A stretch of 48,087 bases of DNA. Source: a virus. The translations under genes were made by a program, and so were the position numbers. Positions 1-48,087 of this stretch are shown here, piece by piece (within the stretch, counting starts at the first letter, position 1; each line of letters opens with the position of its first letter). A model generated the notes under the pieces. It did not search any database. It was given only the letters and a program-made list of their open reading frames with translations, and had not been told where the DNA came from. The stretch is taken from positions 1-48,087 of IMG/VR virus record IMGVR_UViG_3300008108_000363, one strand, 5' to 3'.

Positions 1-249
1 GTCATCATCGTCCTGGTAAGACGTTGCAAGATACATCAGCAAAGAATTCATCTCTTCCTGGCTGTCTACGTCGATGGTAGAGATAGACTCAACCACGTTC
101 TTTCCTTTGTGCTCCCCAGTTACAAGACCTACCGTGCCGATCATCATAAAGTCATCGTACACGCCAAGCTCTTTAGCCTTCTCAGCAATCTCTTCAAAGC
201 TGTTCCTCGCAAAGATGAACAACTCTACCCGTGCTTCATCCTTAGTCAT
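1..249 (-). CDS. Hypothetical protein, C-terminus cut by window edge
   Basis: The first 83 codons of a leftward gene are present and its 3' end lies outside the window. The visible part begins MTKDEARVELFIFARN and reads without a stop as a mixed alpha/beta protein of about even charge, with an acidic stretch at the edge (QDDDD). Its ATG follows the stop of the fibre gene by a single base, so the two are probably translated in sequence as one transcript. I do not recognise a family. Its position behind a fibre gene is compatible with a fibre chaperone or a small virion or regulatory protein, but nothing visible decides this. Confidence 0.75.
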   Translation of the reverse strand, partial: MTKDEARVELFIFARNSFEEIAEKAKELGVYDDFMMIGTVGLVTGEHKGKNVVESISTIDVDSQEEMNSLLMYLATSYQDDDD

Positions 250-250
250 A

Positions 251-1159
251 CTAGAGCTTGCGGAAGTGAAGGATAGTGTATTGCTCTACAACTACGTTGC
301 CAGCACCTTCCGTAGCAGTAACAGAGACAACGTCTCCAGCATTAAGGTTAACAAAGGTTAATTCTGAAACAAAGTGTCCACCTATACTCTTAAATTCCGT
401 CTCTGATATGTTTACAGTAACACCGTTAATGTTAAACTCAAAGACAACAGCTGAACTAGTAGCAGCCGTAGTGATTGCAGAAGCAAGGGTGATTTGGTAG
501 ATTCCTCCATCAGATAGGATGGTTACCGAATCGTTTGTTCCACCATATACGGACGTAAGCTGGAAGTAAGTAGAAGCGTCACCAACTTCATTGGAATCAG
601 TTCCTGTCGTTCCAATAGGCTGGAACTCTAGGTATTGTGCAACTCCAGTTAGCGTTAAAGCTGCACTTGTGCGAGACACAAGCTCCGGAGCTGACTGGTA
701 ACCACCCGGATTGATTACGTTCTTAAGGGTAGAGTAATCAATGCGGCGCCAAGAAGAAGTACTTACGTCCCAAACAAGAAATCGATCACCATTGGCAATG
801 CCTCCAATGTCAGAGATAGAAGACGGGTTGTCAAGGCGAACCGTAGAGCTGGTGATAGCAAGCGGCAAGGTAGCCGTAGTTACAGCTCCACCAGAAAAAG
901 CTCCTGAGTTAAGCGTACGCTTTACTACCTGATTGGATGCGTTGAGCAAAAGAACGTCAAGCTCGGTAGAGCCCGTAGCAGGAACAGTAGGGAATTCAAG
1001 AGTTCCGTTTACGCCAACCTTCGTGGTTCCAATCTGAAGCGCAGTGGTTACGCCGTCTCCAGACTCCACGTTCTTCAACGTAGTAGTGGCTGTGTTAGTA
1101 GAAAGCTTCAGCAGCGAAGCAAACGCATCTTTAACCTTCTGACCGCTAAGTGTTGCCAT
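251..1159 (-). CDS. Fibre-like structural protein with C1q/TNF-like C-terminal domain
   Basis: A 302-residue protein. I chose the start at MATLSGQKVKD, 18 codons inside the longest frame, because a TAnnTTTG promoter lies just before it and the upstream codons overlap that promoter. The N-terminal half is low-complexity, Ser/Thr/Val-rich and beta-like (ATTTLKNVESGDG, VLLLNASNQVVKR), as in phage fibre shafts. The last ~115 residues run through strand-rich segments with the pattern GGIYQITL ... FEFNINGV ... LNAGDVVSV ... LHFRKL. This is the typical strand order of C1q/TNF-like or BclA-like trimeric knob domains. It is probably a head or tail fibre whose knob binds a host surface ligand. The family call is from sequence pattern only; receptor binding is inferred. 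Confidence 0.75.
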   Translation of the reverse strand: MATLSGQKVKDAFASLLKLSTNTATTTLKNVESGDGVTTALQIGTTKVGVNGTLEFPTVPATGSTELDVLLLNASNQVVKRTLNSGAFSGGAVTTATLPLAITSSTVRLDNPSSISDIGGIANGDRFLVWDVSTSSWRRIDYSTLKNVINPGGYQSAPELVSRTSAALTLTGVAQYLEFQPIGTTGTDSNEVGDASTYFQLTSVYGGTNDSVTILSDGGIYQITLASAITTAATSSAVVFEFNINGVTVNISETEFKSIGGHFVSELTFVNLNAGDVVSVTATEGAGNVVVEQYTILHFRKL

Positions 1160-1165
1160 ATTATT

Positions 1166-1173
1166 TACTTTTG
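1166..1173 (+). promoter_or_regulatory. Promoter -7 element TACTTTTG (rightward)
   Basis: The octamer fits the Bacteroidota -7 consensus TAnnTTTG and lies 23 bases before the TTG start of the winged-helix gene. No TTG is present 20 nt upstream, so it resembles the late promoters of this phage. It abuts an opposite-facing -7 element, giving a back-to-back pair. Confidence 0.5.
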
Positions 1174-1176
1174 CTA

Positions 1177-1184
1177 CAAAGATA
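1177..1184 (-). promoter_or_regulatory. Promoter -7 element TATCTTTG (leftward)
   Basis: Read on the minus strand this is TATCTTTG, a full match to TAnnTTTG, 17 bases before the ATG of the fibre gene. It separates the fibre gene from the divergent regulator gene, so both may be controlled from the same 19-bp segment. Confidence 0.65.
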
Positions 1185-1196
1185 CAATTTACTTCA

Positions 1197-1829
1197 TTGG
1201 CTAAAAAGTTCAAAAAGAAGGAGGACCTTAAGTTCAGGGACTTCGCCTACCGCGACGAGCGTGGTGATCTGTCGTACAAGTACGTATGGCACGCAGACAG
1301 GTTTATCAAACAGCACTACGGGCTACAGCCTATGTACGTCCAGTTCCTTATCTATGCCTACGATCTGGAGTTCTTCACCATAGAATGGATGGCCAAACAG
1401 CTATCTAAGTCTTACAACCAGACCAAAGACTGGCTGACTGTCAAGATGCGCAAGAAGGGATTGCTGTTCGACTACTTCTCGTCTAGGGACGTCCATATAC
1501 ACCAGGATACGTCTATGTGGTTTCGTGATGAGAACAGATGGAACTACCGTAAGCGCTATGCGCTGACTCAGGAAGGTCGTATGATTGCCGATCGGTGGAA
1601 GGCGATAGCTTCAGGAAGAGAGAAGGTAGAGCTTGACTACCACCCAAGGGCCGAGAACTTTGAGATACCAGACAAAAAAGAAGGTCTTCCTATTGGTGGT
1701 AAGCTAAAGAAAAGGTTGCGTGGTCACGAGGATACCCCGCTAGGAAAGAAGCTGATAGCTAAAGCTATCGAGAATGGGATTGATATAAGCGAAATTTTGC
1801 CTCCTTCGAAGCTCCAGCGTGGGGAGTGA
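1197..1829 (+). CDS. Winged-helix DNA-binding protein, probable regulator
   Basis: A 210-residue basic protein. No ATG exists near its N-terminus; the best start is TTG giving MAKKFKKKEDL, placed by a good -7 element upstream. Residues ~45-125 read like a MarR-type winged helix: a helix pair around FTIEWMAKQLSKSYNQ, a recognition-like helix WLTVKMRKKGLLF, then a wing and a closing helix ALTQEGRMIADRWKAI. The C-terminal third is basic and Pro/Gly-containing. It is the only rightward gene among leftward structural genes and is transcribed divergently from the fibre gene, as expected for a late-gene or fibre regulator. Its 3' end overlaps the end of a convergent small gene by 65 bases. DNA binding is inferred from the fold pattern. 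Confidence 0.7.
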   Translation: MAKKFKKKEDLKFRDFAYRDERGDLSYKYVWHADRFIKQHYGLQPMYVQFLIYAYDLEFFTIEWMAKQLSKSYNQTKDWLTVKMRKKGLLFDYFSSRDVHIHQDTSMWFRDENRWNYRKRYALTQEGRMIADRWKAIASGREKVELDYHPRAENFEIPDKKEGLPIGGKLKKRLRGHEDTPLGKKLIAKAIENGIDISEILPPSKLQRGE

Positions 1830-1938
1830 AATTACCGTCCTTGTCCGGCATAAGGTAGTAACGACCTTTCTCCATCATCCAGTGATGTCCTTCGGGTGCG
1901 TCCACCATTACGTGGGTCTGTTTCTTTTTAGCTTTCAT
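1765..1938 (-). CDS. Small MKAKK-family protein, 57 aa
   Basis: A 57-residue protein starting MKAKKKQTHVMVD, with a central His/Trp/Tyr-rich part (EGHHWMMEKGRYYLMPDKDG). Its ATG overlaps the TGA of the upstream small gene (ATGA), so it belongs to the same translationally coupled chain. The last ~21 codons run antisense through the end of the winged-helix gene. The shared MKAKKK start with its neighbours supports it as real. The middle reads like short proteins often seen among virion genes of Bacteroidota phages, but I assign no function. Confidence 0.65.
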   Translation of the reverse strand: MKAKKKQTHVMVDAPEGHHWMMEKGRYYLMPDKDGNFTPHAGASKEAKFRLYQSHSR

Positions 1939-2312
1939 CGCTTACGTTCTTCTCGTTTATCTGCACGATAGTTTTTCATAGCCTCGCGAAGATCTCTTCC
2001 TTTCTTCCAGCTACCGTATCCAAATCGCTCAGCAATACGTTTGTTTTTAAACTCAAAGGTTTCTCCACGCTCAATGGCTTGATCCAAGCTCTGCTCTTCG
2101 TAGTTTCCTTCTTTGTCTTTTGGGTAGATAGTTGGTGCTACAATGTAGCGTTTCGTTTTTCCTTCTCCGTCCTCCCATAGACCCATACGGTGAGTCTCGT
2201 TATTCTCTGTTGGCTTGTAGCCTTTTCTGAGATCTCTGGCACGCTTCTTCTCTCTGGCTAATCTTCCAATAGGAAGAACACCACCTTCATTATATTTTTT
2301 CTTAGCTTTCAT
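1935..2312 (-). CDS. Small basic MKAKK-family protein, 125 aa
   Basis: A 125-residue, strongly basic protein. It begins MKAKKKYNEGGVLPIGRL, sharing the MKAKK start and the KKYxxGG motif with other small proteins of this region. The rest is rich in Lys, Arg, Glu and Gly, with a C-terminal helix of mixed charge (REAMKNYRADKREERKR). It overlaps both neighbours by four bases (ATGA at each junction), which marks a tightly coupled operon. Such proteins are common near structural genes of Bacteroidota phages and may be minor virion proteins. That role is inference. Confidence 0.7.
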   Translation of the reverse strand: MKAKKKYNEGGVLPIGRLAREKKRARDLRKGYKPTENNETHRMGLWEDGEGKTKRYIVAPTIYPKDKEGNYEEQSLDQAIERGETFEFKNKRIAERFGYGSWKKGRDLREAMKNYRADKREERKR

Positions 2313-2428
2313 TTGCGTACAACTTTAAGCTTTCCATCCTTCTCGTATACCTTCATACCAGCCTCCTCAGCCTGACGCTTCATTGAGTTGTACTTCTGGG
2401 TAACGGTCATCTTCTTCTTAGTCTTCAT
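2309..2428 (-). CDS. Small basic MKTKK-family protein, 39 aa
   Basis: A 39-residue protein (MKTKKKMTVTQKYNSMKRQ at the start, LKVVRK at the end) with ATGA overlaps to the genes on both sides. The start resembles the MKAKK starts of its neighbours. It is short, but the perfect four-base overlaps at both ends and the lysine-rich composition make it very likely to be translated. Function unknown. Confidence 0.65.
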   Translation of the reverse strand: MKTKKKMTVTQKYNSMKRQAEEAGMKVYEKDGKLKVVRK

Positions 2429-2643
2429 TTCTTAGCTCTATTACGTACTGCTGAGATAAAACGCTTCTCGTCGTGGTCGTAGTCCTTACCGTCTCCGTTG
2501 CCATAAGTGCCAGCCTGACGGTTCTTCTTGTTCAAGAACGCACGATATTGCTTGCGCTCACGAGTGGAGTGGTACTTCTTGTCGTACGCCTTCTTCTTTT
2601 CGTAGCTGTCGGGATTCTCGTCGTAGAACTTCTTAGTCTTCAT
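2425..2643 (-). CDS. Small basic MKTKK-family protein, 72 aa
   Basis: A 72-residue, highly charged protein starting MKTKKFYDENPDSYEKKKAY and continuing with many Lys, Arg, Tyr and Asp residues. It ends in VRNRAKK. It is coupled by a four-base overlap to the next gene and overlaps the end of the preceding one by 11 bases. The composition suggests nucleic-acid or capsid-interior binding, but there is no recognised domain. Confidence 0.7.
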   Translation of the reverse strand: MKTKKFYDENPDSYEKKKAYDKKYHSTRERKQYRAFLNKKNRQAGTYGNGDGKDYDHDEKRFISAVRNRAKK

Positions 2644-2755
2644 TGCTGAGTTTGTTTAGCAATTGGAAGTTGCGAATTCCAACAACGGCACGATCAGCAC
2701 TGACGCGCTTTACGCCACGTAGGTTTACCCCTCGCTTTTTTGCTGACTTTGCCAT
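2633..2755 (-). CDS. Small basic protein, 40 aa
   Basis: A 40-residue basic protein (MAKSAKKRGVNLRGVKRVS at the start, LLNKLSNED at the end). It overlaps the downstream gene by 11 bases and the upstream one by 31. It fills what would otherwise be a gap in a contiguous operon, which is the main support. Function unknown. Confidence 0.55.
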   Translation of the reverse strand: MAKSAKKRGVNLRGVKRVSADRAVVGIRNFQLLNKLSNED

Positions 2756-2919
2756 TGCTTGAGAATATAGCTCGTTAAGCTGTTGATAGAGTCGTGGAAG
2801 ACAACACGATCGTAGATACCGTTGAAGTAGTCAAGGTAATGGTCACGAGGGATTGCAGCCCACTGGTCCCGGTACGGGCTGTAGTGGAACACGTAATCAA
2901 TCAGTACCTCATTCCTCAT
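2725..2919 (-). CDS. Hypothetical protein, 64 aa
   Basis: A 64-residue protein with an aromatic-rich N-terminal half (MRNEVLIDYVFHYSPYRDQW) and a Gln/Ser-rich end (LKQWQSQQKSEG). It lacks the lysine-rich start of its neighbours and looks like a small soluble globular domain. It overlaps the upstream gene by 11 bases and so is translated from the same leftward message. Not recognised. Confidence 0.65.
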   Translation of the reverse strand: MRNEVLIDYVFHYSPYRDQWAAIPRDHYLDYFNGIYDRVVFHDSINSLTSYILKQWQSQQKSEG

Positions 2920-3088
2920 CCTCGTAGAAACAAGCCTTGAACTTAAAGCTCGTAGGCGTCTTACCAGAAGCCTTTACAGCAGCCTCTAGCTGTTTCATAC
3001 CTGAGGCCATATCCATAGACTTGATCTCGATCTCCTCACCTGACATCTCCTCCATCTTGCCTCCGTAGTTGTACTTCTTGGCTTTCAT
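2909..3088 (-). CDS. Small MKAKK-family protein, 59 aa
   Basis: I place the start at MKAKKYNYGGKMEEMSGEE rather than the longer frame, because this matches the MKAKK/KKYxxGG starts of the neighbours and sits one base past the previous stop. The body is acidic and helical (EEIEIKSMDMASGMKQLEAAVKAS) and ends FKACFYEDEE, so the charge pattern is a basic head with an acidic tail. Function unknown; probably a minor structural or accessory protein. Confidence 0.65.
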   Translation of the reverse strand: MKAKKYNYGGKMEEMSGEEIEIKSMDMASGMKQLEAAVKASGKTPTSFKFKACFYEDEE

Positions 3089-3089
3089 C

Positions 3090-3527
3090 TTACTTCTTCT
3101 TAAGCATCTTGAAGTCGTCTCCAGAGATCTTTCCGTCCTTGTTAGCGTCAAGCTTCACCTGTCCACCTTTGAGGTACTTCATCATTCCTCCCTTTGAGTA
3201 CATCTTACCGCCTTTGCCGTAGCCCATATACTTGTACTGGTCTTCAGAGGTAGCACCAGCTACGTTCATCTTACCGCCACCAGCGTACTTCTTAACGGGC
3301 TTCTTGGCAACCATCATACCCTTAGCCTTCAGCTCACGATCAAACGCAGGAACAGCATCAGGATCAGCCTTCTTGAGTTGATTGCGCATCTCGGTCAGGT
3401 TCTCCATCTCACGAGCCTTTGCGTTTGCATTGAACTTCTGGTCAGCCGTCATAGGCTTCTTCTTCTTTGGATCCGGAACGATCGGAGCCTTGCCTCCGTT
3501 CTGGTAAACAGTCATCTTCGCTTTCAT
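3090..3527 (-). CDS. Gly/Lys-rich MKAK-family protein with EF-hand loop
   Basis: A 145-residue protein beginning MKAKMTVYQNGGKAPIV. Residues ~75-122 carry repeated short glycine motifs (KKYAGGGK, YGKGGK, YSKGGMMKYLKGG). Residues 127-139 are DANKDGKISGDDF, a textbook EF-hand calcium loop with Asp/Asn/Asp at positions 1, 3 and 5, Gly at 6, Ile at 8 and Asp at 12. Only one loop is present, so it may act as a dockerin-like or pairwise metal site. It heads the small-gene operon directly behind a promoter. The glycine-lysine repeats resemble those of internal virion proteins; location in the particle is inference. Confidence 0.7.
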   Translation of the reverse strand: MKAKMTVYQNGGKAPIVPDPKKKKPMTADQKFNANAKAREMENLTEMRNQLKKADPDAVPAFDRELKAKGMMVAKKPVKKYAGGGKMNVAGATSEDQYKYMGYGKGGKMYSKGGMMKYLKGGQVKLDANKDGKISGDDFKMLKKK

Positions 3528-3532
3528 AACTA

Positions 3533-3540
3533 CAAAGTTA
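3533..3540 (-). promoter_or_regulatory. Promoter -7 element TAACTTTG (leftward)
   Basis: On the minus strand TAACTTTG precedes the ATG of the EF-hand gene by five bases. Transcription starting a few bases after the element would begin at or next to the start codon, giving a nearly leaderless message for the small-gene operon. Confidence 0.65.
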
Positions 3541-3541
3541 T

Positions 3542-4006
3542 TTATTTATACGGTACGTATTTTGTCTTACCACCCTCACGAACAGCCTTGAGGATCTGCT
3601 TGCGGTTAGCACCCTTGCGGTAACCTACGTGTACCCAATCAGGATTCTTATCTGTTCCGAACTCCCAGATCAGTTGATCGAACTCTAGGTTGTCCTTGAT
3701 GAACTTGAACACATCAGCATTGGTAACACCATTACCGTGGCCATCCTGATCAAGGTCAAGCGCACGACCCAAGTTATGGTCCGAGGTAGAACTACCACCG
3801 ATAGCCTTGTTCAAAGAAGCAGACCGGTACCCGCTACTAACAAAGATCGGCACACCAAAGTACTCACGTACCTTGTCGAACACCTCAACAGCAATAGTCT
3901 TCATATTCTCCAGATGCTCAGCAGTAGGCTCGTTGCTAATGCCCTTACGCTTGGCGGTATCACTCCGTGTTACCTCGGCTAATGATAGATAGTTACTTAG
4001 TTTCAT
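3542..4006 (-). CDS. Peptidase M15-type endolysin
   Basis: A 154-residue peptidoglycan peptidase of the M15 (D-Ala-D-Ala carboxypeptidase-like) family. The zinc site is visible: SSGYRSASLN, then SDHNLGRALDLD with H77 and D84, and PDWVHVGYR with H126. The N-terminal region (NYLSLAEVTRSDTA) matches the usual start of the small phage and bacterial M15_3 form, and the length is normal for it. I start at MKLSNYLSL because a TATCTTTG promoter lies just upstream; a start 16 codons earlier would overlap that promoter. There is no signal peptide, so release needs a holin; a holin-like gene lies far away in the late block. Function is confident by family, bond specificity is not. Confidence 0.88.
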   Translation of the reverse strand: MKLSNYLSLAEVTRSDTAKRKGISNEPTAEHLENMKTIAVEVFDKVREYFGVPIFVSSGYRSASLNKAIGGSSTSDHNLGRALDLDQDGHGNGVTNADVFKFIKDNLEFDQLIWEFGTDKNPDWVHVGYRKGANRKQILKAVREGGKTKYVPYK

Positions 4007-4011
4007 AGCCA

Positions 4012-4019
4012 CAAAGATA
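4012..4019 (-). promoter_or_regulatory. Promoter -7 element TATCTTTG (leftward, endolysin)
   Basis: TATCTTTG on the minus strand ends five bases before the endolysin ATG. The spacing predicts a nearly leaderless transcript. No TTG lies 20 nt upstream. Confidence 0.65.
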
Positions 4020-4087
4020 ACAACACCACCAATAGCTGTTTTTACTAGGTACATTACGTGTACCCTTACAAATACGCAGAATAAACT

Positions 4088-4104
4088 CCTACTAATCTAG
4101 TAGG
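4088..4104. repeat. Inverted repeat CCTACTA-ATC-TAGTAGG
   Basis: A perfect 7-bp inverted repeat with a 3-base centre lies in the gap between the leftward endolysin gene and the rightward RNA promoter. It could be an operator for either direction or a weak hairpin for leaderward transcripts. No protein partner can be named. Confidence 0.45.
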
Positions 4105-4151
4105 TATTTACATAAGTACCTGACAACCACACATATAAATCTACACATACC

Positions 4152-4184
4152 ACTTGACTTTCTCGTCTGTAGACCTTAGCTTTG
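4152..4184 (+). promoter_or_regulatory. Strong Bacteroidota-type promoter (-33 ACTTGA, -7 TAGCTTTG)
   Basis: ACTTGA is followed, 20 bases after its TTG, by TAGCTTTG, a full match to TAnnTTTG. The same ACTTG-to-octamer spacing of 33 bases overall recurs at three other rightward sites in this window. Predicted start of transcription is about 4189-4191, directly at the first hairpin of the candidate RNA. Confidence 0.75.
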
Positions 4185-4189
4185 TGCTA

Positions 4190-4425
4190 CGCTCTTGCGA
4201 CAAGAGCAACGACTGAACACTATATCGCCTGACGCTTCTCATATACGAAGCATCACAAACATAGCCCGACGGCGATCTTGAGCCGAGGGCGTGTACAGTC
4301 AGGGGAGCTAGCCCTAAGGCGACAAGCGACCCGGACAAGCGATAGAGCAACGCAAACAGAAACCGCTTGAAAGCTCTGGCAGATGTCCTGCCCTGTCCGG
4401 TCTGTCCAGTTCCTACAACCGGACG
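4190..4425 (+). ncRNA. Candidate structured noncoding RNA A
   Basis: About 235 bases downstream of a strong promoter with no convincing reading frame but dense base pairing. Visible helices: GCTCTTG/CAAGAGC with loop CGA at the very 5' end (4191-4207); a 10-bp closing stem GACTGAACAC with GTGTACAGTC (4211-4220 with 4291-4300, one mismatch) around two inner hairpins, GCTTC/GAAGC and GCCC/GGGC; an alternative helix ATCGCC/GGCGAT (4224-4229 with 4271-4276) that competes with the second; GGACA/TGTCC (4333-4337 with 4384-4388) enclosing AAGCG/CGCTT and AGAGC/GCTCT in the crossing order of a pseudoknot; and GTCCGGT/ACCGGAC (4395-4424) near the 3' end. It does not show the signatures of tRNA, tmRNA or RNase P RNA that I know. 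The 3' end is not followed by a T-run, so its end is uncertain. Confidence 0.6.
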
Positions 4426-4794
4426 GACAAAATCAACAGCAGTATGTAACGCTAGTTTATGTTCATATAGCTGTTTTCTACCCAGTTACAAAGATTGTCA
4501 AACATATTGAAGCCTTCCCCGTAAAACGTTTTAGAAAATAGTATCTAGGGGATTATATACATATACGCGCGGTTTCCTATTGCGGCGGAAATTGTTTTCC
4601 AAAGGTATGCCCCTGCATTTGGCGGGTTTTTGTTCCCAGGTTTTGGCGTTTCCTGGCGTTGGGTTTGGCTACTTGCGCCACCTTGTTAAGAGAGGCGGAA
4701 CAATTCCCCCGACCTTTTTTCCCGCGATCCCTTTGCCCCTCTTTTTGCCCCCTTGATATGCGCCGCGCCCGCTTGTGGCTGAATTTTTTTTTGT
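4426..4794. other. Noncoding stretch, no gene recognised
   Basis: Short frames here are proline- or arginine-rich and biased by homopolymer runs, and none has a credible start context. Composition changes along it: the first ~130 bases are A/T-rich, the rest has many C- and T-runs and GCG/CGC words like the two genes that follow. It probably belongs in part to a foreign-looking module. Confidence 0.4.
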
Positions 4795-4854
4795 GGTACG
4801 AAATCTTTGCCGTACCTTGTGGGCGTTCCCGCCTCGGTTGGCGGGGCGTTTTTT
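4795..4854 (+). terminator. Hairpin plus intrinsic terminator before a small gene
   Basis: Two hairpins in tandem: GGTACG/CGTACC with a 10-base loop (4795-4816), then CCCGCC/GGCGGG with loop TCGGTT (4828-4845) followed by a run of six T. The T-run ends 27 bases before the next ATG. It can end transcription from the RNA A promoter, or act as an attenuator for the following genes, since I see no promoter after it. Confidence 0.7.
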
Positions 4855-4881
4855 GTCTAATGTGTTAAAATTCAATTTGTT

Positions 4882-5301
4882 ATGTCTTTTAAGTATGTTT
4901 TATTCCAAGAATCTGGCAAGCAGAAAACCCGCCGCGAAGCGGTTCGGGCGAACTCTTTGCCTATGTTGGTGCGTTCTCTTTATGTTGGGTTACATACCCA
5001 AAAGCGCACCGGGCGCCGTATGTTCAATTTATCGGGCGGCGCGGGCGTTTGGTTAGAATTCTTTGACACCGAACTTCCGTTTGCCCGGTTGCAAAAATTG
5101 GCGCCCAATTCATTCAGCCCGCTGGCTATGTATGAGGCGCTTTTGCAATTAGAAACCCTTGCGGGCGGCAATTTGGCGGACTTCCCCGAATTGGAAGCAG
5201 AGTTCGCTTCGCTTCGTGAAGAAGCGGCCAAGTACAAGGCCGCGGCGCAGAAGAAGAAATTCACATCTGACGCGGAACTTGAAGCAATGGGCGCACAATG
5301 A
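4882..5301 (+). CDS. Hypothetical protein in G+C-rich module, 139 aa
   Basis: A 139-residue protein, basic at the start (MSFKYVLFQESGKQKTRRE) and helical with Glu/Ala/Lys-rich sequence at the end (LEAEFASLREEAAKYKAAAQKKK, a likely coiled coil at residues ~100-128). The middle contains SLPMLVRSLYVGLHTQKRTGRRMFNLSGG. Codon choice is unlike the rest of the phage (many GCG, GGC, CGC and TTG codons), which together with the next gene suggests recent acquisition. It overlaps the next gene by four bases. Family not recognised. Confidence 0.65.
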   Translation: MSFKYVLFQESGKQKTRREAVRANSLPMLVRSLYVGLHTQKRTGRRMFNLSGGAGVWLEFFDTELPFARLQKLAPNSFSPLAMYEALLQLETLAGGNLADFPELEAEFASLREEAAKYKAAAQKKKFTSDAELEAMGAQ

Positions 5302-5555
5302 TAGCGGGCGGCCTTATTCCGTCGCACTACGGCCACACGGCCGAATTGGTCGCGCGGGATAGTACCAAGGGCGAAAAGGTAGCGCGGGCTTTTAGTCCGC
5401 GCGGCCTTGCCCGCACGAAGAAACGCAAGCGGGCGCAAGATGCCCGCAACGGCGTAGAACTTGCGACTATGGGCAAGATTGACAAAAAGGCCGCAAACAA
5501 GCGCGCCAAGTTAGCCAAGCGCGAAGCCAAGCGGCGCGGGCTTATGGTTGTTTAG
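5298..5555 (+). CDS. Small basic protein in G+C-rich module, 85 aa
   Basis: An 85-residue, very basic protein with the C-terminal half almost entirely Lys, Arg and Ala (KKAANKRAKLAKREAKRR). It starts within the stop of the previous gene (ATGATAG context), so the two are coupled. The codon bias is the same G+C-rich type. It could bind nucleic acid, but no domain is recognised. Confidence 0.6.
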   Translation: MIAGGLIPSHYGHTAELVARDSTKGEKVARAFSPRGLARTKKRKRAQDARNGVELATMGKIDKKAANKRAKLAKREAKRRGLMVV

Positions 5556-5570
5556 ATCGGGTTAAAAATG

Positions 5571-5720
5571 CGCGAGGCGCGATCGCCCCAAAAGGGGCAA
5601 GAGTGAGAGCCACACTAAAAACGGCAAGCCCCTAAAAGTACGGCGCGCCCCTATGGGGATAAGTGCGCCCGAAATTAGGGGCTTTACCTATTTACAAGGG
5701 GTTGCGATTGCTTCTCCTTG
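5571..5720. other. Cluster of hairpins including a 59-base nested stem
   Basis: Four hairpins in 150 bases without a gene: CGCG/CGCG; GCCCC-AAAA-GGGGC; a nested element at 5626-5684 in which AAGCCCCTAA pairs with TTAGGGGCTT around GGCGCG/TGCGCC and CCCC-TAT-GGGG (20 pairs in all); and CAAGG/CCTTG. The symmetric arms could form on either strand. No T-run follows the nested stem, so it is more than a plain terminator: a structured leader, processing site or protein-binding site are options. Confidence 0.5.
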
Positions 5721-5747
5721 TTTACTTTGTCTTTTATTGTTTAACCC

Positions 5748-5777
5748 AGCCCCGCGCTTTTGTGTTGGGGCTTTTTT
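5748..5777 (+). terminator. Intrinsic terminator AGCCCC/GGGGCT + T6
   Basis: A 6-bp G+C stem with a 13-base loop followed by six T. It sits 14 bases before the next ATG, so it lies in the leader of the following gene as well as behind the G+C-rich pair. Confidence 0.7.
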
Positions 5778-5791
5778 ATTTGCTGTTTACT

Positions 5792-5995
5792 ATGCCTTTA
5801 GAAATGTACCAAGATTTAATTCAGTACCAAGCCAAGCGGATTGAATCGCTTACCACTGAATTAAAAACCCAGGAAGCCAAGTACAAAGAACTGCACGCCA
5901 ATTACAAAGAACTGCACGCGGTTGGTCTGGCTGTTGCTCAAGCATTACAAAACGAGATTAAAGAACTTAAAAAGAAACTAAACGATGAAAAATAA
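5792..5995 (+). CDS. Small coiled-coil protein, 67 aa
   Basis: A 67-residue protein starting MPLEMYQDLIQYQAKRIESL. Nearly the whole length is a heptad-like, Lys/Glu/Leu-rich coiled coil with an internal near-repeat (YKELHANYKELHA). I take this start rather than a longer hydrophobic-leading frame, because the extension would run back through the terminator. It overlaps the next gene by 11 bases. Function unknown; probably an oligomerising accessory protein. Confidence 0.65.
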   Translation: MPLEMYQDLIQYQAKRIESLTTELKTQEAKYKELHANYKELHAVGLAVAQALQNEIKELKKKLNDEK

Positions 5996-6182
5996 CAAAC
6001 TGAATCCGGTAGACAAGTACATACTATCCGGGGCGCTTGAACTTTGGGTTGAAGCGTTTAACCAAGAGCGTACAAATAACAAAGGTATCTCTTTGTTTGG
6101 TGAGCATTACGCCGAGGTTATGGCTCAAGAGATTAAACGAAAACTAAATATCAAAGAAGAAGATGAACCAGGTAACGTATAA
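5985..6182 (+). CDS. Hypothetical protein, 65 aa
   Basis: A 65-residue helical protein (MKNNKLNPVDKYILSGALEL at the start, RKLNIKEEDEPGNV at the end) that overlaps both neighbours and so belongs to a run of coupled small early genes. No recognised domain. Confidence 0.6.
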   Translation: MKNNKLNPVDKYILSGALELWVEAFNQERTNNKGISLFGEHYAEVMAQEIKRKLNIKEEDEPGNV

Positions 6183-6372
6183 CTATTGGACAAGCGTCAA
6201 GGGAAGCCACGCCGCAAGAGAGATTTGCGCTGACTTGAACAAGATGCTGGGAAGAACTGCTTGCCGTATTGCCCACAAGCAAGCGGGCGGCATTTACTTT
6301 TTAGACCTAATCGTAACTGGTGACGAAGCCATCAAGTACGACATTGAATCGGACTTTGTTTTATCCTTTTAA
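6163..6372 (+). CDS. Hypothetical protein, 69 aa
   Basis: A 69-residue protein with a plausible small alpha/beta pattern (EICADLNKMLGRTACRIAHK, then GGIYFLDLIVTGDEAIKYDI). It overlaps the preceding gene by 20 bases. Not recognised. Confidence 0.6.
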   Translation: MNQVTYNYWTSVKGSHAAREICADLNKMLGRTACRIAHKQAGGIYFLDLIVTGDEAIKYDIESDFVLSF

Positions 6373-6392
6373 CAAACTAAAAAACCAAAACA

Positions 6393-6698
6393 ATGAGCAA
6401 GTATAAAACAACTTTGGATTATTGGAACCCAAGAAACGAAACGGTTGTAACCAATGATGGGTTTCGTTATGTTGATACAACTTCAGTCATAACAAACACA
6501 AAAAAGATTGAGGACGATACCGAGATTGGTATGTTTGAACAATTCTATAAACTGAACAATAGTTTAAGATATTGTAATGGCTCTCACTACAAATGGCAAG
6601 ATGCTGAATGGTCAAACAAATATAGCAAGTGGTTAAAGTCCGATGACTACCGAAAGAAAAGTTTTAACCTTTACTATGGTAATGGGGTTGTCGATTAA
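6393..6698 (+). CDS. Hypothetical protein, 101 aa
   Basis: A 101-residue protein rich in Tyr, Asn, Trp, Lys and Asp (MSKYKTTLDYWNPRNE; WQDAEWSNKYSKWLKSDDYR). The start codon lies in an A-rich leader typical of Bacteroidota. The composition is more A/T-rich than the genes at 4.9-5.6 kb, so the foreign-looking module has ended by here. Function unknown. Confidence 0.65.
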   Translation: MSKYKTTLDYWNPRNETVVTNDGFRYVDTTSVITNTKKIEDDTEIGMFEQFYKLNNSLRYCNGSHYKWQDAEWSNKYSKWLKSDDYRKKSFNLYYGNGVVD

Positions 6699-6737
6699 AA
6701 AAAATAAACAAACAAACGCTTTTAACTAATCAACACT

Positions 6738-6836
6738 ATGGAGAGTATTCTAGAACTTATTAAAGTGCTTACAGGACCAGTAATTGTATCGTATGTCTAC
6801 TATCGTATTTACAAGTATGAAAAAGACAGCGAATAA
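6738..6836 (+). CDS. Small membrane peptide, 32 aa
   Basis: A 32-residue peptide with one hydrophobic helix (LIKVLTGPVIVSYVYYRIY) and a charged end (KYEKDSE). It starts with ATG after an A-rich leader and stands between two genes with no competing frame. Likely a single-pass inner-membrane peptide; function unknown. Confidence 0.5.
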   Translation: MESILELIKVLTGPVIVSYVYYRIYKYEKDSE

Positions 6837-6889
6837 ATATAGGTTAACTGACGCGCAATACAACGCTTTTGTATAACGATAAAGGAGAA

Positions 6890-6919
6890 GCGGACTGCCT
6901 TCAAGTGTCCGCATTTTTT
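6890..6919 (+). terminator. Intrinsic terminator GCGGAC/GTCCGC + T-run
   Basis: A 6-bp stem with an 11-base loop followed by ATTTTTTATTTTTTT. The first T-run ends 21 bases before the next ATG, repeating the terminator-then-gene arrangement seen at three other places in this window. Confidence 0.75.
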
Positions 6920-6940
6920 ATTTTTTTATTTAATTGTCTT

Positions 6941-7117
6941 ATGAAAACTAAACTATCAACCTTCTATATGGCCGCCGTTGAATATCCTCACGTTCGTGGC
7001 CCTTTGTTTCAAGTGCAAGCCCGAACCGAGAAAGAAGCAAGAGCAAAATTGCGCTTCCGACTTGGTATGGGACGTTGTCCAAACGGAACTAAGTTCGTAG
7101 ATTTGTTTACCATCTAA
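6941..7117 (+). CDS. Hypothetical protein, 57 aa
   Basis: A 57-residue protein beginning MKTKLSTFYMAAVEYPHVRG and containing RTEKEARAKLRFRLGMGR. I use the ATG after ATTGTCTT, because the gene downstream has the same ATTGTCTTATG start context; the longer frame would run through the terminator. The pattern, a short beta segment then a helix carrying EKEARAKLR, resembles many small phage proteins of unknown role. It may share a message with the amidoligase cassette. Confidence 0.65.
   Translation: MKTKLSTFYMAAVEYPHVRGPLFQVQARTEKEARAKLRFRLGMGRCPNGTKFVDLFTI
7075..7105 (+). promoter_or_regulatory. Possible promoter for the amidoligase cassette
   Basis: TTG, 20 bases, then TAGATTTG (TAnnTTTG) lie within the end of the preceding small gene, 41 bases before the first amidoligase ATG. 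The spacing equals that of the four stronger early promoters, but the -33 block is CGTTG rather than ACTTG, so this is a weaker call. Confidence 0.4.
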
Positions 7118-7146
7118 TCAACTAACCAATTTAATTTTATTGTCTT

Positions 7147-8490
7147 ATGGAAAGCAAGCCTTTATTTCGTGTTGGCGAGCAAGTGAGAATTGTCAAGCCT
7201 TCAAGACCAGCAATTATCTGGAACGATTTAGGAGAAATGGACCATTTAAATGGTCAGATACGTACCATCATTCAAGTTTTTGAAGACCGATGTTATGTAG
7301 ACAACGACGGACGTAGAGTTGGTAACTGGTCGTTATCATTTGATTGTCTTGTCAAAATAGAACAGCCAGAACCAATGAACAGCAACGACGAAGAAGATGA
7401 CGACTCTGAGTATGTAACTGACGTTGAGGGCCAAAAGATACCGCGAGAAGAAGCGGTGTTTACTAGTCTTGACGGCTGGGTACACGTTGACCGCGTAGTA
7501 ACTGCTGAAGATGGCGAGACGATGCACGAATCCACCGTTCGCGACCACGGCTATCGTTACGACCATCGTGGTGACTTGTATCAGAGGGACGAGCTGTACT
7601 ATGTGCAAGATACCGACGATTACCGTCACGAAAGTGAAGAAGGCGACACGTTCTTCTGGCACGAGCGTGATGGTGAGTACTACAGTTACGAGCCAGACAA
7701 CAATGATGAACGCCACGGCTACCAAAATGGCCCTCGCAATGACTATTCTGACGGCGCAAAGTTTCGTTTTGGCGTAGAGGTTGAGAAAGAAGACCGCGAC
7801 CCAATCGAATCTTACAGTCTTAACGATGTAGACAACACTGGCTGGGCTCGCGAATGCGACGGCTCACTTGACGACTATAGCGGCTACGAGTTAGTCAGTC
7901 CTATGTTTGACTTATTCGGAGATCGCTTTGATGCTCAGGTCAACAGCGATATCTTGTCTTACCACATCAACGCTGACCAGTCAAGTAACTGCGGTGGTCA
8001 TATTGGCTTCTCTATCAAGGGCAAGAGTGGCGTAGAAGCATTTGACTTGTACAACGGTTTCTTCCCACTGCTGTTCTCTATGTATCGTCATAGACTCAAC
8101 GGCACGTGGTCAAAACTGCGTACCAACAACAACTTCAAACGAGCCAGAGAGAAATACTCTGCTGTTAATGTTCGGTACAGCTACATTGAGTTCCGCATCT
8201 TCAGTGCGGTCAAGAATGTAACCAACTTGCTATGGCGTCGCGACTTGCTACGCATTATGGCTAAGAATCCCAAGAAGGGTGTTATGTGGTGGCTCAACCA
8301 AGCAATCAATCCTAACTCAGTCCTTCACAATCACTTGCTCAAGGTATACAGCGTAGAGAAAATCAATCTCGTCTGTGCTTATGCCGCGGCAATCGCAGAA
8401 CGTATGAATGGTCGCAAGTATGTAGACCTCATCCAATTTGCCGACGAAGATGCTAAGCACAACGCAAAGCGTTTCGTCAACAACCTCTAA
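7147..8490 (+). CDS. Amidoligase-family (GCS-like COOH-NH2 ligase) protein, first copy
   Basis: A 447-residue protein. Residues ~5-75 look like a small SH3/KOW-type beta domain (FRVGEQVRIVKPS ... GNWSLSFDCLVKIEQ), followed by an acidic linker. Residues ~90-195 are very rich in Tyr, Asp, His and Glu (GYRYDHRGDLYQRDELYYV; FFWHERDGEYYSYEPD). The amidoligase domain starts near residue 205 with FRFGVEVEKED (E211, E213), then DGSLDDYSGYELVSP from 238, CGGHIGF from 282, and a helical C-terminal half with YIEFRIFSAV. The family forms amide bonds between a carboxylate and an amine using ATP. Compared with the second copy, the second His after CGGH is replaced by Gly. It is followed directly by a glutamine amidotransferase, the classic partner. 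Substrate unknown. Confidence 0.82.
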   Translation: MESKPLFRVGEQVRIVKPSRPAIIWNDLGEMDHLNGQIRTIIQVFEDRCYVDNDGRRVGNWSLSFDCLVKIEQPEPMNSNDEEDDDSEYVTDVEGQKIPREEAVFTSLDGWVHVDRVVTAEDGETMHESTVRDHGYRYDHRGDLYQRDELYYVQDTDDYRHESEEGDTFFWHERDGEYYSYEPDNNDERHGYQNGPRNDYSDGAKFRFGVEVEKEDRDPIESYSLNDVDNTGWARECDGSLDDYSGYELVSPMFDLFGDRFDAQVNSDILSYHINADQSSNCGGHIGFSIKGKSGVEAFDLYNGFFPLLFSMYRHRLNGTWSKLRTNNNFKRAREKYSAVNVRYSYIEFRIFSAVKNVTNLLWRRDLLRIMAKNPKKGVMWWLNQAINPNSVLHNHLLKVYSVEKINLVCAYAAAIAERMNGRKYVDLIQFADEDAKHNAKRFVNNL

Positions 8491-8532
8491 TTGTTTCTTT
8501 TCATTTCTAATTCTATTTAATTCTTTTTTCTT

Positions 8533-9426
8533 ATGTGTATTGCAATTCTTAACCACGGTAAAAAACTTACCCGTACTGAAATGTCTAACTGCTGGGTGTC
8601 TAACGACGACGGCGCTGGTATGCTGTTCATCAAGGACGGCTACCTTCAGGCAATCAAACAACCCAACACCGACGGCTTCAATTGTGCCGGTGCTTCGTTT
8701 GACAAGTTCTACAAGGACTACGAAGAAATCTACGCTGAGTCTCGCAAGTTTGGCTATCCGATACTTGTTCATTTCCGTATTGCTACTCACGGACTTGACC
8801 CAGAGTATCTGCATCCATTCTTTGTCAGCGACAGCGTAGGTCTTATTCACAACGGCATCATCTATGGCTACGGCACTCGCGATTACAGCGACACTGCCGA
8901 GTTCACTCAGGAACTTGCTACTTTGCCTACGAGTATGACTCACAATGTAGAGTTCCTTGACATCCCATTCATTGCTAACTCTATCTCCGACAAGCTAGAG
9001 GATAGCAACAAGATTGTCTTTATGGACGATCGTGGTGAGTACCGCATCTTCGGTGAGAAACTCGGCCACTGGGTCGGCAACAACTGGTTCAGCAACGATG
9101 CGTACAAGACACGCACTACGTACTTCGGTTCCACCGTGGGCAAGCCAACTGCTAAGTATCAGCCACGCACTCAGTCATACTACGACAAGTGGTCTTACGA
9201 TGAGTTCTACGACTCGCCATATGGAACAGCAATCAAGCCATCACAAGAAGAAGCATACGTTGATACCAAGTACGAATGCTTTGTGTGTGCCCAAGATGTA
9301 CACGTAAACGACGAGGCTTGCTGTGTTGACTGTGGCTCTTACATCATTGAGGCAGAGTCTGAGGTAGTGAACAAGCTACTTGAAGAAGACGAGATGCTGA
9401 ATGGCCGCACTATTTTTATGGACTAA
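8533..9426 (+). CDS. Class II glutamine amidotransferase (Ntn hydrolase) with zinc ribbon
   Basis: A 297-residue protein. After Met removal Cys2 (MCIAILNHG) becomes the N-terminal nucleophile of the Ntn-type glutaminase. Other class II hallmarks follow: the Asn/Asp/Gly turn NDDGAGMLF, the glutamine-binding Arg in VHFRIATHG, HPFFVSDS, and the oxyanion-hole HNG in GLIHNGII. The domain liberates ammonia from glutamine for a partner synthetase. Near the C-terminus (residues ~250-275) CFVC and CCVDC form a likely zinc ribbon, an uncommon addition. No synthetase domain is fused, so the flanking amidoligases are the obvious partners. The start is fixed by the catalytic Cys at position 2. Confidence 0.88.
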   Translation: MCIAILNHGKKLTRTEMSNCWVSNDDGAGMLFIKDGYLQAIKQPNTDGFNCAGASFDKFYKDYEEIYAESRKFGYPILVHFRIATHGLDPEYLHPFFVSDSVGLIHNGIIYGYGTRDYSDTAEFTQELATLPTSMTHNVEFLDIPFIANSISDKLEDSNKIVFMDDRGEYRIFGEKLGHWVGNNWFSNDAYKTRTTYFGSTVGKPTAKYQPRTQSYYDKWSYDEFYDSPYGTAIKPSQEEAYVDTKYECFVCAQDVHVNDEACCVDCGSYIIEAESEVVNKLLEEDEMLNGRTIFMD

Positions 9427-9445
9427 TGTTTAAACAGATTGTATT

Positions 9446-11173
9446 ATGGTAACTATAAATTTCTCAAACTCACTAGATGAGTTCTCTAATGAACTGTTTC
9501 ACCCAGAGGCAGCAAGCATAGAGCATAAGGTGCTAAAAGGTCACGACATCTATCTAGATGTTGACTTCAGAGTCATACCAACAATGACTTCTGTATGTAG
9601 GCCTATGATTAACTACGATGGCTCACGTATAACAGACGGTATCATAACTGTTCTCCTTACGAGGGGGACATTTGGTGGCGTTACATTACGATCCAGAATG
9701 GATACTAATGATACTATTTTTGACTACGATGCTACCGGTTTAAGTCTTAGATATCTAAGTGTTCTGCTTTGGTCTTCTACAATCAACGGACAGAATCCAA
9801 GGCTGAACAAGGTCTTCAATAAGTATGAGCAAGAGGTTAAGCTAACGTCTCTGTTTAATTCAACAAACTCAGTATTTGAATCTAACTCAGAAGACGAAGG
9901 CATTCCGGTGTTGATTGATAACTGCTTAAGTGCAGAGACTGGTTCTTATACTAACGTAATCAGATATGTTGACGAAGACTTAGTTGCTACCAAGGAATAC
10001 ATAGAAGAACTCTATGGTAGAGAACGATATATATCTATAAGTTGGTCTGGCCACTATAAAGAATACATAACCTGCAACGACGGAGTAGTTCGTAGAGTTC
10101 AGGACTGTAAGCCTATGTTGACTGGCATAACTGTTAACGAAGACGGTAGTAGTTCTATTATTAAAGTAGAGTATGTATCTCTTGATGTTTTGGCTAGCTC
10201 AGAATATACAGTGACTACAGATCGTCTAGATCAAAACTATGACTCACTATACATCTTTAACCATACTGCTGAACGACTTGTAGGCAATACTTATGGAGAC
10301 ATAACTCCTATTATGTATGGACATAGGTTCTGTCTTGACAAACGGTTTAGGCCAATACACTGCCGACTTGACTACCACTCCAGCGACAGAGATGCTGCTG
10401 AAGAGATTAAGTCAGGTATGACTATTGGTTTTGAGATTGAGAAGGAAGACGAGAGTGCGCTTATGTCTTACGATGCACACACTCTTCTTGAAGATACTGG
10501 ATGGTTCAAGGAACGTGATGGTTCTCTTGACGACGACACCGGGTACGAACTAGTCAGTCCTATCTACGACCTGATGAGCGACAAGCTAGACAATGACATC
10601 AAGTCAAGTCCAGAACTTACTGAGCTAATCAATGCCGACTATGGGCGTCGCTGTGGTGGCCACATCCACATTGGCAATGGCGACAGTGGCTCTACGTTGT
10701 TTGACAAGATGTCTCCCTGGATACCACTCATCTACTCACTATACGTTGGGCGTATCGGTGGTGAGTACTGCAAGATCAAGAAGAACGACGACATCAAGCA
10801 CCACACAGAAAAGTACCAAGCTGTACGAATCTTTGACAATCGTATTGAGCTTCGTATCATCTCAGCCGTACCAAATGTAGAGACATTGCTATGGCGCAGA
10901 GACCTTATGCGTATGATTATGAATAATCTTGACTGGACTCCAATGAAGATTGTTAATCAACTGCTTGACCCAAAGAGTGAGCTATATGCTCTGCTACACA
11001 AGCAGTACATACCATCACAGATTTCTGTCAAGGCTAGGCTCTATGCCTACTTTGCTTCCGAGTTACTTGATGATGCTCACGCTGTCAAGCAACACGTTAT
11101 GAATGCTGTAGACTACTTCAGCAATACACAAATTCGTCACCTTAAATCATACTCTTTCAATGTCAACAAGTAA
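9446..11173 (+). CDS. Amidoligase-family (GCS-like COOH-NH2 ligase) protein, second copy
   Basis: A 575-residue protein. The first ~320 residues are a long acidic, beta-like extension without a family I can name; they include a stretch near residue 190 with ISISWSGHYKEYITC. The amidoligase domain begins near residue 325 with MTIGFEIEKED (E330, E332), then DGSLDDDTGYELVSP from 358, CGGHIHIG from 403 with both histidines (H406, H408), and ends with RIELRIISAV and LLWRRDLMRMI. The C-terminal 250 residues align by eye with those of the first copy (LLWRRDL, MIVNQLLDPKSEL), so the two are paralogues. It overlaps the next gene by 14 bases. This copy keeps the complete motif and is the better candidate for the active ligase. 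Confidence 0.82.
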   Translation: MVTINFSNSLDEFSNELFHPEAASIEHKVLKGHDIYLDVDFRVIPTMTSVCRPMINYDGSRITDGIITVLLTRGTFGGVTLRSRMDTNDTIFDYDATGLSLRYLSVLLWSSTINGQNPRLNKVFNKYEQEVKLTSLFNSTNSVFESNSEDEGIPVLIDNCLSAETGSYTNVIRYVDEDLVATKEYIEELYGRERYISISWSGHYKEYITCNDGVVRRVQDCKPMLTGITVNEDGSSSIIKVEYVSLDVLASSEYTVTTDRLDQNYDSLYIFNHTAERLVGNTYGDITPIMYGHRFCLDKRFRPIHCRLDYHSSDRDAAEEIKSGMTIGFEIEKEDESALMSYDAHTLLEDTGWFKERDGSLDDDTGYELVSPIYDLMSDKLDNDIKSSPELTELINADYGRRCGGHIHIGNGDSGSTLFDKMSPWIPLIYSLYVGRIGGEYCKIKKNDDIKHHTEKYQAVRIFDNRIELRIISAVPNVETLLWRRDLMRMIMNNLDWTPMKIVNQLLDPKSELYALLHKQYIPSQISVKARLYAYFASELLDDAHAVKQHVMNAVDYFSNTQIRHLKSYSFNVNK

Positions 11174-11396
11174 AATTGAAGCTAACTTCAGCAAGCCGTA
11201 CAAGCACGGCCTTACACGTTCAACTGCATACGTAACTGCTTTCGTATCTATTGATGCACCTAACCATCGGTTCAAGATAGACATCACCAGTGGGCACGAC
11301 ACTCTTGGCTCTGGCTCTGAGTTCAACCTACCAAAGATGGAAGCAACACTTCGTATGAAGGAAGAGATACTTGAGTTCATTAAACAGCACGTATAG
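11160..11396 (+). CDS. Hypothetical protein, 78 aa
   Basis: A 78-residue protein starting inside the end of the second amidoligase gene. The sequence (YVTAFVSIDAPNHRFKIDIT, then MEATLRMKEEILEFIKQHV) suggests a small beta sheet followed by an amphipathic helix. Coupling to the ligase gene suggests it is part of, or regulated with, the amidoligase cassette. Not recognised. Confidence 0.65.
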   Translation: MSTSKIEANFSKPYKHGLTRSTAYVTAFVSIDAPNHRFKIDITSGHDTLGSGSEFNLPKMEATLRMKEEILEFIKQHV

Positions 11397-11397
11397 T

Positions 11398-11529
11398 ATG
11401 AGCGACGAACAACTTGACAAAGAGATCCGTAAACAGAATGATCGTATGATTGACGCTGGAATATGGTTTCTTAGATTGACTATATTTGGGAATCTAGTGC
11501 TGTTAGTTTTATTTAACCTTCTAATGTAG
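11398..11529 (+). CDS. Small single-pass membrane protein, 43 aa
   Basis: A 43-residue protein with a charged head (MSDEQLDKEIRKQNDRM) and one C-terminal hydrophobic helix (LRLTIFGNLVLLVLFNLLM). The ATG lies one base after the preceding stop. Likely tail-anchored in the inner membrane. Function unknown. Confidence 0.55.
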   Translation: MSDEQLDKEIRKQNDRMIDAGIWFLRLTIFGNLVLLVLFNLLM

Positions 11530-11531
11530 CT

Positions 11532-11837
11532 ATGATTATGAAAATGTCTATAGAGGATTTTTTGTCTTCATCATTTAAGATTGACTTCTGTGTTGATGAA
11601 CACAATCGTCACAGTGTATTCTTTGAACCAGAGTGGGAAGACGACTGGAAGACAGTAAACTTTGGAGAGAACTTCTACGACGTTAACCTTTGGCTTGACG
11701 ACGATGACACAGTTCGCTTCGGAGTATACTGGATTAAGCCAGATCCAGATAACTCTACCGATGGTGCTTGGGTAACTGACAGCAAAGTTGTGTGCAGTAG
11801 CGACTGTAGCTCTTCAGTTATCACAATTAGTAGGTGA
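11532..11837 (+). CDS. Hypothetical acidic protein, 101 aa
   Basis: A 101-residue acidic protein with beta-like sequence (NRHSVFFEPEWEDDWKTVNF; DVNLWLDDDDTVRFGVYWI) and a Cys/Ser-rich end. It begins two bases after the previous stop; three Met codons in its first five leave the exact start open. It is the last gene before the second RNA locus. Function unknown. Confidence 0.6.
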   Translation: MIMKMSIEDFLSSSFKIDFCVDEHNRHSVFFEPEWEDDWKTVNFGENFYDVNLWLDDDDTVRFGVYWIKPDPDNSTDGAWVTDSKVVCSSDCSSSVITISR

Positions 11838-11860
11838 TTTATCAACAAAATCATTTAAAC

Positions 11861-11893
11861 ACTTGCATCTTAATTTTTTCTCGTGTAACTTCG
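11861..11893 (+). promoter_or_regulatory. Promoter (-33 ACTTGC, -7 TAACTTCG)
   Basis: ACTTGC, then TAACTTCG 20 bases after the TTG. The -7 octamer differs from TAnnTTTG by one base (TTCG), a variant shared with the promoter before the ribonucleotide reductase genes. Predicted start of transcription is about 11899, at the beginning of the second structured RNA. Confidence 0.65.
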
Positions 11894-11898
11894 CCTAG

Positions 11899-12080
11899 CG
11901 AAAGCAAGTCAGCGATACGACAGTAGCTGTTCGGATGTGAGACATACGAAAGGCAATCGTAGCATCGTGCGTCGTAGCGTAGCGAGAGGCCCTCAGGCCG
12001 ACGAAGCGTAGCGCGACGCCTGTGTCTAAGTACGAAAGACGTAGACGCAGGACGCGCTCGTTACGTTGTTTGAGCGGCGT
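11899..12080 (+). ncRNA. Candidate structured noncoding RNA B
   Basis: About 180 bases right after a promoter, without a reading frame and full of hairpins: CTaGC-GAAA-GCaAG with a GNRA tetraloop; CGACAG-TAG-CTGtTCG; ATGT-GAG-ACAT; GCGTCG (11969-11974) with CGACGC (12014-12019) around GGCC-CTCA-GGCC; a long hairpin CCTGtGTCTA...TAGACgCAGG (12019-12051); and ACGC-GCTC with GAGC-g-GCGT (12052-12080). G+C is high compared with neighbouring genes. As in RNA A, several hairpins have three-base loops. It could be a free RNA or the leader of the 30-residue membrane peptide that follows. No known RNA family is recognised. Confidence 0.55.
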
Positions 12081-12101
12081 ATTGTAAACCAACAACAACC
12101 T

Positions 12102-12194
12102 ATGAAACAGAAAATAAAATCTTACTCGGACGTAGCTCTTATGCTTATGTCTATCACGATGATTGTCTTGTACTTAGTAGACAGGACCAACTAA
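12102..12194 (+). CDS. Membrane micropeptide, 30 aa
   Basis: A 30-residue peptide, MKQKIKSYSDVALM at the start, with a single hydrophobic helix (ALMLMSITMIVLYLV) and the end DRTN. The leader (AACAACAACCT before ATG) is typical of this phage. It stands just after RNA B and before a terminator, so it probably shares that transcript. Function unknown. Confidence 0.55.
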   Translation: MKQKIKSYSDVALMLMSITMIVLYLVDRTN

Positions 12195-12297
12195 CAGCAA
12201 AATAAAAATCGCCCCGCGCAGGCAATGACCCCCAACACTACAAAGGTAGGCGCGGCTACGCTATGTAAAAGTTCTCCGTATAAGAACACAGCACGTG

Positions 12298-12329
12298 AGT
12301 GGGTAGGTACGGCTACGCCACTTTTCTTC
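12298..12329 (+). terminator. Intrinsic terminator after RNA B unit
   Basis: AGTGG-GTAG pairs with CTAC-g-CCACT (nine pairs, one bulge, loop GTACGG), followed by TTTTCTTCTTC. It ends the RNA B/micropeptide unit just before the next promoter. A shorter look-alike (GTAG-GCGCGG-CTAC) lies about 55 bases upstream. Confidence 0.75.
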
Positions 12330-12337
12330 TTCTAAAA

Positions 12338-12370
12338 ACTTGCATATCAATTAGATTGCTGTTATATTTG
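12338..12370 (+). promoter_or_regulatory. Promoter of the recombination/replication operon
   Basis: ACTTGC, then TATATTTG (perfect TAnnTTTG) 20 bases after the TTG, 21 bases before the ERF start codon. It shares ACTTGCAT with the promoter of RNA B. It is the best consensus promoter in the window and the likely main early promoter. Confidence 0.8.
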
Positions 12371-12391
12371 TATGATAATTCAATTCAACCT

Positions 12392-12976
12392 ATGGAAAAA
12401 CTAACATTCCAACAGCGGCTGATTAACGTCCAGTCGCGGCTGAAGGCACCAAAGTCTCAGTACAATTCGTTCGGTAAGTACGCTTACCGTAACCAGGAGG
12501 ACATCCTGGAGGCAGTCAAGCCTCTGCTTGCAGAGAACGGACTCGTTATGACAGTATCCGATGAAATCATTGGCGTTGGAGAACTTATGATTGTTCGTGC
12601 TGTTGTTAATGTTACCGATGGTACTGACAGTATTAAGGTATCCGCTTCTGCTGGCATTGACACCAACCGCAAGGGTATGGACATCGCACAATCGTTCGGT
12701 GCTTCATCGTCGTATGCTCGCAAGTACGCACTCAATGGTATGTTCTTGATTGACGACACCAAAGATGCTGACGCTACTAACACTCACGGCAAAGACGCGG
12801 CAGTTGCTACGCCTGCCGCTAAGCCTCAGGTAAAAGGCGACGATATGTTTCAGAAAGCCATCGACTCTATGAAGGAGAAGGGAACGAAGGAACAGTACGA
12901 CAAGATTATCGCGGCAGTTGGAGTACAGCTGTCCGAGGCTCAACGCAATGCGCTATCCAAGTTCATCAAGAAATAA
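12392..12976 (+). CDS. erf: ERF-family single-strand annealing protein
   Basis: A 194-residue single-strand DNA annealing protein of the ERF family, used for phage recombination and repair. The start at MEKLTFQQRL is fixed by the promoter and terminator just upstream. Diagnostic features: the N-terminal helix-rich LINVQSRLKAPKSQYNSFGKYAYRN, DILEAVKPLLAENGLVM at 37-53, and the core GMDIAQSFGASSSYARKYALNGMFLIDD at ~95-122, the family's hallmark. The C-terminal part after ~140 is a linker and a small helical domain. It is the first gene of the operon, followed by a RecE-type nuclease and an SSB-like protein, a standard recombination trio. Confidence 0.92.
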   Translation: MEKLTFQQRLINVQSRLKAPKSQYNSFGKYAYRNQEDILEAVKPLLAENGLVMTVSDEIIGVGELMIVRAVVNVTDGTDSIKVSASAGIDTNRKGMDIAQSFGASSSYARKYALNGMFLIDDTKDADATNTHGKDAAVATPAAKPQVKGDDMFQKAIDSMKEKGTKEQYDKIIAAVGVQLSEAQRNALSKFIKK

Positions 12977-13764
12977 TGAACGAGATCGTATTGCTTGACG
13001 GCACGTCTTGGGACTTGCCCACGATCCTTGAGGCTATGATGGATGATGACTTCTACTATGGCTATCTTTCTTCTGCTTCACTATCATCTTCTTCTGACAA
13101 GCTCCTTAACCAGAGCCCGAAAGAATATGCAAAGATGTTGCGTGGGAATTCCCTTGATACGTCCGCGCTTGCAATGGGTAAACTAATTCACACCGCAGTC
13201 CTTGAACCCGATAAAGTTGATACTCTATTCGTCACTGTTGATGTTGCTTCTAAGTCTACTAAGACGTATAAGGAAGCGAAACAACAGCTAACGAAAGGTC
13301 AAACGCTGTTGACCGAGAAGGAATACAGCGACTCTATGTATGTTGTAGATGCACTACTTCGCAACGAGGTAGTCAAGAATATGCTCAAAGGTGCAGAGTT
13401 TGAGATGCCAGCCATTGGCGACGTCGAGGGCTTACCACACCGGGCTAAGGCTGACATCCTCCACCGCGGAGTAGCAGTCTACGATCTTAAGACGACCTCC
13501 GACATCGGAGGCTTTAACTACAGCGCACGCAAGTATGGATATCCAGCTCAGGTATACATCTACTGCACGCTGTTTGGAATTGACTACAAGAACTTCAAGT
13601 TCATTGCAGTTGATAAAGGTAGCAAGGACATCGGTGTTTTCTCCGTATCCGAAGCCTTCTACCTCGAGGGTAAGCGTCTTGTTGAGAATGCTGTTCGTGT
13701 GTACACGGACTACTTCATCAACGGCGAAGACCTCGACACCTACATAATCTACGGAGAGCTTTAA
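12976..13764 (+). CDS. RecE-like PD-(D/E)XK exonuclease
   Basis: A 262-residue nuclease of the RecE/exodeoxyribonuclease VIII-like PD-(D/E)XK group (DUF3799 type). Visible pieces: LSSASLSSSSDKLLNQSPKEY near the N-terminus, an ALAMGKLIHTAVLEPDK segment at ~64-80, GLPHRAKADIL with D160, VYDLKTT with D170 and K172, and YGYPAQVYIYC (Y189, Q192). These are the expected metal-binding and catalytic residues in order. It trims double-strand ends to make the single strands on which ERF acts. It overlaps the ERF stop by one base (TAATG), consistent with coupled expression. Confidence 0.88.
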   Translation: MNEIVLLDGTSWDLPTILEAMMDDDFYYGYLSSASLSSSSDKLLNQSPKEYAKMLRGNSLDTSALAMGKLIHTAVLEPDKVDTLFVTVDVASKSTKTYKEAKQQLTKGQTLLTEKEYSDSMYVVDALLRNEVVKNMLKGAEFEMPAIGDVEGLPHRAKADILHRGVAVYDLKTTSDIGGFNYSARKYGYPAQVYIYCTLFGIDYKNFKFIAVDKGSKDIGVFSVSEAFYLEGKRLVENAVRVYTDYFINGEDLDTYIIYGEL

Positions 13765-13774
13765 TTCTATTTTT

Positions 13775-14101
13775 ATGTCGCAACAATCAGATCGTCCCAA
13801 GTACGCGTTTGTTTCTGAGCCTGAGTACCCTGAGGGTGGTAAGGTTAAACAACGTATCAAGCTTTCATTCAAGCCCGAACAGCTCGAGGCTATGAAGGAG
13901 TTCGTTACGGAGAAAGGAAACGTAAACGCTACTGTTGTAATCCTCCACGAAGGATACCCGTTCCTTGACGTGTACAACCCTGCTGAAGCAGAGAAGTTCA
14001 AGAAGAGCAACGGAGGAGGCTACAACAAGGGTGGCTTCCAGAAGAAGACGTACAACTCACGTCCTGTTCACAATGAGGCAACTGACGACCTACCATTTTA
14101 A
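13775..14101 (+). CDS. SSB-like protein with acidic DDLPF tip
   Basis: A 108-residue protein. Residues 1-75 contain short beta segments (KQRIKLSFKPEQLEAM; NATVVILHEGYPFLDVYNP), then a Gly/Asn/Lys-rich linker (NGGGYNKGGFQKKTYN), ending in TDDLPF. A glycine-rich linker with an acidic DDLPF tail is the classic C-terminus of single-stranded DNA-binding proteins, through which they recruit replication and repair partners. The DNA-binding part is shorter than a bacterial SSB OB-fold, so this is an SSB analogue rather than a standard SSB. It follows the recombinase and exonuclease genes. Confidence 0.75.
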   Translation: MSQQSDRPKYAFVSEPEYPEGGKVKQRIKLSFKPEQLEAMKEFVTEKGNVNATVVILHEGYPFLDVYNPAEAEKFKKSNGGGYNKGGFQKKTYNSRPVHNEATDDLPF

Positions 14102-14102
14102 T

Positions 14103-14486
14103 ATGTTAGAATCGTCGATTGCTTATCTGCTGTCGATGGAGTGGGGGCGTGATATCGTCACGCCTCCTTCTTCCTCCTTCACCGTCAAGGACGACAAGGG
14201 AGACGAGGTATCGTTCTTCATCGCGCAAGCAAACTGGGAAGGTGACCACATCAAGTTCGTTCCGTTTGGCACTCAGAAGAAGTTCATTGTGTTCTTCATT
14301 TGGGGAAAAGACAAGGACAACCTGGTTACCATACCAACCGCCCGAATCCAAGATGAGATTGGAACCGGAGTACTGTCCGCAAAGGACATTGCAACCAACC
14401 TAATCCACAAAATCCGCATTGATGTCTCGTCCGATTTACTACCTTCAGGCAACGATTTCATATACCAAAGGCAAGCAAAAGTATAA
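14103..14486 (+). CDS. Hypothetical protein, 127 aa
   Basis: A 127-residue protein (MLESSIAYLLSMEWGRDIVT at the start) with a beta-rich centre (SFTVKDDKGDEVSFFIAQANW; KKFIVFFIWGKDKD) and a helix near the end. The ATG comes one base after the SSB-like stop. Its last 65 bases overlap the next gene in another frame. It belongs to the recombination operon; family unknown. Confidence 0.65.
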   Translation: MLESSIAYLLSMEWGRDIVTPPSSSFTVKDDKGDEVSFFIAQANWEGDHIKFVPFGTQKKFIVFFIWGKDKDNLVTIPTARIQDEIGTGVLSAKDIATNLIHKIRIDVSSDLLPSGNDFIYQRQAKV

Positions 14487-14667
14487 GAAGGAAGAATGGA
14501 TCGTAACTAAGTGCGAGACGCCGAGCGAGATTATGACAACTGACTCAAAGACTATGGACAGCCTGATGGATAGGGTCTACGGGTCGAACTACAAAGGAGA
14601 GAAGAAAATTGTGATTGTAAAGATTAACAGCAAAAAAATCGTAGGCTATGAATCAAGACAACAGTAA
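14422..14667 (+). CDS. Hypothetical protein, 81 aa
   Basis: An 81-residue protein, MSRPIYYLQATISYTKGKQ at the start, with WIVTKCETPSEIMTTD in the middle and KKIVIVKINSKKIVGYES near the end: a compact alpha/beta pattern of the kind common in small phage proteins. It overlaps both neighbours, by 65 and 20 bases. No family assigned. Confidence 0.65.
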   Translation: MSRPIYYLQATISYTKGKQKYKKEEWIVTKCETPSEIMTTDSKTMDSLMDRVYGSNYKGEKKIVIVKINSKKIVGYESRQQ

Positions 14668-14893
14668 AGGCCCCGGAAGCGATATGAGGTTCGTTTGGTG
14701 GGACGACATCGGCGACAGCCAAGAACACGTAGACCAACAAGCAAAGGCTACGCCCTGCTCAAACCACGCTGTTCAGCAGGACGAAGACGAGAAAGCTCAA
14801 GACCTTCGTTGGCGAGCAATTATGCAGAACGGAAACGAAGGAACTCATTACCCTGAGTATCAGGACTATATGGATGACTCAAGCGAGGAGTAA
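14648..14893 (+). CDS. Hypothetical acidic protein, 81 aa
   Basis: An 81-residue acidic, glutamine-rich protein (MNQDNSKGPGSDMRFVWWDD; YPEYQDYMDDSSEE at the end) with no clear globular core. It overlaps the preceding gene and is the last rightward gene before a small opposite-strand lipoprotein gene. Function unknown. Confidence 0.55.
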   Translation: MNQDNSKGPGSDMRFVWWDDIGDSQEHVDQQAKATPCSNHAVQQDEDEKAQDLRWRAIMQNGNEGTHYPEYQDYMDDSSEE

Positions 14894-14894
14894 C

Positions 14895-15041
14895 TTACTC
14901 AAAGCTAACGTGGTCGTGAATGCTGATATTAGAGCATCCAACTTCACTGCAATTAGAAACATTGCTGAAGCTGTTCATAGGCTGGGTGGTGGAACAGGAG
15001 GCGGTGAGTAATGCAAGCAAGGCAATCAGAAGTTTCTTCAT
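14895..15041 (-). CDS. Small putative lipoprotein on the opposite strand, 48 aa
   Basis: A 48-residue protein with a clear export signal: MKKLLIALLALLTASC, a charged start, a hydrophobic core and a lipobox-like LTAS before Cys16. The mature part is only 33 residues and includes two further cysteines (NCSEVGCSN). It is the only leftward gene in the rightward early block and ends one base after the stop of its convergent neighbour. The -3 position of the lipobox is Thr rather than the usual Leu/Val/Ile. A membrane lipoprotein made early could block superinfection; this is inference. No good promoter is visible. Confidence 0.65.
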   Translation of the reverse strand: MKKLLIALLALLTASCSTTQPMNSFSNVSNCSEVGCSNISIHDHVSFE

Positions 15042-15082
15042 CGTATGTTAATTTAATGTTAAATGTACAAATAATCTTTTAA

Positions 15083-15445
15083 ATGACACGAGTATTCTTA
15101 ATTGACATCGACGGCACCATCTGTGACGACATCAAGAACGAGGACAGCCATCTGTATGCTGACGCTGGTGTTTACCCTGATGCGCTTACGATCATCAACA
15201 AGTGGTACGACGAGGGCAACGTGATTACGTTCTTCACCGCAAGGGAGTCAAAGGATCGTGCTGTTACTGAGAAGTGGTTGAGTGACCACGGCTTCAAGTA
15301 CCACGGACTGGTGATGGACAAGCCACGCATCAAGGACGGACAAGAGTACGTATGGATTGACAACCGGAAGGTAAGAGCTGTTACTTACTTGGGTACCTGG
15401 TCTGAACTAAAAGAAGTAGATGCTAAAATTCAAACATTCCAATGA
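15083..15445 (+). CDS. HAD-superfamily phosphatase-like protein
   Basis: A 120-residue HAD-fold protein. Motif I is FLIDIDGTICDD with D8 and D10. Motif II is the Thr in NVITFFTARES. The Lys of motif III is likely in the GLVMDKPRIKDG segment, and WIDNR late in the chain supplies motif IV acid. The size is that of small capless HAD phosphatases found in phages. These hydrolyse phosphomonoesters such as nucleotides or DNA 3'-phosphates; the substrate cannot be read here. It overlaps the next gene by four bases. Confidence 0.82.
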   Translation: MTRVFLIDIDGTICDDIKNEDSHLYADAGVYPDALTIINKWYDEGNVITFFTARESKDRAVTEKWLSDHGFKYHGLVMDKPRIKDGQEYVWIDNRKVRAVTYLGTWSELKEVDAKIQTFQ

Positions 15446-15726
15446 TCAAGTATACTAACCGATACAAAGACGAGTTCACGTTTGAGGAGAACGAGAACGG
15501 TAACATCGACTGGAAGGGTAACTTCAAGTACACACGCTACGGATGGAAGGACGACGATAGCATCATATTCGTTGACCCAAGCGGTGGCCCATACATACCT
15601 GTCGGCACTAAGATGTCGCTGTATGGATTGGAAGGAGTGGTATCAGGTTTCGTTGACCACGGCGACTATTGGGAGATTCTAATTGAGGATAACGAGTCAT
15701 TACGGGTAACGGAATCCAAGGTTTAG
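15442..15726 (+). CDS. Hypothetical protein, 94 aa
   Basis: A 94-residue acidic protein. The second half (PYIPVGTKMSLYGLEGVV, GDYWEILIEDNESLRV) resembles a small beta-barrel of SH3 type. It is coupled to the HAD gene by a four-base overlap. Not recognised. Confidence 0.6.
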   Translation: MIKYTNRYKDEFTFEENENGNIDWKGNFKYTRYGWKDDDSIIFVDPSGGPYIPVGTKMSLYGLEGVVSGFVDHGDYWEILIEDNESLRVTESKV

Positions 15727-15744
15727 TGTCCCTAAATACCAGCT

Positions 15745-15909
15745 ATGAAAGGAGATGCAATCCACAAGAGAGGTAAGCAGTTCTGCTTACACTGCGAGAA
15801 GGAGACGATGCATACGCCAAAGCTTGGTCTTGTGATGCAGGGCAAGCGTCTTTGTGAAGAGTGTCGAACTTCTAACGACTATTACAACGAACCAATTAAA
15901 ACCAACTAA
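15745..15909 (+). CDS. Small zinc-ribbon-like protein, 54 aa
   Basis: A 54-residue protein with two CxxC pairs, FCLHCEK and LCEECRT, about 22 residues apart. This is a plausible zinc ribbon. It starts MKGDAIHKRG and ends in a Tyr/Asn-rich tail. Such mini-ribbons often bind nucleic acid or act as transcription adaptors in phages; the role here is open. Confidence 0.6.
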   Translation: MKGDAIHKRGKQFCLHCEKETMHTPKLGLVMQGKRLCEECRTSNDYYNEPIKTN

Positions 15910-15911
15910 AA

Positions 15912-16250
15912 ATGAAAACAAAATCATTACTTATTGCAATCGCAATGCTTATTGGCGCTCAACAAGTAGCAGCTCAATCTGTATGCAATTGCATATTTTG
16001 CAGAAACTCAGATTCGCAAACTTGGAGAGCTATAACTGTAAAGAAAAAATATACAATACAGCAAGTACAGAGAGGCTGGTTATCTCACACCAGTATAACA
16101 AAGTATTACATTGTTGGAAAAGACAACAAAGCATACATAGTAAACAGAGTAGAAGACTGGATGGTTTGTGAAGTCGGAGGTATTATGTGGACAGATAACG
16201 GCACAAGCGCTCAAATAAAAAAGAGGCGGGACGAATTTTGGGGAGACTAA
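15912..16250 (+). CDS. Secreted protein with signal peptide, 112 aa
   Basis: A 112-residue protein with a classical signal peptide: MKTKSLLIAIAMLIGAQQVAAQ, cleavage probably after an Ala/Gln near residue 21-22. The mature part has three Cys close together (VCNCIFC) plus a later one, possibly disulphides or a metal site, and a beta-like centre (TKYYIVGKDNKAYIVNRV). An exported protein amid replication genes suggests an early envelope function such as superinfection exclusion. That is inference; the family is unknown. Confidence 0.7.
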   Translation: MKTKSLLIAIAMLIGAQQVAAQSVCNCIFCRNSDSQTWRAITVKKKYTIQQVQRGWLSHTSITKYYIVGKDNKAYIVNRVEDWMVCEVGGIMWTDNGTSAQIKKRRDEFWGD

Positions 16251-16267
16251 ATAAAGGTCAAGTAGAA

Positions 16268-16582
16268 ATGAAACGACTAACCAGAGAAGAGAAGAAAGAG
16301 AAGGCAATCGTTGACATCATCAATCAGATGTTTGTGATTGCTGGACACGACGTTACCTACGACGACATCGTTGGCGTAGACAAGTGGTGGCAGAAGTACA
16401 CTATGACTGTTGCTCAGGGAGATGAACTTGAGGAGTGGGGCAAGCAGTACCTTATGCGAGAACTTAAGTTGCGAGCAGCGTACGCAGAGAAGGAAATGAT
16501 GTGGTTCAGTGTAACGTGGGGGCTGAAGTATTCAGACTTTGACGAACACATTAAATCAAAAATTAACACCAACGAGAAATGA
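16268..16582 (+). CDS. Hypothetical helical protein, 104 aa
   Basis: I start at MKRLTREEKKEKAIVDIINQ, ten codons inside the longer frame, because of the A-rich leader. The chain is largely helical with a Trp-rich centre (VDKWWQKYTMTVAQGDELEEWGKQYL) and ends with MWFSVTWGLKYSDFDEH. Similar small proteins of this pattern occur in early regions of Bacteroidota phages, but I cannot name the family. It overlaps the next gene by four bases. Confidence 0.65.
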   Translation: MKRLTREEKKEKAIVDIINQMFVIAGHDVTYDDIVGVDKWWQKYTMTVAQGDELEEWGKQYLMRELKLRAAYAEKEMMWFSVTWGLKYSDFDEHIKSKINTNEK

Positions 16583-16935
16583 AAAACATAAAAGTAGTAG
16601 AAGTCCTTTCGGAAGGAATTAAGTTCAATGATGGAACTATATTAAAGTCCGATCACGATAGCGATTGTTGCGAACACCATTGGTTAGCTTTTGATGAGTT
16701 GTCTATAGATGACTTTGAAGGGTTGGTATTCGACATCAGCGGAGATAACTTCTTCAATAGGATTGAGGATTACGGGATTGAAATCCTGCCTACAAACGGA
16801 CACCCGATTAGAGTTGCTGGTCACGGATACAACAACGGATACTACAGCAGCAACATTGACTTAGTTGTTATTCACAGTTCTGGAAAGGTGGTTAAGAAGT
16901 ACGATGTTTCGGAGTGCCAAGTTATTCAGGATTAA
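16579..16935 (+). CDS. Hypothetical protein, 118 aa
   Basis: A 118-residue protein, MKNIKVVEVLSEGIKFNDGT at the start. DHDSDCCEHHW in the first third gathers Asp, Cys and His residues that could bind a metal. Later segments (FDISGDNFFN, GYNNGYYSSNIDLVV) look beta-rich. Coupled to the preceding gene by overlap. The family occurs in Bacteroidota phages in my recollection, with unknown function. Confidence 0.65.
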   Translation: MKNIKVVEVLSEGIKFNDGTILKSDHDSDCCEHHWLAFDELSIDDFEGLVFDISGDNFFNRIEDYGIEILPTNGHPIRVAGHGYNNGYYSSNIDLVVIHSSGKVVKKYDVSECQVIQD

Positions 16936-16945
16936 CCAACGAGAA

Positions 16946-17125
16946 ATGAATACAGAAGAAGAAAAGTGGGCGCTGATAAAGAAGTTGGTATACGATAAGA
17001 TTCGTCATACGTTCCACTCTAGCAGCGTTCAGTTCCTAAACAAACAGCAGTGCGAGAAGGTCGCTGACTTTATCGTAGAGCTGTCAAAAAATGAAACCCA
17101 ACTCGGAGAAAATCCGAATAACTAA
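16946..17125 (+). CDS. Hypothetical protein, 59 aa
   Basis: A 59-residue helical protein (MNTEEEKWALIKKLVYDKIR; CEKVADFIVELSKNE). The start is set by the GAGAAATG context ten bases after the previous stop. Function unknown. Confidence 0.6.
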   Translation: MNTEEEKWALIKKLVYDKIRHTFHSSSVQFLNKQQCEKVADFIVELSKNETQLGENPNN

Positions 17126-17138
17126 ACAAAATCTTACA

Positions 17139-17327
17139 ATGAAAACATCAAACAAATACCCAAGCGTTGGATTCTCTGGATTCCTAACCATTTTATTTAT
17201 TGCCCTCAAACTTACCGGACACATCACTTGGTCTTGGTGGTGGGTATTATCTCCAATGCCAATTCAGCTAATCGTTGGTGTATTGCTTATAGCTATTGGT
17301 GTCATCCTTCAAAGAGTATGGAAATGA
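17139..17327 (+). CDS. Two-pass membrane protein (Tmem185/fragile-X-F-like)
   Basis: A 62-residue membrane protein with two hydrophobic helices, FSGFLTILFIALKLTGH and LIVGVLLIAIGVILQRV, joined by TWSWWWVLSPMP. The WSWWWVLSP connector after LKLTG is typical of small phage and bacterial proteins usually annotated as transmembrane fragile-X-F proteins, whose function is unknown. The stop overlaps the next ATG (ATGA). Confidence 0.72.
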   Translation: MKTSNKYPSVGFSGFLTILFIALKLTGHITWSWWWVLSPMPIQLIVGVLLIAIGVILQRVWK

Positions 17328-17665
17328 CAATCAAAACAGGAAAGTACTACTCCCAGTGGGGATTTGGTGTATCGTTTGTCAACTACACCAAAGGTATGTG
17401 GTCAATCGTAGTCGACCTTGGTCCGTACTACATTGACTTCTACAATATGAACGGTAACAAAGGCGACAACCTTGAGGCGTTCAACGAGTTCTACAAGAAC
17501 ATCGACGATGACTTTGGTCCTGCTCCGGCCTGCGACAAGTGCGGAAAGGAAAGCGAGTCGTGGGATGATATTATGTACAACATTGAGTCCGCAACAAAGT
17601 GGGAATTGTGGTGCTACAAGTGTGTTGATGAAAAAAATAAAAGCAAAACCAATGAAAAATCCTAG
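17324..17665 (+). CDS. Hypothetical protein with CxxC pairs, 113 aa
   Basis: Start at MTIKTGKYYSQWGFG, where ATG overlaps the previous stop. The N-terminal ~65 residues look beta-rich and aromatic (VSFVNYTKGMWSIVVDLGPY). The C-terminal part has CDKC and CYKC about 32 residues apart, a possible zinc-binding unit. Its end overlaps the next gene by 14 bases. Not recognised. Confidence 0.65.
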   Translation: MTIKTGKYYSQWGFGVSFVNYTKGMWSIVVDLGPYYIDFYNMNGNKGDNLEAFNEFYKNIDDDFGPAPACDKCGKESESWDDIMYNIESATKWELWCYKCVDEKNKSKTNEKS

Positions 17666-17798
17666 ACTGATTGCTGAACAATACAAAAAAGCGCAGTACT
17701 TTCGCAACGTCTGTAAGTACAACCGGAAAGAAGCTGAGGCTAAGTACTGGTCTGGATACATAGACGCATTAAGTTTAATTCTAGAAACAGAGAAATGA
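17652..17798 (+). CDS. Small basic protein, 48 aa
   Basis: A 48-residue protein (MKNPRLIAEQYKKAQYFRNV at the start; YWSGYIDALSLILETEK at the end). It reads as two short helices and overlaps both neighbours, so it is part of the coupled chain leading to MazG. Function unknown. Confidence 0.6.
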   Translation: MKNPRLIAEQYKKAQYFRNVCKYNRKEAEAKYWSGYIDALSLILETEK

Positions 17799-18094
17799 CA
17801 ACGGGAGAACTGTTCCTTGCAGTAGAGGACTGGGCACGCGAGCGCAACCTGCTCGAGCCAGAATACAAAAGCCGTCAGGCACTTAAGGTAATGGAAGAAG
17901 TAGGCGAGACGATGGCCGCACTTGCTCGTGGCGACAAGGAGAAGCTTGCCGACGGAATCGGTGACTCTATCGTTACGCTCATCATCCTTTCATCACAAGC
18001 AGGACTTAATGCACACGACTGCCTTCAGCTTGCGTACAACGAGATCAAGGATCGTAAGGGTCGTATGGTTAACGGAGTATTCATCAAGGAATGA
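17795..18094 (+). CDS. MazG-like nucleotide pyrophosphohydrolase
   Basis: A 99-residue MazG-type NTP pyrophosphohydrolase. The metal-binding pattern is present: E34, E35 and E38 in KVMEEVGETMAAL and D53/D57 in LADGIGDSIVTLII. The length is that of single-domain phage MazG proteins. The enzyme cuts NTPs or dNTPs to NMP and pyrophosphate and can change nucleotide pools or alarmone signalling. It forms a nucleotide-metabolism pair with the DUF1599 gene that overlaps its end by four bases. Confidence 0.85.
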   Translation: MTTGELFLAVEDWARERNLLEPEYKSRQALKVMEEVGETMAALARGDKEKLADGIGDSIVTLIILSSQAGLNAHDCLQLAYNEIKDRKGRMVNGVFIKE

Positions 18095-18534
18095 CATCAG
18101 CTGAGAAGATCAAACAGATTGCGAACGGAGTTCGTGACTTGTTGCTAGAAAAAAACAAGGCATACGGAGACTCGGCGCTCAAGCCGGCCAACATCTTCGC
18201 CAAGGGTTCTGCTGTTGAGAATCTAGCCTGCCGTATCGACGATAAGCTGATGCGCATCAAGAACCGCGGCATCACCGGAGACACAGAAGACACCATCCAA
18301 GACCTCATTGGATACCTTATCCTACTTAAAATTGCAATTGAAAATGAGCGTACTCAACCAACCAGTAACGATCTTCCCGAGCGTAACACAGACCGACAAC
18401 CCATCCTACATAACCGTAGGTTCAGCGCTAAACCGAATCTTGACTGGTGGGAAACATCTTCCGCTGGTGCAGCAGGTGCGGAGTGGTCAGAAGGAGGCAA
18501 AGAAAAAGCTTCCGGTGATCCTATGGGCGGGTAA
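18091..18534 (+). CDS. DUF1599-type protein with overprinted C-terminal tail
   Basis: Residues 1-88 match the DUF1599 (nucleotide-modification-associated domain 1) pattern: LLLEKNKAYGDSALKPANIF, ENLACRIDDKLMRIKNR and DTIQDLIGYLILLKIAIE. The domain normally ends about there. Here the frame continues for ~59 residues of Ser/Asn/Gly/Ala-rich sequence that lies entirely over the start of the primase-helicase gene in another frame (191 bases of overlap). The tail is probably a by-product of stop-codon loss or start capture rather than a folded domain. The biochemical role of the family is not known to me; it often sits with nucleotide enzymes. Confidence 0.78.
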   Translation: MTSAEKIKQIANGVRDLLLEKNKAYGDSALKPANIFAKGSAVENLACRIDDKLMRIKNRGITGDTEDTIQDLIGYLILLKIAIENERTQPTSNDLPERNTDRQPILHNRRFSAKPNLDWWETSSAGAAGAEWSEGGKEKASGDPMGG

Positions 18535-20167
18535 GTTTGAGAGCCGTAAGGACGACTCACTACAGCAACACTCTGGACTAATCGTTCTTGACTTCGACCA
18601 CATCGACGTCGAGGGTAGCAAGAACGTACTCTCCACCGACCAGTACGTATTCGCTTGTTGGATATCTCCATCAGGCGAAGGACTCAAGGCGTTGGTGCGA
18701 GTATCCAATCCTAGCCTTCATAGAGACCATTTCCGGGCACTTCAGTCGTACTTTGATACAGAGTATGGTCTTGAGGTAGATCCTTCGGGAATCAACGAAT
18801 CCAGGGCCTGCTTTGACAGCTACGACTCACAGATTGTAGTCAACGAAGATTCCAACATCTTTGGCCAGATGCTGTCCGAGAAAGCCATCTCGCAGAAGGT
18901 CGCGCAGAAGGACCACTACACCGACTACAACAAGCTAGCTGTTGTCTCTTCTATGATTCGTCGTGCAGACGACGGAGAGAAGCACGCCACACTATTGAAG
19001 GCGTCTATACTTTGCGGCGGTTACATTGCTGTTGGGCGTATGGAAGAGGACGAGGCGTTCCACGTACTGGAGCGTGAGATACTCAAGCGCGACGTTGACT
19101 CTATTGAGACAGCACGCAACACCATCCGTGATGGCATCGAAAAGGGCAAGACAATGCCCATCCGCGAGGTACTTGAGAACGAAAACTCCGTCAAGCTGGA
19201 GATGATGATCAACGACGGAGATATGTCGTTCATTTCTTCGGACGATGAAGACTACCGTTGGATTCAGGACTTCATTGACGGAAAGCTAATACTCGGACTG
19301 TCAACTGGTTGCGAGAGCCTAGACAAGCACTTCCTGTTCAAGCGTGACTTCACCATTATTAACGGAATCTCCAACATCGGCAAGTCTACGTTCGCGATGT
19401 ATATGATTGTGTCATCAGCTGTCCTCCACGATTGGCGTTGGGTAATTTACTCTGCCGAGAACAGAACAGCCGCGGTGAAGATGAAGCTCATCCAGTTTGC
19501 AACCAACGTACCAGTGAAAGACCTGCGGCCAAGTGAACTTAAGCAGGCATACCAGTGGGTGAACGATCACTTCACCATCATCAGCAACAAGAACCTATAC
19601 TCGTACACAGACCTGATGATCTTCGCCGAGAAGCTTGTTCGTCAAGGTAACTACGATGGGTACTTCATTGACCCGTACAATAGCCTGAAGATTCAAATGT
19701 CTCACGGAACAGCTCTGTCCACACACGACTACCACTACGAGGCAGCGTCAGAGTTCTTGAGCTTCACGCAGTCGCATAATATGGCTCTGTGGCTTTCTAC
19801 CCACGCAGTAACGGAAGCACAGCGTAGGAAAGGAGACGATGGTCTGCCTCAGGCTCCTTACGCAGAAGACACTGAAGGCGGGGGTAAGTTCGTCAACAAG
19901 TCAGACAACTTCCTGACCTTTCACCGTAAGATTCAGCACGCTCAGTACGATATGCGACGCACTGTAGAGCTGCACGTTCGTAAGATTCGCGAGGTGGAAT
20001 CTGGTGGAGAACCGACTAGCCTTGACTACCCAGTGCTGTTTGAGATGAACAAGTTCAATACTGGATTCGTAAACAAACTCAGCAGTAAACCGCTGTTTCC
20101 TTCAATACTGAAACCGATTGTGGAAAAGTTAGACTTTGAAGTTGGCTCGATTCATACAGCTTTCTAG
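18344..20167 (+). CDS. Primase-helicase: BT4734/VirE-type N-domain fused to RecA-type helicase
   Basis: A 607-residue fusion. I start at MSVLNQPVTIF, after an A-rich leader. Residues ~10-190 match the BT4734/BF3469-like (VirE N-terminal) domain often linked to primases: GLIVLDFDHID at 78-88, WISPSGEGLKALVRV and DPSGINESRACF. A middle region (~200-310) is helical. The C-terminal half is a DnaB/RecA-like ATPase: GISNIGKST at 341-349 (Walker A, K347), VIYSAENR, YFIDPYNSL as Walker B and LWLSTHAVTEAQRR as the sensor segment. This is the likely replicative helicase-primase. Adjacent recombination and nucleotide genes fit. Priming activity is inferred from the domain type. Confidence 0.85.
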   Translation: MSVLNQPVTIFPSVTQTDNPSYITVGSALNRILTGGKHLPLVQQVRSGQKEAKKKLPVILWAGKFESRKDDSLQQHSGLIVLDFDHIDVEGSKNVLSTDQYVFACWISPSGEGLKALVRVSNPSLHRDHFRALQSYFDTEYGLEVDPSGINESRACFDSYDSQIVVNEDSNIFGQMLSEKAISQKVAQKDHYTDYNKLAVVSSMIRRADDGEKHATLLKASILCGGYIAVGRMEEDEAFHVLEREILKRDVDSIETARNTIRDGIEKGKTMPIREVLENENSVKLEMMINDGDMSFISSDDEDYRWIQDFIDGKLILGLSTGCESLDKHFLFKRDFTIINGISNIGKSTFAMYMIVSSAVLHDWRWVIYSAENRTAAVKMKLIQFATNVPVKDLRPSELKQAYQWVNDHFTIISNKNLYSYTDLMIFAEKLVRQGNYDGYFIDPYNSLKIQMSHGTALSTHDYHYEAASEFLSFTQSHNMALWLSTHAVTEAQRRKGDDGLPQAPYAEDTEGGGKFVNKSDNFLTFHRKIQHAQYDMRRTVELHVRKIREVESGGEPTSLDYPVLFEMNKFNTGFVNKLSSKPLFPSILKPIVEKLDFEVGSIHTAF

Positions 20168-20175
20168 TATCTTTG
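20168..20175 (+). promoter_or_regulatory. Promoter -7 element TATCTTTG before RusA gene
   Basis: TATCTTTG begins right after the helicase stop and ends four bases before the RusA ATG, like the near-leaderless promoters of the late block but on the plus strand. A TTG lies 23 bases upstream, three more than in the early class. Confidence 0.5.
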
Positions 20176-20179
20176 GGTA

Positions 20180-20698
20180 ATGACAATTGATTACAATGAA
20201 ATTGAAATATCAATACCGAAACCTCCGTCACTTAATCAGCTCTACGCTGGCAAGTTTTGGACATACCGCCACGGGCAAAAAGAAAAGTACTTTGCTGGTA
20301 TTTCCAGAGCGCTTGAAGGACTTGATCGGTGGACTATGGATCGCTTTGCTGTCCACCTACGCTACAATTCTAGGTATGATCTTGACAACTCTATTGTTGC
20401 TGTTAAGTTTCTTGCAGATTATCTACGCTATAATGGATACGTTCACGATGATACTCCTAAATACTTCGTGGAGCTTAGAATCTCATACGATGGCAATCTC
20501 AAGAAAGATCAATACCTCGCTAAAATAATCTGTTACAACTATACTTTAATTCAAGATGACACTAGAACAACTCAGCCGGATTTACTTCTTAGCGACAGCA
20601 CGGATCTCGGAAGGAAGCGCAGAACTGTACGAAGCAGTACACGACGAAAAGGGCAATCCAGTTCTGGACGAAAAGCAACTAAGCGAAATAACAAATAA
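20180..20698 (+). CDS. rusA: RusA-like Holliday junction resolvase with overprinted tail
   Basis: A 172-residue protein. Residues 1-120 are RusA-like: KPPSLNQLYAGKFWTYRHGQ near the start and the catalytic acidic cluster SRYDLDNSIVAVKFLADYL (D67, D69, K76, D80) followed by NGYVHDDTPKYF (D90, D91). RusA cuts four-way junctions and debranches DNA before packaging. The last ~47 residues are a basic Arg/Ser/Lys-rich tail that lies over the next gene in another frame (143 bases). The tail may simply be read-through of an overlapping gene, though its basic charge could help DNA binding. Confidence 0.85.
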   Translation: MTIDYNEIEISIPKPPSLNQLYAGKFWTYRHGQKEKYFAGISRALEGLDRWTMDRFAVHLRYNSRYDLDNSIVAVKFLADYLRYNGYVHDDTPKYFVELRISYDGNLKKDQYLAKIICYNYTLIQDDTRTTQPDLLLSDSTDLGRKRRTVRSSTRRKGQSSSGRKATKRNNK

Positions 20699-20774
20699 GT
20701 ACTCGCGTTCATTCCGTATTGAGCTTGACCTTATGCGGGCTGCATTGAACGAGTACAAGGAGCAACACGGATGA
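20556..20774 (+). CDS. Hypothetical protein, 72 aa
   Basis: A 72-residue helical protein (MTLEQLSRIYFLATARISEG at the start; FRIELDLMRAALNEYKEQHG at the end). It starts inside the RusA gene and overlaps the glycosyltransferase start by four bases. Its regular helix pattern is more protein-like than the RusA tail on the other frame, so I take it as the ancestral gene in the overlap. Family unknown. Confidence 0.65.
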   Translation: MTLEQLSRIYFLATARISEGSAELYEAVHDEKGNPVLDEKQLSEITNKYSRSFRIELDLMRAALNEYKEQHG

Positions 20775-21733
20775 TTACGCTAGTACACATCGATGGTCTT
20801 AACGGTATCAATTACCATAGGCTCATCGTTCCACTTCGTAGGCTTCAAGCTCAAGGAGTAAACCTGCATTGGATTAAAGATCTTGAGGAGCTTAAGAATA
20901 TAAATCTAGATCCGGTTACAAATCTGATCATCTCACGAAAGGCTTCCGTTACAAATCACCAGAAGTTTAGTCAGATGCTCAAGGCAAACGGCATCAAGCT
21001 TATCCTTGATAACGATGACTACTGGACGCTGAACCCTGAGAATCCAGCCAAGGCTTTGTACGAGGTTTACTATGGTCCGGACATCAAGAAGACCATCCGC
21101 ATTGCTGACGTGATCTGGACGCCTTCTATGTACCTAGCCAAGCAGATGGCTGCAGTAAACCCGCGTGCTGTTATAGAATTTGTAAATAATGCTGTCGATG
21201 AAACAGAAGATCAGTGGAGAAACCATCGTAAATATTCTTCTAGTACTCTCCGCTTTGGGTACGTGGGCGCTCTTGGCCATATCAATGATATAAAAGAAAT
21301 CGGCTACGACTTCTCGAATGTATACACATACGGCGTAGAAGGAATGGAGTACGAAGACGTCCTAAAGTTCGACAAGATGTCTCCTCCTCGTGACATATGG
21401 AACTATGGGAAGATGTACAAGAACTTTGACGTAAGCCTAGTCCCTCTTGTCGGAAACAGATTCAACTGGTGCAAGAGCGACCTGAAGGTTACCGAGGCAG
21501 CTTGGACCAAGACAGCCGTAATTGCCTCAAACACAAAGCCGTACAGCAAGATCATCCTCCACGGAGAGACAGGTATGCTGTGCCGCACCAAAGAAGAATG
21601 GGCAGAGGCTATTGAATCTATGGACAAGAAGCTGGCAAAGAAGCTTGCTAGCAATCTGTTTGACGACCTCAGGGATCGTGATGACTACAATCTTGACAAG
21701 ATCAACCTCAAGAGACTAAAGTACCTTGTATGA
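20771..21733 (+). CDS. GT-B fold glycosyltransferase
   Basis: A 320-residue protein with the two-domain pattern of GT-B glycosyltransferases (GT4-like). The N-terminal half has GLNGINYHRLIVPLRRLQ and LILDNDDYWTLN; the C-terminal half has LRFGYVGALGH, FDVSLVPLVG, then KSDLKVTEAAWTKTAVIAS and LHGETGMLCRTKEEWAEAI. In the donor-binding region GT4 enzymes carry an E-x7-E motif, here replaced by a K/E-rich KSDLKVTEAA pattern. It transfers a sugar from a nucleotide donor. The target could be phage DNA, a virion protein or a host glycan. Its place among replication genes favours DNA or early host modification; this is inference. Confidence 0.82.
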   Translation: MITLVHIDGLNGINYHRLIVPLRRLQAQGVNLHWIKDLEELKNINLDPVTNLIISRKASVTNHQKFSQMLKANGIKLILDNDDYWTLNPENPAKALYEVYYGPDIKKTIRIADVIWTPSMYLAKQMAAVNPRAVIEFVNNAVDETEDQWRNHRKYSSSTLRFGYVGALGHINDIKEIGYDFSNVYTYGVEGMEYEDVLKFDKMSPPRDIWNYGKMYKNFDVSLVPLVGNRFNWCKSDLKVTEAAWTKTAVIASNTKPYSKIILHGETGMLCRTKEEWAEAIESMDKKLAKKLASNLFDDLRDRDDYNLDKINLKRLKYLV

Positions 21734-22137
21734 TCAAGTACGAGAGGGAGCTGTTCAAGCTCATCAAACAGCACCTTGCTCACGATCTTGAGGAGAGCGA
21801 GCACAAGATGTCTAAGTACGACTGCTACTCTCTGTCATACAATGCAGACATCGAGCTCAAGTGCAGGAACGTCCACTACGATGACTTGGTCATTGAGAAG
21901 ATTAAGTACGATGCTCTGATCGCAAGGGCTGCTATGTTCAACACTCGCCCGATCTACATCAACTCAACGCCTCTTGGTGTCTGGTCATTCCGTTTGGACG
22001 AGCTTGCAGAGCCAGCGTGGGAGGATCGTCGGATGCCTAAGACAACCTACTTTGCCAACAACAATATGATTGTCAAGGTGGTAGGGTACTACAATATTTC
22101 GCTAGGAAAAAACATCACAGACTTGCTAGGTTTGTAG
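21730..22137 (+). CDS. Hypothetical protein, possibly nuclease-like, 135 aa
   Basis: A 135-residue protein overlapping the glycosyltransferase stop. The segment YNADIELKCRNVHYDDLVIEK has an acidic residue followed by E-x-K, the spacing of a PD-(D/E)XK active site, and later strand-helix pattern (RPIYINSTPLGVWSFRLDEL) fits a small restriction-like fold. No further proof is visible. Alternatives are any small alpha/beta phage protein. The early promoter of the ribonucleotide reductase genes lies within its last codons. Confidence 0.6.
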   Translation: MIKYERELFKLIKQHLAHDLEESEHKMSKYDCYSLSYNADIELKCRNVHYDDLVIEKIKYDALIARAAMFNTRPIYINSTPLGVWSFRLDELAEPAWEDRRMPKTTYFANNNMIVKVVGYYNISLGKNITDLLGL

Positions 22138-22153
22138 ACTGTTCATATCTTCG
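22121..22153 (+). promoter_or_regulatory. Promoter of ribonucleotide reductase operon (-33 ACTTGC, -7 TATCTTCG)
   Basis: ACTTGC, then TATCTTCG 20 bases after the TTG, with the same overall spacing as the promoters of RNA A, RNA B and ERF. It overlaps the end of the preceding gene. Transcription would start near 22159, immediately before an intrinsic terminator, which suggests attenuation. Confidence 0.65.
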
Positions 22154-22163
22154 CGTTCCGTTT

Positions 22164-22188
22164 GGGTCACATCTTGTGGCCCTTTTTT
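22164..22188 (+). terminator. Intrinsic terminator/attenuator in nrd leader
   Basis: GGGTCAC pairs with GTGGCCC (seven pairs, one G-T, loop ATCTT) and is followed by six T. It begins about five bases after the predicted start site of the nrd promoter and ends 22 bases before the ATG of the displaced reductase N-terminus. It may end the upstream operon, control entry into the nrd genes, or both. TTTTTTGTCTAA recurs after the terminator near 4850. Confidence 0.7.
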
Positions 22189-22210
22189 GTCTAACCTAAA
22201 ATCAATCAAT

Positions 22211-22275
22211 ATGGGACTGTTCGATGAACGCGTAGCCTATAAGCCATTCGAGTACCCACAGTACTACACCGACGG
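22211..22275 (+). pseudogene. nrdB: Out-of-frame N-terminus of the RNR small subunit
   Basis: The first codons read MGLFDERVAYKPFEYPQYY, the normal beginning of a class I ribonucleotide reductase small chain, with the good A-rich leader expected for the gene. After TDGWLP the frame no longer matches; the rest of the enzyme continues in the -1 frame from about GISMQG-type sequence. About ten codons of the usual region between the two parts also seem absent. This is either a real deletion (3n+1 bases), an assembly error, or recoding. In its own frame this start reaches a stop near 22351. Confidence 0.7.
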
Positions 22276-23181
22276 ATGGCTACCCCAAAGATCTCAATGC
22301 AGGGAGATGTTAAGGACTTCAAGGAGAACCTTACACCTGCTGAGCGCAATCTAGTTGGCAATATCCTGCTTGGCTTCGCCCAGACAGAGACAGCTGTTGG
22401 CGACTACTGGACCAGTATGGTAACCAAGTGGTTTCCCAAACACGAGATCAAGCAGATGGCTATGATGTTCGGATCACAGGAGACCATCCACGCTGCTGCA
22501 TACAGCTACCTCAACGAGACGCTAGGTCTTGAGGACTTTGAGGCGTTTCTTCACGAGCCATCCACGTCTGCTCGTTTTGAGAATCTCGTAAACACAAAAG
22601 CTGGATACGATCATAACGTGCTGAAGATCAGCCCAAAAGCTAGGCAAGATGTCGCTCGTTCTATCGCTGTATTCTCTGCGTTTGCTGAGGGAGTAGCACT
22701 CTACTCTTCTTTTGCTGTTCTCTACTCCTTCCAGATGCGCAATCTCTTAAAGGGTATCGGACAGCAGATGAAGTGGAGCGTACGAGACGAAAGCCTCCAC
22801 AGCAAGATGGGGTGTGTCCTGTTCAATCATCTATGCGAAGAGAACCCGGGTGTACGAGATTCCGTACGTACGCAAGTAGAGGAGGCCGCACGTATAGCTG
22901 TTGAGATGGAGATGAACTTCATCGACAAGATGTTTGAGATGGGTGACCTCGAGAACCTGAAGGCGGATGACCTGAAAGAATTTATTAAAAAAAGAGCCAA
23001 CGAAAAGTTGCAGGAGTTAGGGTACGATGGTATCTTTGACTACGATAAAGAAAAAGCAGCTGAGCTTGACTGGTTCTACCACTTGACTGGCGGCCATACT
23101 CACACTGACTTTTTCTCTGTCCGCCCTACTGACTACAGTAAGGCCAACGAAGGAGAAGACTTTGAAGCAATCTGGGACTAA
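22276..23181 (+). CDS. nrdB: Class I ribonucleotide reductase small subunit (beta), N-terminally displaced
   Basis: A 301-residue R2-type subunit, which houses the di-iron/tyrosyl radical cofactor. The ligands and radical Tyr are visible: E38 (FAQTETA), E69 and H72 (SQETIHAAAY) with Y76 seven residues after E69, E138 (FSAFAEGVALY), and E172/H175 (RDESLH). ATG at MATPKISMQGDVKDF is the only start in this frame near the beginning, but the family's N-terminal ~25 residues are encoded just upstream in another frame. All catalytic residues lie in the intact part, so the protein may still work. It overlaps the DnaA-like gene by one base. Confidence 0.88.
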   Translation: MATPKISMQGDVKDFKENLTPAERNLVGNILLGFAQTETAVGDYWTSMVTKWFPKHEIKQMAMMFGSQETIHAAAYSYLNETLGLEDFEAFLHEPSTSARFENLVNTKAGYDHNVLKISPKARQDVARSIAVFSAFAEGVALYSSFAVLYSFQMRNLLKGIGQQMKWSVRDESLHSKMGCVLFNHLCEENPGVRDSVRTQVEEAARIAVEMEMNFIDKMFEMGDLENLKADDLKEFIKKRANEKLQELGYDGIFDYDKEKAAELDWFYHLTGGHTHTDFFSVRPTDYSKANEGEDFEAIWD

Positions 23182-23480
23182 TGAACACAGTGATAGCCGT
23201 AGTAACGACAATTAGGGATGAGTATAATGTTCCTGTTTGGGCAATGAGAGGCCGAAGTCGTGTAGCTAAAGTTCGTGAAGCAAGGCAACTTGCTGTTCAC
23301 TTCATACATAAGTATGCGAATTTTACGCTAGCTAAATCAGGCCAAAGATTAAATAGAGACCACTCTACCGTGGCTCACAGTAATCAAGTTGTAGCCAATG
23401 AAATTGCTACAAACAAAACATACCGTGAAAGGTATGAATTCATCGACGGTATAATCGTAAATAAAATCAACAATGGCTAA
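23181..23480 (+). CDS. Stand-alone DnaA domain IV-like DNA-binding protein
   Basis: A 99-residue protein. Residues ~25-75 match the C-terminal DNA-binding domain of DnaA: RGRSRVAKVREARQLAVHFIHKYANFTLAKSG, then LNRDHSTVAHS, the signature that contacts the DnaA box. The AAA+ domain is absent, so it cannot assemble an initiator filament alone. It could mark a phage origin, compete with host DnaA, or regulate the reductase genes, since DnaA controls nrd in some bacteria (established for Escherichia coli). Its place between nrdB and nrdA, overlapping both, favours the last option but is not proof. Confidence 0.85.
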   Translation: MNTVIAVVTTIRDEYNVPVWAMRGRSRVAKVREARQLAVHFIHKYANFTLAKSGQRLNRDHSTVAHSNQVVANEIATNKTYRERYEFIDGIIVNKINNG

Positions 23481-25251
23481 GAATGTAGCTGAGTCACTAG
23501 GCTGGGAGCTTGGTGTAGACTTCCCAGAATGGGGCAACACAGACGAGTATGTGAAGACAATCTCAAAGGGATACCTTATGCCTGGAGAGAAACCAGTAGA
23601 CGCCTACTGGCGTGTGGCTAACGCTGCTGCTCGTCGTCTGTACAAGCCTGAGCTTGCACCTAAGTTCTTCGAGTACATCTGGAACAACTGGCTAGGACTG
23701 GCTACGCCTGTGCTTGCAAATATGGGCACAGATCGTGGACTTCCTATTAGCTGTTATGGTATTGACGTGGCTGACAGCGTGTACGACATCGGATCAAAGA
23801 ACCTAGAGCTTATGATGCTGGCCAAACACGGAGGCGGCGTAGGTATCGGAATCAATATGCTTCGCCCTGCCGGATCGCCAATATCCAACAGCAATGGCAC
23901 AACCGATGGTGTGGTTCCGTTCTGTAAGATATACGACTCAACCATCCTCGCTACTTCTCAGGGTAACGTGCGCCGCGGTGCTGCATCAGTAAACCTCAAC
24001 ATCGAACACGACGACTTCTGGGAGTGGATTGAGATCCGTGAGCCCAAGGGTGATGTCAACCGCCAGAGCCTTAACCTACACCAGTGCGTTGTCATCTCCG
24101 ACAAGTTTATGCGTCGCCTAGAAGAAGGAGACGAGGATGCACGTCGTCGTTGGTCTAAAGTACTGCAAAAGCGTAAGGCTACCGGAGAGCCGTACATTAT
24201 GTACCGCGGCAACGTGAACAAGCAGAACCCGGATGCTTACAAGCACAACGGGCTGAAGGTCTTTATGACCAACATCTGTTCAGAGATTACTCTTCATACT
24301 GACGAGTCACACAGCTTTATCTGCTGTTTGTCCTCGCTCAATCTAGCAAAGTATGACGAGTGGAAAGATACCGACGTAGTGTACTACTCTACGTGGTTCT
24401 TAGATGGTGTGCTAGAAGAGTTCATCCAGAAAGCCAAGAATATGAAGGGCTTCGAAAATTCGGTTCGCTCCGCTGAAAAGGGACGGGCACTTGGCCTGGG
24501 CGTACTTGGATGGCACACCTATCTACAGCAACGCGGGATTCCGTTTGAAGGGCTGCAATCGCAGCTGGAAACCCGACGCATCTTCTCCCACATCAAGATG
24601 GAAAGTGATCGTGCTAGCCGTGATATGGCTCGCGTGTATGGCGAACCGCTGTGGTGTCGTGGTTTCGGTGTTCGCAACACCCACACCCGTGCTATTGCCC
24701 CAACTGTATCCAACAGCAAACTCAGTGGAAACGTAAGCGCAGGCATCGAGCCTTGGGCTGCCAACGTATTCACCGAGCAGTCAGCAAAAGGAACCTTCAT
24801 CCGTAAGAATCCTACGCTTGAGAAGCTGTTGAAGAAAATAGGGATCAACACCAAGGAGATTTGGGATCAAATCTTGGCTGATGGTGGCTCTATTCAGAAC
24901 ATAGATGAGCTGAATGGCTGGGTGCTCCAGAACGGAAAGATTATGAAGCAGGAGGACGCTGACGAGATGGTAGGATACTACACAGTCAAGGAAGTGTACA
25001 AGACCTTTAAGGAGATCAACCAGCTTGACCTTGTTATTCAGGCAGGACTACGCCAACAGTACATTGACCAAGCTGTCAGTCTTAACCTTGCGTTCCCATC
25101 GGAGGCTTCTCCGAAGTGGATCAACCAAGTCCATATGGAGGCTTGGAAGCGCGGTGTGAAGACGCTGTACTATATGCGAACGGAGTCAGTGCTGCGAGGT
25201 GATATCGCTACCAAGGCGATGGATCCGACCTGCGTGAGCTGCGACGGTTAG
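23473..25251 (+). CDS. nrdA: Class I ribonucleotide reductase large subunit (alpha)
   Basis: A 592-residue R1 subunit, reducing ribonucleotides for DNA synthesis. Key residues: C94 in PISCYGIDVADS, N267/C269/E271 in TNICSEIT, the redox partner Cys in CCLSSLNL (284-285), radical-transfer tyrosines in LYYMRTES, and the C-terminal CVSC pair (587, 590). GGGVGIGINMLRP and RRGAASVNLN are further family marks. The chain lacks an N-terminal ATP-cone, so allosteric activity control through that domain is absent. It overlaps the DnaA-like gene by eight bases and ends the rightward block. Confidence 0.93.
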   Translation: MAKNVAESLGWELGVDFPEWGNTDEYVKTISKGYLMPGEKPVDAYWRVANAAARRLYKPELAPKFFEYIWNNWLGLATPVLANMGTDRGLPISCYGIDVADSVYDIGSKNLELMMLAKHGGGVGIGINMLRPAGSPISNSNGTTDGVVPFCKIYDSTILATSQGNVRRGAASVNLNIEHDDFWEWIEIREPKGDVNRQSLNLHQCVVISDKFMRRLEEGDEDARRRWSKVLQKRKATGEPYIMYRGNVNKQNPDAYKHNGLKVFMTNICSEITLHTDESHSFICCLSSLNLAKYDEWKDTDVVYYSTWFLDGVLEEFIQKAKNMKGFENSVRSAEKGRALGLGVLGWHTYLQQRGIPFEGLQSQLETRRIFSHIKMESDRASRDMARVYGEPLWCRGFGVRNTHTRAIAPTVSNSKLSGNVSAGIEPWAANVFTEQSAKGTFIRKNPTLEKLLKKIGINTKEIWDQILADGGSIQNIDELNGWVLQNGKIMKQEDADEMVGYYTVKEVYKTFKEINQLDLVIQAGLRQQYIDQAVSLNLAFPSEASPKWINQVHMEAWKRGVKTLYYMRTESVLRGDIATKAMDPTCVSCDG

Positions 25252-25328
25252 TGCACTTAGCGTACTCACAGTTGCCATCACAAGCTGTTGGCCTGGTCTC
25301 GCACCATCCCACTACAGCTGGATCAAGG

Positions 25329-25351
25329 GGCTCGTCGTAAGACGGGCCTTT
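25329..25351 (+). terminator. Terminator at the convergent junction
   Basis: GGCTCGTC pairs with GACGGGCC (eight pairs, one G-T, loop GTAA), followed by TTTGTTATTT. It closes the rightward replication block. Read leftward there is no T-run, so it does not obviously serve the late operon. Confidence 0.65.
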
Positions 25352-25352
25352 G

Positions 25353-25496
25353 TTATTTGCCCTGCCCACGGTAAGACTTAGCGTAGTTCTTTGAGGTCTT
25401 CAATTTACTAGTCTTAGTCTTTGCGTGAACGCCGGGGCGGTTAACCTTACTCTTGGGCTTGAACGTGGATGCAGTCTGTGCTTTAATCTTTGCCAT
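25353..25496 (-). CDS. Small basic phage protein, 47 aa
   Basis: A 47-residue, strongly basic protein, MAKIKAQTASTFKPKSKVN at the start, with the motif RPGVHAKTKTSKLKTSKNY and the end YRGQGK. Short proteins with the RPGVHAK...SKNY...YRGQG pattern are common and conserved in Bacteroidota phages in my recollection, with unknown function. Its ATG overlaps the preceding stop (TAATG). It is the last gene of the late block. Confidence 0.7.
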   Translation of the reverse strand: MAKIKAQTASTFKPKSKVNRPGVHAKTKTSKLKTSKNYAKSYRGQGK

Positions 25497-25819
25497 TACT
25501 TGAAACGATATAGAAACATCATAACGGCAAGTGCTGCCGCCAGAAACAAAAGTAGGAAATCTTTGATCTTAGCTCCTTTGGTCTCAGGCTGAACAAGTTG
25601 CGGTGGGCACTCAGCTTGAACAGATACTGGATACGGAACCTCCTTCACTTGGGTCTTCACTATCATCTTATCTTGATACTTTGTGATCACAACGCGCACA
25701 GTGTCGTTGTCGATGACGGTGGAGTCCCCCGCGGCTGGAACCTCAACGGTGTCCGTTAAATAAATTGGCGGCGTCACAATCGTATCCCAAGTTAGTGATA
25801 GGATTAAGATGTACTTCAT
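25496..25819 (-). CDS. Membrane protein with C-terminal anchor, 107 aa
   Basis: A 107-residue protein. The first ~12 residues are hydrophobic (MKYILILSLTW), the middle is a hydrophilic, beta-like region ending in KEVPYPVSVQAECPPQ, and residues ~85-104 form a strong transmembrane helix (DFLLLFLAAALAVMMFLY). The layout resembles small phage envelope proteins, possibly lysis-related. It is coupled by four-base and one-base overlaps to the giant virion protein and to the last small gene. Confidence 0.65.
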   Translation of the reverse strand: MKYILILSLTWDTIVTPPIYLTDTVEVPAAGDSTVIDNDTVRVVITKYQDKMIVKTQVKEVPYPVSVQAECPPQLVQPETKGAKIKDFLLLFLAAALAVMMFLYRFK

Positions 25820-28800
25820 TTCGTTTCGGGGATTTCATAACCAGTTAAAATGTAAACCTCTTCTGCAGGCTTGAATTGACGCTTGATGTTCTTGTTAGCA
25901 TCAACAATCATCTTGGTGTTACCCTTTTTGATGCCGATGTTTATGATTGCCTTGTACATTTTGCGAACTTCTTCAAGCTCTGCAAGGCGATTCCTACGGG
26001 CGATACCAGTAAGGTCAGTATACTGTTCTTTCTTGGTGGCAAACTGCTGACCGAAGTAGTATAGCTGAGTTCCAGTGTCAAACGTGTAGTCGCGGATAAA
26101 TGCTCGCGAGGTAACACGACCAACAGCATCTAGCGGACTATATCTTTCAGCCTCTAACTCATATCTTCGCATCTCATCTCGAACAGCAGACGTAGCGAAC
26201 GGAGGAAGAACAAGAGATTTTAATGTATACCCGCCGTATTTGTACGCCTTAGTGAATGGGCTATCATAGCTGTTCACAATATCCTTGCCGTAGATGTCCT
26301 TTGAATCGTATAGATTAAACAAGAACGTAACGGCCATATTAGGATTAAGCATATCGATCATATGACCTGGGAACGACAGCGGATCGGTAACTACATCTAC
26401 GATGGTTCCGTATGGATCCTCCATTGAGTAGTCATATGTAGTAGCAATTCCGTCCTTGGTAATTCCAGTAGGAATGATGCTGTGTCCTTCCATCCAGTTA
26501 GGACGGAGAGCTTTGATATCCTCTTCAAGCTCATCATCATCACCGAGTGCCATACCAGCAAGGATAGCAGGGATAGAGAATCGCATACCGAATACCGCGG
26601 CAGTGCCCATAAGTCGGGCAACGCCTTCCTTCATATACTCAGCTTTCTGCTCGGTAGACAATGAATTGCCGTCTTTGTCCTTGCCTTTCATTGCTGTTTG
26701 GATATCCAGATATCCATTTGCAAAGTTAGAAGTAAAGCTACGGAATGCCTCAAATTCAAACGACAAGAAGTCACCAAGTGGTAGCTGCGCAATTCGGTAA
26801 TAGATTGGCGGAAGCCGAGAAAACGTAGGCGTAGATTGCTTTACTCGTTCAGCAGCTTCTTCGTGAACAAACTTCTTCTCTCCTTCTGTTAACTGATCAT
26901 ACGACTTACCAAACAGCTTGATAGCAAAACTCTTTATCTCCTTACGGAACACAACAAGTTTAGTGTAATCGTCCACAGAAGAGTACTTGTCTCCAAGCCA
27001 CTGGTCAAATCCTTTGATACGCTCACCTAGCTTCTGCATAGAGTTTAGGTAGTCCATATCGCTACCGGTAGCAGCACGCTCATACATAGCGTTTACGCCA
27101 CCAATAAGGTTAGCATTTACGCCCTGACCAAGCAATCCAAACTCAGCCATAATGTCGAGCAACGCTTCTGTCTCTGTGTCTGCACGCTTATCTCGTAGAA
27201 GCTTACCGCGGCGGTTCAAATCTTTAATGAACTCTGGATTGATTACACCATTAGCCATCATAGTCCACCATCCACCAGTAAGGTTCTTGCGCCAAGTGGG
27301 TACGTTGTAGATAACCTTAGATTTCCGTCCTAACAGCAATATGTTCAGGTAAGTCTGGAACCAAGCCGTTTCTGAGTCGTAAAGGCGACGGTCAGTAATA
27401 GCATCAAATACATCCTTGTGTACGTACTTGCCATTCAATGGAGAGAACTTGTCGTTCACCTGACGGTATTCTCCAGAAGCAATCTCAGCTTTAGTAGCTT
27501 CGGTCTTTACAAACTCAGTACCCTTAAACTGCGTAGCAATCTTAAGGATCATATCACCCTTGTACTTGATGTTGCTGAGTGACTCTGCTGTATCAAGGAA
27601 ACGAACAACAGGATCCTTCTCCTCTCCGAGTAATTTACGGAACGTCTCTGGAAGATTTAGCTTCTGCTTGAATTGCTTATCCGGGACTTTAATAGATGAT
27701 GGGCTTACCATCCCAAGACCCTTGTACTTATCGCTTTCTCTAATCTTCTTCGCCTCCTCTAGGTATGCTTTAACATAATCTTTAGCTTCAGCTTTAAGGC
27801 GCGGAGCCGCTTCCTCTATTTGCTTATCTACGTAGTCATCCTTCTGTGCCAAAAACAGCGCTACGTTTTCATCAGTAATCTCTGAAGTACCAATGAGAAT
27901 ATCCATAAGCTCCTTCTGAAGCTTAAACAACTTACGCTTCTCATTAAGCTCAGTGCCGATCAGCTCAAGCTGAGCAATAAGATTCTTAACTTCAGTGGTC
28001 TTCTCTCCAGCTGGCAACTGACGCTCTTCCTCGATAAGCTTCTCTCTAGCTGTTTCGTATGCCTTTTCAAGATTTGAGATTTCATCTCTTGTCTCTACTA
28101 CATCAAACATACTTACTAAGCTGTCAAACTCCTTTGAGTAAAGCTCATTATACACCTCTTCGATAGCTGCTTTAATAGTAGCTTCTCCAGGGAAGAAACG
28201 CTTGTCCTTCCAGAATCGGTATGTTCCACGAAGGTATGATCCGAGGTTTTCTAGAATGGTGTTCTGAAGATCACGAGATAGCTTCGTAAACGCAGGACTG
28301 AAGATGATGTCCTCACTGAGTGAGTCGATGTACTCACGCATAGCATTCGACAAAGAGAACAGCAACTGTCCGTCTTTCTTATCGCGAAGAGTAGCTAATT
28401 CTTCTTCTGAAATAGAGCCATCCATTACCTTACCAACAAGATCAGCCGTTGCTTTATCTGACTTACGAAGTAGGTCATTCAATGCAGTAGCAAACTCAGT
28501 AAACTTAACGGCTTCACGGCTAAGCTGCGAGTTCAGGCTCTCCTTGTATGTTCGGATCTTGCGCTGCTCATCGCTCCACCAGAACGAACGCCACGACTTC
28601 TTAGCTCGGTCTTTCCAGTCCTCCTGCTTGATGTCTAGGTCTTCAGTTTTTTCGGGCTCAGATATAGATTCACTGATAACACCAGGATTACCGAACTCTT
28701 CGTCTCCTGTATTTAAGTCGTCTATTAGCTGTTGGTTTATTGAAGCGTCTTGCTTTGCATTACCATCGTATTTTGTTACATCAGCAATCTTATCAAAGTA

Positions 28801-31800
28801 ACGAACCAGATCTGGGTTGTATCCTTTCTCCTTGAATAGTTTGATCAGATTATCTACAATTGCCTTAAGTGTGTTGTATATATCATTTAATATGCCTTCA
28901 GCACCAGCTTGGTTTGTATACCATTGATCAAACTGATTTGCAAAGTATTCTTGGTAACTATCCTTTGCGTTTACTCCACCAATCATTCCAGCGTTAATTG
29001 GAGCTGGAAATACCAAGCCAGTTAATTCTCTGTTCAAGAACTTTTCTGACATATATTTCATATAGTCAATACGATCCTGTGGACTTAGTAGATTAAAATA
29101 TCCCCAGTGACCTACTTCGTGGATGAACGTGCTTCCATTGTTTGCTTTTAGCAAATTTGTAGCAAACTGATACAGATCTTTTTCACCCCTGAAGTTTATA
29201 TTGAATAATTTATCGGAGTTAATAGTATTGATTACAGACGCAAGAACATCCTTTTGTTTCTGACTTAATGATTGCTGTCGGTTTATTACAGATATAATTT
29301 GAGCCTTAGTCTTGTATATTACATCGTTCTTCTGAGCCTTTTGCATATCCGCAAATAACTGCTCAGCTTGAAGATACGCTGGATTAAATCTATCAATATC
29401 AGCCTTAGTCCTTGGCGTGTACGAAGACATCATTACCAGTATGTCTTTAGCTGGAAGTATTCCTATGTTTTGTAAACGTAATATCTGACCAGTAATTTTT
29501 TGATTTTCCTTTAGATATTTGTTCCTGCTCTCAGACGCGCCACGTTCTCTACGGTAAATCTCTCCAGTATTCAAGAAAGAGAACAGCTCTGGATATGAAG
29601 TCTTAAAGTTTTGTTGCGAGATGAACGCATCACCATTAGCGTTAGTAGAAACAGCTGATGGCGCTTCTTGCACTGGGGCCTCAACAGGGACAGCTGCTGG
29701 CGCTTTCTGTTCCTTGATCTTATCTAGTCTCTTCCGAGCCTTCTTGATATCAGCCTTTAATGCATTGATCTCGTCCTTATATGTTTCAACGACATTCTCA
29801 TAAGAATCTTTGGCATCTTCGATTTGAGCCTTAAGGTCATCAATAAGATCACGCTTCTCGTCTGATGGGGCCTTAGATGCTCGAACCTTAGCAATCTCTT
29901 CTTTGATTCGCTTTACTTCTTCATCGTAGTTTGACTTCTCCGTAGGGATTTCAAACTCTCTAAGATCAACAATCTTACTCTCATTGAGTTCAATTTCAGA
30001 CAGCAGTTGGTTCTCTTCGTCCGACACTTCCTCTACTGCAACAACTTCTTCTGCTGGAGCTGTTTCTTGAACTGGCTGTTCTACTGGAACATATTCCGCA
30101 ACAGGCTCAGCTACAGGCTGTGGTTGAACTACCGGCTCAACAGCAGGCTGGGCTGCAGTGTCCTGAGATCTTTGAGTTACCTTAATGGATGCTGTTTCGT
30201 TTCCTAAGACTCTTGTGAGTCTAGAGAAAATATTATTCGCAGCGAGCATTTTAAGTGTTCCATTGCTATTTCTAGCCTCTCGGGTCCATTCAACTTCTCG
30301 TTCTCCCTCTGGGTCAATTTTCCTAATATAAGCATCCTTACCGTCATCAGATATTGTAAACACAAAAGAGACATCATTAAACTTACCCTTTACTGGTTTG
30401 CCATCCTTATATTGCTGAACTTTTGCAGAGATATTAACAATATCTCCAGGGTTATATAAGGATATAAAGTCCTCAATAACCTGCTTTTTTTCATTAAGTT
30501 CAGCATCCGGTTTATCCCAATTCTTTAGACGTGATCTAAGTTCTGCAATATCTACAATAGGATCCTTTACTTGCGTGGGCATCTCTTGAACCGGAGCCTC
30601 TTCAACAGCTGGAGCTTGTTCTAATGCAGCTAGTTCTGCATCATATTTAGCGTTGATTTTATCTACTAAACCTCTTTTGGGTTCAACTGACTTACCCTCA
30701 CTAATAGATTCATCTGATATATCTTCTAAATATTCTTTGGTGTAAATATTAGAACTATTAGAAGATACATTTTGAGGTATTGTAGAACCAGCAGGTTTAA
30801 GCCAATGTTCAGCGTGTCCATCTTTAAATTCTCTAACACTATGAACATTACCTTCTGCATCAGTATATTCAGTTCTACTTACCTCTATTTTGTTTTTTAT
30901 GCTTTCTAGCTCTTCTTGTCTTCTTCTTTCTATATCAGCTATTTCTTCTTGGACAGGTACTTGAAGTACTCCACCTGCTTCAGGCGCTTCTTGGCCTGTT
31001 CCTTCGACAGGCTGGGCTTCGATAGGGGCTTCCCCTTCGACGACAGGACTTGGTATCCCTGCTTCTTCTTGACGATCATATTTATCAGATAGTTGTTGGA
31101 TATTATTACTTAATTCAATAATCTCAGACTTAAGCTGTTCAAAAGCTTCGTCAGACTTTACTCGTTTTAATTGTAAAGTTTTCTTCTTCAGATCTAATTG
31201 TAACGACTTAAGCTTGTCTTGATCTTCAGCAGTCATACGAGCTACTTTCTCGTCGTCACGACGCTTTAGCTGTTCAATGCCATCAGTGTATTCTTTAGCT
31301 CGGCGACCAAGCACTTCTTTCTCTTGTTCGGTGAGGTCTGGATCTTGTGCTGCCTCTTGTGTTTTCTTAAGGCCGTTGCGTAATCCGCGAATCTTAGCTT
31401 CGTTCTCTGGGTCTACAATGGCTCCAACTCCGCGGCTAAGCAAGTATACGCCACCGCCAGCTGCACCGCCATAGATAGCGCTCTCGGCAATCTCAATAGG
31501 GTTGAACTCTTCTCCTGCAATAACTTTAGCAAGCGTCTGTTGAGCTACGCTAGTAAGGACTTCTTCTGTTCCTTCCTCCATTACACTACGCACACCCTTT
31601 GGTAATGCACCAAACATCATATCGCCAAGTTCTTTCTTGGTCATACCCTCAATAGCCTCTTTGCTAAACGCCTTACGAAGCATATTGATATCTCCAAGGA
31701 ACAGCTTCTCTGCCAAGTATTCCGCCGCACCAACGCCAAGACCATACAGCATCTTTTCTCCTTCCGACAGATCAGAACGATTCTGTAGTTCAGCGTATCC

Positions 31801-32679
31801 AGATCCAGCAGCTGAGGCGCCAAGCAATCCAAGGCCAGCAGCGCCACCAGTGGCGGCTACCGCGGCAAGCTGTGGTACTTGCTGCACAAGTGTAGATCCA
31901 AAGATTGCGAGTCCAGCACCTACATTTCCTTCACCAATGTTTCCTAGAAAACCTTTTGAAATCTCTTCCTCAGTAAGGCCGTAGTCAATCAAAGCGTCAC
32001 GGCTACGTTGCGCTGCGTCATCAAGAAAGAAACTAGCAAGTTCGCTGTCTTGCCCGGTAATCATTTCGTTGAACTTCAAAAGTCCACCAACGATTGATTC
32101 AGCTCCAGCAGCCACCTCGCTAAGAACAGGAACAGTAAACTTAGAGCCAAGATCAGCCTTACGCTGTTGTTCTTGCTTAATTAGTTCGTTTACGTAATCA
32201 ATAGCACCTTTCTTCAGCGTTGGCACAACAGCATAGTCAATCTCACCAGTTTGCGTTACTGGATTCTGAGGGAGTACAGCGGCACGAGGGTCGTCAGATA
32301 GAGAACGGTAGGTGGTGTAAGCGTTAGCGAATGCCTGCTTATCTTGGATCTTGTTGAGGTCACCCTTTGCTTTGGCAACAGCAGTGTATACCTGCGCCGC
32401 TGCAGCGTCGGCAATAGCTTTCTTCTGCTGCTTGATGGCAGCCTCATCAAAGCCGAGCTGTACTCGCTCGCTACTTAATGATTCCGATACAGATGGTCGC
32501 AGATCCGATTGAGAAGCGGATTCCTCTAAAGCGCTTGGACTTTTTTTTTTAATGTATGAGTCAACGGACAGGACGCCTGCGTCGTCAAGTCCATTGTCCT
32601 TCAATACGGTGAGAATCTGCTCTCGGCTACGGCCTGCAGCCATAGCACGTTCCACTAAAGATTGTAGCTCTTCGTTCAT
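25816..32679 (-). CDS. Giant internal virion/ejection (polyvalent-type) protein, 2287 aa
   Basis: A 2287-residue protein of the large polyvalent or ejection-protein kind. In order: a helical start with a UBA-like look (LVERAMAAGRSREQILTVLKD); a hydrophobic Ala/Gly segment near 265-290; coiled coils near 430-545; three Pro/Glu/Val-rich linkers near 550-590, 835-890 and 995; a zincin-like site FIHEVGHWGYF with H1187, E1188 and H1191 and a possible third ligand in SYQEYFANQF ~50 residues on; more coiled coil; and a conserved-looking C-terminal third with TWRKNLTGGWW and a second hydrophobic stretch near 2025. It is made late, behind its own promoter, and is probably packaged and injected. The protease may process host or virion proteins. 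Confidence 0.78.
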   Translation of the reverse strand: MNEELQSLVERAMAAGRSREQILTVLKDNGLDDAGVLSVDSYIKKKSPSALEESASQSDLRPSVSESLSSERVQLGFDEAAIKQQKKAIADAAAAQVYTAVAKAKGDLNKIQDKQAFANAYTTYRSLSDDPRAAVLPQNPVTQTGEIDYAVVPTLKKGAIDYVNELIKQEQQRKADLGSKFTVPVLSEVAAGAESIVGGLLKFNEMITGQDSELASFFLDDAAQRSRDALIDYGLTEEEISKGFLGNIGEGNVGAGLAIFGSTLVQQVPQLAAVAATGGAAGLGLLGASAAGSGYAELQNRSDLSEGEKMLYGLGVGAAEYLAEKLFLGDINMLRKAFSKEAIEGMTKKELGDMMFGALPKGVRSVMEEGTEEVLTSVAQQTLAKVIAGEEFNPIEIAESAIYGGAAGGGVYLLSRGVGAIVDPENEAKIRGLRNGLKKTQEAAQDPDLTEQEKEVLGRRAKEYTDGIEQLKRRDDEKVARMTAEDQDKLKSLQLDLKKKTLQLKRVKSDEAFEQLKSEIIELSNNIQQLSDKYDRQEEAGIPSPVVEGEAPIEAQPVEGTGQEAPEAGGVLQVPVQEEIADIERRRQEELESIKNKIEVSRTEYTDAEGNVHSVREFKDGHAEHWLKPAGSTIPQNVSSNSSNIYTKEYLEDISDESISEGKSVEPKRGLVDKINAKYDAELAALEQAPAVEEAPVQEMPTQVKDPIVDIAELRSRLKNWDKPDAELNEKKQVIEDFISLYNPGDIVNISAKVQQYKDGKPVKGKFNDVSFVFTISDDGKDAYIRKIDPEGEREVEWTREARNSNGTLKMLAANNIFSRLTRVLGNETASIKVTQRSQDTAAQPAVEPVVQPQPVAEPVAEYVPVEQPVQETAPAEEVVAVEEVSDEENQLLSEIELNESKIVDLREFEIPTEKSNYDEEVKRIKEEIAKVRASKAPSDEKRDLIDDLKAQIEDAKDSYENVVETYKDEINALKADIKKARKRLDKIKEQKAPAAVPVEAPVQEAPSAVSTNANGDAFISQQNFKTSYPELFSFLNTGEIYRRERGASESRNKYLKENQKITGQILRLQNIGILPAKDILVMMSSYTPRTKADIDRFNPAYLQAEQLFADMQKAQKNDVIYKTKAQIISVINRQQSLSQKQKDVLASVINTINSDKLFNINFRGEKDLYQFATNLLKANNGSTFIHEVGHWGYFNLLSPQDRIDYMKYMSEKFLNRELTGLVFPAPINAGMIGGVNAKDSYQEYFANQFDQWYTNQAGAEGILNDIYNTLKAIVDNLIKLFKEKGYNPDLVRYFDKIADVTKYDGNAKQDASINQQLIDDLNTGDEEFGNPGVISESISEPEKTEDLDIKQEDWKDRAKKSWRSFWWSDEQRKIRTYKESLNSQLSREAVKFTEFATALNDLLRKSDKATADLVGKVMDGSISEEELATLRDKKDGQLLFSLSNAMREYIDSLSEDIIFSPAFTKLSRDLQNTILENLGSYLRGTYRFWKDKRFFPGEATIKAAIEEVYNELYSKEFDSLVSMFDVVETRDEISNLEKAYETAREKLIEEERQLPAGEKTTEVKNLIAQLELIGTELNEKRKLFKLQKELMDILIGTSEITDENVALFLAQKDDYVDKQIEEAAPRLKAEAKDYVKAYLEEAKKIRESDKYKGLGMVSPSSIKVPDKQFKQKLNLPETFRKLLGEEKDPVVRFLDTAESLSNIKYKGDMILKIATQFKGTEFVKTEATKAEIASGEYRQVNDKFSPLNGKYVHKDVFDAITDRRLYDSETAWFQTYLNILLLGRKSKVIYNVPTWRKNLTGGWWTMMANGVINPEFIKDLNRRGKLLRDKRADTETEALLDIMAEFGLLGQGVNANLIGGVNAMYERAATGSDMDYLNSMQKLGERIKGFDQWLGDKYSSVDDYTKLVVFRKEIKSFAIKLFGKSYDQLTEGEKKFVHEEAAERVKQSTPTFSRLPPIYYRIAQLPLGDFLSFEFEAFRSFTSNFANGYLDIQTAMKGKDKDGNSLSTEQKAEYMKEGVARLMGTAAVFGMRFSIPAILAGMALGDDDELEEDIKALRPNWMEGHSIIPTGITKDGIATTYDYSMEDPYGTIVDVVTDPLSFPGHMIDMLNPNMAVTFLFNLYDSKDIYGKDIVNSYDSPFTKAYKYGGYTLKSLVLPPFATSAVRDEMRRYELEAERYSPLDAVGRVTSRAFIRDYTFDTGTQLYYFGQQFATKKEQYTDLTGIARRNRLAELEEVRKMYKAIINIGIKKGNTKMIVDANKNIKRQFKPAEEVYILTGYEIPETK

Positions 32680-32684
32680 TACAA

Positions 32685-32692
32685 CAAAGATA
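32685..32692 (-). promoter_or_regulatory. Promoter -7 element TATCTTTG (leftward)
   Basis: TATCTTTG on the minus strand, five bases before the ATG of the 2287-residue protein and preceded by TAATTAG as in the promoter near 35181. It gives the giant gene its own near-leaderless transcript. Confidence 0.65.
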
Positions 32693-32702
32693 CTAATTAC
32701 TT

Positions 32703-34196
32703 TTAGTCGATAATCGTGACGCCTAGATTGCTTTTTATTTGATTATCTAAATTCCGCTGGCGCCTTTGGCTTTCTTGGTTTATGCTTTGGAAATATTCTT
32801 CTACGCTAGGTACGTTTGCTTTAGGCTGTTCGGGCTTTTTTGTTCCTGCAAACTGAGATTGTGCAAACGTCTCTGAGCTCCATACTCCGTCTCCAGAAGG
32901 CTGTTCTTGAGTTCCCATAAGAGCTGCTTCAGCACCTTTGATGTCAAGCTGTCCAGACGCTGCTGATTGAGCTTGTGAGGTGCGACGAGTCTGTGAGGAA
33001 GGAAGTCCCTTGAAGTAAGAGTCAGATATACCATCTGTAACTTGACGAAGCACAGAAAGATCCGCTTGGGTAGCAGGACGAGCTTTTTCTTCCACAGCTG
33101 TAAACTCTTGCCCTGATGCATCAATGCGCTTAACGCGCTGAGCTTCAATTACATACGGGATACCATTAAGCTTTCCGAACTTAATAATTTCTCCGCCTTT
33201 TGATTTTACAGGAGCAAAGTCAATCGGCACCATATATCCATCAGCAATGTTATTTCCGCCAGACTTCAAGACGTATGGAGCAGGATCGATACCAAAGTAT
33301 TTGTTCTCTTTCTGCTTGGCATTAAGCTTTGCGTACTCAAGTGCAAGTTTACGGTTAGCCTGCTCTACCTCGAAGCGGTTGATTCCGCGCTCAGGTACCT
33401 TAGCCATAAATGCAGCGATAGCCTTATTATTGTATGAATCAATAAGGTTCTGTTTAATGGGAGCAAAAGCTTCAGTGTCAATAATATCTAGGTCAGCACG
33501 GCTAGTTAGTTCTCCGTTCTTTCCAATCTTTCGCTGAGACACACCCTCAAATACAACAGCATTCTTTAGCTGCGCTGGGTCAATGTTACGCGCCTGCAAA
33601 AACTCTTGAGCAAACTTCTCTGCTTTTACTTGGTCGATTGAACCATCAGACTTGATGAAATCATTCTTGTTACGATCAAAAGCAGCAATCATCTCGTCAG
33701 CGATTTGATTGGGGCTTTGCATATCGTATTTATACTTCGGCATCAGCGTAAACGGATTAGATGCCATAGACATAATCTGATTAGCATCACGCTTTGTTGT
33801 GCGCTCACGGTTGAACACGTCAACAGCATTTTCTCCACCTAGACTAAACTGGTCTGGATTAGCATTGTAAGCAGACCACTGTTGGCGATAGTTGTCAGCT
33901 AAGAACTGAGCAGTACCAGCTACTTGGTTGTACGCAGCATTAGCTTCACGAACCTTACGGCGAAGCTCAACATTGTCTGGGTCAGTAGCAAGTTCGCCAA
34001 GCGCTTTCTCTACTTGATCGTATGATTGTTGAACAGCTTCACGGTCTGCGTCGAGATATGTTCCTGCTTTCTTTTGGAACTGCGAAGACCACTCGTCGAA
34101 CTGAAGCTGCTTCTGACGTTCCTGCTCATTGAGCTTGTATTGAAGCTCTGCGAAATTAGGCAGATTGATTACGCCACTTGGAATTAGTTTTGCCAT
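32703..34196 (-). CDS. Probable internal virion protein, 497 aa
   Basis: A 497-residue, Gln/Lys/Ala-rich, mostly helical protein (LQYKLNEQERQKQLQFDEW, YDQVEKALGELATDPDNVELR) with a short beta-like part after residue ~300 (YMVPIDFAPVKSKGGEIIKF) and a disordered Gln/Ser-rich C-terminus. It lies between two other large helical late proteins, the usual place of podovirus core or ejection proteins. Its ATG overlaps the stop of the upstream gene (TAATG). No family is recognised. Confidence 0.7.
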   Translation of the reverse strand: MAKLIPSGVINLPNFAELQYKLNEQERQKQLQFDEWSSQFQKKAGTYLDADREAVQQSYDQVEKALGELATDPDNVELRRKVREANAAYNQVAGTAQFLADNYRQQWSAYNANPDQFSLGGENAVDVFNRERTTKRDANQIMSMASNPFTLMPKYKYDMQSPNQIADEMIAAFDRNKNDFIKSDGSIDQVKAEKFAQEFLQARNIDPAQLKNAVVFEGVSQRKIGKNGELTSRADLDIIDTEAFAPIKQNLIDSYNNKAIAAFMAKVPERGINRFEVEQANRKLALEYAKLNAKQKENKYFGIDPAPYVLKSGGNNIADGYMVPIDFAPVKSKGGEIIKFGKLNGIPYVIEAQRVKRIDASGQEFTAVEEKARPATQADLSVLRQVTDGISDSYFKGLPSSQTRRTSQAQSAASGQLDIKGAEAALMGTQEQPSGDGVWSSETFAQSQFAGTKKPEQPKANVPSVEEYFQSINQESQRRQRNLDNQIKSNLGVTIID

Positions 34197-35176
34197 TACT
34201 TCTGCTTATTGAATTTCTTTAACAGTTGACGGAAGTAAGCACTTTCCTTGCTGAGTTTCTTTTGCTGTTCGGGATTGAGGATTACCTCGCCTCCAGTCAT
34301 CTCACCAATCTTCTTCCCTTGGCGTACGATGTCGATAGGATTCGTCTTATGGTCAAACTTACCTCCAGTAACCATACCTCCTTGCCTTAGTTCAGAAGGT
34401 AATAAGAATCTTTTATTTTCAATATCAAATCCTTCTTCCGGCAAAAGCATATTAGCTACTTTAGAATTATTTGCTGGAAAAAGTGGGACCTGTTCTTCAT
34501 CCATACCAGCCTGAATATCCATAAGATTTTGATTGATCAAAGCCTGCTCACCACCAGTCTTTCCTAAAGAAGCCAGCGTCTCTGTACGCATCTGATCCTC
34601 CATAGTTGGAGCAGATTCAGTTGGTTTAGCCTTCTTCTTTGCATTCATACCACTGTAAATAGCAGCAGAACCAATCTGACCAAGACCACCTGAAATATTC
34701 TGTAGGCCACCTTCGATTGCAGCTTGAGCAGCACCGCGCTCCATCATCTCACGCTGGTACTCACGAGTAAGTTCATTCTCTGCACCTTGTGCGCCAACTT
34801 GAAGTGCCTGTAGCGTTTGTGCTTGACGCTGAGCAAGAATATCTAAAGCTCCAACATCCCCAGCACGAATCATACCAGGAAGAGCTCCAACAAGGGCACG
34901 ACCACCAGCCTGCTGTGCGGCCGCAATGCCAGTTGCGATAGAGCGATTGAGTTCTTCAAGGCGCTTCTGCTCCAACTCAGCGTTACGTGCCTGCTTCAGT
35001 AGCTCAGCATATTCTGATGGACGAGCAGTTGATGCCTCCTTGATTCGGCTTGCAGCTCCTTGTCCGGCAAGCATCTGGCCAGCCCCAAACAGTGACTGTA
35101 AGCCACCAAGGGCAGCAGCAGCTACAAAGCCTCCTCCTGCGTATTTTTTCGTGTCTTTACTCTTCTTTGATCGCAT
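34196..35176 (-). CDS. Probable internal virion protein with KKYAGGG start, 326 aa
   Basis: A 326-residue protein. The start MRSKKSKDTKKYAGGGFVAA carries the same KKYxxGG motif as the small proteins near 2-3.5 kb. Residues 20-200 are Ala/Gly/Gln-rich helices (LGGLQSLFGAGQMLAGQGAAS; GIAAAQQAGGRALVGALPGMI). The C-terminus has TGGEVILNPEQQKKLSKES, a phrase common at the end of phage internal proteins. It is transcribed from its own promoter and coupled to the 497-residue protein. Role as core/ejection protein is inferred from position and composition. Confidence 0.7.
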   Translation of the reverse strand: MRSKKSKDTKKYAGGGFVAAAALGGLQSLFGAGQMLAGQGAASRIKEASTARPSEYAELLKQARNAELEQKRLEELNRSIATGIAAAQQAGGRALVGALPGMIRAGDVGALDILAQRQAQTLQALQVGAQGAENELTREYQREMMERGAAQAAIEGGLQNISGGLGQIGSAAIYSGMNAKKKAKPTESAPTMEDQMRTETLASLGKTGGEQALINQNLMDIQAGMDEEQVPLFPANNSKVANMLLPEEGFDIENKRFLLPSELRQGGMVTGGKFDHKTNPIDIVRQGKKIGEMTGGEVILNPEQQKKLSKESAYFRQLLKKFNKQK

Positions 35177-35180
35177 AATG

Positions 35181-35188
35181 CAAAAGTA
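35181..35188 (-). promoter_or_regulatory. Promoter -7 element TACTTTTG (leftward)
   Basis: TACTTTTG on the minus strand ends four bases before the ATG of the 326-residue protein and follows TAATTAG, like the promoter of the giant gene. Confidence 0.65.
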
Positions 35189-35192
35189 CTAA

Positions 35193-38100
35193 TTATTGTC
35201 CGAGTTGGTTATGTAAGTTGGACTTAGCGTACACTAAGTTAACAGCGTAAAGCTCTACCTCGCTTGTTGAAGTGTTTGACAGTCTAGCTTTCACGTAGTA
35301 GTCGCGGATGTTGTCTCCTTCAATTGCTCCGTTGGCGATTACTACGATTGTATCTCCAGCACTTACACTAACTATGGTCCCACTAGCTGTTATCTGGTTC
35401 AAGCCACTAATGGCTGTTACAGTGAGGTTTAGTGTAACCAGTGTAGCTCCGCTTACCTTGTAGAGTGATCCTCCGATTGGGAACGGAATATCGCCCACTG
35501 GAGTGGTAAACGTGAGTGTCGCACCGCTTACTCCACCGGTAGCTACTGCTCCAAGAGTAAATACTTCTGAAGTGCCAGACAGTTGAGTGATCGTAGAAGA
35601 TCCAGTGTTGACACTGCTGTCTCGCGGTACGTAGGCGTACCAGTTGCGCTCACGCTCGCTGAAGTCGCTAGTTAGGATTGTAGCAAGCTGGTCAGTGTTC
35701 GTGATGGTTGCTGCCCACGCGCTGTTACCTTCAAGGCTGATGGCTTCGTATGACTTCACCATAGATGGATTGGCGTTGCTCACTACCTCGACAACAGCAG
35801 AACCCTGAACACCGTAGTAGTTTGCACGGCTAACAGAGCTGTTGTGTGAGTACATAACTCCGTTCTTGAACGTGTATAGCTCGTCGTCAACAGCAACAAT
35901 AGCTTCTGGACGGTACGAGTACTTGGTATTCCATACGTTCTCCTCTACGTCGTAAGCTACCGTAAAATCGTTCACAAGGCTGCTAGGTGAACCAATAGCT
36001 CCAGAGAAATCTCCACAGTCATTAGTAAAGTAAAACTCACCAGTAGCCAAGTCAAACGATATCGTGACAAAAAAGTCGTACGAAGTGTTTGTTGCAACAC
36101 CATATATACTTCCACTCTGACCGATAAACTCCTCACCAACGTATGCAGGCTGTCCATCAATAAGCTTGTCCAAGAATACGATACAGTTAAGGCTGTCGTC
36201 AAACTCATCACACAAATCTCCGAACTCACGAATCTCGGTAGAGAAAGTGAACAGCTCATCGTCATCAAAGTCAACCTCTGCAATAACTCTGTTTCCTGCT
36301 GCATTGGTCTGTACGTTGTACGTGTTGTACGGCTCACCGCCAGATGAGATGGTAACCGTTGCGTTGTACAGCAGCTCCGTGGAGATGATGTACTCGTCAG
36401 CCTCTACGTCAACTCCAGCAATGACCTTGTTCGAAGAAGACAGCGTGGTAAGGTAACGGAAGTTCTCCTTAAAGAATGCGTCCATCTTAACCTCGCTGAT
36501 CAGCGTGATTCCGTCACGAGCTATGCGAACAACCTTGCCAGAGCGAATGTCAGCAAAGTAAATACGGCCACGATCAAAAGCTAGAGACTCTGGGTTGTTG
36601 TTGATTCCGTAGTCTCCGAGGTAGTAGTTTGGCGCTCCAACTACGTTGCGAGAAAGCGTCAAGCTTTGAGCTCCGTCGCTAGACTCAATGATGTTGCGAC
36701 CAACAGGTGTCCATCCAGCCTTGCGCTCTTGGATGATGTACATACGATCATCGTCACCAACAAGCTGCTTTACTGTTCCGTATAGGTACTGGAAGTCGTA
36801 GAAGTTTGCCAGCGATGGGTTGAAGCTAGACAATCCCAAGTATTTGCTGTCCACAATGAATGGATCAGAATACGTTACAGAAGCCCTACGGAACACAGTC
36901 TGTGCGTCCGGCTGAACAGCGTGAGGACGACCAGCAGACGTGGACTTGGAAGAGAAGAAGTCGCTTACTGAATAGTCCTCAATAAAGGCAAACTTAAAGT
37001 TGTTTGCGTAAGCCTTCTCTCCGACCTTCAAGAGTCTTGGTCGGTAGTACACATCTCCCTGAGAAAACTGAATTACAGCATCGTTGCTGTTGGTCAGATT
37101 AAGCGTATAAGTAGTTAGAGAGAATGAACCACTAACAGTAGACGCATAAAATACGTAGTTGTATGGGCTATTTACTTCTGGATATACGTTCTTTACAACA
37201 AGCGTATTTCCGGAACCATCCGTTAGAACGTCACCTTTGTACGCAATAATATTTGAATAAAGCTTCAAATTATCTCTAGCGTCAACCTGCACACTTACCA
37301 GGAATGGGCTAACAGTTGTGCGCTGGCCGACGTGCACACCGTTTACTACCGGAAAATTCTCTCCAACCTCATAAAAGATTTGCTGTTGAGTGGGCTTGTT
37401 CTGGCGGTATATCTCAATTATACAATCGTCATTCCAGTTGTCTTCTCCGGTGATTACGCTGTAGTTATCCCATCCTTCAACACTAGATGACCGAACAGCA
37501 ATGAACTTACCGGTTGTATTAAACAAAGCCTCATCACTTGTTAAGTCAACGATTGGATTGCTGTCAATATCATCTGTAAATTCAAAGTATCCAAGTACCT
37601 CAAGGTCTAACGTAGAACGGCTTACTGATCCGTATTGAACAATCCTTAGTCGATCACCATTTTGGTATACATATTCAGTATTAGCTCCGAGCCCATCTTT
37701 GTATGAATCGCTCTTTCCTTCGAGTGATCGCATAGATAGGTACGTTACGTCTTCAAATGAAGATATACCAGCAAATGGTTTTGCCTGAAGGTTTGTTGCA
37801 GTAAATGCTCTAATGACTGTATACTGGAACTTCTGTGTAATGTTGTTTGTCGTAGCGTATACTGGCGCCCATTTTTTAGCCCAAGAAGGTGCGGCGTGTT
37901 TTATTCTGAATACCGAATCAACCCGTCCATACAAATCATTTTCAACAGCTCTGTTGTCGTACCAATTTACGTACATATCGGGAACAGTCTGCACGCCACC
38001 ATTTCTATTGAACTGATCGTAGTAAACAATTCCAAATGAATGCGTAGCACCAGCTTTAAATGATTGATTTGAATTTATGTTTCCCCTAGATAAGAATGAT

Positions 38101-40055
38101 CCATCAATGTATTCGGCATCTTCTACATCTCCATCAAGAGTTAGATATCTAGAGATTAACTCACCAGTACCTGCTCCAGACGGGACAAGAACTTCGTTTC
38201 CTTGCTGAAGCACAATTCCTGTCCCAGCATAACTATTGAAGGTTTCAAAGTCTCCCTTGTATATGATAGATGGTACGTCTACAAAGTTTATCTTGTTGAA
38301 CAACTGATTAGTGGCTGGAAACGCTTCGTTTAATGATCTTCCACGTGTAAAAAGTGAATTGATCATACTAATTGGAGGAAGTGATCCTAGCGCATTAAGT
38401 ATATTACCAGTATTAAAATTGTATCCAGCTTTAGCAGATAGTGCTGCACTATCCATAGAGATAGAGAATCTAATTGTATTTGAATTCTCACTTTCAACAT
38501 CTATGTCTATCTGAGCAGCGCCAGAGAAGAACATAAATTTGTTAGGCTTTGCGGGGCTATTTGCTTGGAGCTCCTTTACCGAAGTTAGTTCTGTAGCATA
38601 ATCAAACTCCGTGATGTCTGAGTCTAAAACTACATTATATATATCAGATATCGTAGACTTAATAACGTCAACAACTTGACTCTTAGTTTGTCCAGCAGAT
38701 ATGTATACTGTTTTGTTTAGAGATAATGGGGAAGCTTTAACGTAAACGTAGTCATCTATTACAGCAGCATAATCGTTGTCCTGCTGAGTAACTTTATCTG
38801 TCTGAACCCACTGAAGGTAGTATCCTACCATTACCAGTTCTATGCGTCCAAAATTCAATCCAATGTTTATGGAAAGAACCGAGTCACTTGCAACAACAGC
38901 TGGAAGTGTAGAGATATCTAAATCAAAATGACGACGCTTTAAAAAGTCAGTTTCACCAGTAGCAGATGGATATGTAACGCTTAACTCATACTCTGACGGT
39001 GCCGGAAAGTAGTTGGGCAATACATCAACATCGGGGCGAATGTTTGCATATCCTTCGGTGTATCCACCAAGCATAAGGCGGTTACCAGCAATAGTCAAAG
39101 ACTCTGCTGTTTGTGGTACGTTGTCGTATAGCTTGTTTACCTCATCCTGAGATACTGCAGAGAATAACTTTGAGTTGTCAAAAGAGATAGACTGAGAAAC
39201 TACGCTGTTGCTATTTACTAGAACGCCAATCTCATAGAATGCTCCAGCGTTTCCATTTCGAGCAAGAACAATGATTTCTTTTACGTCAGCAGCGGATGTT
39301 GGTACCGAAACTGATAACGTGTTGTTTGCAAGCTTTTGCTCTTCGTCAATGATTCCATCAAGGAACTGGTTCTGAGCAACAGCAAGTTCAGAATACGGGC
39401 TAAGTGCAGAGCGCTCTCCGTCTTCGTAAACGTACTGTGCAGCAAACTGAAAGGTTGACTCGTATAGATTATTCTGCTTAAGTGCAAGGTTGGTAGAGAA
39501 CGTAAACGTAGGTGGCGTCATTGGCGGCTGCTTAGCAACAGAAATGCAGGCCAGCTTCTCGGCATCAGTTCCGCTAGTAAACGCTGGTGGATACAGCCCT
39601 AGGAGCGCCCGTGTTACGTTAATCTTCTTTGGGTCGGTGTTGGCGTCCGTAAAGTACAAAAGCGTCTCTCCGTCCAAATTCTTTACTACCGAAGCACGGA
39701 TGTGGTAGAACTTAGAGAAGCCAAGGATCGAGTCTCGGTATACAAGCTTAGCCTCGTTTGACGAGGTGGAGAAGCGGTAGATAGAGTGGTTGTCGTTGCT
39801 GTTCCAAACAAAGAAGAATATCTCTCCACTCTGCGGGTTAGATATGGCTCCGATCACCGTGTTGTCTCCGGCCGCTAGCGCACTTCCAGAAGCAAAGAAG
39901 ATGGGCGTGTTACCGTAAGCATTTTTGATTACACCACCGTCGCCGTCTTCTTCTGAGCTGATGCGTACGTTTACGGCATCAGTCATCTCAACGCTTTTAA
40001 TCAGACGTTCGTCGTCATCAAGGTTTAGGGACCGAGGTATAAGTTTGTCAATCAT
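35193..40055 (-). CDS. Large tail nozzle/stabilisation-type protein, 1620 aa
   Basis: A 1620-residue, beta-rich protein. The start (MIDKLIPRSLNLDDDERLI, then EMTDAVNVRISSEEDGDGG and GNTPIFF) and YFTDANTDPKKINVTR resemble the large tail nozzle or muzzle proteins of crAss-like and related podoviruses (T7 gp12 analogues). Repeated strands suggest a propeller-like core, and residues ~1060-1240 contain RPHAVQPDAQTVFRRASVTY and AFDRGRIYFADIRSGKVVRI. The last ~150 residues look like a separate Ser/Thr/Gly-rich adhesive domain. It follows the two ring proteins, the expected order for a short tail. Identity as nozzle is by resemblance and order, not alignment. Confidence 0.72.
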   Translation of the reverse strand: MIDKLIPRSLNLDDDERLIKSVEMTDAVNVRISSEEDGDGGVIKNAYGNTPIFFASGSALAAGDNTVIGAISNPQSGEIFFFVWNSNDNHSIYRFSTSSNEAKLVYRDSILGFSKFYHIRASVVKNLDGETLLYFTDANTDPKKINVTRALLGLYPPAFTSGTDAEKLACISVAKQPPMTPPTFTFSTNLALKQNNLYESTFQFAAQYVYEDGERSALSPYSELAVAQNQFLDGIIDEEQKLANNTLSVSVPTSAADVKEIIVLARNGNAGAFYEIGVLVNSNSVVSQSISFDNSKLFSAVSQDEVNKLYDNVPQTAESLTIAGNRLMLGGYTEGYANIRPDVDVLPNYFPAPSEYELSVTYPSATGETDFLKRRHFDLDISTLPAVVASDSVLSINIGLNFGRIELVMVGYYLQWVQTDKVTQQDNDYAAVIDDYVYVKASPLSLNKTVYISAGQTKSQVVDVIKSTISDIYNVVLDSDITEFDYATELTSVKELQANSPAKPNKFMFFSGAAQIDIDVESENSNTIRFSISMDSAALSAKAGYNFNTGNILNALGSLPPISMINSLFTRGRSLNEAFPATNQLFNKINFVDVPSIIYKGDFETFNSYAGTGIVLQQGNEVLVPSGAGTGELISRYLTLDGDVEDAEYIDGSFLSRGNINSNQSFKAGATHSFGIVYYDQFNRNGGVQTVPDMYVNWYDNRAVENDLYGRVDSVFRIKHAAPSWAKKWAPVYATTNNITQKFQYTVIRAFTATNLQAKPFAGISSFEDVTYLSMRSLEGKSDSYKDGLGANTEYVYQNGDRLRIVQYGSVSRSTLDLEVLGYFEFTDDIDSNPIVDLTSDEALFNTTGKFIAVRSSSVEGWDNYSVITGEDNWNDDCIIEIYRQNKPTQQQIFYEVGENFPVVNGVHVGQRTTVSPFLVSVQVDARDNLKLYSNIIAYKGDVLTDGSGNTLVVKNVYPEVNSPYNYVFYASTVSGSFSLTTYTLNLTNSNDAVIQFSQGDVYYRPRLLKVGEKAYANNFKFAFIEDYSVSDFFSSKSTSAGRPHAVQPDAQTVFRRASVTYSDPFIVDSKYLGLSSFNPSLANFYDFQYLYGTVKQLVGDDDRMYIIQERKAGWTPVGRNIIESSDGAQSLTLSRNVVGAPNYYLGDYGINNNPESLAFDRGRIYFADIRSGKVVRIARDGITLISEVKMDAFFKENFRYLTTLSSSNKVIAGVDVEADEYIISTELLYNATVTISSGGEPYNTYNVQTNAAGNRVIAEVDFDDDELFTFSTEIREFGDLCDEFDDSLNCIVFLDKLIDGQPAYVGEEFIGQSGSIYGVATNTSYDFFVTISFDLATGEFYFTNDCGDFSGAIGSPSSLVNDFTVAYDVEENVWNTKYSYRPEAIVAVDDELYTFKNGVMYSHNSSVSRANYYGVQGSAVVEVVSNANPSMVKSYEAISLEGNSAWAATITNTDQLATILTSDFSERERNWYAYVPRDSSVNTGSSTITQLSGTSEVFTLGAVATGGVSGATLTFTTPVGDIPFPIGGSLYKVSGATLVTLNLTVTAISGLNQITASGTIVSVSAGDTIVVIANGAIEGDNIRDYYVKARLSNTSTSEVELYAVNLVYAKSNLHNQLGQ

Positions 40056-40073
40056 AACTTACTGATAATCAGC

Positions 40074-40817
40074 TTAATATTTTGGAGATTGGCGATAGTT
40101 TTTGCGTATCGTCTTCAATGCTTCGTCCTTGTTGAATGACTTCAATCGAGAGTTCGCAAGGCGACGCTCGTTAAAGTACTCTTGACGTGCCCGCGCCTTC
40201 TCTCCAAGAGGCACGTTGCTTTTACGTTCCACGATGTGGTAGTAGATGTACGACCGGACAGCTTGCTCAGCATAAACGTGAACGGAAGGATTGTCGGACA
40301 AAGCTTCATCAGCAATATACTCGAGGTACACCGTATCAACGCTGGTGCCAGTGGTCAGTTCAATGCGTCCCTGCTCTAGGTTTATTCGGTACTCTCCGCT
40401 GTAGTGTCCACCACCGTATCCGTATAGGCGACCATCGGTTGTGGCGTACACATAGTTACGATAAATAAAATCGTCAAAGCCCAACAGATAATCAGGAACT
40501 TGGTAGGGTACTTGGTTCTCGAGTATGTTTTTGTTCTTATTCTCTCCGAAAATGTATACAAGTCCATCTGATCCAATAATACCGATTTTTACTAGGTCTA
40601 CGTAGTCGCAAGGGATTTCTACCGTATTGGTAGACAAATCAATCGTCAACTCAGTGGCCTTGATGCGCTTCATAATGTCGAAGCCAAACTCACGAACAGC
40701 ACGCTTTGCAAGGTTGCGGATCGTTACATCAGATACTGAGTTAGCATAGTCGTCAAACTCCATCGTAAGAACGAAGTCGTTGACAATCTGATCTACGGTT
40801 ACATAACTCTGGGCCAT
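40074..40817 (-). CDS. Tail ring/adaptor-type protein, 247 aa
   Basis: A 247-residue protein with the pattern of crAss-like ring or T7 gp11-like adaptor proteins: a helical start (TVDQIVNDFVLTMEFDD), LAKRAVREFGFDIMKRIKATELTI, then NTVEIPCDYVDLVKIGII and a strand-rich centre with a Gly/Tyr loop (RLYGYGGGHYSGEYRI), ending in helix YAEQAVRSYIYYHIVERKS. Such proteins form a ring under the portal and join it to the nozzle. It is placed directly between another ring-like protein and the nozzle. Confidence 0.75.
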   Translation of the reverse strand: MAQSYVTVDQIVNDFVLTMEFDDYANSVSDVTIRNLAKRAVREFGFDIMKRIKATELTIDLSTNTVEIPCDYVDLVKIGIIGSDGLVYIFGENKNKNILENQVPYQVPDYLLGFDDFIYRNYVYATTDGRLYGYGGGHYSGEYRINLEQGRIELTTGTSVDTVYLEYIADEALSDNPSVHVYAEQAVRSYIYYHIVERKSNVPLGEKARARQEYFNERRLANSRLKSFNKDEALKTIRKNYRQSPKY

Positions 40818-40820
40818 AGC

Positions 40821-41555
40821 TTACTGCTGTTGTTGTTTTTGTTGACTAGCGTAGGCGTACACGTCGTTGTCGCGAAGGTTCACACCGATCAGCTTAGCAA
40901 TCTCAATTACCAGCTCCGCGAAGTAGTGTTCGGGAAGTTCGAAGTCAACGCTGTTTGCTGCGCTGTATACGTCCTTACCTGCGACTACCGTGTAGCCAAA
41001 GCGTGGCATAGCTGTTGTCTTTGCTCCAGTCACCGGATTGAGTCCCTGTGGCTGCTTGTAGTACGTAAGGATGATCTTTTTGATCGTGGTTGGGTACACC
41101 TCAATGTCGTCCAAGATAATAGCAATAGGTGCGTTATCTGTTGGGATTGACAGCTCACTACGTAGGATGTAGTCAATCTTAATCGGGTCGTACACGAACG
41201 GAATGTTAATCTTCGTTGACGTGTTCAGCAGGATAGAGCCAGAAGACGTAGCTGAGATAATGCGAGCCAGATCCGCTGGCTTGTCAAATACTCCGTTTGC
41301 TTGAGAGATAGTTGCGCGCTTGATGAAGGTAGATAGATCTTCTTCCAAACGCTTGGTTGTAGACTTGTCTGACTTCGGGTCCACATTGCGCAAGCGAGTA
41401 AGCTTAGACCTGTCAAAGCCGTCAAACATATCGTTGAAGATATTCATTTGGGCGACCTGCGCAAAGTTGTTGAAGACAGCAGGCGTAACAAAACCTCGCT
41501 GGTCTTTGTTGACCAGATCCTTTAAGGCTGAATATACTCGGTTTACACTTGCCAT
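40821..41555 (-). CDS. Tail ring-type protein, 244 aa
   Basis: A 244-residue protein starting MASVNRVYSALKDLVNKDQ and RGFVTPAVFNNFAQVAQM, the phrase pattern of a crAss-like ring protein (VYxxLxxLxNKxQRGFxTPxxFNxFAxxAQ). Later parts (PTTIKKIILTYYKQPQ, LPEHYFAELVIEIAKLIGVNLRD) fit the same family. It ends in a Gln-rich tail (QQKQQQQ). It sits three bases upstream of the adaptor gene and has its own promoter. Confidence 0.75.
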   Translation of the reverse strand: MASVNRVYSALKDLVNKDQRGFVTPAVFNNFAQVAQMNIFNDMFDGFDRSKLTRLRNVDPKSDKSTTKRLEEDLSTFIKRATISQANGVFDKPADLARIISATSSGSILLNTSTKINIPFVYDPIKIDYILRSELSIPTDNAPIAIILDDIEVYPTTIKKIILTYYKQPQGLNPVTGAKTTAMPRFGYTVVAGKDVYSAANSVDFELPEHYFAELVIEIAKLIGVNLRDNDVYAYASQQKQQQQ

Positions 41556-41578
41556 TGCTTGTATTCTGTAGTTAAGTA

Positions 41579-41586
41579 CAAAAGTA
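41579..41586 (-). promoter_or_regulatory. Promoter -7 element TACTTTTG (leftward, tail operon)
   Basis: TACTTTTG on the minus strand, 23 bases before the first ring-protein ATG and just after the terminator of the upstream gene. It restarts transcription for the tail genes. Confidence 0.65.
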
Positions 41587-41596
41587 CTTAAAAAAG

Positions 41597-41625
41597 AAAG
41601 GGCCCCATTTCTGGAGCCCCTTCAA
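41597..41625 (-). terminator. Intrinsic terminator (leftward)
   Basis: Read on the minus strand, AAGGGgCTCC pairs with GGGGcCCTT around AGAAAT and is followed by TCTTTTTT. It ends the unit of the 255-residue structural protein right before the tail promoter. Confidence 0.75.
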
Positions 41626-41670
41626 CCAACCAACCAATTGTCTATGAAACAACCGATGGGCAAATATACA

Positions 41671-42438
41671 TTACATTTCTAACTTCTGCAAGTCTATTTT
41701 CAAAGTTTCGTAAGTCTGAGCACCTTTTTCTGTCATACAGAACTGAGTCATTACGCTGATAGTATCCTGTCCAGCTGGCGTAGCGATGATCAGGCGGTTG
41801 CTGTCGAACCAGAACATACCGTCTTCGCGCGCCATAAGAATCTGGAAGTCAACAGCTTTCTTAACTGTTGCACGGGTTACAACTGTTGGATTATCAAACA
41901 ACTCAATAAACTTCTTCGGGTTAGCCTTGGCTTCCAACAGTAACTCACGCTTAATTTCAGCGTTTTTCTGATTGGTATCTACGCCAAGCCAGATAGCCAC
42001 CGGCATCAACTCATCGATAGACTTGTTACGTACAAGGCCGATAGCATCGTGAAGGATGAATTCGCTGTTGATATCAAGCTCAGCCTTATGCTCGGTATTA
42101 ACCTCTTCAAACAAACCACCACCGTTAGCCTTATTACCCGGGTGCATCTCAAGGAAGTGCATAAGAGTAGGCTCGCTAGCCTGGACCATAAGAAGCCCAT
42201 TCTCAAACACTACGTGCTTGCGAACAGCAAAGCTGCTCTGCTCGTCTGCAAAGATTGAAGGCTCGTTAGGGCAGTAACGAATCTGACGGTTTGTATTGGT
42301 CTCGGGATCGTAGATGATAGCCTCAGACTTAATAGTAGCGATAATGCCACCACCCTTGGGGATGCTGAAGATCTTAGCCTTACGTTCCGTTGTTTCCGCT
42401 TTAGAAGCTGCGGCTGCTCGTGTTGATGGACGTGCCAT
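41671..42438 (-). CDS. Probable structural protein, 255 aa
   Basis: A 255-residue protein between capsid and ring genes with its own promoter and terminator, which suggests a need for separate, high expression. The N-terminus is Ala/Thr/Lys-rich (MARPSTRAAAASKAETTERK). The first half is beta-like (GGGIIATIKSEAIIYDP, FAVRKHVVFENGLLMV), the second helical (KKFIELFDNPTVVTRATVKKAV). Head decoration or head-tail joining are possible roles. I do not recognise the family. Confidence 0.65.
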   Translation of the reverse strand: MARPSTRAAAASKAETTERKAKIFSIPKGGGIIATIKSEAIIYDPETNTNRQIRYCPNEPSIFADEQSSFAVRKHVVFENGLLMVQASEPTLMHFLEMHPGNKANGGGLFEEVNTEHKAELDINSEFILHDAIGLVRNKSIDELMPVAIWLGVDTNQKNAEIKRELLLEAKANPKKFIELFDNPTVVTRATVKKAVDFQILMAREDGMFWFDSNRLIIATPAGQDTISVMTQFCMTEKGAQTYETLKIDLQKLEM

Positions 42439-42468
42439 TGTTAAATAGAATTAAGTTAATAACTCCTA

Positions 42469-42476
42469 CAAAATTA
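42469..42476 (-). promoter_or_regulatory. Promoter -7 element TAATTTTG (leftward)
   Basis: TAATTTTG on the minus strand, 30 bases before the ATG of the 255-residue protein. It lies between this gene and the homing endonuclease gene, so expression does not depend on the latter. Confidence 0.6.
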
Positions 42477-42481
42477 CGTCT

Positions 42482-43075
42482 CTAAGCAAAGCGAAAATTT
42501 GGATGCTTGTCAGATAAACATCTACGCTTTATTTCTGTTGCGCCGACACCATAATGCTTGCCAGCTGACGATAAAGAGTCAAAATAAATATCTTGACAAA
42601 TAACAGCCTTCTTATCTTTCCTAGAATCTGAAGCTTTTCTCCTTCGACTTTCTGACCAGTCAACTGAATTTGCAGCTAACCAAGATTTTCTCTCTCTACT
42701 TTTTTCTCCAATCTTTCTTTTACGTTCTTCAGTGAATTTTACGCCAGTAGATGCCTTACGCATTTTTTCCTTTGTTTCCTCAGTACACTTATATCCAGTG
42801 CGTCCATCACCACCGTCTGTCATATTGCAAAGTGTACCAGTGCCTTTATCAATTCTTCCGAATGCGGATATGTAATGTATTTCAAGCTGTTTGGCTTCGT
42901 CTTGAGTTAAGTCTTTATGCGGGAATTCTATGGTATAACCGTGCTTATCAGCTATACGCTTCCAAAACTGAGACCTATTTGATTCCCTATATGCTCGGCG
43001 ACCAATTCCAATTCCAACGTAAAAAACAACTCCATCGTCAGCTCGCTTGTGAAAGTATATGTAATGTTTTTTCAT
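42482..43075 (-). CDS. GIY-YIG homing endonuclease (freestanding)
   Basis: A 197-residue endonuclease. Residues 1-95 are a GIY-YIG domain in its variant spelling: HYIYFHKRADDGVVFYVGIG (YIY...YVG), the catalytic Arg in GRRAYRE, a Glu in LEIHYISAFGR, and CNMTDGGDG. Then come NUMOD3-type helices (CTEETKEKMRKASTGVKFTEERKRKIGEKS) and a C-terminal NUMOD1-like DNA-binding unit (YFDSLSSAGKHYGVGATEIKRR). It is a selfish mobile gene placed between the capsid terminator and the next structural promoter, where it disturbs neither. No intron is visible around it, so it is freestanding. Confidence 0.88.
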   Translation of the reverse strand: MKKHYIYFHKRADDGVVFYVGIGIGRRAYRESNRSQFWKRIADKHGYTIEFPHKDLTQDEAKQLEIHYISAFGRIDKGTGTLCNMTDGGDGRTGYKCTEETKEKMRKASTGVKFTEERKRKIGEKSRERKSWLAANSVDWSESRRRKASDSRKDKKAVICQDIYFDSLSSAGKHYGVGATEIKRRCLSDKHPNFRFA

Positions 43076-43130
43076 ACGCCTAATGTACGAAATATATCAA
43101 CACATAATACTTTACTTGTTGGAAATAAAG

Positions 43131-43150
43131 AGAGGGCCCGAAGGCCCTCC
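43131..43150 (-). terminator. Strong intrinsic terminator after the capsid gene
   Basis: On the minus strand GAGGGCC-TTCG-GGCCCTC forms a perfect 7-bp stem closed by a UUCG tetraloop and followed by TCTTTATTT. It lies just after the capsid stop and limits read-through into the homing endonuclease gene. Confidence 0.85.
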
Positions 43151-43174
43151 CTAGTGTAAGTGATTGAAAATCAA

Positions 43175-44596
43175 TTACTTAGACAAAAGCACGTGCTGAT
43201 TGGCTGCGCGAGTTACCAGAGCGAACTCCGAGCGGTAGTTGAACTGCAGGGCGTCCGTGTTGGTGTTGGTTACGCCAAGGATAGAACCCGTCATCCAGTG
43301 CTCCATTTCGCGGCTGTAGCCGTTGGTAGCCTTGTAGTTGAGCTCCAAAGCAGGAGACTTCTCTCCGGTGCGAGGATCAGCAACTTTGGTCAACGGAATC
43401 ATTACACCCTGGAAAGAACTTCCGGCCAACAACGTAGGATCGTTGAGGAGCTTCCAGCTGTGCTTGTGGAAGGTGTAAGAGCCACGCATAAACGAAGAGA
43501 AGCCAAGCTTCACCATATCGTCGGCGTTAGCGAACTGACCGAACTGGGTGGTAACACCAGCCGTGATGTTAGCAGCCGTAGACGTGCCAGTGGCGATCAG
43601 ATCGTCGATGGCGAGGTCTTGCAGGCGGTTAACGTACATAGCGTACTCAGGCATAGAACCTTGCTTGTCAAGGGCAGTGATGATAGCATCAAGCTCGTCA
43701 AGGCTAGCGATAGCAGCGGTACCTACAGCACCAGAGTTAACTACGATACCACGGTTTTGGATGGCAGAGAAGTAACCTTCAGAACCAGCGATTGAACCAA
43801 GAGCGGTCAAGCCAGTGTTAGAAACCTCTTCACCCAACAGCATCATCATCTCACGCTTGTCGAGGAAGCGCTGACGAGTGTCGTTTTCAGACTTGATGAA
43901 CCAGCGGTAGTCGCCGTTACCCAAGTTGATCCAGCCGATGTTGGTAGCCTGCGAACCGGTAACTTTGTACACTTCCTTAAGGATTTGGTACGGGTTGGTG
44001 CGCTTAACAACGTTTGATTCGAGGTAGCCAGTGTTCTGGTCGGTACCTTGAGCAAACATATTACCAACGATGGGGAAGTTAGCTGAAGCAGCAGCAGCAG
44101 AAGCACTCAGGCCAGCAGAGCTAAGAGCAACAGCAGTTGCAGCAGCAGTAGCGGTTTGAGAGTACTCACCAGCAGAAACAGCCGTGATGATGAAACGGTC
44201 AACACCGCCAACAAGGATCACGTCGTTAACACGCAGGTACTTCTGAGCAGCAGCCTTGGTAGCACCAGTAGCGCTGGTAGCAGCAGAGGCCAAGTTCAGC
44301 GTCAAGGTCGTAGCACCAACAGCAGCAGAAGCAGCAGGCGTAGCAACCTGAAGCTGGTGCAGGCGGGTCTCTTCCCAGTACTGAACCTCGTCAGCAACAC
44401 CGTTAGACTTCACAGCTCCTACCATCTGGAGGAAGCCAGTGATGCCTTGGTTGCCGTAGGTCTTAACGAGAAGATCGCGGTTGTCGGGCTTGTTTACCTC
44501 GTTGATGAAGTCACCAAGAGATACGTATTTGGTCGGGTCTAACCGACGAAAGCTGTTGGGAGAAAAATCCAACGGCGTAGAAGTAGTAGATGCCAT
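43175..44596 (-). CDS. Major capsid protein (HK97-fold, crAss-like type)
   Basis: A 473-residue protein following the scaffold gene. N-terminus: MASTTSTPLDFSPNSFRRL. Residues ~85-185 form an Ala/Thr/Ser-rich beta insertion (VGATTLTLNLASAAT; YLRVNDVILVGGVDRFIITAV), likely a surface domain. The rest has HK97-type pieces: NPYQILKEVYKVTGSQ, FLDKREMMMLLGEEVSNTG, and the C-terminal GVMIPLTKVADPRTGEKS ... YSREMEHWMTGSILGVTNTN, as in crAss-like capsid proteins. Codons are more uniform (GCA, GCC, AAC, GTA) than in the neighbours, as expected for the most abundant phage protein, and a strong terminator follows. Confidence 0.82.
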   Translation of the reverse strand: MASTTSTPLDFSPNSFRRLDPTKYVSLGDFINEVNKPDNRDLLVKTYGNQGITGFLQMVGAVKSNGVADEVQYWEETRLHQLQVATPAASAAVGATTLTLNLASAATSATGATKAAAQKYLRVNDVILVGGVDRFIITAVSAGEYSQTATAAATAVALSSAGLSASAAAASANFPIVGNMFAQGTDQNTGYLESNVVKRTNPYQILKEVYKVTGSQATNIGWINLGNGDYRWFIKSENDTRQRFLDKREMMMLLGEEVSNTGLTALGSIAGSEGYFSAIQNRGIVVNSGAVGTAAIASLDELDAIITALDKQGSMPEYAMYVNRLQDLAIDDLIATGTSTAANITAGVTTQFGQFANADDMVKLGFSSFMRGSYTFHKHSWKLLNDPTLLAGSSFQGVMIPLTKVADPRTGEKSPALELNYKATNGYSREMEHWMTGSILGVTNTNTDALQFNYRSEFALVTRAANQHVLLSK

Positions 44597-44616
44597 TTTA
44601 TTTTTTATTTAGGCGT

Positions 44617-45753
44617 TTAGATTTTGAGACGAAGACCGTCATTGCTGTTCAGATAGTTGAAGATCTGCGCAGCGACGGAATCAGCATTCTTAGTTTCGGC
44701 GACACGAGGAGACGTTACATCTACATTCGCAGCTGTTTCTACGAGCTTGCGCTGGCCGTCACTGAGTCCTTGCTTGTAGATAGCACTGGCAATTTCGTCA
44801 ATGTTATCTAGAAGGGCTCGGTGAGCATTCAGCGTCTCGAAGTCCCAGCTTCCGCTTTCGTCGACATACTGATCGAAGAACTCGTCAAGACGGGCGTTCT
44901 TATCCTTCAAGCTCGACTTGTACTGGTCGTTGAGGCCGAAGTTGAACTCCTGATCCCCCAACTGAAAAGTAAGGGCTTCAAGTGAGTCTACCTCTTGGCT
45001 CATCGTGCGAATCCAGTTCTCGTCAATAGGACTCTGAACTTCCGTTTGGGCGGGTTCCTCTCGCTTCACGGGCATACGATAGTTCTCGCGCAACTTATCA
45101 ATGTCCCGTTTAGCTTTATCCGCATCAATCTTCAATTGAATCTTAGCCAATCGAACCTCGTCGTCGCTGTAGATGTCTTCGTCAACTTTGTACTTAGACG
45201 CAACTAAGAGGTTAATGTCTTCGTTAGAGAGGTTCGGGTAGTCAACCGCAAGCTGCATCTTAACAGCACTCAGGTCGTCCATTTCAGACGGATTGATAGA
45301 TTGGTAGCGAAACCAATCGTACGGATCACGTCCCGTCTCCTCAACGAAGTCAGCAATCGCTTTGACTCGCTCGTCGATTGATGGGGTTTGTTGAGCTTCG
45401 AGAATCTGAGCTAGAGCTTCGATGCTATCTACAGAAACGCCTAGCCTTTCACTGACGTAACTGGCGATTGCCGCCTCGAACTCCTGCTCCGACATCTCGG
45501 GCTCAGGGTTAGTATCTAAAGAACTTTGAGCCATTACCGGCTCAGGTTGTACTTCTGGCTCTGTAGTTGCTGGTGCTTGAGTGTCAACAGTAGGTTCAGG
45601 TGTCGGCTCAGCTGTTGGCTGAGAGAAGTCTAAAACTTCTGCACCCTGAGGAGGTTCAAAGCTCGGGGCGTCTAGCGACGTTCCCTCGGCTACCTCACCA
45701 CTGGTGATTTCAAATCCCATTGCTCCAAGAGCGTTTTCAATTTCTGTGCTCAT
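44617..45753 (-). CDS. Scaffolding-type protein, 378 aa
   Basis: A 378-residue, very acidic protein directly upstream of the capsid gene. The first ~100 residues are Pro/Glu/Thr/Gln-rich and disordered (repeats like TPEPTVDTQAPATTEPEVQPEP). The rest is helical with coiled-coil parts near residue 200 (LAKIQLKIDADKAKRDIDKL) and a helical C-terminus (DSVAAQIFNYLNSNDGLRL). Acidic, helical, disordered at one end and placed just before the capsid gene is the standard profile of a phage scaffold. No protease motif is seen in it. It has its own promoter and probably drives the capsid gene too. Confidence 0.78.
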   Translation of the reverse strand: MSTEIENALGAMGFEITSGEVAEGTSLDAPSFEPPQGAEVLDFSQPTAEPTPEPTVDTQAPATTEPEVQPEPVMAQSSLDTNPEPEMSEQEFEAAIASYVSERLGVSVDSIEALAQILEAQQTPSIDERVKAIADFVEETGRDPYDWFRYQSINPSEMDDLSAVKMQLAVDYPNLSNEDINLLVASKYKVDEDIYSDDEVRLAKIQLKIDADKAKRDIDKLRENYRMPVKREEPAQTEVQSPIDENWIRTMSQEVDSLEALTFQLGDQEFNFGLNDQYKSSLKDKNARLDEFFDQYVDESGSWDFETLNAHRALLDNIDEIASAIYKQGLSDGQRKLVETAANVDVTSPRVAETKNADSVAAQIFNYLNSNDGLRLKI

Positions 45754-45778
45754 ACGAATTAAATTTTAATTACACAAG

Positions 45779-45786
45779 CAAAATTA
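45779..45786 (-). promoter_or_regulatory. Promoter -7 element TAATTTTG (leftward, scaffold-capsid)
   Basis: TAATTTTG on the minus strand, 25 bases before the scaffold ATG. ACTTGC occurs upstream, but 25 bases from its TTG rather than 20, so it may not count as a -33 element. Confidence 0.6.
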
Positions 45787-45829
45787 CTGCAAATTAGTAT
45801 TGCATATTTTGCAAGTGTTTCGTATGGTA

Positions 45830-46207
45830 CTACTTACGAAACTTAGCTACCTTCTTGGCTATAGATTTGGGCTGTGCTACAAATTGTTTGCCCTTTGCTG
45901 TTCCCTCACGCTTGGCGCGAGTGGTTGCTGCGTATTCAGCTGACGATAGGGACTTTATCGCTTTTTCTGGCAGGTAGCGTTCACCTGTTTGTCCTGATGG
46001 CTTACCACTTTTTGTACGCCAGTTCTGCCGGGTCCACTTTGAGAGAGAAGTCGAGCGCTTGGGACCCTCGTAGGTACCGCCTGCTTTCTTGTATAACGAA
46101 ACAGCTAATTGCATCGCCCGAGCAGAATGCTTCCCGCCCATCCGAGCCTTGGCTTGGGCCTTGGCTTTCTCCCATAGAGCTGGATTCTTTTTCTTGGCGA
46201 CCTTCAT
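45830..46207 (-). CDS. Small basic conserved phage protein, 125 aa
   Basis: A 125-residue, highly basic protein: helix MKVAKKKNPALWEKAKAQAK, then ARAMQLAVSLYKKAGGTYEG, SLSKWTRQNWRTKSGKPS, RYLPEKAIKSLSSAEYAATTR. The phrases KKAGG.Y.G, W..E/Q.WRT.SGK and RYLP..A...LS..EYAAT recur in a virus-associated domain of unknown function (DUF5872 type, from memory). It may package with DNA or bind ribosomes; no data. It precedes the scaffold gene. Confidence 0.72.
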   Translation of the reverse strand: MKVAKKKNPALWEKAKAQAKARMGGKHSARAMQLAVSLYKKAGGTYEGPKRSTSLSKWTRQNWRTKSGKPSGQTGERYLPEKAIKSLSSAEYAATTRAKREGTAKGKQFVAQPKSIAKKVAKFRK

Positions 46208-46210
46208 TAC

Positions 46211-46501
46211 TTACCACTTTTTCCAGCTCCAGTATGCAGCTGACAGCTTATTCTTAATAGCTTGCTTGCCACTCTTGTCTTTGATAGCTGCGTGGCGTGC
46301 ACGATATGACGCTCTGCGCTTTGGGTCCTTATGCATCGTAAAGTCTTCGGCACCTTGCTGGCCGAAACGAACTAAACGAACTTTGTCTCCTTGCTTTGCT
46401 AGAACAACATACTTCTTGGTCGGATGACCAGGGCTGCGCTTTGGCTTATTTACTCCAGATAAGGAGTATTTCTTTAGCATATTTTTGATCCTGTTGTCCA
46501 T
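46211..46501 (-). CDS. Small basic conserved phage protein, 96 aa
   Basis: A 96-residue, basic protein. HPTKKYVVLAKQGDKVRLVR, then RFGQQGAEDFTMHKDPKRRAS and SAAYWSWKKW match the pattern of a conserved virus/phage family of unknown function (DUF5754 type, from memory), with the KKY/FVV and I/VRFGQQG phrases as marks. It has a promoter directly in front of it and is separated by three bases from the next basic protein gene. Confidence 0.72.
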   Translation of the reverse strand: MDNRIKNMLKKYSLSGVNKPKRSPGHPTKKYVVLAKQGDKVRLVRFGQQGAEDFTMHKDPKRRASYRARHAAIKDKSGKQAIKNKLSAAYWSWKKW

Positions 46502-46503
46502 AT

Positions 46504-46869
46504 CTACAAAGTTAGATATCCTACCAACACGCTAAATCCGACAAAGAATGAGGCTACAAAGATGTCCGTTTGCGTGGCTTTTTTGTAGACGGGTTTGGCT
46601 TTGAGTTGTCGATTGAGTTCATCAATGATTGAATCTTGAAAAACCATTGTTTCGCGAGCTTGATGTAACTGAAAATATTTGAGTTTGTAAGCTTCATCAT
46701 ATGCTTTAATTGTTGAGTCCATAGAGAGAAAGCGGTGGTTCATAGCCACCGCTTGAGCCTTAGTCATTACGACTACGGTGTCTTTATTTTCGACTCGCAG
46801 TATCGGATACGCCGATTGCGAGTACATCGAAAGGCTGCACAGGAGCAGACTTAGCAGCAACGATTTCAT
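46504..46869 (-). CDS. Envelope protein with signal peptide and C-terminal anchor, 121 aa
   Basis: A 121-residue protein with a signal-like N-terminus (MKSLLLSLLLCSLSMYSQS), a periplasmic helical part (AVAMNHRFLSMDSTIKAYDEA ... FQDSIIDELNRQLKAK) and a C-terminal transmembrane helix (DIFVASFFVGFSVLVGYLTL). The gene starts 86 bases inside the preceding membrane-protein gene in another frame. Location with holin-like and coiled-coil membrane proteins suggests a spanin-like or lysis accessory role; the terminal anchor is not typical of known spanins. Inference only. Confidence 0.65.
   Translation of the reverse strand: MKSLLLSLLLCSLSMYSQSAYPILRVENKDTVVVMTKAQAVAMNHRFLSMDSTIKAYDEAYKLKYFQLHQARETMVFQDSIIDELNRQLKAKPVYKKATQTDIFVASFFVGFSVLVGYLTL
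46507..46514 (-). promoter_or_regulatory. Promoter -7 element TAACTTTG (leftward)
   Basis: TAACTTTG on the minus strand, five bases before the ATG of the 96-residue protein and within the end of the preceding gene. Same near-leaderless layout as at 3533 and 4012. Confidence 0.65.
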
Positions 46870-47125
46870 TCTCCATCACTTTTACTTGTTCAACCAGCTG
46901 TTCCTTCTCCTCTTCAAGAACCTCGATCGTCTCCTTCATCTTGCTAATGCTTTTAGCTACTTGCTGGTCAGCCTTTGCTGATACCACGCTAGCCTTTTGC
47001 ATCGTCTGCTTAGACTTTTCAATTGCAAGCTCAATCGGATCAACAGTTTTCTCTGGAGATTTCTTGTTAGCGATAAGTGCGCCAATGGCAACACCAACAG
47101 CTAGGAGGAGTAAGGTGTGTTTCAT
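46784..47125 (-). CDS. Membrane-anchored coiled-coil protein, 113 aa
   Basis: A 113-residue protein with an N-terminal hydrophobic helix (MKHTLLLLAVGVAIGALIANK) and a long Glu/Lys/Val coiled coil (KMKETIEVLEEEKEQLVEQV). An N-terminal anchor with a periplasmic coiled coil is the shape of an inner-membrane spanin. It overlaps both neighbours, the downstream one by 86 bases out of frame, which also occurs in spanin pairs. Function inferred. Confidence 0.65.
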   Translation of the reverse strand: MKHTLLLLAVGVAIGALIANKKSPEKTVDPIELAIEKSKQTMQKASVVSAKADQQVAKSISKMKETIEVLEEEKEQLVEQVKVMENEIVAAKSAPVQPFDVLAIGVSDTASRK

Positions 47126-47373
47126 CGTGTTTGGAGAAGCATTTCGTTTTTAGCACTTGTGTATGCCAGAGCTGAGTCAAGACGACGGATGTGCTCTGTG
47201 TAGCTGTCTACCTTGGTCTCGAGTTCAGTAACGCGAGTCTGGCAGCGGTCGTCGACCTTGTTGTAGCTAATCTTCTGGTCAATGTATAGGTAGCCAATCA
47301 CCACCATAAAGATGAAGGCTAGGGCTGCAATGGGATTCTTTTGAAACTGATCAAAAGAGACGGGCATCTTCAT
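47122..47373 (-). CDS. Membrane-anchored coiled-coil protein, 83 aa
   Basis: An 83-residue protein with one transmembrane helix near the start (NPIAALAFIFMVVIGYLYI) and a helical, Glu/Asp-rich remainder (VTELETKVDSYTEHIRRLDSALAY). It follows the holin-like gene with a four-base overlap and could be an inner-membrane spanin or a regulator of the holin. Not recognised by family. Confidence 0.65.
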   Translation of the reverse strand: MKMPVSFDQFQKNPIAALAFIFMVVIGYLYIDQKISYNKVDDRCQTRVTELETKVDSYTEHIRRLDSALAYTSAKNEMLLQTR

Positions 47374-47624
47374 TTCTTAGCGAACTTTTCTAGACCGGCA
47401 ATGCCGAATGAACCAAGAGTGATGATGACAAATGAGTTATAGGTGAACTCGTTAATGACTAGGTCCTTGCCCATAAAGCCGGAAACAACGTCGGCGATCA
47501 TTACTAAAACCATAACAGCAAAAGAGAAGAAGCCAATGATTGTCTTCTCATTCCAGGTATTGTCATCTTTGAAGATGGAGGCGAAGCCCATAATCTTATT
47601 CTTTACGTAGGTGAAAATATTCAT
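47370..47624 (-). CDS. Holin-like membrane protein, 84 aa
   Basis: An 84-residue protein with two hydrophobic helices, TIIGFFSFAVMVLVMIADVV and YNSFVIITLGSFGIAGLE, a charged N-terminal part with DDNTWNEK before the first helix, and a basic end (KFAKK). Size, topology and position at the head of a group of membrane proteins fit a holin that would release the M15 endolysin encoded elsewhere. The family is not certain. It has its own promoter. Confidence 0.68.
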   Translation of the reverse strand: MNIFTYVKNKIMGFASIFKDDNTWNEKTIIGFFSFAVMVLVMIADVVSGFMGKDLVINEFTYNSFVIITLGSFGIAGLEKFAKK

Positions 47625-47652
47625 TGCTAAACTAAATGGGTTTCAACTACTG

Positions 47653-47660
47653 CAAATTTA
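47653..47660 (-). promoter_or_regulatory. Promoter -7 element TAAATTTG (leftward, lysis genes)
   Basis: TAAATTTG on the minus strand, 28 bases before the holin-like ATG and directly after a terminator, so it restarts transcription for the membrane-protein group. Confidence 0.6.
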
Positions 47661-47664
47661 TGGC

Positions 47665-47690
47665 AAAAAGAAAAGCCCCTTGCGGGGCTT
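47665..47690 (-). terminator. Intrinsic terminator (leftward)
   Basis: On the minus strand AAGCCCC-GCAA-GGGGCTT forms a perfect 7-bp stem followed by TTCTTTTT. It ends transcription of the gene at 47716-47973. Confidence 0.85.
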
Positions 47691-47715
47691 GACTTTAGGT
47701 AAGGCTCTGCTTTAC

Positions 47716-47973
47716 TTACTCTACAACCTCTGCTTCGGGAGCAGGAGCCGGGGTGAACTCTCCGGTCTCGAGGTCTACTGACCCGTCACCGTGCTCAGCT
47801 TGGATGGCATCAGTAGCCTCCTTGCCTTTTGCTTGCTGCTCTTCGTACGCCTTAAGAAGGGCGTCCTTGCGCAGCTCAGCAAGAGCGATTGCACCTAGTT
47901 CCATTTGGATAGCCTGAAGATTCTTCTGGACTTCCTTTACTGCGTCGAGCAGCTCTTGTTTGACTTTCGCCAT
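47716..47973 (-). CDS. Small coiled-coil protein with acidic tail, 85 aa
   Basis: An 85-residue protein. Residues 1-55 form a Leu/Glu/Lys coiled coil (MAKVKQELLDAVKEVQKNLQ; LAELRKDALLKAYEEQQAK); the end is acidic and Pro/Ala-rich (FTPAPAPEAEVVE), similar to the PAPVPPAPVAE end of the next gene upstream. A TAACTTTA sequence upstream is one base off the -7 consensus. Probably a minor virion or assembly protein; function unknown. Confidence 0.65.
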   Translation of the reverse strand: MAKVKQELLDAVKEVQKNLQAIQMELGAIALAELRKDALLKAYEEQQAKGKEATDAIQAEHGDGSVDLETGEFTPAPAPEAEVVE

Positions 47974-48000
47974 TTTAATTGAAGTTTGAGGTTAGTAAAG

Positions 48001-48087
48001 TTATTCAGCTACGGGAGCGGGAGGCACTGGTGCCGGCTCACCGATAACTAAGGTGATGCTGGTCGGATTGATTTGTGAAGCAATCTG
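48001..48087 (-). CDS. Partial gene, C-terminal 28 residues only
   Basis: The last 28 codons and TAA of a leftward gene that begins outside the window. The visible end (SQINPTSITLVIGEPAPVP, then PAPVAE) has a Pro/Ala-rich tail like the neighbouring 85-residue protein. Nothing can be said about function. Confidence 0.6.
   Translation of the reverse strand, partial: QIASQINPTSITLVIGEPAPVPPAPVAE

Follow-up and report, generated by a model that had tools for sequence, protein, structure and literature searches.

A linked amidoligase and class II glutamine amidotransferase cassette with two paralogous ligases in a probable Bacteroidota phage

Layout and conservation of the cassette

The window, a 48-kb virus record analysed over its whole length (48,087 nucleotides), contains three adjacent genes on the + strand, as are all cassette features given below. 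The first, ligA (7147-8490), encodes an amidoligase of 447 aa, GAT (8533-9426) encodes a class II glutamine amidotransferase of 297 aa with the N-terminal nucleophile Cys2 and an HNG motif, and ligB (9446-11173) encodes a second amidoligase of 575 aa. The open reading frames lie exactly where an initial annotation, made from the sequence alone, had placed three genes on one strand with Cys2 and HNG in the amidotransferase. The intergenic gaps are short, 42 nt between ligA and GAT and 19 nt between GAT and ligB, and the two ligases are paralogues as judged by their 42% identity (E 3.6e-48). The three genes thus form an operon-like unit, in which a complete class II (Ntn) amidotransferase is accompanied by two GS/GCS-type ligases that are paralogues. 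Scans for promoters and terminators returned no more candidates than expected from shuffled sequence.

Relatives of the cassette, at 33-79% identity, keep the same gene order in other viral contigs. Compared with the related locus L001, dN/dS was 0.13, 0.16 and 0.27 for ligA, GAT and ligB, respectively, values which are rough because dS is high, and all three genes are under purifying selection. Hence the match between ligA and ligB, the relatives in the same order and the purifying selection together exclude a chance origin. Positive selection as an explanation of fast evolution was ruled out, dN/dS being well below 1, and the uneven divergence along the cassette region looks like phage mosaicism.

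A small gene on the same strand (11160-11396), whose first 14 nt coincide with the end of ligB, encodes a conserved protein of 78 aa and, from its homologues in related loci, is the fourth cassette gene in the two-ligase lineage. These homologues were found only in loci of that lineage and in L009. The gene lies directly downstream of the cassette in L001, L007, L009 and L021, and at a greater distance in L020 and L024. It is missing from the cassette as described in the initial annotation.

The virus carrying the cassette probably infects bacteria of the Bacteroidota, in support of the context first proposed for it. The cassette lies in the early region with ERF and exonuclease genes alongside, a position that would suit phage DNA hypermodification, in which the cassette would equip a modified base with an amide-linked group. 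However, a thymidylate-synthase-type gene was not found in the window record or in six of the seven related records, which are possibly incomplete, the only record with one being that of L021, and this role appears very improbable.

Domains, active sites and origin of the enzymes

The ligA protein begins with a small beta domain of SH3/KOW-like type (about aa 8-70; 7168-7356), delimited by strands E12-15 to E68-70 in the AF2 model and by Foldseek, in which partial matches to ribosomal KOW-type proteins span about 70 columns with weak E-values of about 0.03-0.05. The next region (about aa 87-180; 7405-7686), defined from AF2 secondary structure and motifs of relatives, consists of repeated strand-turn-strand-short helix-strand units with DG...(H/Y)xDD motifs. 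The GS/GCS-like catalytic domain follows (about aa 200-447; 7744-8487), with G209, E211, E213, K214, W233, E236, D238, S240, E248, H285, R316, E348, R350 and R364 invariant in 44 relatives. In ligB, invariant residues and AF2 confidence place the catalytic domain at about aa 320-542 (10403-11071), where pLDDT exceeds 85 in nearly all 10-residue blocks; the N-terminal 200 aa of this model are unreliable, with a pLDDT of about 30. The ligA model has a mean pLDDT of 89.9.

Both ligases carry the signature GxExE ... DGS ... GYELxSP ... GGHxH ... ExR, which is invariant or nearly so in alignments with 44-46 diverse relatives. The sole departure in ligA of the window is the replacement of the second H of HxH by G, so that its active-site motif reads CGGHIG (7990-8007), compared with an intact CGGHIH in ligB (10652-10669). 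The second H is found in none of 11 members of the ligA clade (N in 5, G in 4, S in 1 and A in 1) and in all 10 members of the ligB clade. In glutamine synthetase (GS), this position contacts the ATP phosphate. Its occupation by G or A in the ligA subgroup of the window is what would be seen if ligA had degenerated into a non-catalytic protein with a regulatory or scaffolding role for ligB. Such a role is nevertheless quite unlikely, as every other catalytic residue is invariant in the ligA clade, dN/dS is lower in ligA than in ligB, and L009 retains ligA and GAT while lacking ligB, which is the opposite of the pattern expected for a pure helper of ligB.

The best fold matches in the PDB were glutamine synthetases and gamma-glutamylmethylamide synthetase (GmaS) for ligA (Foldseek E 6.2e-4 to GS), and GS and YbdK for ligB (Foldseek to YbdK E 7.5e-4, probability 0.99). 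Because the TM-scores of the ligase models to GS are low (0.2-0.35), the fold assignment rests on the E-values, on the fact that all top matches belong to one superfamily and on the motifs. Both ligases are accordingly predicted to have a GS-like fold, and the GS/GCS-like amidoligase assignment of the initial annotation is sustained by these models and by the catalytic motifs. Support from profile searches of the window itself is weak. ligB matched PF12224 weakly (E 0.0096; 16.3 bits, below the curated cut-off of 22) and GAT matched PF13522 weakly (E 0.0019; 18.6 bits, below the cut-off of 27), while ligA had no PF12224 match in the search of the window. Weak PF12224 matches recur in related records (9 of 44 ligase relatives at E<0.01) and the ligase of phage MEP402 passes with 23.3 bits. 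As neither reaches the cut-off, the window ligases are described as divergent relatives of this family rather than as Pfam members. NCBIfam gave nothing informative for the window ligases, and PDB sequence searches with the ligase and GAT profiles gave nothing useful.

The assignment of GAT to class II is also supported. Of the 103 aligned GATs, 102 carry the respective residue at each of C2, R82, T85, H94, P95, H106, N107, G108 and D120, and the one other row has a gap there. On sequence grounds, this makes the protein a class II (Ntn) glutamine amidotransferase with a complete active site, comprising the nucleophile Cys and the glutamine pocket. The GAT of StenR_269 matches it with an HHalign probability of 99.2%, and its homologues in L176 and L177 pass PF13230. 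Near the C-terminus, a CxxC...CCxxC cluster (9277-9333), present in near relatives only, is zinc-ribbon-like, with putative metal binding.

In the ligase tree, the first and second ligases fall into separate supported clades (95/86 and 100/97, respectively), in support of the paired, diverged set that had been proposed and, together with the motif contrast above, of a single origin of the two-ligase set. The second ligases, always located behind GAT, are not sister to the first-ligase clade, so that a local duplication of ligA into ligB is not favoured. GAT groups in its own tree with ligA-type lineages, and ligB looks like an added gene stemming from an older split. L021 has a second GAT, which is highly divergent and shares a long branch with the GAT-GGACT protein of MW202828, so that its placement is unsure.

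Linkage and distribution

Separate occurrence of the genes in related phages had been named as an observation that would speak against a cassette. A ligase was found within 3 kb upstream of GAT in all 73 assessable viral loci of the GAT scan, and GAT in 65 of 66 assessable loci of the ligase scan, the remaining locus being truncated at the end of its contig. The linkage of ligase and GAT, with a median gap of 26 nt, is close to obligate over 107 distinct viral loci and speaks for functional coupling. Among isolated phages, tblastn returned no ligB relative, one weak ligA match and six GAT matches. None of these matches came from the flavobacterial phages that are closest by their virion proteins. 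In bacterial genomes, the ligase profile found no relatives and the GAT profile three; in plasmids, the only matches to the cassette were distant GATs, the ligases having none. The pair is also present on a Chitinophaga conjugative element.

Related modules differ in their accessory genes. In MW202828, GAT forms a fusion protein with a gamma-glutamyl cyclotransferase (GGACT; E 7.5e-18), and the StenR_269 module includes GGACT. The corresponding PF06094 was found in both, and was absent from the window record and from 11 related records of the two-ligase type, which are possibly fragments. No ATP-grasp protein was detected in the same 12 possibly fragmentary records with a single StenR_269 protein as query, the family being strongly divergent. 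A search for COOH-NH2_lig (PF14395) gave no match, not even in a control, and is uninformative. With neither GGACT nor an ATP-grasp relative turning up in these records, the branch may have a different activity or rely on host enzymes.

In L177, two ligases and GAT occur together with an ATP-grasp of RimK-like type, whose fold is one that attaches glutamates to protein. This association, as well as the large and variable N-terminal ligase domains that would fit substrate recognition, would accord with protein or peptide tagging, in which a phage or host protein would receive an amino acid or short peptide from the ligases by an isopeptide bond, to be trimmed by the Ntn-fold GAT. However, the 78-aa protein is conserved along its full length rather than just at a C-terminal tag, and tagging is unlikely. 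As for the counter-defence role once envisaged, nothing supports it, PADLOC models giving no match up to E 0.1.

Putative function and comparison with known systems

The most likely function of the cassette is amide or gamma-glutamyl bond chemistry on a putative cytosolic substrate, perhaps an envelope precursor, with GAT acting on gamma-glutamyl amides. More specifically, there is about an even chance that a Bacteroidota phage has in these genes an accessory metabolic cassette, in which the ligases join a carboxylate to an amine and GAT processes the gamma-glutamyl amide. The ligases would use ATP and metal to activate the carboxylate as an acyl phosphate before coupling it to the amine. They may act successively or on two separate substrates, since the HxH and HxX motifs differ yet each is conserved. 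GAT could supply ammonia from glutamine to one ligase, like GatD for MurT, or take a gamma-glutamyl group off a ligated intermediate, like EgtC in the pathway started by EgtA. The second option is slightly favoured, because a related phage has the GAT-gamma-glutamyl cyclotransferase fusion and the cyclotransferase is encoded as a separate protein in known phage modules.

In an alternative centred on ammonia supply, the ligases would take peptidoglycan precursors as substrates and amidate their carboxylates, an outcome like that of MurT/GatD, and the altered wall of the infected host would counter superinfection or premature lysis. Wall amidation is the published guess for phiEco32, LUZ24 and RIO1-like phages (PMC5498523, PMC10580990, PMC11945000), and peptidoglycan hydrolase genes lie nearby: an M15 peptidase gene in the window (3545-4054) with related genes upstream in L001, L009, L020, L022 and L026, and a glucosaminidase gene downstream in L021 with homologues in L020, L022, L024 and L026. 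However, lysis genes are expected close to a phage cassette in any case, the Chitinophaga conjugative element has less evident use for superinfection exclusion, and the published accounts examined report no assay of cell-wall modification by such modules. Wall amidation is possible but on the unlikely side. Returning to amide or gamma-glutamyl chemistry in general, a cytosolic cell-envelope precursor is tentatively the likeliest target, a small metabolite or protein tag being nearly as likely. It is also conceivable, though doubtful, that two ligases and one GAT run a two-step pathway to a gamma-glutamyl- or amide-linked product new to phages and distinct from GGCT/ATP-grasp modules, the HxG/A-type first ligase having a changed reaction.

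MurT/GatD resembles the cassette in pairing a ligase with a glutaminase, its substrate being an envelope precursor. MurT belongs to the Mur ligases and GatD is an amidotransferase of class I-like type, neither being homologous to the cassette enzymes. In ergothioneine synthesis, the GCS-type ligase EgtA is paired with EgtC, an enzyme of class II GAT fold that removes gamma-glutamate (PMC9103826), a combination of folds shared with the cassette. However, no EgtB/EgtD neighbours were noted at the cassette, and EgtC and the window GAT are related at the superfamily level only.

Amidoligase-GAT pairs, as well as two-amidoligase modules, have already been described in phages (PMC5498523, PMC3890496, PMC10580990, PMC11945000), so that the initial designation as an undescribed system was too strong. 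According to citing papers, the phage pair was predicted in Iyer 2009 (PMC3890496, PMC5498523). Such pairs have been annotated since then with a guessed role, no assay being found in the literature examined. The "peptidoglycan modification" modules of LUZ24/PaP3/tf/UFV-P2, phiEco32 and RIO-1/PSA-HP1 likewise combine an amidoligase with a class II GAT, located in the early region, and sometimes have two amidoligases, their function being predicted only (PMC3890496, PMC5498523). Unlike the window cassette as searched, these modules additionally encode gamma-glutamyl cyclotransferase, ATP-grasp and COOH-NH2_lig proteins, the last being a family (PF14395) that matched no control either (PMC3890496, PMC5498523). 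In sequence they are remote, with an HHalign probability of 7.9% (E 0.0044) against the StenR_269 amidoligase. In the OM43 phages MEP401/MEP402 (PMC10580990), ligase gp06 and GAT gp07 are adjacent and ordered as in the window, gp07 sharing 37.6% identity over 192 aa, whereas their one ligase, compared with two in the window, sits on a separate, distant branch of the tree. The novelty lies in a divergent branch from Bacteroidota phages where two anciently diverged ligases have a single GAT in common. This compact, long-maintained three-gene version, with two active-site motifs and one GAT, makes the question of the product directly testable.

Organization and family identity of the cassette

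The three-gene cassette described in the initial annotation is present in the window, with all genes on the plus strand: a first amidoligase, ligA (7147-8490, 447 aa), a class II glutamine amidotransferase, GAT (8533-9426, 297 aa, N-terminus MCIAI), and a second amidoligase, ligB (9446-11173, 575 aa), separated by 42 nt (ligA/GAT) and 19 nt (GAT/ligB). The end of ligB is overlapped by a fourth ORF (11160-11396) encoding a 78-aa protein with no match in a profile search, whose family was detected solely in the phage lineage of the window, where it adjoins or lies near the cassette. The host is likely a member of the Bacteroidota, because the virion proteins share ~30% identity with those of Flavobacterium elemo and Cellulophaga phages and the primase/helicase shares 33% with that of Maribacter phage Panino. 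The window is an IMG/VR virus record in its own right (48,087 bases) and possibly a fragment. It also encodes two giant proteins on the minus strand, one of 2287 aa (25816-32679) with almost no PHROG match and one of 1620 aa (35193-40055) resembling a virion structural protein, a Group 1 glycosyltransferase (PF13692, 20771-21733) between the early and ribonucleotide reductase genes, and a homing-endonuclease-like protein (phrog_314, 42482-43075) amid structural genes.

Against library profiles, ligB and GAT weakly matched PF12224 (E 0.0096) and PF13522 (E 0.0019), respectively, ligA had no match, and a PHROGs search of the cassette proteins returned nothing useful. The two ligases are related to each other (E 3.6e-48, 42% identity). 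Weak PF12224 matches recur in records related to the window; among 44 ligase relatives, 9 score E<0.01, and the cut-off is passed by the OM43 phage MEP402. AlphaFold2 models were confident for ligA (mean pLDDT 89.9) and for the catalytic domain of ligB, the N-terminus of which was unreliable. The top Foldseek matches of both ligases in the PDB were glutamine synthetases (GS), gamma-glutamylmethylamide synthetase and YbdK, with low TM-scores, as expected because these remote homologues are covered partially. The ligase signature (GxExE, DGS, GYELxSP, GGHxH, ExR) shows little or no variation across 44-46 relatives. Of 103 aligned GATs, 102 retain the full class II site (Cys2, Arg82, Thr85, His94, His106-Asn107-Gly108, Asp120), and the remaining row has a gap.

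Linkage and history of the two-ligase arrangement

Profiles A1 and A2 (the GAT alignment), run against viral contigs, gave >150 loci, 107 of them distinct once shared proteins were removed: 84 ligase-GAT, 10 ligase-GAT-ligase, 1 ligase-GAT-ligase-GAT and 12 other arrangements or contig-edge fragments. Related phages were checked for unlinked genes, an outcome that would have counted against the initial annotation and was not the one observed. A ligase lay ≤3 kb upstream in 73/73 GAT-scan loci having at least 1.5 kb of upstream sequence, and GAT was present in 65/66 ligase-scan loci having at least 1.5 kb downstream (the exception, L027, begins at a contig edge), counts that include near-copies and measure linkage, not independent events. 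The cassette is judged to be real, conserved and functionally coupled.

In an IQ-TREE phylogeny of 112 catalytic domains, the second ligases of nine loci and contig-edge L027 form a single clade (support 100/97), while the first ligases of those nine loci group separately (95/86), together with L009 and contig-edge L006. This pair of lineages has therefore been kept together, from the window to contigs with ligases ~35% identical overall. Since neither clade is sister to the other, and GATs of two-ligase loci group with lineages whose sole ligase is ligA-like, the simplest history suggested by the trees would be that a ligB that had diverged earlier was added behind a pre-existing ligA-GAT pair, in which case L009 would have lost ligB or never possessed one. 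Separate two-ligase arrangements occur in L051, L056 and, by annotation, L177, a Flavobacteriaceae MAG contig in which a ligase and GAT are followed in order (1982-7304) by a pair of small ORFs, another amidoligase, whose PF12224 score exceeds the cut-off, and finally a RimK-like ATP-grasp. L021 carries tandem ligase-GAT modules (1918-7001), the second GAT being highly divergent; a thymidylate synthase is encoded on this contig as well.

The CGGHxH motif (CGGHIG in window ligA, CGGHIH in ligB) contains HxH in 10/10 ligB-clade members and in 0/11 ligA-clade members, where the last residue is N (5), G (4), A (1) or S (1). The window's own ligA subgroup has G or A as the second residue of HxH, an unusual state given that active GS enzymes include both HxH and HxN. 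Single ligases elsewhere have H, N and T mixed at this position. Between the window (7147-13764) and L001, identity reaches 100% for the exonuclease, 98% for the endolysin and ~65% for the ligases, a strongly unequal divergence of adjacent genes that suggests mosaic exchange.

Predicted chemistry and candidate targets

What the analysis establishes is the sequence, fold, conservation and linkage of the cassette. The ligases are predicted to catalyze ATP-dependent amide formation, and GAT may act in gamma-glutamyl chemistry. Gamma-glutamyl processing is the favoured role for GAT because, in the phage relative MW202828.1 (L015, 6923-8140), a single ORF adjoining a diverged amidoligase joins a class II GAT to a gamma-glutamyl cyclotransferase domain (E 7.5e-18), and because ergothioneine synthesis pairs the GCS-type ligase EgtA with EgtC, a class II GAT-fold enzyme that removes glutamate (PMC9103826). 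The NCBIfam EgtC model makes weak contact with two GAT relatives. Ammonia supply by GAT is almost equally possible.

An envelope precursor, a small metabolite and a protein tag are all candidate targets. DNA modification is less likely, because a thymidylate-synthase-type enzyme was not found in the window record or in 6/7 related records. Outside phages, a ligase-GAT pair in Chitinophaga eiseniae (L176, 4784-6753) lies between a ThiF/E2-type gene pair, the E2 gene of which belongs to prokaryotic E2 family D, and a TraM-type conjugation gene. This pair looks to have been carried, at least once, on a conjugative element, making a role restricted to superinfection exclusion less compelling, on the thin evidence of one case.

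Relation to known phage modules

Amidoligase-GAT modules occur in the LUZ24, phiEco32 and RIO-1 phage groups alongside a gamma-glutamyl cyclotransferase, an ATP-grasp and another ligase; a role in peptidoglycan modification and superinfection exclusion has been proposed for them (PMC3890496, PMC5498523, PMC11945000). In OM43 phages, a ligase and a GAT occur as a pair (PMC10580990). Searches of the window record and of 11 records related to it detected neither a gamma-glutamyl cyclotransferase nor a relative of the StenR_269 ATP-grasp. Hence, the window cassette would work like part of these modules but differs from them in the cyclotransferase. Although biochemically uncharacterised, the phage ligase-GAT pair itself was already known; what is new is the two-ligase variant.
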